In this document: positions 1 to 64,000 of the stretch, in pieces
How positions within the stretch are numbered: position 1 is the first letter of the stretch
How the letters are laid out: every line of letters begins with the position of its first letter
Assembly (NCBI GenBank): GCA_017521245.1
Contig: JAFXDI010000001.1
Coordinates: forward strand, 161,178-225,177
Direction: 5' to 3'
Length of the DNA stretch: 64,000 nt
Source of the DNA: Bacteroidales bacterium
GTDB lineage: Bacteria; Bacteroidota; Bacteroidia; Bacteroidales; G3-4614
The notes under the pieces: model-generated
Databases searched by the model: none
Told to the model about the DNA's origin: nothing
What the model saw: only the letters and a program-made list of their open reading frames with translations
Position numbers and translations under genes: made by a program

Positions 1-877
1 AAAGATAAACGGAATGCAACTATTACTACTATTATCAAATCCTGCCGATGTTCCCGAGATAGTAACACACGTAATGCCTGTTAAGGATATGGAGTGTATG
101 GGAGCAAGAACACGACAAGAATTTATTGCAGATACAGCATTACATACCCAACTATTCAACTATTCTTCGGTTGAACCTTTGTTACCCGAGAAACTAAGAG
201 AGGCATCAGAGCATCAAGTAACCTTTAGAATGGAAGATGTAAATATAGTATGCGGTAACAGGACAATACTGAAGAATATTGATTGGGAGGTAAAGAATGG
301 CGAGAAGTGGGCATTAACAGGTCCAAATGGCTCGGGAAAAAGCACACTATTGAGTTTGGTCTATGCCGACAATCCAAAATCATATTCAAACACACTATAT
401 CTATTTGATCGCAAACGCGGAACAGGAGAAAGTATTTGGGATATAAAATCCCGAATAGGATACGTATCTCCCGAGATGCACCTCTATTTTATGGAAGATA
501 TACCTCTGTTGCGTATCGTGGCATCAGGATTTTTTGATTCAATAGGCGTATTTCGTAAATGCACTCCAGAGCAAGAGACTATTGCAATGGAGTGGATAAA
601 ATGTTTTGGAATAGAAGATATAGCACACCGCTCGTTTCTGACGCTATCATCAGGAGAGCAAAGGTTGGCACTATTGGCACGAGCCTTTGTAAAAGATCCT
701 GACCTTATAATATTAGATGAACCACTACACGGATTAGACGTAGCAAACAAAGAACGAGCATCAAAAATAATAGAGAGTTTTTGTGACCGCAAGGGAAAAA
801 CACTTGTCTATGTAACACACTACACACACGAGATACCCCAAGCAGTAACAAAAGAATTTAAGTTAATAAAACATTAA
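1..877 (+). CDS. ModF/PhrA-like ABC ATPase, C-terminal part (5' end outside window)
   Basis: The frame is open to the left edge (first full codon at base 2), so the gene starts outside the window. The first visible residues (LLLLSNPADVPEIVTHVMPV) look like the end of a first ABC domain. A complete second ABC domain follows: Walker A GPNGSGKST at residues 103-111 counted from the Met at base 14, signature LSSGE at 211-215, Walker B LIILDEP at 231-237, and a switch His in YVTHYTHE. Two fused ABC domains with short linkers are typical of ModF/PhrA proteins, which are linked by name to molybdate transport or photorepair but have no settled function. No membrane segment is visible, so this is a cytosolic ATPase. 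Six bases separate it from the ABC-F gene downstream. The family call is fairly firm; the role is open. Confidence 0.8.
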   Translation, partial: KINGMQLLLLLSNPADVPEIVTHVMPVKDMECMGARTRQEFIADTALHTQLFNYSSVEPLLPEKLREASEHQVTFRMEDVNIVCGNRTILKNIDWEVKNGEKWALTGPNGSGKSTLLSLVYADNPKSYSNTLYLFDRKRGTGESIWDIKSRIGYVSPEMHLYFMEDIPLLRIVASGFFDSIGVFRKCTPEQETIAMEWIKCFGIEDIAHRSFLTLSSGEQRLALLARAFVKDPDLIILDEPLHGLDVANKERASKIIESFCDRKGKTLVYVTHYTHEIPQAVTKEFKLIKH

Positions 878-882
878 AGCAA

Positions 883-2751
883 GTGATAAGTTACCTACAA
901 ATAGAAAACCTAACCAAGTCGTTTGGAGCAAAAGTGCTATTTGAAAATATCTCTTTCGGAGTAGCAGAGAATCAGCGTATAGCCATAGTAGCAAAAAATG
1001 GAACAGGAAAAACAACCCTCTTAAATATAATAGCAGGGGAGGAGGATTACGATTCGGGACGAATAACCTTCCGTAACGATTTACGAGTAGGCTATCTATC
1101 ACAAACACCTTCATTTCCGGCAGAACTCACAGTGTTAGATGCCTGTATGCGTTCCGATAATGAGGTAGCACAAACCGTAGCCCAATACGAAAGAGCAATG
1201 CTCAATCCCGATACCGAAAACCTTGAAGAGATATTGGTAAAGATGGATATGCTCAAAGCATGGGATTATGAATCGCGAGTAAAGCAGATATTAGGAAAAC
1301 TTAAAATTCACGACTTTAATCAAAAGATAGGAGAACTCTCGGGTGGACAACTAAAACGAGTAGCATTAGCCAATGTTTTGATAGGAGAACCAGACCTATT
1401 GATATTAGATGAGCCAACCAACCACCTCGACCTCGAAATGGTAGAGTGGTTAGAGGAGTTTTTACGTAGAATATCGGGAGCGTTGCTGATGGTGACGCAC
1501 GACCGTTACTTCCTTGATAGAGTATGTACAGATATTATAGAGATTGATGCACTTGGGCTGTATCACTATGAAGGCAACTATCAATACTACCTCACAAAAC
1601 GAGAGGAGCGTTTAGCTGTGTTCAATGCCGAAACAGCCCGAATGAACAACCTCTATCGCACCGAGTTAGACTGGATGCGCCGTCAACCACAAGCACGAGC
1701 AACAAAAGCCAAATCACGCATTGATAGATTTTACGAGATAGAGCAACGAGCAAAGATGCGTCGCGAAGAGCGAAACGTAAAACTTGCAGTAAAAGCCACC
1801 TATTTAGGTTCAAAAATATTTGAGGCAAAATATATCTCAAAATCTTATGGCGACCTCAAAATCCTCGATCAGTTCTACTACAACTTTGCCCGATACGAAA
1901 AGATGGGAATAGTAGGAAAGAACGGAACAGGAAAATCAACATTCCTAAAAATGCTGTTAGGAATGGTAAAACCCGATAGTGGCTCGTTTGATATAGGCGA
2001 AACCGTATCGTTTGGATATTACAGTCAGGACGGATTGCAGTTTGATGAACAAAAAAAAGTAATAGATGTAGTTCGTGATATAGCCGAAGAGATAGATCTC
2101 GGAGGAGGCAAAAAAATGTCAGCATCACAATTTCTGCAACACTTCCTCTTTACCCCCGAAACCCAATATAACTATGTATATAAGTTGAGCGGAGGAGAGA
2201 AACGCCGACTATATCTCTGTACAGTATTAATGCAAAATCCCAATTTTCTTGTACTTGATGAGCCTACAAACGACCTTGATATAGCCACAATGAACGTGCT
2301 GGAAGATTACCTATGTACCTTTAAAGGATGCGTAATAGTAGTATCGCACGACCGCTACTTTATGGATAAAGTCGTTGATCACCTATTGGTATTCAATGGA
2401 GATGCAAAAATAAAAGATTTTCCGGGAAACTACACCGACTATCGAGAGTGGCGAGAGTTAGAAGAGGAGGAGCAAAGAGAACAAGCAAAACAACAAGAGA
2501 AGAAAACCTCACCTAAACCAGTAGAGACGAAAGAACGACCACGCAAAATAACCTATAAAGAGAAAAAAGAGTTAGAGGCCCTTGATATTGAAATACCCCA
2601 ATTAGAGGAGGAGAAAGTCGATGTTGAAACACAACTCTCATCTGGCACCCTTTCGGCAGAAGAGATAACCTCTCTCTCAAAACGCTACGAAGAGTTAACC
2701 CTTTTGATAGATGAAAAAACAATGCGTTGGCTTGAGTTATCGGAGATTTAG
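883..2751 (+). CDS. ABC-F family ATPase, Uup-like
   Basis: A 622-residue soluble protein with two ABC domains and no membrane segments. Walker A motifs are AKNGTGKTT (37-45) and GKNGTGKST (about 344-352). Signatures are LSGGQ (about 152) and LSGGE (about 435), and both Walker B motifs read LDEPTN. ABC-F proteins act at the ribosome. The charged C-terminal tail (about 535-622), with heptad-like Glu/Lys/Leu runs, matches the coiled-coil C-terminal domain typical of Uup, which binds nucleic acid. The start is a GTG at 883, six bases after the previous stop, because no ATG lies near the conserved ISYLQIENLTKSFG beginning. It probably forms an operon with the upstream ATPase. An antibiotic-resistance ABC-F role cannot be excluded, but the length and tail favour the housekeeping Uup type. 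Confidence 0.88.
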   Translation: MISYLQIENLTKSFGAKVLFENISFGVAENQRIAIVAKNGTGKTTLLNIIAGEEDYDSGRITFRNDLRVGYLSQTPSFPAELTVLDACMRSDNEVAQTVAQYERAMLNPDTENLEEILVKMDMLKAWDYESRVKQILGKLKIHDFNQKIGELSGGQLKRVALANVLIGEPDLLILDEPTNHLDLEMVEWLEEFLRRISGALLMVTHDRYFLDRVCTDIIEIDALGLYHYEGNYQYYLTKREERLAVFNAETARMNNLYRTELDWMRRQPQARATKAKSRIDRFYEIEQRAKMRREERNVKLAVKATYLGSKIFEAKYISKSYGDLKILDQFYYNFARYEKMGIVGKNGTGKSTFLKMLLGMVKPDSGSFDIGETVSFGYYSQDGLQFDEQKKVIDVVRDIAEEIDLGGGKKMSASQFLQHFLFTPETQYNYVYKLSGGEKRRLYLCTVLMQNPNFLVLDEPTNDLDIATMNVLEDYLCTFKGCVIVVSHDRYFMDKVVDHLLVFNGDAKIKDFPGNYTDYREWRELEEEEQREQAKQQEKKTSPKPVETKERPRKITYKEKKELEALDIEIPQLEEEKVDVETQLSSGTLSAEEITSLSKRYEELTLLIDEKTMRWLELSEI

Positions 2752-2929
2752 TTTTCTTGTTAGGAATTAGTTCGGCACTGTGTGCCAATTAGAAATGAGT
2801 TCGTGGCTAAAGCCACAATTATGAATTAGTATGCAAAATTTCCAATTGCCCTTGCTATCTTAGCCATCCTAATTATCCTATTAACCCTATTTGCTTAAAC
2901 CTCCAATTATCAACACACAATAACATAAC
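2752..2929. other. Gene-end spacer with two small hairpins
   Basis: The spacer after the ABC-F gene holds two short perfect hairpins in AT-rich flanks built from TTAG and AATTAG words. The first is GGCAC-TGT-GTGCC (2774-2786) and the second is GTGGC-TAAA-GCCAC (2803-2816). Both are preceded by AGTTC and followed by AATTA. No open frame of note is present. A related element lies at 22100-22120. Confidence 0.55.
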
Positions 2930-2953
2930 AAAAGCGAGGCATGCCTCGCTTTT
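2930..2953. terminator. Bidirectional terminator (ABC-F gene / pfp)
   Basis: A perfect 24-bp palindrome with GC-rich arms (AAAAGCGAGGCA and its complement) and a T-run on both strands, between the converging ABC-F gene and pfp. It can end transcription in both directions. Confidence 0.85.
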
Positions 2954-2993
2954 GCTATATGTATTAGTAAATAATTGCTTCTAACAACTCTTC

Positions 2994-4637
2994 TTATTCT
3001 TGCTCCAATTTCAAAGTTTGAGTAGGTTGGTCGCAAACTGAAGAAGGACCAAAGTATTGGATAGGACCTGGGTAAACATAGCAAGTATTCTTAGCCCACT
3101 CCTCGCGTTTTGAAGCGAAGTATTTGAATGGAGCACCATCCAATTTAACCAAAGCTTTTTGGATAACTGGTTTCATCTCTCCGTGACGACGCTCCATGTT
3201 CATCATCATAGTAACGGGGATACCACCAGCAATCCATTCATCTGCTGGTTTAGTAGTGTTGCGAACTGATGACATATAACCTGTTTTACCTTGACCAATA
3301 AGCATTGAAGCATTGTAACCAAGAGAGTAGCAGTAGTCAGCATCAAAGTTTGAAGGAGCAGCACAACGACCTTCGTAACCGAAGAAGTGGTGTTGAGCTG
3401 AGAATTTACCAACAAATTTGCCCTCTTTCTTCCACTCTGCCAAACGGCGAGCAACCATTTCGCTAAGAAGTTTTTCAGTTTCGATAAGAGAAACTTGAAC
3501 GTTTCCGTGAGGGTCGCGGTCTAATGAAAGTTGACGAGCAACACCTTCGGGAAGGCTTGTATAGATAGCCGAGTTCTCAGCAGAAATTCTATCAGCAATA
3601 AATTTGATTTGCTCTGCTTGAGGAACTTTAGCAAACTCTTCGCCATTAGCAGCAAGGAAGTCGTTAAGTTCAGCAATAAGTTTTTTCATTGCAGGGATGA
3701 ACTCAATTAAACCTTCAGGGATAAGAACAGTACCAAAGTTATTACCCTCAGCTGCACGACCAGCAACAATGCTAGCAATGTAATCAACAACATCACCAAG
3801 AGTCATTTGTTTAGCCTCAACCTCCTCAGAGATGATACAAATGTTTGGTTGAGTTTGAAGAGCACACTCAAGAGCAATGTGAGAAGCAGAGCGTCCCATC
3901 AATTTAATGAAGTGCCAATATTTTTTAGCAGAGTTACAGTCACGTTGAATGTTACCGATAACCTCAGAATAAACTTTACAAGCAGTATCAAAACCGAATG
4001 AAGTCTCAATCATCTCGTTTTTAAGGTCACCATCAATAGTTTTAGGACAACCAATAACTTGAACACCAGTATTCTTTTGTTTGTAGTACTCAGCAAGAAC
4101 ACAAGCGTTAGTGTTAGAGTCGTCACCACCAATGATAACAACAGCCTTAATATTTAACTCTTTGATAATCTCTAAACCTTTGTCAAATTGCTCAGTAGTC
4201 TCAAGTTTAGTACGACCAGAACCAATAATATCAAAACCACCAGTGTTGCGGTAGTCATCAATAATATCAGAAGTAAGTTCAATATATTTATGCTCTATAA
4301 GACCGGCAGGACCTAACAAGAAACCATAAAGTTTAGAATCTTTGTTCATGGCTTTGATACCATCAAACAAACCAGCAATAACATTGTGTCCACCAGGAGC
4401 CTGACCACCTGAAAGGATAACACCGATGTTAATAGCAGGATACTCTTTAACTTCGTCAGAAGGCTCAAAAGTAAGAACAGGCATTCCGTAAGTGTTAGGG
4501 AATAATTCTTTGATAGCCTCTTGGTCTGCAACCGATTGAGTAGCAGCACCCTCTTTTAATGTAAGAGAACCTTTTAACGCTTTAGGTAATTTAGGCTGGT
4601 AAGCAGCACGAGCCTCTTGTAAAGCACTTTTTTTCAT
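2994..4637 (-). CDS. pfp: Pyrophosphate--fructose-6-phosphate 1-phosphotransferase
   Basis: A 547-residue phosphofructokinase of the long PPi-dependent class (EC 2.7.1.90), which reversibly phosphorylates fructose-6-phosphate with pyrophosphate in glycolysis. Visible motifs are the nucleotide/PPi loop [14 protein letters not shown] (72-85), GGDDSNTNA (170-178) and the substrate motif [10 protein letters not shown] (198-207). The Asp-Asp in GGDDS, where ATP-dependent enzymes have GGDGS, marks PPi use. Length and the C-terminal extension agree with the plant-beta-like/TP0108 class common in Bacteroidetes. It starts at the first ATG ([10 protein letters not shown]). It is a single-gene unit: divergent from the transglutaminase-like gene, with a possible -7 box at 4761-4768 (TAGTTTTG on the minus strand), and ended by the palindrome at 2930-2953. 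Confidence 0.95.
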
Positions 4638-4894
4638 AATTGATAAAATAAATATTAGTTAATAAAAAATTAGTATTCAAAAAAGTATCCCAAGGAGTGG
4701 TGTGGAAAAATCATACCACCCTCAAAATCGATACAAATTTCGTTATTTTTTTTCATACTGCAAAACTAAATTTGGTTAGTTTTTAGTTTTTATTATTTAA
4801 TAGAGTAAAAACGGAGTAAATACTTTGCTGATAAGCCAATATTTTGTACCTTTCCACCATGAAAGTAAAACAAGACAAATTATAGAATAAAAAT

Positions 4895-6145
4895 ATGAGG
4901 ATAATGAAGAGATTGCTTATATCACTTTTAATTGCTTTTGTAGCACTCCCTGCCATATCGCAAGATTCACTACTTATATATAAGAAAGATGGAACAAAAG
5001 TACCATTTGTATTAGCCGAAGTAGATAGTATAAAATTTGTAAAGAAACCCAACGTTCAGGTAAACTCAATATCACTCAATCGAACAGCAATCGGACTTCT
5101 GCAAGGCAACACCTATACACTTCAAGCCAATGTAGATTATCAAGGAGAGGTATCACCTATTATAGAGTGGAGTTCATCAGATACTTCTATTGCAACTGTC
5201 GATAGCAATGGAAACGTATCTTCACAAAAAGCAGGATCAGTGACAATCACAGCCACCTCGCATGGGAAACAAGCCAAATGTGCAATCACCGTAGTGGCAA
5301 ATGGAGAGTCAGTTTATCGCCATGGATATTCCGAGTTGAATGAAAGTGATAAAGCAATATACAACTACATATTAAAGCAAATATTAGCATTTGAAAGCAA
5401 TGCAACAACATACTCTGATATAAACCATAGAGTATATCTCGATTTCGCTTCACAAGGAATGTCGGTAGATCAAAACAAAGTAATGAAACTCACAAACCTT
5501 ATCATCAAAGATGTTCCCGAAGCATACATATTAGTAAACTATATCTATCGTTATGATTATAGCAAATATCAATATTACTTACGAGTAATAATATCATACA
5601 CCCCAGAGAAATATGCCGAAGAGATGGCACAAGTATATGAAGCATGTAACACAATAACAGCATCCATAACACCCACAACAAGCGAGTTTGATAGAGCAAA
5701 AATCATACACGATGGATTTATCGACTGGGCAGATTACGGAGGAGTAAGCAATGCAAATTGTGGAAATATAACAGGCTCATTTATAACCAAGAAAGCAGTG
5801 TGCGAAGGATTCTCAAGAGCATACCTGATGTTGTGCCAAAGAGTAGGGTTGAAGTGTGTATATGTAACAGGCTCAATGATGACATCAGCAACTAGCGAAA
5901 CATGGGGCAACCATGCGTGGAACGTAACCGAAGTAGATGATGTGTGGTATATGGTTGATATAACAGGTGACGGCGGATTTCCAGGACTATGTGGCCATAG
6001 TAACTTTTTGATAGGAACCGACACCTATTCCTCAAATTATAAATATGAAAGCACAGGAGGAGCAAACGAAAACACCGATAGTGTAGGATATACATCATTG
6101 CCAACCATTTCTGCCACAGATTACGATTGGGCAGACAGACCATAA
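4895..6145 (+). CDS. Secreted protein with Big2 Ig-like and transglutaminase-like domains
   Basis: 416 residues. A signal peptide (MKRLLISLLIAFVALPAISQ) starts at the second Met; ATG 4895 and ATG 4904 are both possible starts. Residues about 52-134 form a Big2-type bacterial Ig domain (EWSSSDTSIATVDSNGNVSS...GSVTITATS). Residues about 260-375 form a transglutaminase-core fold with a visible triad: Cys303 in KKAVCEGFSRAY, His340 in GNHAWN and Asp355 in MVDITGD. In bacteria such domains are mostly cysteine peptidases or amidases of the cell envelope, not true crosslinkers. There is no lipobox and no YPNP sorting tail, so it is probably periplasmic or released by another route. It is a lone gene between pfp and the NifU-like operon. 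Its substrate is unknown. Confidence 0.82.
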   Translation: MRIMKRLLISLLIAFVALPAISQDSLLIYKKDGTKVPFVLAEVDSIKFVKKPNVQVNSISLNRTAIGLLQGNTYTLQANVDYQGEVSPIIEWSSSDTSIATVDSNGNVSSQKAGSVTITATSHGKQAKCAITVVANGESVYRHGYSELNESDKAIYNYILKQILAFESNATTYSDINHRVYLDFASQGMSVDQNKVMKLTNLIIKDVPEAYILVNYIYRYDYSKYQYYLRVIISYTPEKYAEEMAQVYEACNTITASITPTTSEFDRAKIIHDGFIDWADYGGVSNANCGNITGSFITKKAVCEGFSRAYLMLCQRVGLKCVYVTGSMMTSATSETWGNHAWNVTEVDDVWYMVDITGDGGFPGLCGHSNFLIGTDTYSSNYKYESTGGANENTDSVGYTSLPTISATDYDWADRP

Positions 6146-6148
6146 CTA

Positions 6149-6180
6149 TTAGTTGTTAGTTGTTGGTTGTTAGTTGTTAG
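6149..6180 (+). repeat. Heptameric TAGTTGT repeat after the transglutaminase-like gene
   Basis: About four consecutive heptamers of the form TAGTTGT (one unit reads TGGTTGT) begin four bases after the stop codon at 6143-6145. The same heptamer, in the same orientation to the gene it follows, occurs at 8284-8296, 15902-15911, 16013-16022 and 22161-22174. Confidence 0.8.
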
Positions 6181-6276
6181 CTATCAGATAGTCTAGTTGC
6201 CATAGTAATCCTAGTTACCCTATAGTCCCAGTATTTACTGCCTAATATTAAACACTAAAATAAAAAAGTGCAAAAA

Positions 6277-6308
6277 TTTGGCAAAAAATAGAATATTCAC
6301 TATTTTTG
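6277..6308 (+). promoter_or_regulatory. Promoter of the NifU-like/GGGtGRT operon
   Basis: A full match to the Bacteroidetes consensus: TTTG at 6277-6280, 20 bp spacer, TATTTTTG at 6301-6308. It leaves a leader of about 107 nt before the ATG at 6416. That leader holds a 14-bp palindrome, AATTAAGCTTAATT, at 6380-6393. Confidence 0.8.
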
Positions 6309-6415
6309 TGTCTTGTATGGCGAACTTTGTTTATGAATATAAGTTTACCAATTGAGAGAGATAAGTAAAGGCAATTTTAAATTAAGCTTAATTATAAACA
6401 CTAAAAGTAAGAATT

Positions 6416-7117
6416 ATGATTTATTCTCACGAAGTAGAACACATGTGTGTTGTAAAAAAAGGCCCAAATCATGGAGCCGCTCCCATACCTGAAGAGGGAA
6501 AATGGGTAAAAGCCAAAGAGGTATCTGATATTTCAGGACTTACTCATGGTATTGGATGGTGTGCACCTCAACAAGGAGCATGTAAACTAACTCTTAACGT
6601 AAAAGAGGGAGTTATTCAAGAGGCATTAGTTGAAACAATCGGTTGTTCAGGAATGACACACTCAGCAGCAATGGCATCTGAGATTCTTCCTGGAAAAACA
6701 ATCCTTGAGGCACTAAACACAGACCTTGTATGTGACGCAATCAATACAGCAATGCGAGAGTTATTCCTACAAATCGTTTACGGACGCACACAATCAGCAT
6801 TCTCAGAAGGAGGTTTGATGATTGGAGCAGGACTTGAGGACTTAGGAAAAGGACTACGCAGCCAAGTAGGAACACTTTACGGAACACTTGCAAAAGGTTC
6901 ACGTTATCTTGAAATGGCAGAAGGTTACATCAACCGCATCGCATTAGACAAAAACGATGAGATTTGCGGATACGAGTTCATTCACCTTGGAAAATTCATG
7001 GATGAAATCAAAAAAGGAACCGATGCAAACGAAGCACTTAAGAAAGTGACTGGAACATACGGACGCTTTACTGAAGAAGCAGGAGCAGTTAAATACATTG
7101 ATCCACGTAACGAATAA
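6416..7117 (+). CDS. NifU-like iron-sulfur cluster scaffold protein
   Basis: A 233-residue soluble protein. The segment GCSGMTHSAAMASEILPGKT (76-95) fits the N-terminal NifU/IscU scaffold pattern, in which a Cys in a Gly-Cys-x-x loop is followed by a Ser/Ala/Met helix and a GKT-x-x-EAL motif. Candidate cluster ligands are Cys49, Cys56, Cys77 and Cys106. It is larger than a standard NifU N-domain (about 125 residues), with extra N- and C-terminal parts. The next gene (GGGtGRT family) lies 18 bp away, behind a strong AGGAGG ribosome site, so the two are co-transcribed. Databases call this partner an iron-sulfur assembly scaffold, but that pairing is recalled knowledge, not a demonstrated reaction. 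No cysteine desulfurase is nearby. Confidence 0.8.
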   Translation: MIYSHEVEHMCVVKKGPNHGAAPIPEEGKWVKAKEVSDISGLTHGIGWCAPQQGACKLTLNVKEGVIQEALVETIGCSGMTHSAAMASEILPGKTILEALNTDLVCDAINTAMRELFLQIVYGRTQSAFSEGGLMIGAGLEDLGKGLRSQVGTLYGTLAKGSRYLEMAEGYINRIALDKNDEICGYEFIHLGKFMDEIKKGTDANEALKKVTGTYGRFTEEAGAVKYIDPRNE

Positions 7118-7135
7118 TATAGGAGGACACAGACT

Positions 7136-8146
7136 ATGATTAGAGAAGTAAAATTTGAAAGCCAAGATCGCCGTATCAATCAAATACTTGCAGCGTTAAA
7201 CGCAAACGGCATCAAAGACATCGAAGAAGCAAACGCAATATGCGAGCAATATGGTCTTGATCCTTATATGACTTGCGAGGAGACACAACCAATCTGTTTC
7301 GAGAATGCAAAATGGGCATACGTAGTAGGAACAGCAATCGCACTTAAAAAAGGATGCAAAACTGCAGCAGAAGCAGCAGAGGCAATCGGAATCGGACTAC
7401 AAGCATTCTGTATCCCCGGATCAGTAGCAGACGATCGTAAAGTAGGTATCGGACACGGAAACCTTGCAGCAATGTTATTACGCGAAGAGACAAAATGTTT
7501 CGCATTCCTTGCAGGACACGAGTCATTTGCAGCAGCAGAGGGTGCAATCAAAATTGCAGCAAAAGCAGACAAAGTACGTAAAGAGCCTTTGCGTTGTATC
7601 CTTAACGGACTTGGAAAAGACGCAGCACAAATCATTTCACGTATCAACGGATTTACATACGTACAAACACAATTCGACTACTACACAGGCGAGTTGAAAG
7701 TAGTACAAGAGATAGCATACTCAGACGGACCACGTGCAAAAGTAAAATGTTACGGAGCAGACGATGTTCGCGAGGGAGTAGCAATCATGTGGAAAGAGGG
7801 AGTTGATGTATCAATCACAGGAAACTCAACAAACCCAACACGTTTCCAACACCCAGTAGCAGGAACATACAAAAAAGAGCGTGTACTTGCAGGAAAACCA
7901 TACTTCTCAGTAGCATCAGGAGGAGGAACAGGACGTACACTACACCCAGACAACATGGCAGCAGGACCAGCATCATACGGTATGACTGACACAATGGGAC
8001 GTATGCACTCAGATGCACAATTTGCAGGATCATCATCAGTACCAGCACACGTTGAGATGATGGGATTCTTAGGAATAGGAAACAACCCAATGGTAGGATG
8101 TACAGTAGCATGTGCAGTTGACGTAGCACAAGTATTGAACAAATAA
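7136..8146 (+). CDS. GGGtGRT family protein
   Basis: A 336-residue soluble protein carrying the diagnostic GGGTGRT motif (262-268) of the family named after it; its function is unknown. It is cysteine-rich: Cys36, 47, 54, 74, 92, 121, 154, 205, 322 and 326. Two of these sit in the C-terminal VGCTVACAVD, which fits binding of a metal or Fe-S cluster supplied by the NifU-like protein encoded just upstream. Codon use is strongly biased (GGA, ACA, GCA), suggesting high expression. The ATG follows AGGAGG at a good distance. The operon ends at the hairpin 8170-8198. Confidence 0.88.
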   Translation: MIREVKFESQDRRINQILAALNANGIKDIEEANAICEQYGLDPYMTCEETQPICFENAKWAYVVGTAIALKKGCKTAAEAAEAIGIGLQAFCIPGSVADDRKVGIGHGNLAAMLLREETKCFAFLAGHESFAAAEGAIKIAAKADKVRKEPLRCILNGLGKDAAQIISRINGFTYVQTQFDYYTGELKVVQEIAYSDGPRAKVKCYGADDVREGVAIMWKEGVDVSITGNSTNPTRFQHPVAGTYKKERVLAGKPYFSVASGGGTGRTLHPDNMAAGPASYGMTDTMGRMHSDAQFAGSSSVPAHVEMMGFLGIGNNPMVGCTVACAVDVAQVLNK

Positions 8147-8169
8147 TCAGGGTAATCCCAATACACAAT

Positions 8170-8198
8170 AAAAAGCGGGTCCATGACTCGCTTTTTTT
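8170..8198. terminator. Terminator after the GGGtGRT gene
   Basis: A 12-bp stem (AAAAAGCGGGTC / GACTCGCTTTTT, one G-T wobble) with loop CAT and a seven-T run on the plus strand. The A-run on the left makes it usable from the minus strand too, where the TerB-DnaJ gene converges. Confidence 0.85.
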
Positions 8199-8283
8199 GT
8201 ATCTATAGTAAAACTCTCCCGCAGGGGATAGGCAAACTAACAACTAAAAACTAACAACTACCCCGTAGGGGCAACGAAGTTGA

Positions 8284-8296
8284 CAACTAACAACTA
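8284..8296 (-). repeat. TAGTTGT heptamer overlapping the stop of the TerB-DnaJ gene
   Basis: Read on the minus strand, the TAG stop codon (8294-8296) is the first three bases of TAGTTGTTAGTTGT. A second heptamer cluster lies at 8234-8260, beside the small hairpin CCCC-GTA-GGGG. Confidence 0.75.
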
Positions 8297-9073
8297 TTTA
8301 ATCCCCCTTGCCTTATAAATAATATCTTTGGCGTTGTTAATATCTTGAAGTTTCTTTTCGGCAGCCTTTCTAATATCATCACCAAGAGAAGCCACACGAT
8401 CGGGGTGATGTTTCAATGCCAATTTTTTGTAAGCCTTTTTAATCTCATCATCCGTGGCATTAGGATCAATTTCAAGAACAGCGTAAGCCGCTTCCAAACT
8501 ATTACCACCAAGATTAAGCATAGAGTCAACCTCTTTAGCCGACAATCCCATTGCACGGGCAACCTCTTTCAAAGCATCAATCTCAGCAGAGCAAACATTA
8601 CCATCACTTTTAGCAATATTGGCAAGAAAACTCAGTAGTTGAAGACGTTGCTCATAACTCATATTGACTTTTATTTGCTCTCCACACTCAAAAATAGTAT
8701 TTCGGAAAGCCATAGGATTTTGAGCATTCATCCTTTTCTGTTGCTCAAAAAGTTTAAGTAGAATGTTGTTGCCTTCACTAACAGCATTTTCGCCAAAGTT
8801 TGCACGAAGGAATTTTCTGACAAACTCCATTTCGCTATGCATAACCTTACCATCAGCCTTAATAATATAAGAACACATTACAAGCAACGAAAACAAAAAA
8901 CTATTTCGTTGTCCATAATTAGTTCTACTATTAATATCTCTACCACTATAATTACCAGAGTTGTCACTATCACTATTATCAAGCAGAGATCCCAACGCAT
9001 AACCAGCCAAAGCACCTAAAGGTCCACCTGCCATAAAACCGATAATACCGCCAATCCATTTACCAAATCCCAT
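8294..9073 (-). CDS. TerB and DnaJ domain protein (DjlA-like)
   Basis: 259 residues. A Gly-rich hydrophobic N-terminus (GGIIGFMAGGPLGALAGYALG, about 8-28) could insert in a membrane. A TerB-like alpha-helical domain follows (about 58-188), with two IxKADGKV/IAKSDGNV acidic repeats at 71-77 and 153-160. The C-terminal J domain (about 194-258) has the HPD motif at 223-225. The order membrane anchor, TerB, J domain is that of DjlA, a DnaK co-chaperone. The HPD triad is intact, so it should stimulate DnaK ATPase. It is a single gene with its own consensus promoter, convergent with the GGGtGRT gene. Confidence 0.87.
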   Translation of the reverse strand: MGFGKWIGGIIGFMAGGPLGALAGYALGSLLDNSDSDNSGNYSGRDINSRTNYGQRNSFLFSLLVMCSYIIKADGKVMHSEMEFVRKFLRANFGENAVSEGNNILLKLFEQQKRMNAQNPMAFRNTIFECGEQIKVNMSYEQRLQLLSFLANIAKSDGNVCSAEIDALKEVARAMGLSAKEVDSMLNLGGNSLEAAYAVLEIDPNATDDEIKKAYKKLALKHHPDRVASLGDDIRKAAEKKLQDINNAKDIIYKARGIK

Positions 9074-9097
9074 ATTCTATCTTTTATTTATCAGTTA

Positions 9098-9130
9098 CAA
9101 AATTAAATTTATATAATGCGAAGATACAAA
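9098..9130 (-). promoter_or_regulatory. Promoter of the TerB-DnaJ gene
   Basis: On the minus strand: TTTG (9130-9127), 21 bp, TAATTTTG (9105-9098), a full match to the Bacteroidetes -33/-7 pattern, about 25 bp upstream of the ATG. Confidence 0.7.
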
Positions 9131-9461
9131 AAAAGACAAATACTTACCTTAAAAAGTATATTTATATCAAAATATATTATATTTGTGATAGTTAATAAAA
9201 TCAATGTATGATTACCCCATTACTGAACCAGGTAATAATAGGGCATTCAATAAGAGTAACTATATGGTAAATTATAATACAATATTTTATTGTTACAATA
9301 AAGATTAATATCTTTGTGTAGAGTATAAACAAGTGGTTGCAGCACCTTTATTCAAAAAGAATAAAAAATAGTGATAATGTTGCAGAAAATTAATTTTATA
9401 TTCCCTTAATTATATCTTTGCAATATAGAAACAAAATAGAATATTATAAACACATACAATT
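9131..9461. other. Spacer with three promoter-like boxes and one weak small ORF
   Basis: This spacer between the divergent TerB-DnaJ and nfeD genes has three plus-strand TAnnTTTG boxes: TATATTTG 9178-9185, TATCTTTG 9309-9316 and TATCTTTG 9413-9420. The last gives a leader of about 40 nt for the NfeD gene and is the best promoter candidate for it. A 34-codon frame at 9204-9308 (starting MYDYPITEPGNN) lies between the first two boxes but has no clear ribosome site. A small RNA or leader peptide is possible but unsupported. Confidence 0.4.
9413..9420 (+). promoter_or_regulatory. -7 box for the nfeD-SPFH operon
   Basis: TATCTTTG, exact to the Bacteroidetes -7 consensus, about 40 bp upstream of the NfeD start. 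No good TTTG lies at the -33 position. Confidence 0.55.
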
Positions 9462-9908
9462 ATGGAAATTTGGGTAATGTGGCTTATAGCAACAGCCGTA
9501 TTGGTAATAATAGAGTTAATGACAGGAATGGTTGCATCATTCTGCTTGGCAATAGGATGTTTGGCATCAATGATAGTTTCATTATTCTCAATAAGTGTAA
9601 ATATGCAACTATTAGCATTGGCAATAGGAACAATATTGTCGTTTATCTTTCTTGCTCCTGTAATACGCAAGTGGCAACAACAGAAAGGCGAAAAAAATCC
9701 CAAAGCTCAAAATAGTAATATGGATGCCCTTATTGGCCGAATGGTAGTGGTAACACAAACCATTCCAGCCGATGGTGAGTTAGGAAGAATCCGTATTGAT
9801 GGAGATAATTGGCAAGCACGAAGTATAAGTGGAGCAGAGATAGAAGAGGGTAGAAAAGTTCGAGTAGTATCGTACGATAGTATAATAATAGAGGTAGAAG
9901 AAGTTTAG
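9462..9908 (+). CDS. NfeD family membrane protein
   Basis: A 148-residue short-form NfeD. Two or three membrane helices fill the first 70 residues (LIATAVLVIIELMTGMVASF, LAIGCLASMIVSLF, LLALAIGTILSFIFLAPVI). A C-terminal soluble OB-fold-type domain follows (about 88-148: IGRMVVVTQTIPADGELGRIRIDGDNW...V). Short NfeD proteins are encoded beside SPFH/stomatin proteins and are thought to work with them in membrane microdomain organisation or quality control. Here the SPFH gene follows after 34 bp in the same operon. Serine-protease residues of long NfeD (ClpP-like) forms are absent, as expected for the short form. Confidence 0.9.
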   Translation: MEIWVMWLIATAVLVIIELMTGMVASFCLAIGCLASMIVSLFSISVNMQLLALAIGTILSFIFLAPVIRKWQQQKGEKNPKAQNSNMDALIGRMVVVTQTIPADGELGRIRIDGDNWQARSISGAEIEEGRKVRVVSYDSIIIEVEEV

Positions 9909-9942
9909 ATAAAAAAATTTAAACCTATAAAAATAAAAGATT

Positions 9943-10914
9943 ATGCAAGTAGTATTAGGTCTGTTAGTATTAATAGCAATAATAACAGTAATTGCAGGAG
10001 TAAAAATAGTGCCTCAATCAGAGACACGAGTGATTGAACGATTAGGACGCTTTCAAAGCGTGCTATCACCGGGTATCAATATCATCTGGCCGTTTATCGA
10101 CAAACCAAGAGCTATATATATACGTAGTGCAGCAAGAGGGTTTGATGGCAGATATGTGACACGTGTAGCATCAACTACTCGTATCGACCTTCGTGAGCAA
10201 GTTTACGACTTTCCCTCACAGCAAGTAATTACAAAAGATAACGTAACAACAGAGATTAACGCCTTATTGTATTTCCAAATAGTAGATCCTAAAAAGGCGG
10301 TTTATGAGATTGATAACCTACCAGTAGCAATCGAAAAACTAACACAAACCTCGTTGCGTAACGTAATTGGAGAGTTGGAGTTAGACGAAACCCTAACCTC
10401 ACGCGATACTATAAACTCACGTTTGCAAACAATCCTTGATGAAGCAACAAACAAATGGGGCGTAAAGGTAAACCGTGTAGAGTTACAAGATATTACACCT
10501 CCAGAGAGTGTGCGAGAAGCAATGGAAAAGCAGATGCAAGCAGAGCGTAACCGCCGTGCTGAGATTCTAAATGCCGAGGGAGAGAAAAAATCTTTAATCC
10601 TACGTTCAGAGGGAGAGATGCAATCACGCATTAACGAGGCAGAGGCTCTAAAACAATCTGAGATATTAAAAGCAGAAGGAGAGTCACAAGCCAAAATCCT
10701 GCAAGCACAAGCCGAAGCAGAGGCAATCCGTAGAGTAGCCGAAGCAATAAGTGCATCAAAGACCGATCCGGCAACCTATATGTTGGCAATAAAATATATT
10801 GAGACACTAAGTCAAATGACACAAGGAGATGATACTAAGACTGTTTATATGCCATTTGAAGCAACAGGAGTTTTAAGCTCAATAGCCTCAATAAAAGAGA
10901 TGTTTAATAAATAG
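9943..10914 (+). CDS. SPFH/Band 7 protein (paraslipin/QmcA-like)
   Basis: 323 residues. An N-terminal membrane helix (about 3-20) is followed by VPQSETRVIERLGRF, the hallmark of stomatin/paraslipin SPFH domains (to about residue 190). A long Ala/Glu/Lys/Gln helical region (about 185-270, with EALKQSEILKAEGESQAK) should form a coiled coil that drives oligomer assembly. QmcA-type proteins form ring or cage assemblies on the membrane and work with NfeD, encoded just upstream, and sometimes FtsH. Length and motif order are standard. The operon ends at the hairpin 10945-10978. Confidence 0.92.
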   Translation: MQVVLGLLVLIAIITVIAGVKIVPQSETRVIERLGRFQSVLSPGINIIWPFIDKPRAIYIRSAARGFDGRYVTRVASTTRIDLREQVYDFPSQQVITKDNVTTEINALLYFQIVDPKKAVYEIDNLPVAIEKLTQTSLRNVIGELELDETLTSRDTINSRLQTILDEATNKWGVKVNRVELQDITPPESVREAMEKQMQAERNRRAEILNAEGEKKSLILRSEGEMQSRINEAEALKQSEILKAEGESQAKILQAQAEAEAIRRVAEAISASKTDPATYMLAIKYIETLSQMTQGDDTKTVYMPFEATGVLSSIASIKEMFNK

Positions 10915-10944
10915 AAAACGGCATATAACTTTTTGTGAGTAATG

Positions 10945-10978
10945 AGAGGTTGTTTCGTACGAAGCAACCTCTTTTTTT
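10945..10978 (+). terminator. Terminator of the nfeD-SPFH operon
   Basis: A 14-bp stem with essentially no loop (AGAGGTTGTTTCGT / ACGAAGCAACCTCT, one wobble pair), followed by seven Ts. Confidence 0.9.
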
Positions 10979-11103
10979 ACCCTTTTTTATCTCAATTATA
11001 CATGAAATTTTGAAGTTAATATAAAATATTGTTAATTAAAAAGTATAAGTATCTGTAAATCGGTGTGTTTACCCCTCTCATTTTTATTTAACAAGGCGTG
11101 AAT

Positions 11104-11135
11104 ATTGGTTATTCCTTTTTAATTTAGTAATTTTG
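11104..11135 (+). promoter_or_regulatory. Promoter of the 1568-residue modular protein gene
   Basis: ATTG (11104-11107), 20 bp, TAATTTTG (11128-11135). The -7 box is exact and the -33 element is one base off. It gives an A-rich leader of about 50 nt ending in GGAG just before the ATG. Confidence 0.65.
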
Positions 11136-11187
11136 CACTCCTTAAAAAGGATAAAGAAAATTAACAATAATACTAAGAAAATAGGAG

Positions 11188-14100
11188 ATGAAAAAACACA
11201 TATATATCCTATTGATGCTTGTAGTTTATGCTGCTACATCATTAGCTCAAGTTGAGGAGGGAGTGTGGTATAGAATAAAGCATGTTGAGACAGGTTTATA
11301 TTTAAGTGCGGAGAATTATGACCCTCACCCTACTTGGATGGATCCTGCAGGAGGTGTAAAGTGTGTAGAGTATGCTGAGAGCGACAATCAAATATTTGAA
11401 TTTATACCCGAAGGAGAAAACTATAAGGCAAAGACTAAATCTGGCTATTATATCTATTGTCAGGCTTACCAAGTTGACGCTTTGGTAGATGAATACACAG
11501 AGTTGGCTTTTGAAGAGGCTGATGGTGGCTATTTCATTAAGAATATGACTTATGACTACTCTGGATATATAACTTATTTTTACGCCTCTAATATGTCAGA
11601 GTTGTCATGGACAAATCCTCTTTCAGCAGGAGAGGGATATTATCCTTTTTGTAATGCTGAAAAAGGAGGAGAATCACTTCCCCAAGCATTTGTTTTTGAA
11701 AAAGTTGAGATACCCTTAAGAACAATTACTGTTGAGTCAAATAACACCGAATGGGGAACAGTTTCTGGTGGCGGAACAGATAAAGATGGTATTACTATTA
11801 CAGCAACTGCTAATGTAGGATATAAGTTTATAAGTTGGACAGTTAATGGACAGGTTGTGGCAACAACACCAACATTTGTAGATATGACAGATGGGGATAA
11901 GAACTACGTTGCAATCTTTGAACCCCTACTACAATTAGAGGTTGGTAAATGGTATAGGATAAAGGATATTGCTTCACAAACCTATTTGAGTGCCGAAAGT
12001 TATGATGCTCACCCCGAAGGTTCGGCAGGAGGTCTTAAGAGTGTAGAATATACCGATGTTGCTAACCAAATATTTACATTAGAGGCAGAAGGTGATAACT
12101 ACAGACTTAAATGTATATCGGGTTACTTTGTCTATTGTCAAGCATGGAATGTTGATGCTTTAAAAGAGCACTACACACCTCTATCATTTGAAGCAACAGC
12201 CGGAGGTTATTACATCAAAAATATGAGAGATAATACCTACTTTAAGGTGGGTTATATGCAATATGACGATGAGTGGATGTCGCAACCACTTCCTGCAGGA
12301 GACGGATACTATGCCTTTGGCGATGGCAGATATGGCGACCCTCATAACACAATATTTAACTTTGAGAGTGTTGATGTAGCCTCTTTGAGAACAATCACAG
12401 TTGAATCAAACAACCCGGAGTGGGGAACTGTTACAGGTGGAACAATTGCCGACCGTGCAATCATCATTGAGGCAACACCAACATATGGATATAAGTTGGT
12501 GAATTGGAGTGTTGATGGAGAACCCGTAGGAAAAACGCTAACTTATGTCGATTACACATCGGGCGATAAGCACTATGTGGCGAATTTTGATGTCAGACTT
12601 ATATATGATGTACAAGTAGAATCTGCAAACTACGAACATGGATTGGCAGAGGCAACTCAGACGGGTGGCGTAATGGAACAAGAAGAGGTAACATTTACGG
12701 CAAATCCCAGATACGGTTACCGATTTGTAAACTGGACAGCAAACGGAGAGGTTGTCAGCACCAAAAATCCGTACTCTCTAACCATTACAGAGCCTGTTGA
12801 GTTGGTTGCAACCTTCAAAGAGATACCGGATATGGTGCATATTGTAGAGGGAGAATGGTATAGAATACGCGACATTGAAACAGGAACATATATGAGTGCT
12901 GAGAATTATGATGCTCACACCGATGGTCCCGGAGGAGGTGTTAAGTGTGTTGACTATGCTGCCGATGACAATCAAATTTTCAGATTTGAAAAAGACGGAG
13001 AGTATTGGAGAGTAATAAGCCGGTCGGGCTACTCCCTATATTGCCAAAAGTGGAATATTGATGCACAAAAAGAGCAATATACGCCTCTCATGTTTGTTGA
13101 AACCAATGATGATGCTTGTTATATAAAAAACACTGCAAAGGGAACATACTTTAAGGTAGAGTATATTATCAACTACTATTGGGAGCCAATACCACTACCT
13201 GCAGGAGAGGGATACTACCCCTTTGGAGATTCAAATCCTGATATGGGAATGCCAATCTCAAAATTTGCTCTTGAGAGTGCAGATGCAGCACCATGGCGTA
13301 GAATTACAGTATCTGCCAACAACGATGAGTGGGGTAATGTAACAGGTGCTAAAGCTGATGGTACTACCATTGAAGGAGAGGGAAATATTATCATTGAGGG
13401 CGAAGGCGATATTACCTTAGAGGCTACTCCAAGTGAAGATTATAGGTTTGTAAATTGGACTCTTAATGACTCTGTTGTATCAACAAAACCTGTTTATATT
13501 GACCACACAGCGGGCAACAAATACTATGTAGCTAACTTTGAGAAACTCCCCGAAATTGTACCTATTGAGATTGGTAAGAAGTACAGAATTATGGACCTTA
13601 ACACTGGTTTGTATTTAAGTACAGAGAATTATGAGGCTCACCCTGCCGGCGAAGGAGGAGGAGTAAAATGTGTGGAGTATGCCGATAGCGACAAACAAAT
13701 TTTTATCTTTGTGGAAGATGGTGATAACTATAAAATAAAAAGCGAATCGGGTTATTACATCTATTGTCAAAGATCAAATGTCGATGCCTTGTCAAATCAA
13801 TATACACCACTATCACTTATAGAGACATTGGGAGGATATTATATTCGTGATATGATTGACTCAAAATATTTCCGTGTTGAGTATCTTGCAAGTCACACAT
13901 GGGACGAATTTCCACCCCCAGCAGGAGACGGATACTATCCTTTTGGTGATGCTGAAATAGGAGATACACACACAGCAATATGGGTATTGGTTCCTGTTGA
14001 AACTACACCTGAGCGAACAATATCTGCATCTGTAATTGTAGCAGAGGGAGGAAGTGTAACTATCAACGGAGATAATGTCTCATGGATAACTGATGATGAT

Positions 14101-15894
14101 TTTATAACTCTTCAAGCCACAGAAAACGATGGATATAGATTTGTGAGTTGGACACTAAATGATTCAATTGTTTCAACCACTCCAACCTATGTCGATATGA
14201 CAGCAGGAGATAAACACTACATAGCAAATATTCAACCATTCTCTGCAGTTAGAGCCTTAAGAACAACACCTGGAGTGTCGAGAGTAAAGATAAAGACTGA
14301 TGCAGATGCAATTATAAAAGTGTGTGGTGAAGAATATTCAACCATCGAAGCCAATTTCGGAGTAGAAGTAATGGTGCCTGAAACCGTAGCTGACGATATT
14401 ACAATCGAAACCATAGGCGCAAATCTAATAAGTGTAGATTTAGGTGCAAATCTATTGCCTGTTAAGATACCTGAAACTGTAACAGAGATAGCGTTGCGTA
14501 ATGTAGAAGCTGATGATATTGATTTACATGTTGGTGTCAATAAAGTAATAGTTGTATCTAACGCCGATAATCAAGCTGTCAATATAAGTCCCTCATCAGA
14601 CTTTAGCCAAGGCATTCAGTTGGTAGTAGAGAAAGAGATATACACACCAAAAACTGTTGAAATAGATGGAAAACTATCAACACCAACTATCTTCAACTTC
14701 TTGTCAATGCCGTTTAATTTCAATACTTCAGAAATCAAATATTGGGATGGTAATAGCTGGGAGTATATAACTCCCGAGAAACAGATAAGATTTCTTATGT
14801 ATGACTCTCAAATAAGAGCAAACAACGACTATGACAACACTTGGAGAACTTTACAGGAAACTGAAAATATAGATGTTCCTGCAAACGTTGGATTTGTAGT
14901 TGTTGGTAATAATGACTTAGGAGAGATAATAAAACTTCAATTCAAGTCAGCTCTTGATGCATACAATGGATCAGAAACAACAGTAACAGCATATCGCTAT
15001 CGTAGTGAAATAGGTAATACCTATATAAATGATGCCGATTGGAACATTCATGGAGTGCCATATATGACAAATGGTAAGTTTATCGGAAATTATACCCTTT
15101 ATACATACGATAATGTAAAACGAGACTGGAGAGACCATACCCCGGCAGAGGGATTGCCGATAATGTCGCCATATAGTTCGGTAATGTATCAAGCAGAAAT
15201 GGGAGATATTCAATCTAAAGAGATTGCTATAGAACCTATATCTTCAGTAAGCAGAACAAAATCATCAGACGACGTATTTGCAAGAGCATATATAGCAATA
15301 GATGATGCTAACCCTGCTAAGATATTATTAAGTGATGAGAGTACAGAGACGTTTGTTGTAAACGAAGACGCATGGTATATGGCATCGTTGAACTCTTCAA
15401 CACCTGCAGCATACTTCAACATTCAAGGAGCAAATGCAAAAGTATCTGTTCAGCCTGTGGCAAACGAGTTACCAATGACAGTTTACACCGGAGCAGGAAC
15501 AACTCACCGTATTGCATTAACTGCAACTGACGGAAACTACGATGTATATCTAAAAGATGCAGTAACAGATGAGGTAGTTTGCTTGAACGATGAGGATTAC
15601 ACATTTACAGCTAAAGCAAAAACAACAATAGCCAACCGCTTCACAGTATCAATGGTTGAGCCAACAGGAATAACCAATGCACCAAGAGCAGAGGGAACAA
15701 TCAAAGCCGTTGTAACAGCTAACGGAATCAAATTGTTCGGAACAGAAGAGGGCGACGAAGTTACTCTTTACAATGCAAACGGTATGTTGTTAGCCAACAC
15801 AGTTGCAGCGGATGGTGTAACTCGTATTGAAACAACTGTAACAGGAGTGATAATCATCAAAGTTGATGATGAGATAGTGAAGGTGATTAAGTAG
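11188..15894 (+). CDS. Large secreted modular protein: four YRI-type modules with InlB-type B-repeats
   Basis: 1568 residues. The signal peptide is MKKHIYILLMLVVYAATSLA. Four related modules start near residues 24, 250, 552 and 793. Each opens with W/K-YRI-x-D/H-x-x-T-x-x-Y-x-S-x-E-x-Y-x-x-H, then GG-V/L-K-C/S-V-x-Y, a QIF motif, and ends in PAGxGYYxFGD. This resembles RICIN-type beta-trefoil carbohydrate-binding repeats, but the family is not certain. Between modules lie B-repeat domains (IT-V-x-SNN-x-EWG-x-V...F-x-SW-T-V-NG, about 70 residues), doubled after the second module. Residues about 1020-1490 are unrecognised. The tail (LYNANGMLLANT...GVIIIKVDDEIVKVIK) looks like a C-terminal surface-sorting beta domain but lacks YPNP. 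It is probably an adhesin or glycan-binding surface protein. It is a monocistronic gene with its own promoter and terminator. Confidence 0.75.
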   Translation: MKKHIYILLMLVVYAATSLAQVEEGVWYRIKHVETGLYLSAENYDPHPTWMDPAGGVKCVEYAESDNQIFEFIPEGENYKAKTKSGYYIYCQAYQVDALVDEYTELAFEEADGGYFIKNMTYDYSGYITYFYASNMSELSWTNPLSAGEGYYPFCNAEKGGESLPQAFVFEKVEIPLRTITVESNNTEWGTVSGGGTDKDGITITATANVGYKFISWTVNGQVVATTPTFVDMTDGDKNYVAIFEPLLQLEVGKWYRIKDIASQTYLSAESYDAHPEGSAGGLKSVEYTDVANQIFTLEAEGDNYRLKCISGYFVYCQAWNVDALKEHYTPLSFEATAGGYYIKNMRDNTYFKVGYMQYDDEWMSQPLPAGDGYYAFGDGRYGDPHNTIFNFESVDVASLRTITVESNNPEWGTVTGGTIADRAIIIEATPTYGYKLVNWSVDGEPVGKTLTYVDYTSGDKHYVANFDVRLIYDVQVESANYEHGLAEATQTGGVMEQEEVTFTANPRYGYRFVNWTANGEVVSTKNPYSLTITEPVELVATFKEIPDMVHIVEGEWYRIRDIETGTYMSAENYDAHTDGPGGGVKCVDYAADDNQIFRFEKDGEYWRVISRSGYSLYCQKWNIDAQKEQYTPLMFVETNDDACYIKNTAKGTYFKVEYIINYYWEPIPLPAGEGYYPFGDSNPDMGMPISKFALESADAAPWRRITVSANNDEWGNVTGAKADGTTIEGEGNIIIEGEGDITLEATPSEDYRFVNWTLNDSVVSTKPVYIDHTAGNKYYVANFEKLPEIVPIEIGKKYRIMDLNTGLYLSTENYEAHPAGEGGGVKCVEYADSDKQIFIFVEDGDNYKIKSESGYYIYCQRSNVDALSNQYTPLSLIETLGGYYIRDMIDSKYFRVEYLASHTWDEFPPPAGDGYYPFGDAEIGDTHTAIWVLVPVETTPERTISASVIVAEGGSVTINGDNVSWITDDDFITLQATENDGYRFVSWTLNDSIVSTTPTYVDMTAGDKHYIANIQPFSAVRALRTTPGVSRVKIKTDADAIIKVCGEEYSTIEANFGVEVMVPETVADDITIETIGANLISVDLGANLLPVKIPETVTEIALRNVEADDIDLHVGVNKVIVVSNADNQAVNISPSSDFSQGIQLVVEKEIYTPKTVEIDGKLSTPTIFNFLSMPFNFNTSEIKYWDGNSWEYITPEKQIRFLMYDSQIRANNDYDNTWRTLQETENIDVPANVGFVVVGNNDLGEIIKLQFKSALDAYNGSETTVTAYRYRSEIGNTYINDADWNIHGVPYMTNGKFIGNYTLYTYDNVKRDWRDHTPAEGLPIMSPYSSVMYQAEMGDIQSKEIAIEPISSVSRTKSSDDVFARAYIAIDDANPAKILLSDESTETFVVNEDAWYMASLNSSTPAAYFNIQGANAKVSVQPVANELPMTVYTGAGTTHRIALTATDGNYDVYLKDAVTDEVVCLNDEDYTFTAKAKTTIANRFTVSMVEPTGITNAPRAEGTIKAVVTANGIKLFGTEEGDEVTLYNANGMLLANTVAADGVTRIETTVTGVIIIKVDDEIVKVIK

Positions 15895-15901
15895 TCAGTT
15901 T

Positions 15902-15911
15902 TAGTTGTTAG
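15902..15911 (+). repeat. TAGTTGTTAG heptamer repeat after the modular protein gene
   Basis: The motif begins seven bases after the TAG stop codon and is followed by TTTTTAGTTATT, a degraded continuation. It has the same orientation to its gene as the other copies. Confidence 0.7.
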
Positions 15912-15925
15912 TTTTTAGTTATTAT

Positions 15926-15963
15926 AAAAGCCACAAGGTTACCGATAACCTTGTGGCTTTTTA
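15926..15963. terminator. Bidirectional terminator (modular protein gene / trpB)
   Basis: A perfect 15-bp stem (AAAAGCCACAAGGTT and its complement) around ACCGAT, with A and T runs on either side. It serves both converging genes. Confidence 0.9.
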
Positions 15964-16012
15964 TTGCTCCAATTAGACTAATTAGTCATATTGGTCTAAT
16001 TAGCCAAACAAA

Positions 16013-16022
16013 CTAACAACTA
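16013..16022 (-). repeat. TAGTTGTTAG motif containing the trpB stop codon
   Basis: Read on the minus strand, the trpB stop codon TAG (16020-16022) is the first triplet of TAGTTGTTAG. Confidence 0.75.
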
Positions 16023-17384
16023 TATCCTAAACTCTTCAACATCTTTTAGGTTGCGAGTAATCTCCTCTTCAGTAACAGAACCATTGGTAAGGTCTCCCGC
16101 AATATATCTGTCGTAAGCTGCCATATCAATAAGACCATGACCTGATAGGTTAAATAATATAACCTCTTTTCTACCTTCCTCTTTTGCTTTTAGTGCCTTA
16201 CGAATAGCAACTGCAATAGCATGCGATGATTCTGGAGCAGGAATAATGCCCTCGCTCTTAGCAAACAGAGTAGCAGCATCAAAAGCCTCAAGTTGGTTAA
16301 CATCCTCAGCTCTCATGTAACCATCTTTTTGAAGTTGACTAACAATAGAACCTGCACCATGGTAACGCAAACCACCAGCGTGAATATTTGAAGGCATAAA
16401 GTTATGACCAAGAGTGTACATAGGAATAAGGGGAGTATATCCAGCCTCATCGCCAAAGTCGTATTGGAAGCGACCTTTTGAAAGTTTTGGGCAAGATGCA
16501 GGCTCAGCTGCAATAATCTCAACATCTTTGCCCTCGTTAAGTTTGTGGCGAAGGAATGGGAATGCAATACCCGAGAAGTTCGATCCTCCACCAAAACAAG
16601 CAATAACGCTATCAGGATACTCTCCTGCCATCTCCATCTGTTTTTCAGCCTCTAAACCAATAACAGTTTGGTGCAAGCTAACCCAGTTGAATACGCTACC
16701 CAAAACATATTTACAGTTTGGAGTTTGCATAGCAAGTTCCACAGCCTCAGAGATTGCACAACCCAAACTACCTTGGTTGTTAGGAGTATCTGTCAAAATT
16801 TTACGACCCGCTTTAGTCGACATACTTGGCGAAGCGATAACTTGTGCACCAAAAGTTTGCATTATTGAGCGGCGATATGGTTTTTGGTGGTAACTTACTT
16901 TTACCATATAAACGGCAAGTTCCAAACCAAAAATCTTTGAGGCCATCGATAGAGCAGCACCCCATTGACCAGCACCAGTTTCGGTAGTAATGTTAGTACA
17001 ACCATCCTCTTTGCAGTAGTATGCTTGAGCAAGAGCCGAGTTAAGTTTATGAGAACCAACAGGGCTAACACTCTCATTTTTGAAATAAATATGAGCAGGA
17101 GTATCCAAAGCCTTCTCCAAGCCGGTTGCTCTAACAAGAGGAGTTGGACGCCAAATTTTATATAAATCGCGTACAGGTTCCGGAATCTCAATCCAAGCAT
17201 CAGTAGTATTAAGTTCTTGTTTTACTAACTCTTTAGCAAAAAGTTGTTGCATACTCTCCTCTGTAACAGGTTTTCTTGTCTTAGGGTCAACCATTGGCAG
17301 AGGTTTGTTTTTCATATCAGCAACAATGTTATACCATGCAGTTGGTATATCCTGTTCTGTCAATATAAATTTTTTTGTACTCAT
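16020..17384 (-). CDS. trpB: Tryptophan synthase beta chain, TrpB2 type
   Basis: 454 residues, a PLP enzyme that joins indole and serine to make tryptophan (EC 4.2.1.20). The PLP lysine is Lys113 in GSHKLNSA. TETGAGQWG is the active-site loop and GGGSNFSG the phosphate-binding loop. The extended N-terminus (about 75 residues before IWRPTPLVRA) and the length over 440 mark the TrpB2 (TrpB-like) group rather than TrpB1 (about 400), and TrpB2 often works without the alpha subunit. No other trp gene is nearby. It starts at the only suitable ATG (MSTKKFIL). A minus-strand promoter lies at 17467-17497 and the terminator is shared at 15926-15963. A role in indole salvage or serine deamination is possible. 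Confidence 0.93.
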   Translation of the reverse strand: MSTKKFILTEQDIPTAWYNIVADMKNKPLPMVDPKTRKPVTEESMQQLFAKELVKQELNTTDAWIEIPEPVRDLYKIWRPTPLVRATGLEKALDTPAHIYFKNESVSPVGSHKLNSALAQAYYCKEDGCTNITTETGAGQWGAALSMASKIFGLELAVYMVKVSYHQKPYRRSIMQTFGAQVIASPSMSTKAGRKILTDTPNNQGSLGCAISEAVELAMQTPNCKYVLGSVFNWVSLHQTVIGLEAEKQMEMAGEYPDSVIACFGGGSNFSGIAFPFLRHKLNEGKDVEIIAAEPASCPKLSKGRFQYDFGDEAGYTPLIPMYTLGHNFMPSNIHAGGLRYHGAGSIVSQLQKDGYMRAEDVNQLEAFDAATLFAKSEGIIPAPESSHAIAVAIRKALKAKEEGRKEVILFNLSGHGLIDMAAYDRYIAGDLTNGSVTEEEITRNLKDVEEFRI

Positions 17385-17466
17385 TTTCTAAAAAAAAATA
17401 AAAAATTAAATAAACCATTGTATCTTTAAGTTGTCTTACAAATATCTTAAAGTGTGTATGGTTGTG

Positions 17467-17497
17467 CAAAAGTACTACAAAACTATTTTAGGACAAA
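17467..17497 (-). promoter_or_regulatory. Promoter of trpB
   Basis: On the minus strand: TTTG (17497-17494), 19 bp, TACTTTTG (17474-17467). A second -7-like box, TAGTTTTG, lies at 17485-17478. Confidence 0.6.
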
Positions 17498-17528
17498 GAA
17501 TTAAGATAAAAATAATGTTATAAAAATT

Positions 17529-18872
17529 ATGAATAAAGCTTTTTTAGTTACCCTAATCTCCCTCTTTTCGGCATTTTCTCTTATGGCGGAGGAGAGTAAT
17601 GTATGGTCATTGAATAGATGTATCAATTATGCAATCCAGAACAACATTAAACTACAACAAAGTCGTTTGGCTTATGAGCAGAGCGATGTAGATGTAAAGA
17701 TGGCACGAGCCGATATGTTTCCGTCACTCTCCTTTTCAACCAACCACAATTTGGTCAATCGTCCATTTGATGAGAATAGTAGCACAGTAAGCGGAAGTGA
17801 GATTATCTCAAGCGACCGCAAATCAACCTATAACGGAAGTTATGGAATAAATGCAAATTGGACAGTATGGAACGGAAACCGACGTCGCAATCTAATAAAA
17901 CAGAGTAAAAGCGAACGCGAGATAGCAAGTTTGAATGTAGAGGAAGTAGAAAACCAATTAAAAGAGCAGATAACACAACTATATATACAAATATTGTATG
18001 CCAATGAAGCAGTTAAGATAAACGAGAATACACTTGAAGTCAGCAAAGCAACCCTCTCTCGAGGAGAAGAGTTGTATCGTGTAGGATCTCTGTCAAAAGT
18101 AGATTTATCACAACTCGAGACTGAAGTTGCAAACGATGAGTATCAGTTGGTAATGAGTAAGAATGCACTTCGCAACTATATCCTTGATTTAAAACAATTA
18201 CTTGAAATACCGGGAACAACACCAATGGAGTTGCAAATAATAGAGTTAGATGATAGCGACGTATTATCTCCATTACCCAATCATGAGGAGATATATTTAG
18301 CCGCACTTCAATTACGCCCTGAGATAAAAAGTGGACAACTAAATATAGAATCTTCAAAATTAGACGTAGCAATAGCAAAATCAGGCTACTATCCGCAAAT
18401 ATCAATAAATGCCTCAACTGCGAGCAACACAAATAGTGCAAGTGCCGATAATTGGGCAACACAAATGAAACATGGATGGAATAATATGATAGGAGTAAAC
18501 CTATCGTTACCACTATACGACAATCGCCAGACTAAGAGTGCAAAACAAAAAGCCGAACTACAATATAACTCAATACAGATGGAGATGGCAAACATACAAA
18601 AGGAGTTATATCAAACCATTGAAACAATGCGACTCGAAGCCGACAATGCACAACAACAATACATTGTGGCATCATCAAAACTAAAAAGTAGCAAAACAAG
18701 TTACGATATGATAAACGAGCAATTTACGCTCGGAATGAAAAACATAGTAGAACTCCTAACCGAGAAGAACAACTATCTATCAGCACAACAAGAGGTAATA
18801 CAGGCAAAATATATGGCAATATTAGAACGAGTGTTACTAAACTTTTATGCAGGAAATCCAATAGAGTTATAA
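17529..18872 (+). CDS. TolC family outer membrane efflux protein
   Basis: 447 residues. The signal peptide is MNKAFLVTLISLFSAFSLMA. It has the two repeated outer-membrane-efflux halves with long helical stretches (about 110-215 and 310-440) that build the periplasmic tunnel, and the usual opening LNRCINYAIQNNIKLQQSRLAYEQ (here 28-51). No lipobox Cys is present. It is the first gene of a four-gene operon with a MacA-like adaptor (38 bp on), MacB-type ATPase and permease. It should be the exit duct for that pump. The length is normal for the family. Confidence 0.93.
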   Translation: MNKAFLVTLISLFSAFSLMAEESNVWSLNRCINYAIQNNIKLQQSRLAYEQSDVDVKMARADMFPSLSFSTNHNLVNRPFDENSSTVSGSEIISSDRKSTYNGSYGINANWTVWNGNRRRNLIKQSKSEREIASLNVEEVENQLKEQITQLYIQILYANEAVKINENTLEVSKATLSRGEELYRVGSLSKVDLSQLETEVANDEYQLVMSKNALRNYILDLKQLLEIPGTTPMELQIIELDDSDVLSPLPNHEEIYLAALQLRPEIKSGQLNIESSKLDVAIAKSGYYPQISINASTASNTNSASADNWATQMKHGWNNMIGVNLSLPLYDNRQTKSAKQKAELQYNSIQMEMANIQKELYQTIETMRLEADNAQQQYIVASSKLKSSKTSYDMINEQFTLGMKNIVELLTEKNNYLSAQQEVIQAKYMAILERVLLNFYAGNPIEL

Positions 18873-18910
18873 AAAGCAACCATATCAGAAAGTAATAAAA
18901 ACAAAATATC

Positions 18911-20110
18911 ATGAGCAAAAGTAAAAAAATCATCATCTCAGTATTACTACTTGTTATAGTAGCAGTTATATGGTGGATATTCTCATCACGCGAAGAGAAG
19001 AGTAAAGTAGAGTTCCTCACAACAAAAGTAGTTGTAGGTGAGATAGGAAGTTCGGTAACGGCAACAGGAACAATCGAACCAGTTATCGAGGTTGAAGTAG
19101 GAACGCAAGTATCAGGAATAATTGACCGCATATATGTCGATTATAACTCGGTAGTAAAAAAAGGGCAGTTGATAGCCGAAATGGATAAAGTAACCCTACA
19201 AAGCGAATTATTATCAACACAAGCACAATATGACGGAAATAAAGCAGAGTATGAGTACCAACAAAAACTCTATGACAGAAATAAAATATTACACGAAAAA
19301 GAGTTGATAAGCGAAACCGATTACGAGCAGAGTGCCTACAACTATCAACGAGCAAAAAGTGCATACGAACAAAGTTCCGCAGCACTAGCAAAAGCAGAGC
19401 GAAACCTATCTTATGCTACAATCACTTCGCCAATCGATGGAGTAGTAACAAGTCGAAGTGTGGAGGAGGGGCAAACAGTAGCATCAGGATTTGAAACTCC
19501 AACACTATTCACAATTGCGGCAGACCTAACAAAAATGGAGGTAGTAGCCGATGTAGATGAGGCAGACATTGCTAACGTAAAAGAGGGCGATTATGTAGTA
19601 TTTCGTGTAGATGCATATCCAAATGATGAGTTTATCGGAGAGGTACGACAAGTACGATTAGGAAGTACAATATCCGACAAATCAGTAACCACTTCAACCA
19701 ATACCGTAGTAACATATGAGGTTGTAATTTCGGCAGAGAACCCTGACTTAAAACTCAAACCCCGTTTAACAGCAAACGCCTCAATATATACATTCTTCAA
19801 AGACAATGTAATAATAGTACCCTCAAAGGCACTACATTTTACGCCAAATGCCGAGTTAGCAGTAGGATATACAATAGAAGATTGTGAAGCACCAGACAAA
19901 GTGTGGATATTAAAAGATAAAAAGTTCACAGCAGTACCAGTTCAAGTAGGACTAACAGACGGAATAAACACCGAGATCGTAGCAGGATTGAGCGAAGGCG
20001 ATGAGGTAGTATCCGATATGGTATTTACTGAATTAGCACCTGCTGCAGGGGCATCACAAGAGCGAAGTCCCTTTATGCCACAACATCCGGGAAGTAAAAA
20101 GAAAAAATAA
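18911..20110 (+). CDS. MacA-like periplasmic adaptor subunit (HlyD family)
   Basis: 399 residues. An N-terminal membrane anchor (about 5-24, IIISVLLLVIVAVIWWIF) is followed by a split biotinyl/lipoyl-like domain (GTIEPVIEVEVGTQVSGIIDRIYVDYNSVVKKGQLIAEMD, here about 55-95) and then an alpha hairpin (about 98-165). The second half of the lipoyl domain reads ATITSPIDGVVTSRSVEEGQTV. Beta-barrel and membrane-proximal domains complete the MacA layout. It links the inner-membrane MacB-type complex to TolC. The C-terminal residues are Lys-rich (GSKKKK). The ATPase gene lies 14 bp downstream. Confidence 0.93.
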   Translation: MSKSKKIIISVLLLVIVAVIWWIFSSREEKSKVEFLTTKVVVGEIGSSVTATGTIEPVIEVEVGTQVSGIIDRIYVDYNSVVKKGQLIAEMDKVTLQSELLSTQAQYDGNKAEYEYQQKLYDRNKILHEKELISETDYEQSAYNYQRAKSAYEQSSAALAKAERNLSYATITSPIDGVVTSRSVEEGQTVASGFETPTLFTIAADLTKMEVVADVDEADIANVKEGDYVVFRVDAYPNDEFIGEVRQVRLGSTISDKSVTTSTNTVVTYEVVISAENPDLKLKPRLTANASIYTFFKDNVIIVPSKALHFTPNAELAVGYTIEDCEAPDKVWILKDKKFTAVPVQVGLTDGINTEIVAGLSEGDEVVSDMVFTELAPAAGASQERSPFMPQHPGSKKKK

Positions 20111-20124
20111 ACAAACACTTCAAT

Positions 20125-20868
20125 ATGAGAAAAGTAATAGAACTCGACAATATACGTCGCGACTTTCAAGTAGGCGAAGAGGTGGTACACGCATTACGAG
20201 GAGTATCCTTTTCGATAAACGAAGGCGAATTTGTAACCATAATGGGAACATCGGGTTCAGGAAAGAGTACATTGCTCAACACATTAGGATGCTTAGATAC
20301 TCCCACCAAAGGAGAATATTATCTCGATGGGATATCTGTCCGAACAATGAGTAAAAGCCAACGAGCAGTTTTGCGAAACCGAAAAATAGGATTTGTATTC
20401 CAGAACTATAACCTATTACCCAAAACAACAGCAGTTGAAAATGTTGAGTTACCACTAATGTATAACACATCGGTATCGGCAAAAGAGCGACGTAAAAGAG
20501 CCATTGATGCCCTTGTTGCGGTGGGGCTTGGCGACAGATTGGAACATAAATCAAACCAAATGTCGGGAGGACAAATGCAACGCGTTGCAATAGCACGAGC
20601 ATTAGTAAACAACCCGGCCGTTATATTGGCAGATGAGGCAACAGGAAACCTCGACACACGCACCTCATTTGAAGTATTGGTATTGTTTCAGAAACTACAT
20701 AGCGAGGGGCGAACAATAATATTTGTAACCCATAACCCCGACATCGCACGATACAGTAGTAGAAACATCCGATTACGTGATGGAAAAGTGATAGAAGATA
20801 CCATAAATACAAATATACAATCAGCAGCAGAAGTTCTAAAAGCACTGCCTAAAAATGATGAAGAGTAA
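20125..20868 (+). CDS. MacB-type ABC transporter ATP-binding protein
   Basis: 247 residues, a single ABC domain of the MacB/LolD group. Walker A is GTSGSGKST (41-49), the Q-loop is [10 protein letters not shown], the signature is [15 protein letters not shown] (about 145) and Walker B is [11 protein letters not shown] (about 167). In E. coli the MacB ATPase is fused to its permease; here they are two genes joined by TAATG, where the stop and start share one base, so translation is coupled. The complex is of the mechanotransmission type, driving the MacA-TolC conduit rather than pumping through the membrane. The substrate (macrolide, lipid, peptide or siderophore) is unknown. Confidence 0.93.
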
Positions 20869-22088
20869 TGAATATAACTAATCTCTTTAAAATAGCATTA
20901 CGAGCATTAGCAAATAACAAGATGCGAGCATTCCTTACCATGTTAGGAATAATAATAGGAGTAGCATCAGTTATTGCCATGTTGGCGATAGGACAAGGAT
21001 CAAAGATAAGCATCCAGAATCAAATCTCCGATATGGGAGCAAATATGATAATGATACATCCCGGAGCAGACAGACGTGGAGGAGTACGTCAAGATCCATC
21101 AGCAATGCAAACCCTCAAATTAGAAAATTTTGAGGCAATACGTCAACACTCAAAGTTGGTGTCAGCAGTAAGTCCCAACGTAACCTCATCGGGGCAACTA
21201 ATAGCAGGAGCAAATAACTATCCCTCACAAGTAACAGGCGTAAATGGCGACTATCTCCACATCCGTCAATTAAAGGTAAAAGAGGGAATAATGTTCTCCG
21301 AAAACGACATCAAAACATCAGCAAAAGTATGTGTAATCGGAAAAACCATAGTAGACAACCTCTTCCCTGATGGCTCATCACCAATAGGCAAAGTAATCCG
21401 ATTCAATCAAGTACCCTTCAAAGTAATAGGAGTGTTACAACCAAAAGGATACAATGCAATGGGCTTTGACCAAGACGCAATAGTATTAGCACCCTATACC
21501 ACCGTTATGAAACGTCTGTTGGCGCAAACCTATTTAAACTCAATATTTGCATCAGCAGTAGAGGAGAAGTATTCGCCAATGGCAGTAGAGGAGATATCAC
21601 AAATACTACGTAGGGAACACAATCTGCAAGAGTGGCAAGAAGATGACTTTACCATTCGAACACAAGAAGAGATAAGTTCAATGCTCAATACCACCACAAC
21701 CCTGATGACAACCCTGCTTGCCTGTATAGCAGGAATATCTCTTATTGTAGGAGGTATAGGAATTATGAACATTATGTATGTATCTGTAACCGAGAGAACA
21801 AAGGAGATAGGATTACGAATGTCGGTGGGAGCAAGAGGAGTAGATATACTCTCTCAGTTCTTAATAGAAGCAATATTAATAAGCATAACAGGAGGAATAA
21901 TAGGAGTATTGTTTGGATGCGGAATATCATTACTGATAAAATATGTAGCAAATTGGCCTGTTTTCATACAACCCTGGAGCGTATTATTATCATTTGCAGT
22001 ATGTACGGTAACAGGAATATTCTTTGGATGGTATCCAGCCAAGAAAGCCGCAAACCTTGATCCAATTGAAGCAATCCGATATGAGTAA
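20868..22088 (+). CDS. MacB-type ABC transporter permease (FtsX family)
   Basis: 406 residues. The first membrane helix (about 21-43, FLTMLGIIIGVASVIAMLAIG) is followed by a large periplasmic MacB core domain (about 45-275). Three C-terminal helices then form the FtsX domain (about 280-400, with ERTKEIGLRMSVGA after the second helix and PAKKAANLDPIEAIRYE at the end). This is the usual four-helix MacB permease without its ATPase part. It is the last gene of the operon. A long AT-rich inverted repeat (22117-22157) lies downstream but lacks a T-run. Confidence 0.93.
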   Translation: MNITNLFKIALRALANNKMRAFLTMLGIIIGVASVIAMLAIGQGSKISIQNQISDMGANMIMIHPGADRRGGVRQDPSAMQTLKLENFEAIRQHSKLVSAVSPNVTSSGQLIAGANNYPSQVTGVNGDYLHIRQLKVKEGIMFSENDIKTSAKVCVIGKTIVDNLFPDGSSPIGKVIRFNQVPFKVIGVLQPKGYNAMGFDQDAIVLAPYTTVMKRLLAQTYLNSIFASAVEEKYSPMAVEEISQILRREHNLQEWQEDDFTIRTQEEISSMLNTTTTLMTTLLACIAGISLIVGGIGIMNIMYVSVTERTKEIGLRMSVGARGVDILSQFLIEAILISITGGIIGVLFGCGISLLIKYVANWPVFIQPWSVLLSFAVCTVTGIFFGWYPAKKAANLDPIEAIRYE

Positions 22089-22102
22089 TTAGAAATTAGT
22101 TT

Positions 22103-22157
22103 GTGGTTTCACCATAATTAGGAATTAGGAATTAACAAAGCATTTCTAATTCCTAAT
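22103..22157. repeat. Gene-end hairpin elements
   Basis: GTGGT-TTC-ACCAT (22103-22115) forms a small hairpin in the same ATTAGTT...AATTA flanks as those at 2774-2816. A 12-bp inverted repeat (ATTAGGAATTAG 22117-22128, CTAATTCCTAAT 22146-22157) follows. It may end transcription of the converging operons, though no T-run is present. Confidence 0.5.
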
Positions 22158-22160
22158 AAA

Positions 22161-22174
22161 ACAACTAACAACTC
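22161..22174 (-). repeat. AGTTGTTAGTTGTT repeat containing the stop of the 73-residue gene
   Basis: On the minus strand the last two sense codons and the stop (AGT TGT TAG, 22173-22165) lie inside the AGTTGTT heptamer repeat, so the repeat sets the C-terminus of the protein. Confidence 0.7.
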
Positions 22175-22386
22175 TGCTTTACATACATATCGTAAAACCA
22201 GCCAATAACATTATCACCAATCTCATCGGCAACGTTCAACTCCATCATCAATCTACCAGCCTTATTTACAATGCTGAAAATAGCATTATACTCCTCATCG
22301 TTAGCACTATCGGGAGTAAGAGTTCTATTAATAAGAGCCTTAAGTACTCTATCCTCAAGTTCAGTAAGTTCAATTTTGTAATCCAT
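22165..22386 (-). CDS. Small acidic protein of unknown function
   Basis: 73 residues with no signal peptide or membrane helix; predicted mostly helical and acidic (MDYKIELTELEDRVLKALIN...). I do not recognise a family. Its ATG lies one base after the stop of the upstream DD-peptidase gene (22388), so the two are co-transcribed and probably translationally coupled. The C-terminal Ser-Cys comes from the heptamer repeat that also supplies the stop codon, so the end may have been altered by repeat insertion. It could be a small regulatory partner, but nothing in the sequence says so. Confidence 0.65.
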   Translation of the reverse strand: MDYKIELTELEDRVLKALINRTLTPDSANDEEYNAIFSIVNKAGRLMMELNVADEIGDNVIGWFYDMYVKQSC

Positions 22387-22387
22387 A

Positions 22388-23761
22388 TCAATTATTATTA
22401 ATTAAATCCTCAATAAGTTCACCAATCTCGTTTTGAATATCTTTGCGACTACCCTTAAAGTTGTTTACCATAATAACAATAGAGTATAAACTGTTGCCAT
22501 CATCGTAATATCCGGCATAACATTGTACGCCCTGCATACTTCCTGTTTTAAGAGAAAGATACTTAGCAATGGGCGACTCCTTCATAAAGTTCCTTACAGT
22601 ACCCTCAGCCCCCACTTTGGGTAACGACATTCTAAAGCCATCGTTATATGCAACAGAACATAGAATCTTTGATAAACAATTAGGAGATATTCTATTTTTG
22701 GGAGAAAGCCCACTACCATCATACAGTGAGCAACCACGCATATCGATACCCATATCACACCAATAACGCATAATGCAGTTAATACCTCCATTAGTAGTAG
22801 CATCGCCACCTCTCACCAAACCGCACCATTTCAATAAAGTCTCAGCATAAAGATTATTGCTTTTGTGATTAGTAATTCTTACAATTTCTTGTAATATAGG
22901 AGAGTATATAACGCCTAATGCAATATTCCTATTGTTCAGAGAGATAGGTTTATTGTTCTCAATCCATTTACCTCTCGAAATAAGATAATTACGAAACTCC
23001 CTTTCAAAAACAACAGAAGGAGAGGGGATAGATCCCTTAAGTAAATACTCTTTCCTGTTACAAGGTATTCTTCCGTTCAATACTCTTATATTACAAAAAT
23101 CCATACCAGTAATATAAGCACTATCCTTACCTTGGCCCTTAACCTCTAAGCGGTTAATAAATTCAAGTTCTGGCATCTGAGGAACACACCTCACAATATA
23201 GGCATTACTACCCTCACTACCACTGTTTATAAATAGAGAATATAAGTTGTCAATAAAATTAAAGCCATAACTCTCAGCCGCAAAGTAGTTACCCAAATCC
23301 TCCGCTAACCATGCACCACGTTCACCATTATAGGGGAATAGAGAGGCATCACAAACAATCTTGCCACAAAAACTTTTAATACCATTACGTTCAAGTATTG
23401 CAACAATATCCCCGAACACCCTCTCTTTTGAACTATCAATATAAGAAGAACCCAATGTAGGATCGCCACACCCCCTAATGATAAGTTTACCATACAACGT
23501 ACCATTAATTATATTACCATTATAATCAATAGCCGTCTCAAACCTCTTTTGAGCAGGAATAACATTCAAAACAGTAGCAGTAGTAACAAGTTTAGTAACC
23601 GAAGCAGGAACAAGAGCCATATCTCCATTCCTTTCAGCAATAACCCTATTATTTTTAACGTCTACAATAGAGTAGCCAACTAAGGAGTTATCAAGTGAGT
23701 TCTGTGCCAATGTCGCAAAACAAAATGCAAAAAGAACAAAATATATAATTAAATGTTTCAT
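22388..23761 (-). CDS. dacB: D-alanyl-D-alanine carboxypeptidase/endopeptidase, PBP4 (peptidase S13)
   Basis: 457 residues from the ATG at 23761 (MKHLIIYFVLFAFCFATLAQ signal peptide); a TTG nine bases upstream is less likely. The three penicillin-binding motifs are visible: SVTKL (SxxK, about 56), SNN (SxN, in KSNNLYAETL, about 305) and KTG (in LKTGSMQGV, about 410). The large insert between SxxK and SxN is typical of PBP4/S13. The enzyme trims D-Ala or cuts 4-3 crosslinks in periplasmic peptidoglycan. A minus-strand -7 box TACCTTTG lies at 23788-23781. It is followed in the operon by a 73-residue unknown protein. Confidence 0.92.
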   Translation of the reverse strand: MKHLIIYFVLFAFCFATLAQNSLDNSLVGYSIVDVKNNRVIAERNGDMALVPASVTKLVTTATVLNVIPAQKRFETAIDYNGNIINGTLYGKLIIRGCGDPTLGSSYIDSSKERVFGDIVAILERNGIKSFCGKIVCDASLFPYNGERGAWLAEDLGNYFAAESYGFNFIDNLYSLFINSGSEGSNAYIVRCVPQMPELEFINRLEVKGQGKDSAYITGMDFCNIRVLNGRIPCNRKEYLLKGSIPSPSVVFEREFRNYLISRGKWIENNKPISLNNRNIALGVIYSPILQEIVRITNHKSNNLYAETLLKWCGLVRGGDATTNGGINCIMRYWCDMGIDMRGCSLYDGSGLSPKNRISPNCLSKILCSVAYNDGFRMSLPKVGAEGTVRNFMKESPIAKYLSLKTGSMQGVQCYAGYYDDGNSLYSIVIMVNNFKGSRKDIQNEIGELIEDLINNN

Positions 23762-23780
23762 AAAAATCAACCTTAAAATA

Positions 23781-23788
23781 CAAAGGTA
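23781..23788 (-). promoter_or_regulatory. -7 box of dacB
   Basis: TACCTTTG on the minus strand, about 20 bp upstream of the ATG at 23761. No TTTG at -33 was found. Confidence 0.5.
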
Positions 23789-23850
23789 GTTATTTATATT
23801 TTAAAAAATGAAATTAAAAAACTACCTTCGCAAAATAAAAGAAAAATATT

Positions 23851-24945
23851 ATGGAAGAGAGACGTCCTTACACATTCGACAGAGTAGTCAGAATAGTTAT
23901 AATAATAGCATCTATCGTAGGAGTATTCTATCTAATAGATATCCTAAAAGGAGTGTTGTTGCCATTCCTGATTGCATGGTTAATGGCATACCTAACACAT
24001 CCGTTAGTAAATTTCTTTCAAGTAAAGTGTAAACTAAAAAACAGAGTATTGTCCATAGCAGTAACCCTGCTATCCTTACTCTTGGCAGTAGTAGTAATCT
24101 TAACTGCGATTTTCCCCTTAATAATTGAGGAGGTAAATATGACAAAAGATTTAATTGTCAACTATGCCCATTCAATAAAAACAATAACAATACTTCCCGA
24201 ATCGTGGCGAGACTATATTGTATCGCAAATTAATTGGGAGAACATATCACAAATAGCAACATTTGAGAATCTCAAATCGGTATTAAGCGGACTATTTTCG
24301 GGAGGAATATCAATATTATCAGGAACAACCTCATTGATAATGACGCTATTCGGACTATTTATAATTGTCCTATACCTAATATTTATACTATTAGACTATA
24401 AAGAGATACAAGAAGGATTTCGCTCAATGATACCCGAGAAATATAAAGCAACAGCAATATCAATAATTGATGATATAGAGACAAGTATGAATACCTATTT
24501 CAGAGGACAAGCAACAGTTGCCTTCTGTGTAGGAATACTCTTTGCAATAGGATTTTCAATCGTAGGATTACCTCTTGCAATACTTTTAGGTCTATTCATA
24601 GGAATGCTCAACATAGTACCCTATTTGCAGACAATAGGATTTGTACCTGCCATAATACTGACAATGTTACAATCAGCACAAACAGGCGAACCATTCTGGT
24701 GGTTGTTTATGTGGGTATTAGTAGTATTTATAGTGGTACAAGTAATACAAGATATGTTCCTCGTCCCTAAGATAATGGGTAAAGCGGTAGGACTAAACCC
24801 GGCTATTATATTACTCTCACTTTCAATTTGGGGAGCACTATTAGGTTTTGTAGGATTGATAATAGCACTACCTTTAACCTCCCTTTGCATATCATACTAT
24901 CGCCGCTACGTACTTAAAAAAGAGGATAAAAAAACCGATAAATGA
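23851..24945 (+). CDS. AI-2E family transporter (PerM/YdiK-like)
   Basis: A 364-residue inner-membrane protein with seven or eight hydrophobic helices. Two helices are near the N-terminus (about 11-35 and 37-52), then one at 66-90, a soluble stretch, and paired helices after residue 155. The family motif region is DIETSMNTYFRGQATVAFCVGILF (here 210-233), followed by GLPLAILLGLFIGMLNIVPYLQ. The name comes from an AI-2 export proposal for TqsA, but most members have unknown roles or act as Na+/H+ antiporters. The stop overlaps the start of the sulfatase gene by four bases (ATGA), so the two are translationally coupled. Confidence 0.88.
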   Translation: MEERRPYTFDRVVRIVIIIASIVGVFYLIDILKGVLLPFLIAWLMAYLTHPLVNFFQVKCKLKNRVLSIAVTLLSLLLAVVVILTAIFPLIIEEVNMTKDLIVNYAHSIKTITILPESWRDYIVSQINWENISQIATFENLKSVLSGLFSGGISILSGTTSLIMTLFGLFIIVLYLIFILLDYKEIQEGFRSMIPEKYKATAISIIDDIETSMNTYFRGQATVAFCVGILFAIGFSIVGLPLAILLGLFIGMLNIVPYLQTIGFVPAIILTMLQSAQTGEPFWWLFMWVLVVFIVVQVIQDMFLVPKIMGKAVGLNPAIILLSLSIWGALLGFVGLIIALPLTSLCISYYRRYVLKKEDKKTDK

Positions 24946-26477
24946 AGTTTACAAAAGGAATAGGAACTATAACCTTTTTATCACTTCTATGTGGAACTGT
25001 AGAAGCAGAAGAGACACAACCAAATATCATTCTATTTTTAGTAGATGATATGGGTTGGCAAGATACATCATTACCATTCTATTCTCACACAACACCTTTA
25101 AATGAACGTTATCATACGCCAAATATGGAACGTTTGGCTGAGATGGGGACTAAATTTACACAAGCCTATGCTTCAAGTGTCAGTTCACCTTCGCGATGTT
25201 CACTTCTTACAGGAGTAAATGCCTCTCGTCACCGAGTTACAAATTGGACACACAAAAAAGATACCCCAACAGATGAAGAGCATCCACAATTAAATATGCC
25301 CCAATGGAACATAAACGGAATACAGCCCCAATCTGGTATTGCCAATAGTTTTCCCGCAACATCATTTGTACAACTTCTGTCTCAAAACGGATACTCTACC
25401 ATACATTGTGGTAAGGCACATTTTGGGGCAACAGATACACCCTCAGCAAATCCACAAAATTATGGCTTTGATATTAACATTGCAGGACATGCAGCAGGAG
25501 GGCTGGCATCGTATTTAGGACAAGAGAGATTTGGTCATAATGTCAATGGAGAGCCAATAAGTGGTTTTGCAATACCCGGGATGGAAGAGTATTGGGATAA
25601 AGATATATTCATAACCGAAGCCCTAACCCAAGAGGCGCTAAAAGCTTTAGATAAAGTTATTGAGAAGGATAATCCATTTTTCCTATATATGTCGCACTAT
25701 GCCGTACATATTCCACTACAAGCCGATAATCGTTTTTTAGATAAATATCTGCAACAAGGATTAACCTACTCCGAAGCAGCGTATGCAACAATGGTCGAAG
25801 GAGTAGATAAAAGTTTAGGGGATATAATGAACTATCTTACAGAGAAAGGAGAGATAGAAAATACAATAATATTGTTTATGTCTGATAATGGAGGATATTC
25901 TCTACAAGGTAGAACACCTCCATTACACACCCATAATCAACCATTACGATCAGGTAAGGGGTCGGCATATGAGGGAGGAATAAGAGAGCCAATGATTCTC
26001 TATTGGAATGGAGTAACCAAACCCAACACCACCATTGAAGAGAGCGTAATAATAGAAGATTTCTTCCCCTCTATATTAGAGATGGCAAATATAGAGGATT
26101 ATAATACCATACAAAATATAGATGGTATAAGTTTTATACCATTGTTAAAAGATAAGAGAATAAAAAACAAAAAACGCTCCCTTATATGGAATATGCCCAA
26201 CAATTGGATTTCGGGCAATAATAGAGAAGCAGGAGTTGGCCCCACTTGTACAATCCGAAGAGGAGACTACAAACTTATATATTGGTATGAGGATGGCAGA
26301 AAAGAGTTATATAATATACATACCGATATAGGAGAAACTAAAAATTTGGTCAAAACTCATCCTTTAAAAACAAAGATATTAAGCAAATATCTGTCAAAAG
26401 AGCTCCAAAAATACAATGCACAACGTCCCTCATTCAAGAATACTGGAGAACTTTGTCCTTGGCCAGATGAAAAGTAG
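24942..26477 (+). CDS. Sulfatase, Ser-type (arylsulfatase family)
   Basis: 511 residues with a signal peptide (about 1-22). The S1 sulfatase layout is clear: metal-binding NIILFLVDDMGWQD (Asp35, Asp36), the maturation motif S81-S-P-S-R85-C-S-L-L-T-G91, GYSTIHCGKAHFG, and MSDNGG with its Asp and Asn metal ligands. The formylglycine precursor is Ser81, not Cys, so maturation needs an anaerobic (radical SAM) maturase; none is in the window. It hydrolyses sulfate esters, perhaps on host glycans such as mucin or glycosaminoglycans, in the periplasm. It overlaps the upstream permease gene by ATGA. The substrate cannot be told from sequence alone. Confidence 0.92.
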   Translation: MKFTKGIGTITFLSLLCGTVEAEETQPNIILFLVDDMGWQDTSLPFYSHTTPLNERYHTPNMERLAEMGTKFTQAYASSVSSPSRCSLLTGVNASRHRVTNWTHKKDTPTDEEHPQLNMPQWNINGIQPQSGIANSFPATSFVQLLSQNGYSTIHCGKAHFGATDTPSANPQNYGFDINIAGHAAGGLASYLGQERFGHNVNGEPISGFAIPGMEEYWDKDIFITEALTQEALKALDKVIEKDNPFFLYMSHYAVHIPLQADNRFLDKYLQQGLTYSEAAYATMVEGVDKSLGDIMNYLTEKGEIENTIILFMSDNGGYSLQGRTPPLHTHNQPLRSGKGSAYEGGIREPMILYWNGVTKPNTTIEESVIIEDFFPSILEMANIEDYNTIQNIDGISFIPLLKDKRIKNKKRSLIWNMPNNWISGNNREAGVGPTCTIRRGDYKLIYWYEDGRKELYNIHTDIGETKNLVKTHPLKTKILSKYLSKELQKYNAQRPSFKNTGELCPWPDEK

Positions 26478-26522
26478 AATATCAATACAACAAGCGAATG
26501 TTTCTCATTTAATAACTGAATA

Positions 26523-29500
26523 TTACTCCCTTCTTGATAAGTTCAATTGAACAGCAATACCATAACTAATATCAGTTGTAGGGTATGCAGTAGAAGATAT
26601 AAGCGGAGTATTTATTTGATGATCATAGAATGCTTTAAGAGTAAGCATACGACTAACTGCATAATTCGCTGAAATCTTAATAGAGAACGTTTTAGCGCCC
26701 GATGTTGCTTGAGTTAAGTACTCCTCAATCTTACGAATTAACGCAGTAGAAGTTCTGTACGAAATATCTGCTTGAAGTTTAAGATCGCTACTGAAACCAC
26801 CAGCATTACGAGACCCACCCTTACCAAACTTAAAGTTTACGAAAGTATAGCCAGCACCAATAGAAAGTTCTCTTGATGAAGACTCAACAATCTGTCCCGA
26901 TGAAGGATTAAGAGTAACAGTTCTGCTATCTTTATAAGAAGATCTTACAGAAACACTATTTCTCAAAGTCATATCAATACCCAACAGAGGATTGAAACTT
27001 TCAGTTAAAACAACCGAGCCAATATCGTATGGCGAAGAGGGAAGAGGAGCACCAGTCTGCTCATCTTTAACAAAACCATAACCATCTCCAGCATCAGCCC
27101 AGTTTAAGAACGAGGTAAATGAGCCCACACTATAAACGCAGCTATAAGCGTGAGAGAAAGTAAAACTCTTAAAGTGTTCTTTCATCTTTTTGAGTTTACT
27201 CAAACCATCGTATGTAATACGCCAGTTAGGAAGGATACGCTTCATACTTGGGAATGCAGTAAGTTCAATAGATGAAGCATCTCTTCCGGTATATGCCGCA
27301 ATAAATGCAGGAATCATAACATCCGAAGATGTCTTCTTTACACCACCATTCTTAGTATCATAAGGTTTACCGTTAAGCATCTTATCGTTAATAAACTTAG
27401 CCGAAGGATATTTAACACCTTTATAAGCGTTCTCAATTCTACCCGCAACAATATCTCTATAAGCAAGGAAATTATCAAAATTATCCGATTGATAACCCTT
27501 ATCAGCATTCATGCTTTTGAATATACCTTGCATACCAACAGTAGTCATTGAGAAGTTACCACCGCGAGATGTAGGTCTTCCGTCAAACATAAACTGAATT
27601 TGGTTATTGTTGCTCTTTGAGTAAGTTGCAGTAAGAGTAATTTTTAATCCTTTAATAGGCTCAACAGTAGCATCAACCATCAAATCTTTCGAAATCATTG
27701 CAATGGCAGGAGATACCAACGAAGAATTATTTGTAATCAACCACCCCTTATCAATAGCCTTATCAATATAACCCTCACCAGGCATACCAAAGGCAAAATC
27801 AAGACCTGGAGACAACGAACTAGTAGCAGTATTTTGTCCCAATATATCCGACACACCAGGAGTAAACGAAGGTAGTGTCATAGAACTTGTCTGCTTATAC
27901 TGTACATTAACATTACGCAACATCATAGCAAAACGAGCAAGGTACTCACCGGTCTTGTACAACTTACTATCCTCTTTGTTGGTAGCAGGAACAGTTCTGC
28001 TAATCTTAACAGTAATATTAATAGAGTCTAAGTTATTAATGCGTATGCTGTTTTTGTTAATAGTTTTGTATTTTAAGGTATAAAGTTTACCCTCGTTAGT
28101 ACGTCCTACAATACGTAACTTCTTGGTATCTAAGTTGTGTTGTACAACAATACCACTATCTTTCGATAGAGTAATCTTCTGTTCAAAACTATTTTTGTTT
28201 GCACTCTTCTTAGCGGCAGCCGATGATTTTGAACTACTCTTCTTCTTAGAACTACTTCTTGAGCCTTTTGAAGAACTTGAGAATTTACGGTTAACCTCTT
28301 TCAAATATTTCGATTTATTATAAAGAGTTTCAAAGTTAAATTTACCGGTGACACCAAGTTGAGCATTATTGCTGATTGTATTACCAATAACAGTATTTTC
28401 GTCAATAAAAGCACCTCTATCCCAAGTATATGTGGCGGCGTAAGAACCTTGTAAGTTAATCCAATCCAATATAGGGCTCTTTGAAAGAGGAAGAGTTATC
28501 GATGCGTTAAACGATTGATTATATTTCCAAGGAGTACCAAGTTTTAGAATACTTTCGGTAACAGTATCTTTCCACGCCTTAAACTCATCGGGGAATAGAG
28601 CTTTATTAACGACACCCGAAGGCTCATCAATATGAGCATTAGTCATTGATGAGAACGAAAGATTAGTACAACGAAGTATGTTCCATTGAATAGAGAATTG
28701 TCTATCCCAGTAGAAGTTCTTATTAACCGATACAGGAATTTGAGCAGTAACGTCATTCTCTATATTACGCTCCTGTTGCTCATTGTACATACGCGAAATA
28801 TTTGTTGCGAAAGTAATTGAGTTTGGAACATAATTAATAGCCATCTCTTTGAAAGTATCAAGATGTTTTGATTTACCTTTCAACTTCTCAAAGGGTTTCC
28901 AAGGCTTAACAAAAGGAGTATATGCGTAATTTAGATTAAACCTACGGTCTCTTGAATTTTCGAATGTGCTTGTAATAGATTGATTATCTTGTTTATTACA
29001 AGAGTAACTCATAGTTAAGTTTGCAGGGTCCCAAGGCATTGGATTCTTACTTTGAATATCAAATTTAAAACCAGTAAGACTAAAGTTACGAGAGCGAGAC
29101 CTATCTAAAACAATATTTTTAATTGAGTCCCTCTCTGTTTCAGTAGCACAAGCCTCCAAAGCATCACTCATCAAAACATCTTCATCCAAAGGATTATATT
29201 TAGGCATATTTCTCTCCTCAAAGTATGAGTAATATAGAGGAGCTTTAAGTTTGACCTTTTCAGGGAGGAATCTACCGGCATCAATAACAAACGAGAAGTT
29301 ATATTGATAGTAATCTTCTAATCTTCGTTCATTAAGAGTTTGGTCAACACCACCAAAACCAGCAGTCTCAATATGAGTACCACCAGCAATAGTGGCAAGG
29401 TCCGAGATATTAAGATTAGCATCTGCTTTGAATCCCCAACCGCCATCTTGTTTAAAACCAGAGAGACGTAACTCGTTAACCCATACAATAATATCTTTTG

Positions 29501-32500
29501 TAGTAGCCGAGTTGTTTCTAATACCAATAACCACCGACTCCATATTAGATATAGATGGATTACCAACCACAGTAACGCGGTTAGTCTTCTTCTCAGGGTC
29601 ATATATTGAGTAAGGATTACCAAACGAAACACCTGCTTCGCCTCTCGATTTAGCACTGTTACGTTGTTTTTTAGCCTCAGTAAGTAATGCCAATGGGAAG
29701 TCAATCATATTACTCTCAGGCCAAACCGCCTCTTGGTCGTTAGTATTGTATGTGTTGTAGTTACCTTCTGGTGTAAGTTTAAGAGGTACTTCATATTCAT
29801 AATAGTTTGAACGGATATCCGAGCCAACCCTTATAAACACCGAAATCTCACCATCCTTCAAACTTGTTTTATCATCAATAAGTTTTTCAGCGTGAACAAA
29901 CATTTGTAATCTCTCATAGTTTCTCACATCCAAGCCCGAAGTCTTATATATGGCGCGAGCATTCTTTGAAGGGAGGTTAGTAACCTTCAACGAAATAGAT
30001 TGCTCATTAAGTTGAGTAATTTGCGATTGGTCAGGCGAGATAATACGAGTAACACCCGGAGGAAGAACATAGTTTACAGGTTTTTGACCAGCATTCTCCT
30101 CAATATTAACAACCGAAACATCCAAATCTCCTTCAGCGGGTAGGGTAGTACCACCACTCTTATCATCATTATGGAGTCTCAAGTTATAACTACGCCAATC
30201 ACCTCTTACAAGTTCCAATGAAGCAAGGCGAAGGTGAATCTCCTTTTTGAAACCAGTCATAAACATACGAGCAAAACGTATAGTCTTAAAGTCTTGAATA
30301 GAACCAACTGTTTCGCGAGGCATGTGGCTGCCATCACCAGTAACCTCTTTCAAAGGAATTTTAAACTGATACCATTTAACAGTAGTACTCTCTCCGTTAC
30401 GAAGAGTAACAGCACTCTCTTGTTCAGCAGTAATATAGTTCCTGCCAACAACAAGATCTTCAGGAGTAATTTTTATACCATATTGGTAATATCTCTCATA
30501 CTCATCAAGAGTATTATCTTGGTTAATATCCTCAACATCGGGAACACTCTTTGAAGATTGATACTCAGAATCCTCTGCATCGTCAGGAGAGTTAGAGTTA
30601 GCTTCAGTACCATTATATCTTTTATATCGCTCTAATATTGAGTATTCAGCATCATCGTAATCAGCACCTCTGTAAAAATGATAATTATCACCAGCGGGGT
30701 CATTAAATGGAGAGAATTGGTCGTATGAATATCTCTGTTGAGTCTCTTGAGATAGAACCTGTCTAAGTCTATCAACGTAGTTTTTGTATTCGCCAAAATT
30801 TCGTTCCTCTTCAGAAGATAAACCATCCAGACCAACATCCTGTTTCGCTCTTCCCTCAGAATTGTTATCAAAAGCGTAAGTAACAGACTGCTGACGTGAT
30901 ACCTTACCCCAAACGGTATTTTCAACCATATCGTTGTTCCCGTCTGTTGGCAAACCATTCTCGAACGACTTTTTACCATCTTTAAGAATATCCTCCGAAA
31001 TCTCACCAAAGTTAAAGTATAGATAACCACCATTATTTTTGTCGTAGATAAATGGATCTAACATCCAGAATTGCAAATATTCAATATTCGCTGACTCAAA
31101 ATCGGTGTTGTCCATCTTACGCATAATACCACCCCAACGCATCTCAGGATTTTGTAGTGAACCATCGGGGTTAATATTTGAAGCATCCAAAGAGTAAGGA
31201 CCACGCTCTGTCGGGTAGAACGATAAGTTCAATACTTGAAGCAAAGAAGACTCGCCATAACTCAACTCCCTATTAGGAAATACCTCCGAAGATTGCACCT
31301 CTCTAACGTAGTGGTTCGAGAGTTGGTCAAGGTCATTCTTTATATGAACAGGAGTTAAATTAGAGTTCTTTTGAGTAAATAACCTGTCAATATAATACCA
31401 TGCAAACAATGCTCTGTTTTTACCGTATGCAATATCGTTCGATAATTTAGACTCTGGGAACATTGAAGGAGTTGAAGCCAAGTTCCAAGCGTAAGGTAAT
31501 CTAATATCGTTCTGTGATTGAGAGTATTCAAAGTCATCAATATAAGATACCGCTTTCGATTGCTTAGTAGAAGGAATTAGCTGAGCAAACTCTGCATTAA
31601 TAGTAAGTTTTGAGGGTGCAGTAGCATTAACCGTAGGAATCTTGTTAAACAGATTAGTAAGCCATTGAAACTCTGTAGTATATGAAGTGTTGACACCCCA
31701 AATAGTATTATTTATAACCTCGTTACCAACGGTAAGTTTCTCGGTTAAAGCCTTTTCTCCCATGTGCATAATAGTAGCACCAACTCTAAAGTTTTTAGTA
31801 AAGTCGTAGTTAAGGTCAAGACCAACAAGTGTCTTCCGTTGCATATTAAACATCTCCTGACTCTCAAGAGAAACCTTAATGTTACCAGCATCGGCATAAC
31901 CCTGATTAATGATGGTAACAGTACCCATTGTATAATCAACAGTATAGTCAACATTCTCAACAAGAGTAACACCACCAGCAGTAACCTTAACCGATCCTCT
32001 TGCAACATTCATAGAGTTAAGCTGAATAGTATTACCCGATGAGGCTTTATATTCTCCTTGAAGAGTAAACTTGTTCTTATCGGTAAACTGACGAGCAACA
32101 GTTTGAGTAGAGTCGTAAAGTTCCTGATATATATACTTATCAACATCAGGAACAGAACCACCAATCATCTTTTTCAAGTGCGAACCAAAAGGCTCAAGAA
32201 CTGGGAATATAATCCTTCCCTTATTCGATGTAACAGTATAACCCTCAACGTAGTCAAACACACCATCAGGGTTAGGTTCATCCTTAGAGTCTAACCTGTC
32301 AAGGTTCATAACTTTAATAAGTTGTTTACCCTTAATATCCCCTAAACTCATATAAGTTACCTGAGTTCCCGAAGTATCGTTACGGAAATAGATCTGCAAT
32401 TTAAACTTATCCTTTTGAATTTGATATGCCTCAAGCGAGTAGATGTTTTTCATCATCAAATCCCAAATAGGTTCCGAGGTCATAACGGTAGTAGATTTAA

Positions 32501-34031
32501 GCATCTTAACAATCAAACTCGAAGAGGCATCACTAATGTCAGCCGCAAACTCTCCCACCTGAAATACCTCTCCATTTTTAGTATATTCGTATGCAACAGC
32601 AATAACCTCATCAGCATTTATGCGTTGATTAAGCGAGATATATCCCAATTGAGTGTTAATTGAGTATTCACTTGCTTCAAGACGTCTTGCACTCTCAATC
32701 TTAACATAATCCTTACCACCGCTAATACCATAACTCTCAAGCGGAGCAAGAACTTGTCCAACAAGAGAAATATTACGAGCATCAGGATATGAATTTACAA
32801 TCTCTTTGTAAAGAGTATTAGCATCATTAGCAGGGTTAGCATAACCAGTTGCTTGCCAGTGAGAGTTTGAGATATGCTCTTGTTTCTCCTCTCCCAAATC
32901 AGCAAAAGCAATAAGGTTGCGAGTATTACCATAACTGCTTTTTTTGTTGGTAACCCACACCTCTATGCGGTTGATAGTAACACCCGAAGAGATAAAAGGA
33001 AGTTTAGCAACACTTGTCTCGTAGTTGTCGCGGAAGTTGTGAGCAAGAAAGAAGTGTCTGTTCTCATCATACTTATCAACACCCATTGTAAACTCGGTAA
33101 GTTGAGCGCCATTCTTTGAATTAACCTGTTTTGATTCAGCCTCTTGTTGTGAAGCCAAAGCAGTTAAAGTAAGTTTACCAAATTGAAGTTGAGTTTTAAT
33201 ACCAAACAACGAAGTTCCTCCTTGAATAAGAGAAGAGTTTGTAGTCATGCTTACATTACCCGCTTCAATACTCTTAATTATTTGATCCTCTTCACCCTCG
33301 TATTTTAGGTTAAGTTTTTGAGAGTCAAAACTAAAAGTAGCATCTGTATTGTAGTTCATTGAGAAGTTCAACTTATTACCAACCGAGGCCTTAATGTTAG
33401 CCTGAATCTTCTCATCAAAATCAAAGTAAGTCTTTCTCCTTGCCTCCATTGATAGAGCAGGGTTGTCAGTTTTGTTAGTTTTGATAGCCATCTTCAGTTC
33501 AGCCGATCCTTGAGTAGTAATTCTCACACCACCGGGGCCAAACACTTTATCTAAAGGACCAAGGTTAAACTGCATATCAAAGATATCAAATTTCTTCTTG
33601 CCACCCTTAATATTCTCGTTATTCTTCTCGTGGTAGTATGCCTGCATTGATTTTCTTAAAGAGTAGTCGCCATACTCTTTAGCAGTAAGCATCATAGGAG
33701 TAGAGATCTCCATATCCGCAACACGAGTTTTCATAATATAACACCCAGTTATGGGGTCATACTCAATCTCTGATTTAACATTATCAGGAGTCTTTAAGTC
33801 GGCAGGAGCAACAGTCTCTAAATCTTTGTACTCCTCAATAGTAGTTTTTTTAACAGAAAATCTTGGTTTTTCATGTTTTTGAGGCTGAGGGGAGGGATTA
33901 ACCGAGATAGTATCGGTCGAAATAACCTCTTGAAGTTCGTTAACTCGATTATATGCAGCAAAAGCAGAATAGCATCCTATTCCGCTTATTGCCAATATTG
34001 TGAATATAATCAGTAATCGAATCTTTTTCAT
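26523..34031 (-). CDS. sprA: T9SS outer membrane translon SprA (Sov)
   Basis: 2502 residues, the giant single-chain beta-barrel that is the type IX secretion pore in the outer membrane (Sov in Porphyromonas, SprA in Flavobacterium). Length, N-terminal hydrophobic segment (about 5-27) and the many alternating beta strands through the whole chain fit the family. It ends in a C-terminal strand (YGIAVQLNLSRRE). A Ser/Lys/Ala-rich low-complexity stretch lies at about 1918-1945, between barrel-forming parts. It lies 48 bp downstream of ruvA in the same direction. Its cargo is visible in the same window: the GH85 proteins at 48570-60514 end in T9SS type A sorting domains. It is convergent with the sulfatase gene, with only 45 bp and no obvious terminator between. 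Confidence 0.96.
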   Translation of the reverse strand: MKKIRLLIIFTILAISGIGCYSAFAAYNRVNELQEVISTDTISVNPSPQPQKHEKPRFSVKKTTIEEYKDLETVAPADLKTPDNVKSEIEYDPITGCYIMKTRVADMEISTPMMLTAKEYGDYSLRKSMQAYYHEKNNENIKGGKKKFDIFDMQFNLGPLDKVFGPGGVRITTQGSAELKMAIKTNKTDNPALSMEARRKTYFDFDEKIQANIKASVGNKLNFSMNYNTDATFSFDSQKLNLKYEGEEDQIIKSIEAGNVSMTTNSSLIQGGTSLFGIKTQLQFGKLTLTALASQQEAESKQVNSKNGAQLTEFTMGVDKYDENRHFFLAHNFRDNYETSVAKLPFISSGVTINRIEVWVTNKKSSYGNTRNLIAFADLGEEKQEHISNSHWQATGYANPANDANTLYKEIVNSYPDARNISLVGQVLAPLESYGISGGKDYVKIESARRLEASEYSINTQLGYISLNQRINADEVIAVAYEYTKNGEVFQVGEFAADISDASSSLIVKMLKSTTVMTSEPIWDLMMKNIYSLEAYQIQKDKFKLQIYFRNDTSGTQVTYMSLGDIKGKQLIKVMNLDRLDSKDEPNPDGVFDYVEGYTVTSNKGRIIFPVLEPFGSHLKKMIGGSVPDVDKYIYQELYDSTQTVARQFTDKNKFTLQGEYKASSGNTIQLNSMNVARGSVKVTAGGVTLVENVDYTVDYTMGTVTIINQGYADAGNIKVSLESQEMFNMQRKTLVGLDLNYDFTKNFRVGATIMHMGEKALTEKLTVGNEVINNTIWGVNTSYTTEFQWLTNLFNKIPTVNATAPSKLTINAEFAQLIPSTKQSKAVSYIDDFEYSQSQNDIRLPYAWNLASTPSMFPESKLSNDIAYGKNRALFAWYYIDRLFTQKNSNLTPVHIKNDLDQLSNHYVREVQSSEVFPNRELSYGESSLLQVLNLSFYPTERGPYSLDASNINPDGSLQNPEMRWGGIMRKMDNTDFESANIEYLQFWMLDPFIYDKNNGGYLYFNFGEISEDILKDGKKSFENGLPTDGNNDMVENTVWGKVSRQQSVTYAFDNNSEGRAKQDVGLDGLSSEEERNFGEYKNYVDRLRQVLSQETQQRYSYDQFSPFNDPAGDNYHFYRGADYDDAEYSILERYKRYNGTEANSNSPDDAEDSEYQSSKSVPDVEDINQDNTLDEYERYYQYGIKITPEDLVVGRNYITAEQESAVTLRNGESTTVKWYQFKIPLKEVTGDGSHMPRETVGSIQDFKTIRFARMFMTGFKKEIHLRLASLELVRGDWRSYNLRLHNDDKSGGTTLPAEGDLDVSVVNIEENAGQKPVNYVLPPGVTRIISPDQSQITQLNEQSISLKVTNLPSKNARAIYKTSGLDVRNYERLQMFVHAEKLIDDKTSLKDGEISVFIRVGSDIRSNYYEYEVPLKLTPEGNYNTYNTNDQEAVWPESNMIDFPLALLTEAKKQRNSAKSRGEAGVSFGNPYSIYDPEKKTNRVTVVGNPSISNMESVVIGIRNNSATTKDIIVWVNELRLSGFKQDGGWGFKADANLNISDLATIAGGTHIETAGFGGVDQTLNERRLEDYYQYNFSFVIDAGRFLPEKVKLKAPLYYSYFEERNMPKYNPLDEDVLMSDALEACATETERDSIKNIVLDRSRSRNFSLTGFKFDIQSKNPMPWDPANLTMSYSCNKQDNQSITSTFENSRDRRFNLNYAYTPFVKPWKPFEKLKGKSKHLDTFKEMAINYVPNSITFATNISRMYNEQQERNIENDVTAQIPVSVNKNFYWDRQFSIQWNILRCTNLSFSSMTNAHIDEPSGVVNKALFPDEFKAWKDTVTESILKLGTPWKYNQSFNASITLPLSKSPILDWINLQGSYAATYTWDRGAFIDENTVIGNTISNNAQLGVTGKFNFETLYNKSKYLKEVNRKFSSSSKGSRSSSKKKSSSKSSAAAKKSANKNSFEQKITLSKDSGIVVQHNLDTKKLRIVGRTNEGKLYTLKYKTINKNSIRINNLDSINITVKISRTVPATNKEDSKLYKTGEYLARFAMMLRNVNVQYKQTSSMTLPSFTPGVSDILGQNTATSSLSPGLDFAFGMPGEGYIDKAIDKGWLITNNSSLVSPAIAMISKDLMVDATVEPIKGLKITLTATYSKSNNNQIQFMFDGRPTSRGGNFSMTTVGMQGIFKSMNADKGYQSDNFDNFLAYRDIVAGRIENAYKGVKYPSAKFINDKMLNGKPYDTKNGGVKKTSSDVMIPAFIAAYTGRDASSIELTAFPSMKRILPNWRITYDGLSKLKKMKEHFKSFTFSHAYSCVYSVGSFTSFLNWADAGDGYGFVKDEQTGAPLPSSPYDIGSVVLTESFNPLLGIDMTLRNSVSVRSSYKDSRTVTLNPSSGQIVESSSRELSIGAGYTFVNFKFGKGGSRNAGGFSSDLKLQADISYRTSTALIRKIEEYLTQATSGAKTFSIKISANYAVSRMLTLKAFYDHQINTPLISSTAYPTTDISYGIAVQLNLSRRE

Positions 34032-34079
34032 TAAAACCGCACCTCTTTTGTTAATTACTACAAAAGTGGAACGGATTGT

Positions 34080-34661
34080 TTATAAGGCTTTTAGAGCCGC
34101 CTTGATAAGTTCTTCCACTTTGTAGGCAGGGTTCTCTTTTGAGATTTTTTGCACCACTTTTTTTGCGGCAGGTTGAGGGTATCCCAACATAACCAAAGCA
34201 GCAATAGTCTCCTCTTGAACCTCTTGTTCTTCACGCGTACCTATAATAAACGTAGAATCACCCACTTTTATTTTATCTTTAAGGTCAACAATTATTCTTT
34301 CTGCAGTTTTTGTGCCAATACCTTTTACATTTTTGAGCAAACCAACATTACCAGAGGCAATTACATTTTCCAATTCAGAGGGGGTAAAAGACGATAAAAT
34401 TATACGGGCAGTATTAGGACCAACACCCGATACAGAGATTAGTAAAATAAACAACTCTCTCTCTTGTTTTTTTACAAAACCATATAGCAGATGAGCATCC
34501 TCTCTAATAGCCTCATAAATATATAGTTTACACTCTTCACCCTCTTTTAGAAGGGAGTATGAAGTAAGCGAAATATTAACATCATATCCCACGCCATAGC
34601 ATTCAATAACAGCATTAGCAGGAGTAATTTCTGTAATCTTACCTTTAAGATATTCAATCAT
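34080..34661 (-). CDS. ruvA: Holliday junction branch migration protein RuvA
   Basis: 193 residues, the normal RuvA length. The N-terminal OB fold ([28 protein letters not shown], here 1-28) is followed by helix-hairpin-helix motifs ([15 protein letters not shown] and [20 protein letters not shown]) and a C-terminal domain III (about 145-193) that contacts RuvB. RuvA tetramers bind four-way junctions and target RuvB for branch migration. It is the first gene of a likely ruvA-sprA transcript. A minus-strand TATATTTG box at 34707-34700 sits in the repeat region just upstream. Confidence 0.96.
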
Positions 34662-34704
34662 AATTTTTTGTAATTATTTGATAATATTTAATCACTTTAC
34701 AAAT

Positions 34705-34874
34705 ATACGATTAAGCGAGCAAAATATAAAGCATGCTTTAATATTTTACAGTGAGCGGTAGTATTTTCGCAGCAGTTTCTATTGCAAAAATACGATTAAG
34801 CGAGCAAAATACAAAGTAAGCATTAATATTTTACATCAAGCGGAAGTATTTTGCAGTTTATTGCAAATAATGTA
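34705..34874. repeat. Two-copy 85-bp tandem repeat upstream of ruvA
   Basis: Copy 1 (34705-34789) and copy 2 (34790-34874) both begin ATACGATTAAGCGAGCAAAA and share TTAATATTTTACA, AGCGG and AGTATTTT in the same order. A degraded third start (GAGCGAGATATT) follows at 34876. Each copy opens with a minus-strand TAnnTTTG-like box (CAAATATA 34700-34707; CAAAAATA 34785-34792). It fills most of the 224-bp gap between ruvA and the histidine kinase gene. Confidence 0.75.
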
Positions 34875-34885
34875 TGAGCGAGATA

Positions 34886-36184
34886 TTACACGTTACTTTG
34901 TTTGCATAAGGTAAAATCAAATCTCAATCCTCCATCAGGTCTATTGCAAACACTAATTCTTCCTCCATGAAATTGAACAGCGTGTTTAACTATCGCAAGT
35001 CCCAGACCAGTGCCACCCTTTTGTCGTGAACGTCCTTTATCAACACGATAAAATCTTTCAAACAATCTAGGTAGTTGTTCCCTGTTAACACCCTTGCCAT
35101 CATCCTCAAATCTAATATGGCACATTTTATCATTGTTCTCAATCAATGATATATAGATATTTTTACCTTCCGAATAAGCAATAGCATTTTCGGTTAAGTT
35201 ACGGAAAATAGAGCCAATAAGAGAAAGATTTCCATTAATGCGAACCTCGCTACTGAAATTTGAATGAAGAGTTATTCCTTCTTCATCGGGAAGAATATCC
35301 AATTCATTCCCAATTTCATTTATTATATCGTTTATAATAACAGGCTCTTTATTTATCAAGGCACTTCCGTCCTCCATTCGTGTAATAAGAGAGACATCAT
35401 CAAGGAGTCTGCGAAGACGCACATTATTGGAATAGCATCTACCTATTAACTCCTGTCTTTTTTCATCACTTAAACTAATTCCCGAGAGTAAGGTTTCAAG
35501 GCAAACCTGTATCGAAGCCACAGGCGTTTTCAATTCGTGATTGATATTGTTTGTGAGTTGTCGTTTAATGCGAATACTCTCTTGTTCTGCCTCATACCTA
35601 TTCACTCGTTCAATATCTTTACCGAGTTTGCGAGTAGAGAAATATGCTATCACGCTCATTAATAATGCAATAGAAATCATAACAACCAAAAACGACCAAT
35701 CTGTAGCCAATAAGTCCTGTAGAGTGTTAGAATAGGGTATAGCCGTACGAACGATAACTCTTTCGCCGTATGTGGCAGAGTAGAAATATTCTCTACCATC
35801 ACTTGTTGATTGTCGTCCTATATGGTAGCCTGAGCCTTTATGTAAAGCATCAGAAATCTCAGGCCTGTTAATATGATTATCAAGAGAGTCGGTAGAAATT
35901 GTATTGTCGTATATTACTGCACCAGACTTGGTTATAAGAGTTATTCTAAGATCGTTAAAAGGTTTTTCGTGACTATTTATATATTCATTGTAATCTTCGC
36001 CATCTTCAATAGCAACTAAAAGATGTCTGTTGAATTGTTGCAGTTGAGCATTCAGGAACTCTGACTTATACTCCTTTTCTCTTATATATTGATAGCCAAT
36101 AAAGCATACCACCATAACCCATGAAAAAATAATGAGTTGCAAAAAGAGTTGTTTATGAAAAGATAATTTAGTCGCGGAAGCCAT
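34886..36184 (-). CDS. phoR: Sensor histidine kinase, PhoR-like
   Basis: 432 residues from ATG 36184 (a TTG six bases upstream is less likely). Two membrane helices (about 10-33 and 163-183) flank a periplasmic sensor of about 130 residues. The phosphoacceptor is His216 in NINHELKTPVASIQ. Catalytic boxes follow: N (LTENAIAYS), G1 (EDDGKGV), F (FERFYRVDKGR) and G2 (GGTGLGLAIVKH). The response-regulator gene upstream overlaps it by 17 bp. Next to a divergent porin-pstSCAB operon, the most likely signal is phosphate limitation; that assignment rests on context. No PAS domain is obvious, unlike E. coli PhoR. Confidence 0.85.
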   Translation of the reverse strand: MASATKLSFHKQLFLQLIIFSWVMVVCFIGYQYIREKEYKSEFLNAQLQQFNRHLLVAIEDGEDYNEYINSHEKPFNDLRITLITKSGAVIYDNTISTDSLDNHINRPEISDALHKGSGYHIGRQSTSDGREYFYSATYGERVIVRTAIPYSNTLQDLLATDWSFLVVMISIALLMSVIAYFSTRKLGKDIERVNRYEAEQESIRIKRQLTNNINHELKTPVASIQVCLETLLSGISLSDEKRQELIGRCYSNNVRLRRLLDDVSLITRMEDGSALINKEPVIINDIINEIGNELDILPDEEGITLHSNFSSEVRINGNLSLIGSIFRNLTENAIAYSEGKNIYISLIENNDKMCHIRFEDDGKGVNREQLPRLFERFYRVDKGRSRQKGGTGLGLAIVKHAVQFHGGRISVCNRPDGGLRFDFTLCKQSNV

Positions 36185-36869
36185 AACCAAAACCAGAACG
36201 AGTAACTATATAAGAACCATATTCACCAATTTTTGAGCGTAGTCGAGTAATGTTCACATCAATAGTGCGGTCAAGCACTATCACCTCATCACTCCAAACT
36301 CTACTTAAGATCTGCTCTCGAGAGCAAATTTCACCTCTGTGGCGTATTAAATAAGCCAATAATTCAAACTCTTTTTTTGCAAGTTTAACCTCAGTACCAT
36401 TTACTAAGCAACGTTTAAAACCCAAATCAAGAGTTAATCCTTCAACTTGTAGTATGTTATTTTTTTCAATAAAGTTATTACCGGTATTTTTACTAGAAGA
36501 TGTTCTACGTAAAACACTCTTTACACGGGCAATAACATTTCTAATAGTATAAGGCTTCACAATATAATCATCTGCACCAAGATTTAACCCCATAATCATA
36601 TCATCTTCACTATCTCGTGCTGTGCAAAAAATTATAGGAATCTCAGAAGTATTTAAATCGGCTTTTAACATTTTAGCCATTTTTATACCGCTGATTTCCC
36701 CCATCATAATATCAAGAAGAATAAGAGAATACGATTGTAAATTTAAAGTTAAAGCCTGTTCTGCGCTATAAGCAATATCCACCTCATAACCCTCATTTTC
36801 AAGATTTAACTTCAGAACTTCGCATAGAGTCTCTTCGTCATCAACTATCAATATACGATTTGTAGCCAT
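36168..36869 (-). CDS. phoB: Response regulator, OmpR/PhoB family
   Basis: 233 residues. The receiver domain (1-120) has phosphoacceptor Asp53 in SLILLDIMMG, acidic residues Asp10-Asp11, and Lys in DDYIVKPY. The C-terminal winged-helix DNA-binding domain (about 138-233) ends RSKIGEYGSYIVTRSGFGYGF, typical of OmpR/PhoB. It overlaps the kinase gene and is divergent from porin-pstSCAB, whose promoter carries an 11-bp-period direct repeat as PhoB sites do. A minus-strand -7 box TAATTTTG is at 36902-36895. The phoB name is inferred from context. Confidence 0.87.
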   Translation of the reverse strand: MATNRILIVDDEETLCEVLKLNLENEGYEVDIAYSAEQALTLNLQSYSLILLDIMMGEISGIKMAKMLKADLNTSEIPIIFCTARDSEDDMIMGLNLGADDYIVKPYTIRNVIARVKSVLRRTSSSKNTGNNFIEKNNILQVEGLTLDLGFKRCLVNGTEVKLAKKEFELLAYLIRHRGEICSREQILSRVWSDEVIVLDRTIDVNITRLRSKIGEYGSYIVTRSGFGYGFRD

Positions 36870-36997
36870 AATCTTTATTAATAAAATTATTTCACAAAAT
36901 TATAGAGATTTATTTAATCTACTGCACCCGATAATCAGATTTAATAAAAATGTAACAATTTATTGAATTTACGATTTAATCAAACCCTAATTATTTT

Positions 36998-37031
36998 GAA
37001 ACATTTCTGAAACATTCCCAAGATACCTTTG
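36998..37031 (+). promoter_or_regulatory. Pho-box-like repeat and -7 box of the porin-pst operon
   Basis: Two 11-bp direct repeats, GAAACATTTCT (36998-37008) and GAAACATTCCC (37009-37019), end four bases before a TACCTTTG -7 box (37024-37031). PhoB-type regulators bind direct repeats with an 11-bp period in place of the upstream promoter element. The repeat here covers the -33 region, where no properly spaced TTTG exists. This fits activation by the divergently encoded regulator. Confidence 0.65.
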
Positions 37032-37056
37032 CAGTGTCAATTTAAAAATTACGGTA

Positions 37057-38109
37057 ATGAAATTAAAAGGAAATTTGTTGATGATGGCAATACTTGCCAT
37101 TCTATGTACTCCAATGAGAGCACAACAACAGTCAGAGAGAGATACAAATCATTTAGTAGAACAAAATGCTGATACGTTATCTTCGGTATCAAAAAAAGGC
37201 AAAGAGAAAAAAGGCGAAGGAAAGGTAATTTTACAAGCGTTTGCAAACTTTAATCTACAATCAAAAGGAGGCGATACCAAATTAGGTTTTGCACTTGACA
37301 GAACCTATTTAGGTTATGAATACTCTTTTAACAATGGAATAAAAATTAAAGGAGTAGTTGACTTTGGAAAACCATCTGCGATAGATGATTATAACTATGT
37401 AGCGTATATAAAAAATGCACAAATCAGTTGGACTAAAGGAAATTTTACAATCAACGGAGGTATGATTTCAACCACCCAGTTCAATATGCAAGAGAAGTTT
37501 TGGGGCTATCGCTATATAATGAAATCGTACCAGGATGAGTATAAATTTGGAAGTAGTGCCGATTTAGGAATATCAGCATCATATAAATTCACAAATTATT
37601 TCACAGCAGATGCTATAATAGTAAATGGAGAAGGCTATAAAAAATTCCAAACAAATAAAGGACTACTATATGGACTTGGTTTAACATTTACACCCATTGA
37701 AAATTTAAAGATTAGATTATACGGAGGCTTTAACGACGCATCAGAATCAGGAAAAAGCGATATAGCAAATTATGCAGCATTTGTAGGTTACAAAAATGAC
37801 AAATTCTCTCTTGCAGGAGAGTTCAATATGATTCAAAATTCAGGAAACAAAAAGAGCGCAAATAAGTTAGGATGTTCAGTATATGGAACTGCAAAAGTAC
37901 ACAAACTTATAAATGTATATGCTAGATATGATTTCTTGATATCAAATAACCGCTGGAACACCGCAGAAGATAAATCTATGATAATGGCTGGATTTGAAAT
38001 AGTTCCCTGTAAATACGTGAAAATTGCACCAAACTTCAGAATGGATATACCCAAAACACAAGGAGAAAATAAGTATATGGGTTATATAAGTTGCTATTTC
38101 GGATTATAA
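37057..38109 (+). CDS. Outer membrane porin, phosphate-operon associated
   Basis: 350 residues. The signal peptide is MKLKGNLLMMAILAILCTPMRA, followed by a short charged linker rich in Lys/Glu (about 45-56). The rest is a run of alternating amphipathic strands ending in an aromatic (ISCYFGL), as in 14- to 16-strand outer-membrane barrels. It is weakly like the phosphate-selective porin O/P group. It is the first gene of the pst operon, 29 bp before pstS, behind the Pho-box-like promoter, so it probably lets phosphate or small phosphorylated compounds through the outer membrane under starvation. The operon role is inferred. Confidence 0.78.
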   Translation: MKLKGNLLMMAILAILCTPMRAQQQSERDTNHLVEQNADTLSSVSKKGKEKKGEGKVILQAFANFNLQSKGGDTKLGFALDRTYLGYEYSFNNGIKIKGVVDFGKPSAIDDYNYVAYIKNAQISWTKGNFTINGGMISTTQFNMQEKFWGYRYIMKSYQDEYKFGSSADLGISASYKFTNYFTADAIIVNGEGYKKFQTNKGLLYGLGLTFTPIENLKIRLYGGFNDASESGKSDIANYAAFVGYKNDKFSLAGEFNMIQNSGNKKSANKLGCSVYGTAKVHKLINVYARYDFLISNNRWNTAEDKSMIMAGFEIVPCKYVKIAPNFRMDIPKTQGENKYMGYISCYFGL

Positions 38110-38138
38110 AAATATAAGTAAATCAAAAATAAATTATT

Positions 38139-39197
38139 ATGAAGAAGACTTTAAAAAATCTATTAACATTAGCCATAGTTTTAGCATTTACAGCATGTGG
38201 CAGTAGTACAAAAAGTGGTGCTCGTGAGGCACAGGAATTATCAGGAGCAGGAGCAACATTCCCACTCCCTTTCTATAACGTAGTGTTTGAGAACTTTGCT
38301 CAAGTAAGTGGCGATCAAGTGGCGTACGGAGGTATTGGTTCAGGAGGAGGAGTCCGAAATTTACGAGATAAGATTGTAGATTTTGCAGGAAGTGATGCGT
38401 TCCTTTCAGATAATGAGATGGCAGAAATGGCTCCAGTTGTTCATATACCAACTTGTATGGGAGCAGTAGTATTAGCATACAATCTTGAGGGTGTAGAAGA
38501 CCTAAAACTATCGGGCGAGATTATAGCCGACATCTTTGCTGGAGATATAAAAATGTGGAACGACGAACGTATAGTTGCTCTTAACCCAGATGCAAAACTT
38601 CCCAATGAATCTATAATTCCAGTATTTCGTTCAGATGGTTCAGGAACAACATTCGTATTTACCGATTATCTCTCAAAAGTTAGTCCAAAGTGGTCAAGCA
38701 ACTATGGAACAGGCAAGTCTGTAAACTTCCCATCTGGACAGGCGGCAAAGGGTAATCCAGGAGTAGCAGGAGTCATTAAACAGACAAAAAATACTATTGG
38801 ATATGTAGGGTCAGAATATGCTTTTGCACAGAAGATTCCATATGCACACATTGAAAACGCAAGAGGCGAATTTGTACTACCTTCACCAACTACAATTTCG
38901 GCAGCGGCATCGGGCGAGATACCAAATGATACACGTTGTTCAATTACCAATTCTGATGCAGTTGGAGCATATCCAATATCAACATTTACATGGATAGTAA
39001 TCTATAAAGAACAAAACTATTCAGATCGTACAAAGGAACAAGCAGAGGCAACGCTCGACCTGTTAAAATATATCCTTTTAGATGAAGCACAAAGTATAAC
39101 CTCTGAGGTACATTATGCTCCGTTACCAGTAAAAGCAAAGGAATTAAGTATGACCAATTTAAAGAGTATAACCTTTAATGGTGAGGCAATATGGTAA
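38139..39197 (+). CDS. pstS: Phosphate ABC transporter substrate-binding protein PstS
   Basis: 352 residues. A lipoprotein signal (MKKTLKNLLTLAIVLAFTAC) places lipid-modified Cys20 at the processing site. Phosphate-binding loops typical of PstS are visible: GAGATFPLPFY (36-46), GIGSGGGVRN, FAGSDAFLSD and FRSDGSGTTFVFTDYL. It captures phosphate in the periplasm for PstCAB, encoded next. Length and motif order are standard. Confidence 0.95.
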   Translation: MKKTLKNLLTLAIVLAFTACGSSTKSGAREAQELSGAGATFPLPFYNVVFENFAQVSGDQVAYGGIGSGGGVRNLRDKIVDFAGSDAFLSDNEMAEMAPVVHIPTCMGAVVLAYNLEGVEDLKLSGEIIADIFAGDIKMWNDERIVALNPDAKLPNESIIPVFRSDGSGTTFVFTDYLSKVSPKWSSNYGTGKSVNFPSGQAAKGNPGVAGVIKQTKNTIGYVGSEYAFAQKIPYAHIENARGEFVLPSPTTISAAASGEIPNDTRCSITNSDAVGAYPISTFTWIVIYKEQNYSDRTKEQAEATLDLLKYILLDEAQSITSEVHYAPLPVKAKELSMTNLKSITFNGEAIW

Positions 39198-39209
39198 TAA
39201 CAAAATACT

Positions 39210-40067
39210 ATGAACGATAAAATATATAAAGTTATATTATTTGCAACAGCACTTATAATACCAATTGTGTGCGGGGGTGTAATTTACGCCCTCGTCACAG
39301 ACGCATATCAGGCGTTTGAACATTTCGGATTCTTTAAGTTTCTGACCTCTTCAGAGTGGAGTTATACTGAGGGGGCAGAGCAGTATGGTGCGTTGCCATT
39401 CATTACAGGAACACTAATGACAACCCTATTGGCACTTATTTTTTGTATCCCTTTTTCACTGCCGGTAGCACTGTTCGTTGGTGAGTATTTCAAAGGAACA
39501 CGTATTGCAGCCATACTTAGTACCGTAACAGATTTGTTGGCAGGTATTCCATCTATTATTTATGGCTTATGGGGCTTCTATACTTTACGACCTATTATTA
39601 TGGCACTCAATATATCGCCACAAGGTTCAGGTATTCTAACAGCTTCGTTGGTATTGGCAATTATGATAGTACCATACGCAGCCTCACTAAGTGCCGAATT
39701 TATCAAGATGGTACCTAACGACTTGAAGGAAGGAGCTTACAGCCTTGGAGCAACACGAGCCGAAGTTATTAGAAAGGTTGTCTTTCCAGTTGCAGGTTCA
39801 GGAATATTTTCATCATATATTTTGGCTATTGGTAGAGCGTTAGGAGAGACAATGACGGTAACAATGCTTATAGGAAATACCAATAATATTCCCGAATCAA
39901 TTACCTCAACAGGAAACTCTATGGCATCAATTATTGCCAATCAATTTGGAGAAGCAGATGACTTGAAACTATCATCACTAATAGCCATAGGTTTAATACT
40001 GTTTTTGATTACGGCATTTATTAATCTGGTAGGTAAAATAATGATTAAACGAGCAAGAATAGCATAA
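39210..40067 (+). CDS. pstC: Phosphate ABC transporter permease PstC
   Basis: 285 residues with six membrane helices. The ABC permease EAA loop (EGAYSLGATRAEVIRKVVFP) lies between helices 4 and 5, and GIPSIIYGLWGFY is characteristic of PstC. It forms the membrane channel with PstA, encoded three bases downstream. It starts 12 bp after pstS. Confidence 0.94.
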   Translation: MNDKIYKVILFATALIIPIVCGGVIYALVTDAYQAFEHFGFFKFLTSSEWSYTEGAEQYGALPFITGTLMTTLLALIFCIPFSLPVALFVGEYFKGTRIAAILSTVTDLLAGIPSIIYGLWGFYTLRPIIMALNISPQGSGILTASLVLAIMIVPYAASLSAEFIKMVPNDLKEGAYSLGATRAEVIRKVVFPVAGSGIFSSYILAIGRALGETMTVTMLIGNTNNIPESITSTGNSMASIIANQFGEADDLKLSSLIAIGLILFLITAFINLVGKIMIKRARIA

Positions 40068-40069
40068 CT

Positions 40070-40936
40070 ATGGATAAACAAAAAAATCAAAATCGTTTGG
40101 CAAAGGATAAGGCAATGTTGTTGGTAATATGTTTATTAGCAGCTCTCACAGCCGTTCCTTTATTTGCTATATTAGGAGAGGTGTTTCTACGAGGCTACGA
40201 TCAACTCTCATGGACTTTCTTTACAGAACCAACGCCAACAGCATATAGGGTAATGAAAGCTATCGAGAATGGCGAGCCCATACCAGGTGGTATTGCCAAT
40301 GGTATTGTAGGAACAATGATTATGCTCATTATGGCAGTTATAGTTGCGGTACCATTGGGTATTCTGTGCGGAGCATTTTTAGCAGAGAATAGCAAGAGCC
40401 GATTTGCTAAGTTTGTAAGTTATCTTACCGATTTGCTACAAGGAACTCCATCTGTAATTATTGGTATAGTAGTCTATATATGGGTAGTTGTCCCAATGAA
40501 AGGTTACTCTGCAATAGCAGGAAGTGTAGCACTTATAATTATGATGTTGCCACTTATTATTCGTTCAACCGAAGAAACCCTAAAGATATTACCCGTATCG
40601 TTAAAAGAGGCAGGACTGGCACTTGGTGGTAATCGGGCAAGAGTAATGTTGAAAGTACAACTTCCAGCTGCGTTTGGAGGAATATTTACAGGCGTTTTGT
40701 TGGCTATTTCGCGTGTAATAGGAGAAACAGCCCCACTTATGTTTACCGCACTTGGATGTTCTTTCGTTCGCTATGCAATAGACAAACCAATATCAGCAGT
40801 ACCATTACTTATATGGGAGTTTTTCAATGATCCCAATCTCCAAGAATTGATCTGGGGAGCATCACTATTCTTATTATTATTTGTTCTAACGTTAAATCTT
40901 ACAGCTAAATATTTTGCAAAAAAATGGAATCAGTAA
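40070..40936 (+). CDS. pstA: Phosphate ABC transporter permease PstA
   Basis: 288 residues with six membrane helices, the EAA loop [20 protein letters not shown], and [14 protein letters not shown], the PstA counterpart of the PstC motif. The 3' end overlaps pstB by 13 bp, so translation is likely coupled. Confidence 0.94.
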
Positions 40937-41691
40937 AACCTATACTTGAGTTTAAGAAGACATGTGTATCATACACAAAGCAGACAATGGCGGTAAAATA
41001 TGTATCAGCAGTCATTGAACCAAATACAATAACAGCCATTATGGGCCCATCTGGATGTGGAAAATCCACACTCTTGCGTGCGGTAAATCTTATGCACAAC
41101 CTTTATCCTAACATTCGTGTCGATGGAGAAATCTTATTGAATGGAGAGAATATACTATCAATGGAACCTATCGATGTGCGTCGTAGGGTAGGAATGGTTT
41201 TTCAACGTCCTGCACCATTTCCTACAATGAGTATCTACAACAATGTACTTTCAGGTTATTCGCTCAATGGAATAAGACTCTCAAAAGCCGAGAAAGATGC
41301 CACAGTTGAACGATGCTTAAAGAACGTTGCACTATGGGATGAAGTAAAAGATGTATTAAATAAGAAAGGCACATTTCTTTCAGGAGGTCAGCAACAAAGA
41401 TTGTGTATCGCCCGAGCATTGGCAATGAAACCCGATGTGTTACTTATGGATGAGCCAACTTCGGCACTTGATCCAATTGCTACTGCACATATTGAAGAGT
41501 TGATGCAAGAACTTCAAAAAGAGGTCACAATCTTAATAGTGACACACAATATGGGGCAGGCAATGCGTATATCATCAAAATCAATGTTTATGTACTTGGG
41601 AGAGTTGGTAGAATACGGAGACACAGAAACACTGTTTACCAATCCAATAGATGAACGCACAAAAGCCTATCTGACAGGAAAAATGGGATAA
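40924..41691 (+). CDS. pstB: Phosphate ABC transporter ATP-binding protein PstB
   Basis: 255 residues. Walker A is GPSGCGKST (41-49), the Q-loop is [20 protein letters not shown] (typical of PstB), the signature is [15 protein letters not shown] and Walker B is [13 protein letters not shown]. It powers PstSCA phosphate uptake. It is the last gene of the operon: a strong terminator follows at 41734-41769, and no phoU lies downstream as in many other bacteria. Confidence 0.96.
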
Positions 41692-41733
41692 AGAAATAAT
41701 CTTTGGAGTAAGTAAACTTAAATCTATTTAAAT

Positions 41734-41769
41734 AATAAGAGGTTGCTTTTATAAAAGCAACCTCTTATT
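41734..41769. terminator. Bidirectional terminator (pstB / acyl-CoA dehydrogenase)
   Basis: A perfect 36-bp palindrome with half-site AATAAGAGGTTGCTTTTA, between the convergent pst and acd-etf operons. Confidence 0.9.
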
Positions 41770-41794
41770 GGTAATATTTATCAAAAACAATCTG

Positions 41795-43501
41795 TTAGTT
41801 GTTTAGATAGTTTTCAATACTTTCAGGTTTGAAGTTCTCAATGAACGAAGCATTTTTGTTAGTCTCTGCCTCTCCGTAGCGAATATAGTTCTCAGTAGAG
41901 CGTTTAAATGATTCGTTACGCATAGAGTCTTGTAACAAAAGATAACCCATAATAATATGACCGGCAATCTCAACCAAACGGCGAGCGTGGAAGTCAATAT
42001 ATTGAGCATCCTTATCAGCAGTAACAGTAGCAACGCTCTTCTCATAAAGAGCAGTCATTGCCATCAATTTAGCCTTCATCTCTGCCAATTCAGCAGGAAC
42101 CTCAATAGCCTCGTACTCTTTAATAATATTCAAGTAAGTACCGCTACCAACGTGGCGAATAGCAGCCACAACTTGAAGTTGAGTAGTACCCTCGTAAATT
42201 GAAGTAATACGAGCATCGCGATATATACGCTCACAAGGATAATCTTTCATAAATCCCGAGCCACCATGAACTTGAACGCAGTCGTAAGCATTTTGGTTAC
42301 AATATTCACTACTCATACCCTTAACAAGCGGAGTAAGAGCATCAGCCTTACGTTGAGCCTGTTTCATCTCCATACGCTCCTCTTTCTCTAAAGAACGCTC
42401 TTTAGCAATAGCCTCAAGAGTTTTGTATAGGTCAACATAGCGAGTAGTTTCGTATAGCAATGAGCGAGAAGCATCAAGTTTAGCTTTCATTGTAGCAATA
42501 ATTTCGCTAACAGCAGGGAAATTTATGATAGCTTTACCAAATTGGAAACGCTCTTTAGCATATTGAAGAGCCTCGCGGTAAGCAGCCTCAGAGATACCAA
42601 CCGATTGAGCAGCAATACCCAAACGAGCACCATTCATAAGAGCCATTACATATTTAATCAAACCAAGACGGCGTTCACCGCAAAGTTCTGCTTTAGCATT
42701 TTTGAAAACCAACTCACAAGTAGGAGATCCTTTAATACCCATTTTGTTCTCAATACGGCGAACAACAACGCCGCCATCGTTGCGGTCATATATAAACATT
42801 GACAAACCTCTACCATCTTTTGAACCCTCCTCAGAGCGAGCCAAAACAAGAGCAATGTGTCCGTCACCATTAGTAATAAAGCGTTTAACACCGTTTAATC
42901 TCCAAGTGCCATCCTCTTCGCAATAAGTTGCTTTAAGCATAACTGCTTGAAGGTCCGAACCAGCATCAGGCTCAGTCAAGTCCATAGCCATAGTCTCACC
43001 GGCACAAACTCTTGGTAAGTAACGCATCTTTTGCTCCTCACTTGCAAACTCGTTAATAGTCTCGGCACAATCTTGTAATCCCCATATATTAACAAAACTT
43101 GCATCAGCACGGCTAACCATATCAGCAGCCATTATATAAGGAACAAGAGAAAAGTTCAAACCATCATATTGGCGAGGAAGAGATATACCCATAAGACCTG
43201 CTTTAACAAGAGCGTCAAGGTTTTTCTCTGTTGCTGAAGCATATTTAACATGTCCGTCAATTACATGAGGACCCTCTTGGTCAACGCTCTCGGCATTAGG
43301 GGCAACAATTTCGCCACTAATCTCTCCTGCAATTTCAAGAACTTTTTCGTAACTATCCATAGCATCCTCAAAATCAAGAGGAGCATAGTCATATTTTTCA
43401 GCCTCAGTAAAGTTACGCTCGTGTAACTCAACAAGGCGACGCATCATCGGGTGATTAAGATGATGTTTTAAGTCCGCATTATCAGAATAGAAATTTGACA
43501 T
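41795..43501 (-). CDS. Acyl-CoA dehydrogenase
   Basis: 568 residues. The standard acyl-CoA dehydrogenase core (N-terminal helical, middle beta with MAMDLTEPDAGSD, C-terminal helical) carries a catalytic Glu in IYEGTTQLQ (about residue 435). An extra C-terminal helical part (about 445-568) is found in the longer, about 600-residue subgroup. It oxidises an acyl-CoA at alpha-beta and passes electrons to the ETF encoded just upstream (4-bp gap). The substrate chain length cannot be read from sequence. No thiolase, hydratase or transferase is nearby, so in a gut anaerobe it may serve redox balance, crotonyl-CoA reduction or branched-acid metabolism rather than full beta-oxidation. Confidence 0.92.
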   Translation of the reverse strand: MSNFYSDNADLKHHLNHPMMRRLVELHERNFTEAEKYDYAPLDFEDAMDSYEKVLEIAGEISGEIVAPNAESVDQEGPHVIDGHVKYASATEKNLDALVKAGLMGISLPRQYDGLNFSLVPYIMAADMVSRADASFVNIWGLQDCAETINEFASEEQKMRYLPRVCAGETMAMDLTEPDAGSDLQAVMLKATYCEEDGTWRLNGVKRFITNGDGHIALVLARSEEGSKDGRGLSMFIYDRNDGGVVVRRIENKMGIKGSPTCELVFKNAKAELCGERRLGLIKYVMALMNGARLGIAAQSVGISEAAYREALQYAKERFQFGKAIINFPAVSEIIATMKAKLDASRSLLYETTRYVDLYKTLEAIAKERSLEKEERMEMKQAQRKADALTPLVKGMSSEYCNQNAYDCVQVHGGSGFMKDYPCERIYRDARITSIYEGTTQLQVVAAIRHVGSGTYLNIIKEYEAIEVPAELAEMKAKLMAMTALYEKSVATVTADKDAQYIDFHARRLVEIAGHIIMGYLLLQDSMRNESFKRSTENYIRYGEAETNKNASFIENFKPESIENYLNN

Positions 43502-43505
43502 ATCG

Positions 43506-44525
43506 TTATTTGCTATTTTTCTTGTAATATTTAATTAATTTAGGAAGAACCTCTTCAACGCTACCGGTGATAACATAATCAGCAATAGCATTAATTGGAG
43601 CCTCAGGATCGGTGTTAACCGAAATAATAATAGAACTATCTTGCATACCAGCAATATGTTGTATTTGTCCTGAAATACCACAAGCAATATACAATTTAGG
43701 ACGTACAGTTACACCAGTTTGACCAATTTGACGTTCATGTTCTGTATAACCGGCATCAACCGCTGCGCGAGAAGCACCAACCTCTCCACCCAAAACAGCA
43801 GCCAAATCGTAAAGGAGTTTAAAGTTCTCTTTCGAGCCAACACCATAACCACCAGCAACAACAACAGGAGCGCCTTTAATGTTAACTTTAGATTTAGCAA
43901 TCTGACGATCAATAATCTCAACCACAAAATCCTCATCTTTAACATACTTGTTAACATCTAAGTTAACAATCTCGCCGGTATGGTTTTCGTTATAAATCTC
44001 ACGTTTCATAACGCCCTCTCTAACTGTTGCCATTTGAGGACGGCAGTCAGGGTTAACAATAGTAGCAACAATGTTACCGCCAAAAGCAGGACGTATTTGA
44101 TAAAGAAGATTTTCGTAAGTTTTACCACTCTTATTGTCAGTGTGAGGTCCAATCTCCAACGAAGTACAATCAGCAGTCAGACCGCTGTGAAGAGCCGAAG
44201 AAACGCGAGGACCTAAGTCACGACCTACGCAAGTAGCACCCATTAAACAGATTTGAGGTTTGATCTCTTTGAATAAACCAGTAAGAATAGCGGCGTGAGG
44301 AAGAGAAGTATATGGAGCAAGACGTTTGTCATCTGCCATATAAATTCTGTCAGCACCATAAGGGAAAATTTGTTTTTCAACACCTGCAAGCTCCGAACCA
44401 ATAACAAGAGCCTCAAGTTGGCAACCCAACTTATTTGCAAGAGTACGACCTTTGGTCAATAACTCCAAACTAACATCGGCTATAATGCCGTTATCAATTT
44501 CGCAATATACAATTAAATTATTCAT
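43506..44525 (-). CDS. etfA: Electron transfer flavoprotein subunit alpha
   Basis: 339 residues. The C-terminal FAD domain has GASRAAVDAGY, RQIGQTGVTVRPKLYIACGISGQIQH and SIIISVNTDPEAPI, all classic EtfA motifs. The N-terminal domain is a nucleotide-binding alpha/beta fold. It pairs with EtfB, encoded two bases upstream, to carry electrons from the acyl-CoA dehydrogenase. Whether it is a bifurcating ETF cannot be settled by eye. Confidence 0.95.
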   Translation of the reverse strand: MNNLIVYCEIDNGIIADVSLELLTKGRTLANKLGCQLEALVIGSELAGVEKQIFPYGADRIYMADDKRLAPYTSLPHAAILTGLFKEIKPQICLMGATCVGRDLGPRVSSALHSGLTADCTSLEIGPHTDNKSGKTYENLLYQIRPAFGGNIVATIVNPDCRPQMATVREGVMKREIYNENHTGEIVNLDVNKYVKDEDFVVEIIDRQIAKSKVNIKGAPVVVAGGYGVGSKENFKLLYDLAAVLGGEVGASRAAVDAGYTEHERQIGQTGVTVRPKLYIACGISGQIQHIAGMQDSSIIISVNTDPEAPINAIADYVITGSVEEVLPKLIKYYKKNSK

Positions 44526-44527
44526 AA

Positions 44528-45394
44528 TTAGCCGATGGTATGGTTAGCAATCAATTCTTTCATTAATTCATCAATCTCTTCGTCAGCAGTAGATAAGCGT
44601 TTGCTCTCTTTAGCTTGGAAAACAACGTTTTCAACTTGTTTAACCTTAGTAGGCGAACCAGCAAGACCAGTTTGAGTAAGATCTGCATCAACGTCAGCAG
44701 CGCTCCACTCTCCGAGATTTAGATATGGTCTTTGCTCGTAAAGAGATGTCTCTGCCAATGAAGCCTTCTCTGAAGGAGTTTTAGCATATTTATTACGTTG
44801 CACCATTTTTGTGTTTCTTGGGCGACACTCATCTGCCGAACCATTAACAGTAACTAAAAGCGGAAGTTTTGCTTTAACAGTTTCAGTACCATGCTCAAGA
44901 CGGCGAACAATAACAATTTCGTTATTTTCAACTGATACAATCTTCTCTGCATAAGTAACTTGAGAGATACCAAGTTTCTCAGCCACTTGAGGACCAACTT
45001 GAGCAGTATCTCCGTCAATAGCCTGACGACCAGAGATAATAATGTCAGCATCACCTATCTTTTTAACTGCACAAGAAAGAGCGTATGAAGTAGCCAAAGT
45101 ATCAGCTCCGGCAAAGGCTCTGTCAGTTAAAAGAACACCACCATCTGCACCGCGATAAAGTCCTTCACGAATAATATCAGCTGCGCGAGGAGGTCCCATA
45201 GTTAGCAACGTGATTGTTGTTCCGGGATTTTTCTCTTTGAGTTGTAATGCTTGTTCCAGAGCATTCAAATCTTCGGGGTTGAAGATAGCAGGAAGAGCGG
45301 CACGGTTAACAGTACCGTCCTCTTTCATAGCATCCTTACCCACATTTCTGGTATCGGGTACTTGTTTTGCAAGTACGACAATCTTTAATGCCAT
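44528..45394 (-). CDS. etfB: Electron transfer flavoprotein subunit beta
   Basis: 288 residues, somewhat longer than the usual 250-265. Motifs include VLAKQVPDTRNVGKDAMKED, NPEDLNALEQALQLKE, GRQAIDGDTAQVGPQVAEKLG (here 121-141) and the recognition-loop region after RRLEHGTE. It is the first gene of the etfBA-acd operon. Its likely promoter is TATCTTTG on the minus strand at 45530-45523, giving a leader of about 120 nt. Confidence 0.95.
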   Translation of the reverse strand: MALKIVVLAKQVPDTRNVGKDAMKEDGTVNRAALPAIFNPEDLNALEQALQLKEKNPGTTITLLTMGPPRAADIIREGLYRGADGGVLLTDRAFAGADTLATSYALSCAVKKIGDADIIISGRQAIDGDTAQVGPQVAEKLGISQVTYAEKIVSVENNEIVIVRRLEHGTETVKAKLPLLVTVNGSADECRPRNTKMVQRNKYAKTPSEKASLAETSLYEQRPYLNLGEWSAADVDADLTQTGLAGSPTKVKQVENVVFQAKESKRLSTADEEIDELMKELIANHTIG

Positions 45395-45522
45395 TTTGTT
45401 TTCTATTTTAGTTTATACTAATAAAGTTCGTTTTTTATAACAACAATATGCAAATATAACTCTTTTCTTTGAAAGAACATATTTATACATATTATAAAAA
45501 TAGTGAATTTTAAAAACCTCTG

Positions 45523-45555
45523 CAAAGATACACAAAAATAATCACTATGTGCAAT
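45523..45555 (-). promoter_or_regulatory. Candidate promoter of the etfBA-acd operon
   Basis: On the minus strand: ATTG (45555-45552), 21 bp, TATCTTTG (45530-45523). A nearer -7-like box, TATATTTG, lies at 45458-45451 but has no upstream TTTG. Confidence 0.5.
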
Positions 45556-45840
45556 TTTAATAAGAGTAATTAAATGAAAAATTTATTCAATACCCATAGG
45601 GTATTGCAAATAAAGACATTAAAAAAGTATAAACTTAAAGGCGAGAAAAAGTTTAGCCTGTTTAAATAGACTGAAATAATAAATATATCTACTCTTTTTA
45701 CTTAGCAGTGTAGGTGAATATAGAGATAAAAATGAGAGAATGAAACAGAAATAGTAGAGAATAAAAGTAATAATCTGAGAGAGTAAAATTACCCCAAGTC
45801 AATTTTAAGGATTAGATTATTAACTCTCAACGTATAAACA
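45556..45840. other. Gene-free stretch with a 19-bp palindrome
   Basis: No credible gene is seen. CAATACCC-ATA-GGGTATTG at 45588-45606 is a perfect inverted repeat of operator size, 33 bp upstream of the candidate etf promoter. A 31-codon frame at 45574-45669 overlaps it but shows no ribosome site or recognisable product. Confidence 0.45.
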
Positions 45841-45873
45841 AAAAAAAGAGATTAGTATGCTAACCTCTTTTTT
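45841..45873. terminator. Terminator of the 108-residue protein gene
   Basis: A stem AAAAAGAGATTAG / CTAACCTCTTTTT (one wobble), loop TATG, with A and T runs on either side. It lies 21 bp past the stop of the minus-strand gene at 45895. Confidence 0.8.
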
Positions 45874-45894
45874 GTTCTATATTTGTAAATTAAA

Positions 45895-46221
45895 TTAATC
45901 CTCTTTTCTTCTGCCCTTTGATAACAATCTCCATGCGTATGCACCACCTAAACCAAGTATTCCTAAAATACTCTCAATTATGGGAACTTCGTTAGGGTTT
46001 CCAGGATTTTCTTGATCTCCTAAACCTTTTGTAATAGGAGTTGTAATATAATCACCCGCAAATGATGATGTCTCTGTTGTTATGTTATCGTCTTCATCTT
46101 CATTAATTGAAGAAGCAAATCCTCCAAAAGAAGGGCGAGTAGCAGAACTTGTAGGCCAATCCTGTGCTACTACGTTTGCTGTAAAAAGCAATATTGAAAT
46201 GAATAATAATAATTTTTTCAT
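45895..46221 (-). CDS. Small secreted protein with possible PID-CTERM-like sorting tail
   Basis: 108 residues. The signal peptide is MKKLLLFISILLFTANVVAQ. A Ser/Thr/acidic middle (SSINEDEDDNITTETSS) is followed by a Pro-Gly-Asn spacer (ENPGNPNEVP). The tail is VPIIESILGILGLGGAYAW plus RLLSKGRRKED: a Pro-Ile start, a short hydrophobic helix and a basic end. This tripartite tail resembles the PID-CTERM putative sorting signals of Bacteroidetes, small proteins ending in P-I-(D)-x-G-x-x-L-L-x-x-G-x-x-Y-G-basic. It could instead be an ordinary C-terminal membrane anchor. A minus-strand -7 box TAATTTTG is at 46270-46263. I do not know its function. Confidence 0.6.
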   Translation of the reverse strand: MKKLLLFISILLFTANVVAQDWPTSSATRPSFGGFASSINEDEDDNITTETSSFAGDYITTPITKGLGDQENPGNPNEVPIIESILGILGLGGAYAWRLLSKGRRKED

Positions 46222-46444
46222 AATTTTTTTGAACTAAGCCAATCTTTTCTTCTTTCAGGGTACAAAATTAATACATAAAAAAATAATAAACACATTTAAA
46301 CAAAAGAAATTTCTAAAAATCAGTAAAATAATAATTCTTGATTATTAGATTATTAACCAATTTAGGTTTATATATAAAGGGTTGGAATCATTGCTTAATA
46401 TTGAGTTTTGTCTGTTTTTTAATGATTGAAAAATAGATGAAAAT
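46222..46444. other. AT-rich spacer between the small secreted protein gene and ispE
   Basis: Besides the -7 box at 46263-46270 (minus strand), I see no gene, hairpin with T-run or known RNA here. Confidence 0.4.
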
Positions 46445-47272
46445 TTATTTAAGTTGTTCAATAAAAATAAAATCATTCTCCATTAAGATTGTTTTTAACC
46501 CATCTATATTAGGTTCATTTTTAAAGATTCCAAAAATTGAGGATCCTGACCCCGACATAGAAGCATATTCAGCTCCAACCTCATAAAGACTCTCTTTAAT
46601 CTCTTTGAGACGAGGATATTTAGGGAAGAGTGATTTTTCAAAATCATTCTTAACAACACCTCTCCATTCGCAAATAGGTTGCTTTATAACATCCTTTAAA
46701 CTATAATTTGGAATGCAAGGAGTAACACCAGAGTATGCCTCTGCGGTTGAAATAGCAATATCTGGTTTAATTAAAACAATAAAGTATCCATTAAGAGATA
46801 AATCTATATCGCTAAAATCTGTTCCAATACCCTCTGCAAATACAGGTTTGTTCTTTATAAAAAACGGAACGTCAGCACCAATGTCTTTCCCAATTTCAAG
46901 CATCTCCTCTTCACTTATTCTATTGATAAACATCTCATTGAGGATTTTTAGCATATATGCGGCATCAGCAGAGCCTCCGCCTAATCCGGCAGCAAAGGGG
47001 ATACATTTTTTAAGAATAACTTCAATTGGGGGAATATCGTACTTATCAACTAATTTTAGGTATGCCTTCTCTACTAAATTTTGTTTTCCGTCATCAGGAA
47101 GGTCCATAACCTCTAAACTAAAACTTCTTTTGTCTTTCTCGGCAGGAATAACCTCCAGAATATCGTATAAAGGAATGGGGTAAAAAATGCTCTCGATGTT
47201 GTGATAACCATCTTCTCTTTTACTTACAATATTCAGACCTAAATTAATTTTAGCGTTTGGAAAAACAATCAT
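46445..47272 (-). CDS. ispE: 4-diphosphocytidyl-2-C-methyl-D-erythritol kinase IspE
   Basis: 275 residues from ATG 47272 (MIVFPNAKINLGLNI). The open frame extends 36 codons further upstream, but the conserved IspE beginning and family length select this start. It is a GHMP kinase: the ATP loop FAAGLGGGSADAAY is at 93-106, GADVPFF carries the catalytic Asp (about 131), and the C-terminal motif is SGSGSSIFGIF. Lys8 in NAKINLGL matches the active-site Lys. It phosphorylates CDP-ME in the non-mevalonate isoprenoid pathway (EC 2.7.1.148). It is divergent from plsC, with a minus-strand -7 box TACTTTTG at 47321-47314. Confidence 0.94.
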   Translation of the reverse strand: MIVFPNAKINLGLNIVSKREDGYHNIESIFYPIPLYDILEVIPAEKDKRSFSLEVMDLPDDGKQNLVEKAYLKLVDKYDIPPIEVILKKCIPFAAGLGGGSADAAYMLKILNEMFINRISEEEMLEIGKDIGADVPFFIKNKPVFAEGIGTDFSDIDLSLNGYFIVLIKPDIAISTAEAYSGVTPCIPNYSLKDVIKQPICEWRGVVKNDFEKSLFPKYPRLKEIKESLYEVGAEYASMSGSGSSIFGIFKNEPNIDGLKTILMENDFIFIEQLK

Positions 47273-47313
47273 ATTTATAAATATTAAAAAATCTCCAATA
47301 TCAAAATTTACTT

Positions 47314-47321
47314 CAAAAGTA
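47314..47321 (-). promoter_or_regulatory. -7 box of ispE
   Basis: TACTTTTG on the minus strand, about 42 bp upstream of the ATG at 47272. This box also lies inside the spurious upstream extension of the frame, supporting the later start. Confidence 0.5.
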
Positions 47322-47365
47322 CGAAATATTTTTAAAACAATTCTTAAAAATTCCATAATATGTAT

Positions 47366-47373
47366 TATTTTTG
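47366..47373 (+). promoter_or_regulatory. -7 box of plsC
   Basis: TATTTTTG, exact to consensus, 25 bp upstream of the plsC ATG. Confidence 0.55.
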
Positions 47374-47398
47374 TCACCAAATAAACAACATATAAAAT

Positions 47399-48118
47399 AT
47401 GAAAATATTATTGTTCTTTTATGAGATATTTATAATGGCGCCACTATTATTGTTAATAACAATTTTAACCACGTCAACAACAATAATAGGAGGTCTTATA
47501 GGAGATCCGTCATTTTGGGGGTACTATCCACCTAAAATTTGGTCAAAACTATTCTGTATAATATCGTTAGTAAAAGTAGAAGTAAAAGGAAGAGAAAATA
47601 TAAAGCCTAATGAATCGTATGTGTTTGTAGCAAATCATCAAGGAGCATACGATATCTTCTTGGTTTACGGATATTTAAATCATAATTTCAAATGGATAAT
47701 GAAGCACACATTGCGTAAAGTGCCTATGGTAGGAAAAGCATGTGAAGCCGCAAAACATATATTTGTAGACAGAACAAATCCCAAAGCAATCAAACGAACA
47801 ATAGAGGAGGCAAAGAAAACTCTTCAAGGAGGAATGTCCGTTGTAATATTCCCTGAAGGAACACGTTCGGCAGATGGCAAAATAAAGAAATTTAAAAGAG
47901 GAGCATTTCAAATAGCTGTAGATTTGAATATGCCAGTAGTCCCAATGACAATAGATGGATCATATAAAATATTATCAAAATCATCATTCTTTGTAAATCC
48001 GGGGAAATTAACTCTTCAAATACATAAACCAATAATACCTCCAGCAGAAGGTTTTGATATGGATACACTAGTAGAAGAGAGTTACAATCAAGTTAAATCT
48101 GGATTAAAAGAAAATTAG
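47399..48118 (+). CDS. plsC: 1-acyl-sn-glycerol-3-phosphate acyltransferase
   Basis: 239 residues. Two hydrophobic N-terminal segments (about 5-32) are followed by the acyltransferase block I NHQGAYD (His80, Asp85), a block II region around DRTNPKA, block III FPEGTRS (about 155-161) and block IV near VPMTIDGS. It adds the second acyl chain to lysophosphatidic acid in phospholipid synthesis at the inner membrane. It stands alone, divergent from ispE. Confidence 0.93.
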   Translation: MKILLFFYEIFIMAPLLLLITILTTSTTIIGGLIGDPSFWGYYPPKIWSKLFCIISLVKVEVKGRENIKPNESYVFVANHQGAYDIFLVYGYLNHNFKWIMKHTLRKVPMVGKACEAAKHIFVDRTNPKAIKRTIEEAKKTLQGGMSVVIFPEGTRSADGKIKKFKRGAFQIAVDLNMPVVPMTIDGSYKILSKSSFFVNPGKLTLQIHKPIIPPAEGFDMDTLVEESYNQVKSGLKEN

Positions 48119-48221
48119 AATTTAGAGGTTGTTGAAATTGTTCGGTATAACTCAAACAATTTTGGATTTGTCGTATATATAATCGTTATTAACCATCTCT
48201 CATTTCTAAGTTAAAAAAACT

Positions 48222-48292
48222 TGTCCATTGGTGTAATGGTAGCACATCAGATTCTGGCTCTGCCAGTGGGGGTTCGACTCCCTCATGGACAG
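48222..48292 (+). tRNA. tRNA-Gln (anticodon CTG)
   Basis: A 71-base cloverleaf. Acceptor TGTCCAT pairs with ATGGACA and the discriminator is G. The D arm is GTG/CAC with GTAATGGTAG. The anticodon loop is TTCTGGC, giving CTG. The T arm GGGGG/CCCTC has loop TTCGACT. CCA is not encoded, as usual in Bacteroidetes. The anticodon stem has one T-C mismatch at its outer pair. Confidence 0.93.
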
Positions 48293-48298
48293 CGAAGT

Positions 48299-48347
48299 AA
48301 AACATTAAATAGCTGATTAATAGCTATTTAATGTTTTGCTTTTTTTG
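48299..48347 (+). terminator. Terminator after tRNA-Gln
   Basis: A perfect 16-bp stem (AAAACATTAAATAGCT and its complement), loop GATTAAT, then GC and a run of seven Ts. Confidence 0.88.
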
Positions 48348-48569
48348 ATGCTTTATGCAAAGTAATAAAATTATCCAAGATAATCTAAAAACAGCGCTTT
48401 TTCTCTGTAAATTATATAATTGTATTGAGTTTTGTTTATAAATGTTTATATATATAATATTTTATGTAAAAAGTTTTATAAACCAAATAAAACATTTATA
48501 TTTGCAATTAATACTATATTGTTTATTGTGACTATATATTAACTAACTATATTTTTACCCAAAAAAACT
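48348..48569 (+). promoter_or_regulatory. Leader region of GH85 copy 1 with -7 box
   Basis: A very AT-rich 222-bp region with no gene. TATATTTG at 48497-48504 is an exact -7 box about 65 bp upstream of the start at 48570. The -33 position (GTTTTATA near 48473) is poor. Confidence 0.55.
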
Positions 48570-51500
48570 ATGAAAAAAAGTTTACTTTTAGTAGCATTGG
48601 CAATATTCCCAATGTTTGCTTATTCTCAATCAGCTCCTCAGCACGAAAAGTATGTGCAAATAGGCTTAGGAGAAGCAGATCGTGCAAATGCTTATGCAGC
48701 ATGGACTCCAGGACAACCTTTTTATAAAGGTTACGGAGAAGATATGGAGGATACCGAGAACTTTAATATTTCTCGTATTAAACCTCGTGAACGTTTTATA
48801 AATGCGGCAACACAAGTTCGTACCGCACAGGATCCTGACCGCAAACTATTATGGTGGTGTCCAATAGGAGGTGACGGATGGAATGCATTATCATCTTATT
48901 TCTTTGGCGGTGAGGTATGGACAATGTGGAGTTATACCGATGTTTGGGGAAACTGGACAGCCCCTCTTTTGAGTATGCCAGCACCTATGCTTGACGTTTG
49001 TCACAAAAATGGTGTAAAAATTTCAAGTTTAGCACCTATTGCATGGTCAGCATATATCTCAACATCAGATGTTAGCGGTTACGGATATTTGTTGAAAAAA
49101 GTTTTAACAGACACAGGGGGAGCAGATAAATTCTTGAAATTCTTAAAATATTATGGAATTGATGGAATTGGATTTAACTCAGAGTTTTCATGGAATGGAA
49201 CATTGTCAGGAGGAAATTATTCTGGACAAGCATTCCATACAGGTATGAAAAACTTTTTGGGAGATTGTTATACAAAAGCAGCTGATTATGGTGTGCCATT
49301 CCATAATTGTTGGTATTCATTAACAACAAATAGCGGTTCTCTTGGAGGTTCGGCATCATTGGATGGAACAAACAGAGACTGGTTTCACTATAATGGAAAA
49401 CCAACATCAACAGTATATTTCTGTAACTATGGTTCAAGCCTTTCAACATCACAAAATACAGTAACATTGAATTTCCCAACTCGTTCTTCATATGATGTTT
49501 ACATGGGAGTTGACTACCAAGCAGGAGGTCCGGTAGGTAACTGGACATCTTTGAATAACTATAAAATCTCAATGGGACTTTGGGGAGCACACAATCGCAA
49601 CCTAATATATGAGACTCGTGGTGAGAGAGGATCGGATCCTGTACAACAACAAAAAACTTACCAAATGATATTGGAGAATGTCTTTACAGGTTCAACTAAA
49701 AACCCAGTTAACCCACCTAATATATCAACAACAACTCGTTTTAATTCAATGTCAACTGACGCTTATGGATGGGCTCAATTCATCACAGCACGCAGTACAT
49801 TGATGTGTCAAGATGGAGGAGATTTATCAACAGATCCATTTGTAACAAACTTCAACTTAGGTAACGGAAAATTCTTTAATGTAGCAGGAGAGCGTAATGC
49901 AGATACTGAATGGTATAATATCGGTATGCAGGATTTTATGCCAACATGGCGTTGGTGGGCAACATCAACTTATATGGGACGTACAGCGGCTGAAGTAAGC
50001 GATGATCTACAATATGAGTTCACTTGGGATGATGCATGGTTAGGGGGTTCATGTTTGCAAATATCAGGAGCAACAGATCAAACATATTTGCAACTATTTA
50101 AAACAAAATACGAAACAGCAAAAAGCGGAGATTATCTAACAATACGTTATAAAGTTCTTTCAGGAACAGGAACATTAGCATGGGCGTGTTCAAAAGAGGG
50201 ATCAGAGACAACTGTTGTAGAAAAAACAATAAGCTCTTCAAAAGTTGATGAAAATGGTTGGACAACAGTAAATACATCAATTGGAGGACGTACAGGTATT
50301 AAACTTGAAAGTTCTACAATTGCACAATTAGGTTTGAAATTTACAGACACATCAGACGACTTCAAAGTCTTAATTGGACAAATAGCTCTTACGAGAGGAA
50401 AACCGGGAACATACCAACAACCTCAAGCTCCAGTAGTAGAGAAAACAAAAATGATGGCTCGTAACTACAAAGGTGTAGATATGATGATTATATTCAATAT
50501 GGATAATGCTTATACAGGTGCAACTAAAGAAGCATGGGAGCCTGTATATAATGCAGATGTAAATACATCTTACTTCCGTATTTACACACAACAAGAGGGT
50601 AAAGAACCCAAAGTTTTCACTGCAACAACATCATGGGCAGCATACGTAGTAGCAGCACCCTATATAACAGAGGATGCAGGTAAAATGCGTATTGGAGTAT
50701 CAGCAGTAGGTTTAGATTATGAAACAGAGTCTCTTATAGCATGGGGTGATTGGATGGAGCCTATGACAATTAATCCTACAATTGTTGAGGGAACAGAAAT
50801 AGATAAACCTATTATCAAAGCAGGAGAAGAATTCACATTGAAATATATCGATGTAAACCATGCACCAGCAACATGGGAGGTAATAAATTCTACAACAGGA
50901 GAGTCGGTTCAAACATTCCCTAACACAAAATCAATTACAATGTCATTGGCTGAAGAGGGATCGTACGATATTAAGATTACAAACCCAGACGCATCAGTTG
51001 CATACACTCGAGGAATTATTCAAGTATCACCAGCGGCAACAGGAGCATTACCAATCATTGCTTCTTTAGATGCAAACAAAACTCAAGCAGAGGTGGATGA
51101 GGTAATATCGTTAAATTATACTGTATCACGTTTAGGAGAGGGAACTGTATCTCGTTCGGTTAAAGTTGAAGACCCCAATATGCTACGCTTCCCTGAAGTA
51201 GTAGGTTCACGTCCTTATACATATATGATGTGGTTTAAGGTTGATAAATTTACACATGGATCAGAGGGAACAAACCTTATAGATAAGAGAAGTTTCAATG
51301 ATGTATGGCCACACAATAACTGGGGTGATATTTGGGTAACAATCCGTTCATATCCACAAGATGGAGGTGCATATCCTCGTTATGAAACAAGTTCATCAGG
51401 AACAGCACAAGCAGATCCTCATCCAGCAAATGAGATATCATTCAATACATACGGCTGGACAGAGCACGATGCACCTAATGCAAATATGATGTCGAACGAT

Positions 51501-52427
51501 CATAGTGTAAACGAAGGACAATGGACACACGTTGCTGTAACATTCGGAACAGACAATAAACAAAAAATGTACTTTAATGGAAAGAAAGTTGCGGAGACTA
51601 CAATTCAACATATAAATAGTAATGGAGTTCGTTCTCCGGGATCGCCAGTTTATATTGGAGGAACAAGTGTTTATAAAGGAGGATACAATGGTTGGGTAGA
51701 TGAATTCCAAGTATGGGATCGTGTATTAAATGAAGATGAGATAAAGACAGCAATGAAAGGATACGCAACAGCACCTGCGGGACTACAAGGATATTGGACA
51801 TTTGAAGAGATTGTAAAAGATGCTAACGGTAACAATGTATTCCCGAACAAAGGACAAAAAGGTTCAGGATACAATGCTGCAATTATTACAACTGTTGGTC
51901 AAAAAGGAGAGAACACTTCAGAAGTTGTACAAACAGTAGTAAATGGATCAAATGATGAATTGGGTAACCCAATGATTGGAGGAAGCTATCAAGTAACAAC
52001 ATCCGCAGAGTGGACAGCTCCGGGAGCCTCACTTAATGTATCTTCAACATCAGCAAATGTTGTATATGATGCAGCAGGTACATATACAGCAGGTCTTACA
52101 CTTAAAAATATGTGGGGTAGCGACAACAAAACTATTGATTTCGTAGTGGTGTCTAACCTTGACGGAATTGAGGATGCAACAATTGAGGAGATGGGAGTAT
52201 ATCCTAATCCATTTACCGATTTTGTTAACCTATGTTTCTCAAATGAGGGAACATATACGATAGAGATTGTAGCCCTTGATGGTAAATTGATAGAAAGCAA
52301 ACAAATCAATGTATCAGCAAACGAGGGAGTACGTCTTGATGTCAATGGAGAAAAAGGAATGTACATTATTAAAGTATTGAATGCAAACAAAGCAGCAGTT
52401 CGCACATTGAAAGTGGTGAAAAAATAA
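48570..52427 (+). CDS. GH85 endo-beta-N-acetylglucosaminidase, LamG and T9SS sorting domains (copy 1)
   Basis: 1285 residues. The signal peptide is MKKSLLLVALAIFPMFAYSQ. A GH85-type catalytic region (about 25-475) carries WWCPIGGDGWN (95-105), WTMWSYTDVWGNWTAP, LDVCHKNGVKIS and YYGIDGIGFNSEFSW, whose Asn203-x-Glu205 pair matches the oxazoline-stabilising Asn and acid/base Glu of the family. FVTNFNLGNGKFF (about 424) and PTWRWW are further GH85 hallmarks. These enzymes cut the chitobiose core of N-glycans. After it come a jelly-roll-like part (483-620), an Fn3/Ig-like part (620-735), a PKD-like part (736-850), a LamG-like domain (about 880-1075), and a type A sorting domain from MGVYPNPFTDFVNL (about 1207) to the end. 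It is exported by T9SS to the surface. It has its own promoter box and terminator. Confidence 0.85.
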   Translation: MKKSLLLVALAIFPMFAYSQSAPQHEKYVQIGLGEADRANAYAAWTPGQPFYKGYGEDMEDTENFNISRIKPRERFINAATQVRTAQDPDRKLLWWCPIGGDGWNALSSYFFGGEVWTMWSYTDVWGNWTAPLLSMPAPMLDVCHKNGVKISSLAPIAWSAYISTSDVSGYGYLLKKVLTDTGGADKFLKFLKYYGIDGIGFNSEFSWNGTLSGGNYSGQAFHTGMKNFLGDCYTKAADYGVPFHNCWYSLTTNSGSLGGSASLDGTNRDWFHYNGKPTSTVYFCNYGSSLSTSQNTVTLNFPTRSSYDVYMGVDYQAGGPVGNWTSLNNYKISMGLWGAHNRNLIYETRGERGSDPVQQQKTYQMILENVFTGSTKNPVNPPNISTTTRFNSMSTDAYGWAQFITARSTLMCQDGGDLSTDPFVTNFNLGNGKFFNVAGERNADTEWYNIGMQDFMPTWRWWATSTYMGRTAAEVSDDLQYEFTWDDAWLGGSCLQISGATDQTYLQLFKTKYETAKSGDYLTIRYKVLSGTGTLAWACSKEGSETTVVEKTISSSKVDENGWTTVNTSIGGRTGIKLESSTIAQLGLKFTDTSDDFKVLIGQIALTRGKPGTYQQPQAPVVEKTKMMARNYKGVDMMIIFNMDNAYTGATKEAWEPVYNADVNTSYFRIYTQQEGKEPKVFTATTSWAAYVVAAPYITEDAGKMRIGVSAVGLDYETESLIAWGDWMEPMTINPTIVEGTEIDKPIIKAGEEFTLKYIDVNHAPATWEVINSTTGESVQTFPNTKSITMSLAEEGSYDIKITNPDASVAYTRGIIQVSPAATGALPIIASLDANKTQAEVDEVISLNYTVSRLGEGTVSRSVKVEDPNMLRFPEVVGSRPYTYMMWFKVDKFTHGSEGTNLIDKRSFNDVWPHNNWGDIWVTIRSYPQDGGAYPRYETSSSGTAQADPHPANEISFNTYGWTEHDAPNANMMSNDHSVNEGQWTHVAVTFGTDNKQKMYFNGKKVAETTIQHINSNGVRSPGSPVYIGGTSVYKGGYNGWVDEFQVWDRVLNEDEIKTAMKGYATAPAGLQGYWTFEEIVKDANGNNVFPNKGQKGSGYNAAIITTVGQKGENTSEVVQTVVNGSNDELGNPMIGGSYQVTTSAEWTAPGASLNVSSTSANVVYDAAGTYTAGLTLKNMWGSDNKTIDFVVVSNLDGIEDATIEEMGVYPNPFTDFVNLCFSNEGTYTIEIVALDGKLIESKQINVSANEGVRLDVNGEKGMYIIKVLNANKAAVRTLKVVKK

Positions 52428-52447
52428 TAATAAATACAATCTACAAT

Positions 52448-52482
52448 AAAATAAGGGAGATGGGTCATCTCCCTTATTTTGT
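52448..52482 (+). terminator. Terminator of GH85 copy 1
   Basis: A perfect 14-bp stem (AAAATAAGGGAGAT and its complement) with loop GGGTC, ending in a T-rich tail. Confidence 0.92.
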
Positions 52483-52584
52483 TTTATATCTTAATTTCTT
52501 GTGTGGTATATAAAATTCTAATATATTATAAGTTAAAAAAGAGATTATATTGATAAATAATGTTATAATATAAAAAAAACTCCC

Positions 52585-52592
52585 TATATTTG
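52585..52592 (+). promoter_or_regulatory. -7 box of GH85 copy 2
   Basis: TATATTTG, exact to consensus, about 54 bp upstream of the start at 52646. The TTTG element is not evident. Confidence 0.6.
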
Positions 52593-52645
52593 CACTATTA
52601 AAGTAAAATAATATTTAATAAAACATAAAACAAAACTATTTAAAA

Positions 52646-55600
52646 ATGAAAAAGGGATTACTAATTGCAACATTAGGTATGCTATTGCCAATGTTTGCTT
52701 ATTCGCAATCATGTCCCCAGCATGAACAATATGTAAAAATAGGATCAGAAACAGTAAATTGGGGAGATGCTTATGCGGCTTGGTCTCCAGGTAGAGCATT
52801 CTATCAAGGACTTGATACAGAGGCAGAGGAGAATGAAAACTTCACTATTTCTCGTGTAAAACCACGTCAAAGATTTACTAATGCACAAACCCAAGTTCGT
52901 CCCGAACAAAACTCAGACCGCAAACTATTGTGGTGGTGTCCCATAGGAGGAGACGGATGGAACGCATTAGCATCATACTATTTTGGCGGAGAACTTTGGA
53001 CAATGTGGAGTTATACCGATATATATGGAAACTGGACCGCTCCTTTTGTAAGTGTGCCAGCACCGATGCTTGACGTATGCCACAAAAACGGAGTACAAAT
53101 ATCATGTCTTGCGGCAGTACCATGGTCGGCAAATATCTATTGTACAGATGCAAGCGGGCATGGGTATTATTTAAATAAATTAGTATCCGATGCAGGCGGA
53201 GCAGATAAATTCCTAAAATATTTGAAATACTATGGAATTGATGGAATAGGATTTAATTCAGAGTTCTCATGGCGAGGAACATTAAGCGGGTCAGGACCAT
53301 ATTCAGGTTACGAGTTTCACACAGCAATGAAAAAATTTTTAGGAGATTGCTATACAGGAGCATCAGAGTACGGTGTGCCATTTCATAACTGTTGGTATTC
53401 GTTAACAAACAATTCTGGATTTTGCGGAGGTTCATCAGCATTGAATGAAAACAATAAAGATTGGTTCGATTACGAAGGAAAACCAACATCAACAGCATAC
53501 TTTACAAACTACTATGCTGCACCATCACATTCACAAACATGTGTCGATAACTATTTCCCAAATCGTTCATCATACGATGTATATATGGGAGTTGACTATC
53601 AAGCAGGATACTCATTGCAAAACTGGTTAATACTACCCAATTATAGAATTTCATTAGGATTATGGGGTGCGCACAATCGAAATATGATATATGAGCAACG
53701 CGGTGAGAGAGGATCAACACCATTGCAAATGCAACAAACATATATGAAAATAGTGGAGAATGTATTTACAGGATCAAGCAATAACCCTGTAAACCCTCCA
53801 GCAATGTCAGAGACAACCAAATTTAATTCAACAGCAGAAGATGCTTGGGGTTGGGCTCAATTAATAACAGCACGCAGTACATTGATGTGTCAAGAAGGAA
53901 GAAACCTATCAACCGATCCATTTGTAACAAACTTCAATTTAGGTAACGGATTCTTCTTTAACGTAGAAGGAGAACGTCATGCCAATACCGAATGGTACAA
54001 CCTTGGAATACAAGACTTTTTGCCAACTTGGCGTTGGTGGTTTACCAAAACATATATGGGAAGAACAGCAGAAGAGGTAAGTGATGACTTAAAAGCAGAG
54101 TTTACTTGGGACGATGCATGGTTCGGAGGTTCATGTTTGCAAATATCAGGAGGAACAGATAAAACATATTTGCAACTTTTCAAAACCAAATACGAAGTAA
54201 AACAAAACGACTATCTAACAATCCGTTATAAAGTTTTATCCGGAACAGGATCAATGGCATGGGCATGTTCAGAGTGGGATGCCGCATCAATTGAAGTTTC
54301 AAAAGATATTAAAACAAATGCCGATCCAGATGAAAACGGATGGATAACAGTTGAGACACCCATTGGTGGACGTTCAGGAATAAAACTTAACGATAAAGTG
54401 ATAGCACAGATAGGTTTAAAATTCCAAAATACCAGTGATGATTATAAAGTATTAATCGGACAAGTCTCATTAACTCGTGGTAAAGTAGGAAATTCAAATA
54501 GACCATTAGCACCAACAGTAGAGAAGAGTCGTATGATGGCTCGTAACTACAAAGGAGTAGATATGAAGATTATCTACAATATGAATGATGCATATTCAGG
54601 CGAGGCAAAAAAAGCATGGGAGCCTATATATAATAACGAAGTAGAAACATCGTATTTCCGTATCTACACCCAACAAGAAGGAGAAGAAGCAAAAGTGTTT
54701 ACAGGAACAACCTCTTGGGCATCATACGTAGTAGCAGCACCTTACGATGCAGTAAAAGGTGGAGGTTTGCGTATTGGAGTAGCGGCAGTAAGTTTAGATT
54801 ATGAAACAGAGTCAGAAATTGCATGGGGCGAGTGGTTGTATCCAACAACAATTGAACCAACAATTGTTGAGGGAACAGAAATAGACAAACCAATAATCAA
54901 AGTAAACGAAGAATTTACATTGAAATATACCGATCCAAACCATGCCGCAGCAACATGGGAGGTAATAAATTCTCTAACAGGAGCATCAATACAAACATTT
55001 ACAAATACAACATCAATCACAATGTCGTTACCAACAACAGGATCATACGATATTAAGATAACAAACTCAGACGGAACAGTGGCATACACTCGAGGAATTA
55101 TCCAGGTATCACCCGATGAAACAGGAGCAATACCCGTTATTGGCTCTCTAACAGCAAATAAAACACAAGCCTATAAAGATGATAATATAACACTAACAGC
55201 AACAACATCTCGTTTAGGCGAAGGATCAGTATCACGAGCTGTAAAAGTAGAAGATCCAAATATGTTACGTTTCCCCGCAGTAGTACAATCACGTCCATAT
55301 ACCTATATGATGTGGTTCAAAGCAGAAAAACTAACACATAACAATCAAGGAACAAACTTGATAGACAAAAGAGATATTGAAGATATGTGGCCTCATGGAA
55401 ACTGGGGAGACTTCTGGGTAACAATACGTCCCGAGATGATGGCAAACAGAGAGGTTGGAGGAAGTACATATTCAGACAGAGTACACCCGGCAAATGAAAT
55501 ATCATTCAATACATATGGTTGGACAGAGCATGATGTCCCCAACAGCAATATGATGTCAAACGACCATAGTGTAAAAGAGGGACAGTGGACACACATTGCG

Positions 55601-56479
55601 GTAACATTTGAAACAGATGGAAAACAAAAAATGTATTTCAATGGTAAGAAAGTTGCCGAAACAACAACAAATAAAATTACAACTAACGGTGTTCGTAAAA
55701 GTGAAAGTAATGTATATGTAGGAGGCTCAAATGTTTACAAAGCAGGTTTTAATGGCTGGGTAGATGAATTCCAAGTATGGGATCGAGTATTAACAGATAC
55801 AGAGATACAAACTGCAATGAAGGGATACACAACCGCACCAAACGGATTACAAGGATATTGGACATTTGAAGAGACAACAGAAGAAGGCGGAAATGTTGTA
55901 TTCCTAAATAAAGGTAATAAAGGAGCATCATATACAGCAGCATATATAACAATGAAAGATACAGATGCTGGAAAAGTAGAGCAAAATCTTCCATTCTCTC
56001 CCAATGAGTTAGGAAATCCAATGATTACAGGAGCTGTAAAGGTAACAACCGAGCAAGAGTGGAATTTACCAAGTGCAACAGTTGTAGGTCAAACAGATAC
56101 TAAATCAATAATCTCATACAATGCAACAGGAACATACACCGCTGGATTAACCCTTAAAAATATGTGGGGAAGTGATACAGAGGTTGTAGATATAGTAGTA
56201 GTTCCATGGCCTGATGGAGTAGAGGAGTCAGTAATAGAGGAGATGGGAGTATATCCTAATCCATTTACCGATTTTGTTAACCTTTCATTTGCAAAAGAGG
56301 GAACATATACAATTGAGATTATAGCCCTTGATGGTAAATTGATAGAGAGTAAACAAGTAAGTGCCACAGCAAATGAGTATGTTCGCGTTGATATTAATGG
56401 AGAAAAAGGAATGTATATCATTAAAATCAAGAACACAAGCGGAACAGCAGTTCGTACTTTGAAGTTAATCAAGAAGTAG
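52646..56479 (+). CDS. GH85 endo-beta-N-acetylglucosaminidase, LamG and T9SS sorting domains (copy 2)
   Basis: 1277 residues, collinear with copy 1. The signal peptide is MKKGLLIATLGMLLPMFAYS. Catalytic pair Asn204-x-Glu206 lies in GIGFNSEFSW. WWCPIGGDGWN (96-106), SYTDIYGNWTAP, FVTNFNLGNGFFF and PTWRWW are all kept. The LamG-like region begins PYTYMMWFKAEK and ends near GYWTFEE. The sorting domain starts MGVYPNPFTDFVNL and ends VRTLKLIKK. Copies 1, 2 and 4 are more alike than any is to copy 3. The DNA of its sorting domain shares a 47-base identical run with copy 1 (56237-56283 and 52185-52231). It probably cleaves N-glycans at the cell surface, with specificity unknown. Confidence 0.85.
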   Translation: MKKGLLIATLGMLLPMFAYSQSCPQHEQYVKIGSETVNWGDAYAAWSPGRAFYQGLDTEAEENENFTISRVKPRQRFTNAQTQVRPEQNSDRKLLWWCPIGGDGWNALASYYFGGELWTMWSYTDIYGNWTAPFVSVPAPMLDVCHKNGVQISCLAAVPWSANIYCTDASGHGYYLNKLVSDAGGADKFLKYLKYYGIDGIGFNSEFSWRGTLSGSGPYSGYEFHTAMKKFLGDCYTGASEYGVPFHNCWYSLTNNSGFCGGSSALNENNKDWFDYEGKPTSTAYFTNYYAAPSHSQTCVDNYFPNRSSYDVYMGVDYQAGYSLQNWLILPNYRISLGLWGAHNRNMIYEQRGERGSTPLQMQQTYMKIVENVFTGSSNNPVNPPAMSETTKFNSTAEDAWGWAQLITARSTLMCQEGRNLSTDPFVTNFNLGNGFFFNVEGERHANTEWYNLGIQDFLPTWRWWFTKTYMGRTAEEVSDDLKAEFTWDDAWFGGSCLQISGGTDKTYLQLFKTKYEVKQNDYLTIRYKVLSGTGSMAWACSEWDAASIEVSKDIKTNADPDENGWITVETPIGGRSGIKLNDKVIAQIGLKFQNTSDDYKVLIGQVSLTRGKVGNSNRPLAPTVEKSRMMARNYKGVDMKIIYNMNDAYSGEAKKAWEPIYNNEVETSYFRIYTQQEGEEAKVFTGTTSWASYVVAAPYDAVKGGGLRIGVAAVSLDYETESEIAWGEWLYPTTIEPTIVEGTEIDKPIIKVNEEFTLKYTDPNHAAATWEVINSLTGASIQTFTNTTSITMSLPTTGSYDIKITNSDGTVAYTRGIIQVSPDETGAIPVIGSLTANKTQAYKDDNITLTATTSRLGEGSVSRAVKVEDPNMLRFPAVVQSRPYTYMMWFKAEKLTHNNQGTNLIDKRDIEDMWPHGNWGDFWVTIRPEMMANREVGGSTYSDRVHPANEISFNTYGWTEHDVPNSNMMSNDHSVKEGQWTHIAVTFETDGKQKMYFNGKKVAETTTNKITTNGVRKSESNVYVGGSNVYKAGFNGWVDEFQVWDRVLTDTEIQTAMKGYTTAPNGLQGYWTFEETTEEGGNVVFLNKGNKGASYTAAYITMKDTDAGKVEQNLPFSPNELGNPMITGAVKVTTEQEWNLPSATVVGQTDTKSIISYNATGTYTAGLTLKNMWGSDTEVVDIVVVPWPDGVEESVIEEMGVYPNPFTDFVNLSFAKEGTYTIEIIALDGKLIESKQVSATANEYVRVDINGEKGMYIIKIKNTSGTAVRTLKLIKK

Positions 56480-56502
56480 AATAAACTTAAATAATAATCA
56501 AT

Positions 56503-56536
56503 AAAAGGGTTACACGTTAAAAGTGTAGCCCTTTTT
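56503..56536 (+). terminator. Terminator of GH85 copy 2
   Basis: A 13-bp stem AAAAGGGTTACAC / GTGTAGCCCTTTT (one wobble), loop GTTAAAA, then Ts. Confidence 0.9.
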
Positions 56537-56576
56537 ATTATTTAAACTAAAATTAAATAAATTATAACATAAACAA

Positions 56577-56608
56577 TTTGTAAAAACAAATAAAAATAAA
56601 TAATTTTG
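56577..56608 (+). promoter_or_regulatory. Promoter of GH85 copy 3
   Basis: TTTG (56577-56580), 20 bp, TAATTTTG (56601-56608): a full Bacteroidetes consensus with ideal spacing. It gives a leader of about 110 nt. Confidence 0.78.
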
Positions 56609-56722
56609 TAATTGGAGTATAGCGTACTAAGAATAGTATGGTCTTTTTCAATTATTCCAAAGTGCATATACTTAAAAAATAGGAGTTTGATCATAAATAC
56701 ATTCTTTAAATAAAATTTATAA

Positions 56723-59700
56723 ATGAAAAAATTACTATTGATGACTTTGGTCATTGCAATGTACGCAGGAAGCGTATTTGCACAAACAGTACCATCTCAC
56801 GACAAGTATGTTAAGATGGGAAGTTCTATTAGTTGGTATCAAGCATACCAAAATTGGGAGCCGGGAGTCCCATTGTATAATGGCGATTCAGAAGCAGCTG
56901 CAAACGAGCAATTCTTTATTTCTCGTGTAAAACCTCGTAAACGTTTTACATTTACTGCAACACAAGTAAAAGAGAGTCTTGATCCAGAACGTAAAGTTTT
57001 ATGGTGGTGTCCAATAAACGAATCATCGTGGAATGCACTTCCATCATACTTCTTCAATGGAGAGGCATACTCAATGTGGAGTTATACCGATACATACGGA
57101 AACTGGACAGCACCATTAATCCAAGTACCAGCAGCCTTCCTTGATGTATGTCATAAAAATGGAGTACGTTCAGGATGTGTAGCATCAGTACCATTTGGAG
57201 CAGGTCCATCACCAAATGATGGAGGTCACGGATCAAACATCAATGCCCTTGTAAATGGTGGATATGAGAAATTGCTTAAATACCTTCGTTACTATGGTGT
57301 AGATGGAATAGGATTTAACTCAGAGTTCTCATGGAGCCTTTTGAATCCAACAGGTTTCAAAAATATGATGGGAGATTGTTATGCAAATGCTGAGGCTTAC
57401 GGAGTGCCATTTAACAATGCATGGTATTCATTTACTTCAAATGGAGGAAGTTACGGAGATTATAGTGTACTTAATAGTGGATGTGTAGAGTGGTTCCACT
57501 ATAATGGGAAAAAAGTATCAGATGCATACTTCTTGAACTATAACTGGTATTCATCTCAATTATCTACATCACAAACAACAGCCGAAGGAAAAGGTCGCTC
57601 AGGATATGATGTATATGGAGGAATGGACTTTCAAGGTCGTTCATCAGCATCATGGGTGGCACTACAAGATTACAAAGTATCATTTGGTATTTGGGGAGCC
57701 CACAACACTAATATGATTTTTATTAATCAAGGAGAAAATGGATCAACTCCTGTTCAAAAACAACTAACTTACCAAAAAATTAGTGAGAACGTATTTACAG
57801 GAGCATCATATAACCCGGTAAACACACCTCCAGTAACAAATCTATTATGTCATACTTCAAAATCAACAACGTTCCACGGATTTTCAAGTTTCATTACAGC
57901 TCGTAGTACCTTAACACCTCAAGATGGAGGAAGTTTGGCAACAGACCCATTTGTTACATATTTCAATATGGGTAACGGACAATTCTGGAAAGAGAATGGC
58001 GAAATTGCATATAATGGAGTATGGTATAATCTAGGAATGCAAGACTATTTGCCCACATGGCGTTGGTGGTGGACTAGTACCTTTATGGGTAAAGATGCAA
58101 CAGAGGCAACAACCGATATGGAGGCAGTATTTAATTGGAATGACTCATGGTATGGCGGAACATCTTTAGAAATTAACGGAGAAACAGACCAAGCATATTT
58201 GCAACTCTTCAAAACAAAATACCCAACAAATACAACAGGAGATTATTTAACAATTCGTTATAAAGTGCTTTCAGGAACAGGAAAAATCTCTTGGGCATGT
58301 TCAAAAGAGTCTGCACCTAAAACTGAGGTGTCAGCGTCTATCGCAAATATCACATCAAGCACAGAAATAGGAAAATGGGTTGAAAAACAAATTCAGATAA
58401 CCAGCGGACGTAATGGTATAAAATTACAAAACGATGTTATATGTCTATTAGGATTAAAATTTGAGGATACATCATCTGATTTCAAAGTGCTTATTGGTGA
58501 GATAGCATTAACAAGAGGAAAACCCGGAGTTATAGCAGCACCTTCAGCACCAAAAATTTTATCATCAAAGGTTCTTTCATATAACTATAAAGGAGCTGAC
58601 GTAAAAGTTGTATTTGATATGACAAGCAATGATACAAAAGCAGCTGGACGTCAAGCCTACCAAACTATCTATAATAGTGATGTAAACACTTGGTTCTACA
58701 AAATATATGTACGTCAAGCAGGAGGAGAGCCAAAACTTTGTACCTCAACAACATCATGGGCATCATATGTTGTAGCAGCCCCATACGATGCAGAGTTAGG
58801 AGGTAAAATACAAGTAGGAGTAAGTGCAGTAAGTTTAGATGGACGAAAAGAATCTACAATTGCGTGGGGACAAGAGATGTCATTGCCAGCACCAGTAATT
58901 ATAGAAGGAACAGAGGTTGACAAACCAGTAATCAAACCAAACGAAGAGTTCTCGGTTAAATTTGTTGATCCCAACCATCAAAAAGCAACTTGGACTATAA
59001 TAAGCTCAGCAACAGGAGAGACAGTTAAAACCGTTAATAATGCATCAGGAGTAACAACATCCCTTCCAGAAGTAGGAATGTATGACGTTAAGATTACATC
59101 AGGATCAAATGAGTCATACACTCGTGGATTAATTCAAATATCTCCAGAGAGTACAGGAACAATACCTTTAATTGAATCTCTGACAGCAGATAAAACATCT
59201 GCAAATACAAATGAAAAAATCAATTTGTCATACATAGCAGAACGATTAGGCGAAGGTAAAGTATCGCGTAGTGTTAAAGTAGATGATCCATATATGTTGC
59301 GATTCCCTTCATTGAAAGGAACAGCACCATATACCTATATGATGTGGTTTAAAACAGAGTCTATATCTCACGACACACAAGGAACTAACCTTATAAGCAA
59401 AACAACATTTACAGATGTATGGCCACATGAGAACTGGGGAGACTTCTGGGTACAAATAAGACCTAAAGTTACAGCTCATTCTGTTTCATATACAGCTGCA
59501 AACGAGCATGCTGAAAATGAGATATCGTTTAATGTATATGGATGGGATGCTCACGATGTACCACGTGATGGTATGATGTCAACAGGATATAGCGTAAACC
59601 TTGACCAATGGACACACATTGCAATAACATTAGATACAGATGGAAGCGAAAAAATGTATTTCAATGGACGTCTTGTTGCATCATCAAAAGACTACGAAGT

Positions 59701-60514
59701 TGAGAATAACGGACAAAGAATGAATGGAGATGTATATATTGGAGGAGCAGGAACATATAAAGCAGGATTTACAGGTTGGATTGATGATTTCCAAGTATGG
59801 GATCGAGTATTAACAGATTCTGAGGTTAAGACAGCAATGAAAGGATATGCAACAGGAGCAACAATTCCAAGCGGATTATTAGGATACTGGGACTTTGAAA
59901 CACTCGAAAGTGATGGAGAATCATTTGCTAACCGTGGAACCGCAGGTGCTACCAAGTATGCTCAATATGTAGAGAAGATAACAGGAAACGGACCAGCATA
60001 TTGCGAGACAAGAGCCGTAAATAACGAACAGTTGGGTATGCCAATTCTTCATGGAACATTAGAGGTTAAAACATCTGCAAAATGGGATGTCGCACCCGGA
60101 ACATTAACAGATAAAGGAGGAACACTTGCAGCAGGAACCGTTAATGTATCATATTCAGCAGAGGGACAATATACTCCAAAACTAACTCTTGAGAATATGT
60201 GGGGTAGTGATAGCAAGACAATAGATTTCATAACCGTAACTACCGGTTCAGGATTAGAGGATGCCGTAGTTGAGGAGATGGGCGTATATCCTAACCCATT
60301 CACCGATTTTGTAAATATTATGTTTACACAAGAGGGTGTGTACACCGCTCAAATAGTTGCACTTGACGGACGCTTAATAGAGTCAAAAGCATTGTCAGTT
60401 GCAGCAAATGAGGGAGTAAGAGTAGATATTAACGGAGAAAGTGGAGCATACATCTTACGTATTCTAAATGAAAACGGAGTAGCAGTTCGTACAATGAAGA
60501 TTATCAAAAAATAA
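56723..60514 (+). CDS. GH85 endo-beta-N-acetylglucosaminidase, LamG and T9SS sorting domains (copy 3, divergent)
   Basis: 1263 residues. The signal peptide is MKKLLLMTLVIAMYAGSVFA. The layout and catalytic pair (Asn199-x-Glu201 in GIGFNSEFSW) are kept, but this is the most different copy. The substrate-loop motif CPIGGDGWN of the others reads CPINESSWN (97-105). The stretch after the catalytic pair is shorter (SLLNPTGFKNMMG, without the SGxYSGxxFHT segment), and FVTNF is FVTYF. These changes lie around the active-site cleft, so its glycan preference may differ. The sorting domain is MGVYPNPFTDFVNIMF...VRTMKIIKK. It has the best promoter of the array and its own terminator. Confidence 0.84.
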   Translation: MKKLLLMTLVIAMYAGSVFAQTVPSHDKYVKMGSSISWYQAYQNWEPGVPLYNGDSEAAANEQFFISRVKPRKRFTFTATQVKESLDPERKVLWWCPINESSWNALPSYFFNGEAYSMWSYTDTYGNWTAPLIQVPAAFLDVCHKNGVRSGCVASVPFGAGPSPNDGGHGSNINALVNGGYEKLLKYLRYYGVDGIGFNSEFSWSLLNPTGFKNMMGDCYANAEAYGVPFNNAWYSFTSNGGSYGDYSVLNSGCVEWFHYNGKKVSDAYFLNYNWYSSQLSTSQTTAEGKGRSGYDVYGGMDFQGRSSASWVALQDYKVSFGIWGAHNTNMIFINQGENGSTPVQKQLTYQKISENVFTGASYNPVNTPPVTNLLCHTSKSTTFHGFSSFITARSTLTPQDGGSLATDPFVTYFNMGNGQFWKENGEIAYNGVWYNLGMQDYLPTWRWWWTSTFMGKDATEATTDMEAVFNWNDSWYGGTSLEINGETDQAYLQLFKTKYPTNTTGDYLTIRYKVLSGTGKISWACSKESAPKTEVSASIANITSSTEIGKWVEKQIQITSGRNGIKLQNDVICLLGLKFEDTSSDFKVLIGEIALTRGKPGVIAAPSAPKILSSKVLSYNYKGADVKVVFDMTSNDTKAAGRQAYQTIYNSDVNTWFYKIYVRQAGGEPKLCTSTTSWASYVVAAPYDAELGGKIQVGVSAVSLDGRKESTIAWGQEMSLPAPVIIEGTEVDKPVIKPNEEFSVKFVDPNHQKATWTIISSATGETVKTVNNASGVTTSLPEVGMYDVKITSGSNESYTRGLIQISPESTGTIPLIESLTADKTSANTNEKINLSYIAERLGEGKVSRSVKVDDPYMLRFPSLKGTAPYTYMMWFKTESISHDTQGTNLISKTTFTDVWPHENWGDFWVQIRPKVTAHSVSYTAANEHAENEISFNVYGWDAHDVPRDGMMSTGYSVNLDQWTHIAITLDTDGSEKMYFNGRLVASSKDYEVENNGQRMNGDVYIGGAGTYKAGFTGWIDDFQVWDRVLTDSEVKTAMKGYATGATIPSGLLGYWDFETLESDGESFANRGTAGATKYAQYVEKITGNGPAYCETRAVNNEQLGMPILHGTLEVKTSAKWDVAPGTLTDKGGTLAAGTVNVSYSAEGQYTPKLTLENMWGSDSKTIDFITVTTGSGLEDAVVEEMGVYPNPFTDFVNIMFTQEGVYTAQIVALDGRLIESKALSVAANEGVRVDINGESGAYILRILNENGVAVRTMKIIKK

Positions 60515-60539
60515 TCATACTTGTTAAACAACATAGTCA

Positions 60540-60574
60540 AAGAAGGAATCTCTTGTTAGAGGTTCCTTCTTTTT
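60540..60574 (+). terminator. Terminator of GH85 copy 3
   Basis: A 12-bp stem AGAAGGAATCTC / GAGGTTCCTTCT (one wobble) around TTGTTA, followed by Ts. Confidence 0.9.
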
Positions 60575-60614
60575 ATATATTTCCTTAATAATGGTATAAT
60601 TATCTAAAAAATAT

Positions 60615-60622
60615 TATCTTTG
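60615..60622 (+). promoter_or_regulatory. -7 box of GH85 copy 4
   Basis: TATCTTTG, exact to consensus, 35 bp upstream of the ATG at 60657. Confidence 0.6.
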
Positions 60623-60656
60623 CAATAGATACCATAAAAACAAAAAACAGAGATAT

Positions 60657-63600
60657 ATGAAAAAGGTCTTATCTATTGTAGTCGCACTATTATTACCAAT
60701 ATGTGTATACTCACAATCATCACCTCAGCATGAAATGTATGTGAAAATAGGTTCAGAGAGTGCAACATGGACCGATGCCTACACAAATTGGACTCCAGGA
60801 AATACATCATTATATCAAAATCTTGATGATGAAGCTGCCGAGAATGAACAATTTTTTATATCTCGCGTAAAACCGCGTACACGATTTACAAACTCTTTTA
60901 CACAAGTAAGAATATCTCAAATACCAGATCGAAAATTCTTATGGTGGTGTCCAATTGGTGGAGATGGATGGAATGCACTACCATCATACTTCTTTGGTGG
61001 TGAAGTATGGACAATGTGGAGTTACACCGATATATGGGGAAACTGGACAGCGCCCTTTATGAGTATGCCAGCAGCAATGCTTGACGTATGTCACAAAAAT
61101 GGAGTAAAAATATCGTGTGTAGCCCCTATTACTTGGGCGTCCTATTTATCTCCAACATCAGAAGGATATGGCGAGATGCTTGCCCGAATGTTGATTGATG
61201 GTCCGGATAAGTTTCTTAAGTACCTTAAATATTATGGAATTGATGGAATAGGATGGAACTCAGAGTTTGATTTTAGTCGAACAAAACTAATGTCAGGTCC
61301 ATATATAGGAAAAGAATTTCATACAGCAACAAAACTATTTTTTGGAGACCTCTATGAAAAAGCCGAAACATACGGAGTACCTTTCCATAATTGTTGGTAT
61401 TCGATGATACATAATTTAGGAACAATGCCATCACCCTCACCACTCTCAGAAACAAACAAAGATTGGTTTCATTACAATGGTAGGCCTACATCAACGGTGT
61501 ATTTTACGAACTATGGAGCAGATCTATCAGTATCTCAAGAGACGCATGCTGCTAACTTTCCAGAACGTTCACTATTCGATGTATTTATGGGAGTGGATTA
61601 TCAGGCAGGAACAGCACTAAAAGAGTGGAAACAATTAAACAATTATAACATATCTTTAGGAATATGGGGAGCCCATAATCGCAATATGATATATGAGCAA
61701 CGCGGAGAACGAGGGTCAACACCACTTCAAATGCAAAAGACATATCAAGAATTGCTTGAGACCGTATTTACAGGTTCATCAGGTAATCCTGTAAATCCTC
61801 CGGCAATAAACAGTTATACAAAATTCAGCACTACCTCAACCGATGCCTACGGATGGGCACAATATATAGTAGCAAAAAGTGTACTAACCTGTGATGATTT
61901 AGCAGCCGATCCCTTTGTAACAAACTTCAATTTAGGAAACGGAACCTTCTTTAATATAGCAGGAGAACGTCATGCAGATACAGAGTGGTATAATATAGGA
62001 ATACAAGACTATATGCCCTCATGGCGTTGGTGGGCAACCAGTACCTATATGGGAAGAACCGCTGAAGAGGTTAGCAATGATTTAACCGCTGAATTTACAT
62101 GGGATGATGCTTGGTTTGGAGGTTCATGTTTACAAATATCAGGAGCAACAGAGCAAACCTATTTGCAACTCTTTAAAACAAAATACCCAACAGCAAAATC
62201 TGGCGATTATTTAACAATACGCTATAAAGTCTTGTCAGGAACAGGAACAATGGCATGGGCATGTTCAAAAGAGGGAGATGAGGCAACAGCCGTAGAGAGA
62301 GTGATAAAAACAAATGCAACAGTTGAGAGTGGCGATGAAGATGCGAATGGCTGGGTAACCCTAAGCACACAACTCAGTGGACGACAATTCAAACTAAATA
62401 GTTCTACCATAGCACAAATAGGTTTGAAATTTACCAATACAACCGAAGACTTTAAAATTTTAATAGGACAAATAGCACTCACACGAGGCGAATTAGGAAG
62501 TTCGCTAATTCCTGCCACTCCAGTTGTTGATAAAGTAAAACTGATGGCTCGTAACTATAAGGGAGTAGATATGAAGATAATCTTCAATATGGCAGATGCT
62601 TATACAGGAGAACCCAAAGAGGCATACGAGCCAATATACAATTCCGATGTAAATACCTCCCACTATCGTATCTATACCCAGCAAGAGGGTAAAGAAGAAA
62701 AAGTCTTTACAGCAACAACCTCATGGGCATCGTACGTTGTTGCAGCACCTTACGACACCAAATTGGGCGGAGGTTTGCGTATAGGAGTATCAGCAGTAAG
62801 TCTTGACGGAGAGCAAGAGAGTGATATAGCGTGGGGAGAATGGCTATATCCAATGAATATCCAAGCAACAATAGTAGAGGGAACAATAATAGACAAACCA
62901 ATAATAAAAGTAAACGAAGAGTTTACAATTAAATATATTGATATAAATCACCCAGCTGCAACATGGGAGATAATAAACTCGGCAACAGGAGCATCTATAA
63001 AAACATTTGCAAACACAACATCAATAACCCTATCATTGCCAACCGAGGGCTCATACGATGTTAAAATTACAAATGCTGATGGTACAGTAGCCTACACACG
63101 AGGTATAATACAAGTATCGCCAATAAACACAGGAGCAATACCGGTTTTAACATCACTGACAGCAAATAAATCAGAAGCTTATAAAGAAGATGATATAACA
63201 CTTTCATATACAGCATCGCGAGTAGGAGAGGGAACAGTATCACGCTCGGTAAAGGTTGAAGATCCAAATATGCTACGCTTCCCTGAAGTTGTAGGTTCAA
63301 GACCATACACATATATGATGTGGTTTAAAGCCGACAACTTAACGCACAATAGTCAAGGAACAAACCTGATAGACAAACGCAGTTTTACGGAGTCATGGCC
63401 ACACAATAACTGGGGTGATTTTTGGGTGACAATCCGTCCCGAGCAGATGGCACTAAAAGAGACAAGTGCAACATCAACAACCAATGATAAAAAACATTCA
63501 GCCAATGAAATATCGTTTAATACATACGGATGGACAGAACACGATCTACCCAATTCTCAAATGATGTCAACAGACCACAGTGTAAACGAAGGTCAATGGA

Positions 63601-64000
63601 TACACATAGCAGTAACATTTGGCGTGGATAATAAGCAAAAAATGTATTTCAACGGAAAGAAAGTAGCTGAAACAACAATCCAGCATATAACCAACAATGC
63701 AGTGAGGGTTGCAGGAAGTAGCGTATATGTTGGAGGAACAAGTGTATATAAGAGTGGATTTAATGGCTGGGTAGATGAATTCCAAGTATGGGATAGAGTT
63801 TTGACTGATGTTGAGATACAGACAGCTATGAAAGGATATAACATCGTCCCGAGTGGATTACAAGGATATTGGAATTTTGAAACAACTCAAGAGAATAGCG
63901 AAGGTAAAAAAGTGTTCCCAAATTTAGGACAAAAAGGCTCATCTTATGTAGCAGAGTTGGTATCTACAATAGGAGAAGAGAATGGCGATTCAGGAATAGT
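60657..64000 (+). CDS. GH85 endo-beta-N-acetylglucosaminidase with LamG domain (copy 4, 3' end outside window)
   Basis: The reading frame opens at ATG 60657 (MKKVLSIVVALLLPICVYSQ signal peptide) and runs without a stop to the right edge: 1114 codons are visible. Catalytic pair Asn201-x-Glu203 lies in GIGWNSEFDFSR, with Trp in place of the Phe of the other copies before the Asn. WWCPIGGDGWN (96-106), WTMWSYTDIWGNWTAP, FVTNFNLGNGTFF and PSWRWW (PTWRWW in the other copies) are present. The LamG-like region (PYTYMMWFKADN...GWVDEFQVWDRVL...GYWNFET) is complete. The expected sorting domain would lie just past the edge. It is most like copies 1 and 2. Confidence 0.84.
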   Translation, partial: MKKVLSIVVALLLPICVYSQSSPQHEMYVKIGSESATWTDAYTNWTPGNTSLYQNLDDEAAENEQFFISRVKPRTRFTNSFTQVRISQIPDRKFLWWCPIGGDGWNALPSYFFGGEVWTMWSYTDIWGNWTAPFMSMPAAMLDVCHKNGVKISCVAPITWASYLSPTSEGYGEMLARMLIDGPDKFLKYLKYYGIDGIGWNSEFDFSRTKLMSGPYIGKEFHTATKLFFGDLYEKAETYGVPFHNCWYSMIHNLGTMPSPSPLSETNKDWFHYNGRPTSTVYFTNYGADLSVSQETHAANFPERSLFDVFMGVDYQAGTALKEWKQLNNYNISLGIWGAHNRNMIYEQRGERGSTPLQMQKTYQELLETVFTGSSGNPVNPPAINSYTKFSTTSTDAYGWAQYIVAKSVLTCDDLAADPFVTNFNLGNGTFFNIAGERHADTEWYNIGIQDYMPSWRWWATSTYMGRTAEEVSNDLTAEFTWDDAWFGGSCLQISGATEQTYLQLFKTKYPTAKSGDYLTIRYKVLSGTGTMAWACSKEGDEATAVERVIKTNATVESGDEDANGWVTLSTQLSGRQFKLNSSTIAQIGLKFTNTTEDFKILIGQIALTRGELGSSLIPATPVVDKVKLMARNYKGVDMKIIFNMADAYTGEPKEAYEPIYNSDVNTSHYRIYTQQEGKEEKVFTATTSWASYVVAAPYDTKLGGGLRIGVSAVSLDGEQESDIAWGEWLYPMNIQATIVEGTIIDKPIIKVNEEFTIKYIDINHPAATWEIINSATGASIKTFANTTSITLSLPTEGSYDVKITNADGTVAYTRGIIQVSPINTGAIPVLTSLTANKSEAYKEDDITLSYTASRVGEGTVSRSVKVEDPNMLRFPEVVGSRPYTYMMWFKADNLTHNSQGTNLIDKRSFTESWPHNNWGDFWVTIRPEQMALKETSATSTTNDKKHSANEISFNTYGWTEHDLPNSQMMSTDHSVNEGQWIHIAVTFGVDNKQKMYFNGKKVAETTIQHITNNAVRVAGSSVYVGGTSVYKSGFNGWVDEFQVWDRVLTDVEIQTAMKGYNIVPSGLQGYWNFETTQENSEGKKVFPNLGQKGSSYVAELVSTIGEENGDSGI

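Follow-up and report, generated by a model that had tools for sequence, protein, structure and literature searches.

Four consecutive GH85 endoglycosidase genes with type IX secretion sorting tails in a Caccoplasma genome

The GH85 enzymes characterised so far act exclusively on N-glycans (PMC10154615). Among them, Endo HS cleaves complex N-glycans and not high-mannose ones; its Tyr282Phe variant is nearly inactive, and Endo A and Endo D have Phe at that position (PMC12961652). In Endo A, the gatekeeper residues are W216 and W244 (PMC2646837). Different glycan classes have been demonstrated for three Tannerella GH85s (Takashima 2020, in the account given by PMC10154615), and BT1285 and BT3987 of B. 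thetaiotaomicron, together with two Alistipes enzymes, act on the same glycan with differing accessibility or pH (PMC11180146). Among the papers searched, none was found on GH85 in Caccoplasma, the genus considered here.

The locus lies in a stretch of 64,000 nucleotides (the window; bases 161178–225177 of contig C1) of a Caccoplasma genome of 2.09 Mb in 54 contigs, 99.7% complete; NCBI assigns this genus to Bacteroidales. The organism is a small gut bacterium, kin to Candidatus Caccoplasma; its relatives in the genus are Candidatus Caccoplasma merdipullorum and metagenome-assembled genomes from the cecum or rectum of water buffalo, goat and water deer, and the closest record found was SIG122 (97% identity in the query protein). 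According to the window ORF list and the profile search, four consecutive ORFs, all on the + strand, encode GH85 endo-beta-N-acetylglucosaminidases. Copy A (48570..52427, 1285 aa) has a putative signal peptide, the GH85 TIM barrel and beta domains at about 20–740, then an Ig-like region, LamG (921–1059), PKD and a T9SS tail (1210–1285). Its catalytic residues by alignment are N203, E205 and Y249, with an Endo-HS-type Y287. Copy B (52646..56479, +, 1277 aa, with its T9SS tail) and copy C (56723..60514, +, 1263 aa) repeat this architecture. Copy D (60657..64000, +) is interrupted by the window edge with its LamG inside; in the contig it is complete (L008:834-4679, 1281 aa), ending 502 bases past the window, and its sorting tail is found there. 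The signal peptides, assigned by eye, are Lys-rich hydrophobic starts ending in AYSQ, VFAQ or VYSQ.

The array comprises exactly four genes, bounded upstream by plsC and a tRNA and downstream by an SDR gene, and its neighbours are housekeeping genes. Directly beside it we found no SusC/SusD pair, transporter or exoglycosidase, the components of an N-glycan polysaccharide utilization locus (PUL). Elsewhere in the window, a 1568-aa protein with a ricin-type lectin and InlB-type repeats is encoded at 11188–15894, and a small secreted-looking ORF (97–123 aa) at 45895–46221 (−) recurs at L012:15856-16149. The latter is retained next to GH85 sites by several species (at the corresponding place in L019, L020, L023, L024, L078, L087 and L089), has a conserved hydrophobic tail, P-[IV]-x-ES-I-LG-L-GLGG, with a basic end, and is without a match in Pfam or NCBIfam.

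Profile, motif and fold data show that the four array genes belong to the GH85 family, with the predicted fold and the catalytic residues in place. PF03644 was matched in A–D at 64–74 bits (E 9e-18 to 1e-20; cut-off 22.2) by the genome profile search, on which these calls rest because a plain hmmscan against Pfam and NCBIfam failed to detect the family in three of the four copies. Its only PF03644 report was for copy C, so ordinary annotation could miss A, B and D. The motifs NSEF, FVTxFNxGNGxF and P[TS]WRWW, from which the sequence-only reading had recognised four consecutive GH85 genes, are present and conserved across the genus, and N-S-E is invariant in 43 of 43 aligned copies. The catalytic-region profile of these 43 copies matched the PDB sequences of Endo HS (4e-55), Endo A (2e-35) and Endo D (2e-30); N203/E205/Y249 align with N171/E173/Y205 of Endo A and N216/E218/Y252 of Endo HS. 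Modelled with AlphaFold (AF2; pLDDT 83.7), copy A has the TIM barrel and two beta domains of the GH85 fold. Its best 13 matches among PDB folds are all GH85 structures (E about 1e-34 or better, the 14th standing at 2e-9), with TM-scores by query length of 0.64–0.73 to GH85 structures and at most 0.25 to the other listed matches. The earlier family assignment was thus borne out by profile, model and residue alignment alike. So were the LamG domains, found by domain scan, and the type A tails of the three complete copies, to which the fourth copy adds its own past the window. The fold search with the C-terminal half gave partial lectin-type matches only (best 4dqa, TM 0.31), and its matches to toxin-binding domains share the lectin-type fold. 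In another genome of the set, a divergent GH85 paralogue (L088:1225-4956, G004:C37) has lost the catalytic Tyr (VWLDL) and kept N-S-E; it is a possible pseudoenzyme.

As for the substrate, Tyr occupies the Endo HS 282 position (Y287) in all four array copies and aligns in all 43, one divergent copy having a changed loop there, and in our alignment both Endo A gatekeeper Trp are replaced in the array. The latter suggests weaker transglycosylation. The Endo-HS-type Tyr287 together with the loss of both gatekeepers would make complex-type N-glycans the likelier substrate, albeit at about 20% identity. At that level of identity to characterised GH85 enzymes, the glycan class is not confidently readable from sequence.

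The tails point to type IX secretion. TIGR04183 was matched at 40–49 bits in A–C and PF18962 in A–D, and of 31 Por_Secre_tail matches across the genome, 9 are GH85 tails. The window also encodes the outer-membrane translocon sprA/sov (26523..34031, −; TIGR04189, 2685 bits; PF14349), and the genome has PorX and PorK/L/M/N/P as well. From these components we infer that A–D are exported by this system, including the SprA encoded in the window. Among the other proteins with T9SS tails are a GH95 and a GH2 beta-galactosidase, the latter encoded downstream of the array at a distance of about 23 kb, and a gingipain-like C25 peptidase (L109:4232-5800, contig C4), which is a possible partner in glycoprotein breakdown.

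Each gene appears to have its own transcription signals. Copy A is preceded by a promoter-like motif, TATATTTG (48497..48504, +), that matches the Bacteroidota-type -7 consensus, and is followed by a strong intrinsic terminator (52445..52483, +). Consensus matches likewise precede B (TATATTTG, 52585..52592, +), C (TAATTTTG, 56601..56608, +) and D (TATCTTTG, 60615..60622, +), and strong intrinsic terminators follow B (56503..56535, +) and C (60539..60572, +). Across six species, all 16 gaps contain a stable hairpin past the stop (z −3.4 to −9.2), with stems that vary in sequence between species, and all 16 contain a TAnnTTTG motif, where 2.3 would be expected. With a terminator and a promoter-like motif in each gap, an operon was rejected, and the likeliest reading is that each gene is transcribed as a unit of its own. 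Between D and the SDR gene there are 23 bases and no terminator; the D transcript may be read through into that gene.

Two expectations of the sequence-only reading, concerning the genomic setting, had to be revised. First, the lack of SusCD and exoglycosidases that it noted is true of the surroundings of the array and not of the genome, which carries a GH20-GH20-MFS-GH130-GH92 cluster, four GH92 genes (one in that cluster and one in a GH2-GH92 pair), three sialidase-type BNR_2 matches over the cut-off, three GH29 genes and three SusD genes away from the array. The GH130 protein is closest to Uhgb_MP (3e-155), and enzymes that cleave Man-beta-1,4-GlcNAc occur in three families, GH130 among them (PMC10154615). 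With GH20, GH130, GH92, GH2, sialidases and GH29 present elsewhere, an array without any catabolic pathway was rejected. The exoglycosidases, phosphorylase and SusD elsewhere indicate a dispersed catabolic pathway, not a stand-alone stripping system; the proposed dedicated surface system for N-glycoproteins accordingly stands as to its GH85 enzymes and T9SS tails, and not as to its self-sufficiency. The sialidases, fucosidases and GH2 enzymes may serve mainly for mucin O-glycans.

Second, the GH85 family is indeed unusually large, though not of the size supposed. A protein search of the genome returned 19 places, the last four LamG-only. Nine GH85 N-termini (A, B, C, D, two on contig C33, and C13, C36 and C46) and ten C-termini (A–D, C33, C13, C36, C38, C53 and C54) were found; C36 and C53, which share 129 identical bases where they overlap, probably carry parts of a single gene. 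The genome thus has at least nine GH85 genes, probably ten, instead of four. Contigs break inside GH85 genes, an effect of near-identical repeats on short-read assembly. On contig C54 (L015:1-3825), the GH85 C-terminal part is followed by LamG, InlB-type repeats, Big_2 and a DUF6383 end that replaces the usual PKD and sorting tail. With at most five candidates scored per genome, GH85 was found in 26 of the 392 surveyed Bacteroidales genomes with a completeness of 90% or more, at one to four each outside the genus, and in 23 of 392 genomes of a phylum sample, where this genome alone had more than three. All eight genomes of the genus, which also make up the family-level survey, have four to seven by profile. 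The expectation of one or two copies per genome is a poor guide here, as several GH85-bearing Bacteroidales carry three or four matches, numbers that are not rare among them. Moreover, Prevotella sp. oral taxon 299 (NC_022111.1) was matched six times by profile and carries, at 1148–1199 kb (L117, L119), no fewer than seven GH85-like ORFs, so that clusters occur outside the genus; multi-copy GH85 as a feature unique to Caccoplasma was rejected on both grounds. With 9–10 GH85 genes in 2.1 Mb, against one to four matches in the GH85-bearing Bacteroidota genomes sampled outside the genus, the genome shows a strong sign of N-glycoprotein specialisation, and the bacterium appears to specialise in removing N-glycans from host or dietary proteins.

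The array is shared across the genus. The order A-B-C-D beside plsC was seen directly in four species (G000, G002, G004 and G005), and G006 and G003 are consistent with it but split across contigs; G000, G002 and G006 have the SDR gene after D. In G001 and G007 the plsC site holds a single GH85 copy. The tree groups A, B and D together and places C in a separate clade. With dN/dS of 0.05–0.21 between orthologues and 0.18–0.36 between paralogues, the array copies are held by purifying selection.

Taken together, we consider it probable that T9SS-exported GH85s release N-glycans at the cell surface for dispersed catabolism, and that the array consists of diverged paralogues under purifying selection. 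A–D would leave the cell via type IX secretion, act at its surface and hydrolyse the GlcNAc-beta-1,4-GlcNAc core bond of N-glycoproteins in a substrate-assisted reaction, in which Asn203 would orient the 2-acetamido group, Glu205 serve as acid/base and Tyr249 assist. The freed glycans would be trimmed by sialidases, GH2, GH20 and GH92 to Man-beta-1,4-GlcNAc for the GH130 phosphorylase. Duplications within a single genus would have enlarged the array, which would since have stabilised as a set of four paralogues, conserved, diverged and each with its own transcript, retained most likely because their substrate preference or conditions of action differ. The array points to N-glycan catabolism outside PULs, of a kind that surveys based on PULs would overlook.

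A functional difference between the copies is likely from their sequences: 34 barrel sites differ between copies yet are fixed within orthologues across species. Copy C, of the other sub-clade, has different active-site loops (NYNW.SS), lacking the 215–222 loop and having a longer one after Tyr287, and copy D has Trp202 and Phe208. These differences, and the Tannerella GH85s as PMC10154615 describes them, make it plausible that each copy is tuned to a glycan class. A division in which A–D cut high-mannose, biantennary, multi-antennary and core-fucosylated types has, in our estimate, slightly under an even chance. However, of the positions within residues 95–474 that are fixed in each of the four groups, just one (288 G/Y) distinguishes A from B. 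Their near-identity there is what one would expect if the copies cut the same glycan under different conditions, differing in pH, stability or site accessibility and expressed from their own promoters, as the separate terminators and promoter-like motifs would allow. Such tuning has equal precedent in BT1285/BT3987 and the two Alistipes enzymes (PMC11180146), but the loops lining the active site do differ in C and D, and we regard this second division as possible, if doubtful.

The duplicates might instead have been kept for enzyme amount, or have come and gone by neutral birth-and-death, homogenised by gene conversion and without specialisation. Paralogues on C36 and C38 share about 87–99% identity over about 1 kb, falling then to 52–86%, and the tracts common to paralogues outside the array reach up to 97–99%; D of G002 has a dS of 0.97 where its neighbours have 0.13–0.16, which suggests a replaced allele. 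Together, these observations suggest gene conversion between paralogues, with the reservation that assembly overlaps of 141 bases are common to contig ends, and conversion counts against complete functional separation. Even so, synonymous divergence among A–D exceeds 1 and the identity of each copy persists across species under purifying selection; retention for dosage or by drift is therefore unlikely. Less likely still, and speculative, is a recombining repertoire made up of the array together with its dispersed relatives, in which separately regulated surface GH85s swap catalytic segments by gene conversion and generate new N-glycan specificities against varied hosts; if true, it would be the enzyme analogue of antigenic or receptor diversification. 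That the GH85 domains are mainly lectins, or act on another beta-GlcNAc substrate such as chitin or peptidoglycan, is very improbable: LamG-type domains occur on every copy and the L088 relative is without the catalytic Tyr, but the catalytic residues are intact in A–D and characterised GH85s keep to N-glycans.

The preferred reading, surface release of N-glycans by exported GH85s, can be set beside the described systems. Endo HS (PDB 9x1i; from human saliva) shares GH85 domains I–III, the catalytic Asn/Glu/Tyr, the extra Tyr (Tyr282) and a T9SS-type C-terminal domain (PMC12961652); it differs in being only about 20% identical and a single gene, as opposed to the family here. A further difference lies in the region that joins domain III to the sorting domain: Endo HS carries a jelly-roll domain IV there, the array copies carry Ig-like, LamG and PKD domains, and the 50 best fold matches listed for the C-terminal part of the array copies do not include 9x1i. 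Endo A (3fha) and Endo D (2w91) are alike in fold and catalytic residues but have Phe at the Tyr287 position, and the Endo A gatekeepers Trp216/Trp244 are missing from the array copies. BT3987 and BT1285 are likewise surface endo-beta-N-acetylglucosaminidases of gut Bacteroidales; they are, however, GH18 enzymes within PULs (PMC11180146), whereas the array is GH85, T9SS-tailed and without a local PUL.

Closest in multiplicity are two sets from other Bacteroidales. The Tannerella trio, by its description in PMC10154615, also represents several GH85 enzymes in oral Bacteroidales, with three characterised enzymes across Tannerella species against 9–10 genes in one genome here. In Prevotella sp. 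oral taxon 299, multiple GH85-like genes lie close together, some with T9SS-like tails by eye, but these copies fall in several distant GH85 groups while the Caccoplasma copies included in the tree form one clade. With catalysis conserved and loops varying, the 43 aligned copies offer a natural series in which the determinants of GH85 glycan specificity could be tested directly; they would also add to the tools available for releasing glycans from native proteins. Compared with these known systems, the type of enzyme is familiar; the extent of its expansion and the gene-by-gene layout are unusual.
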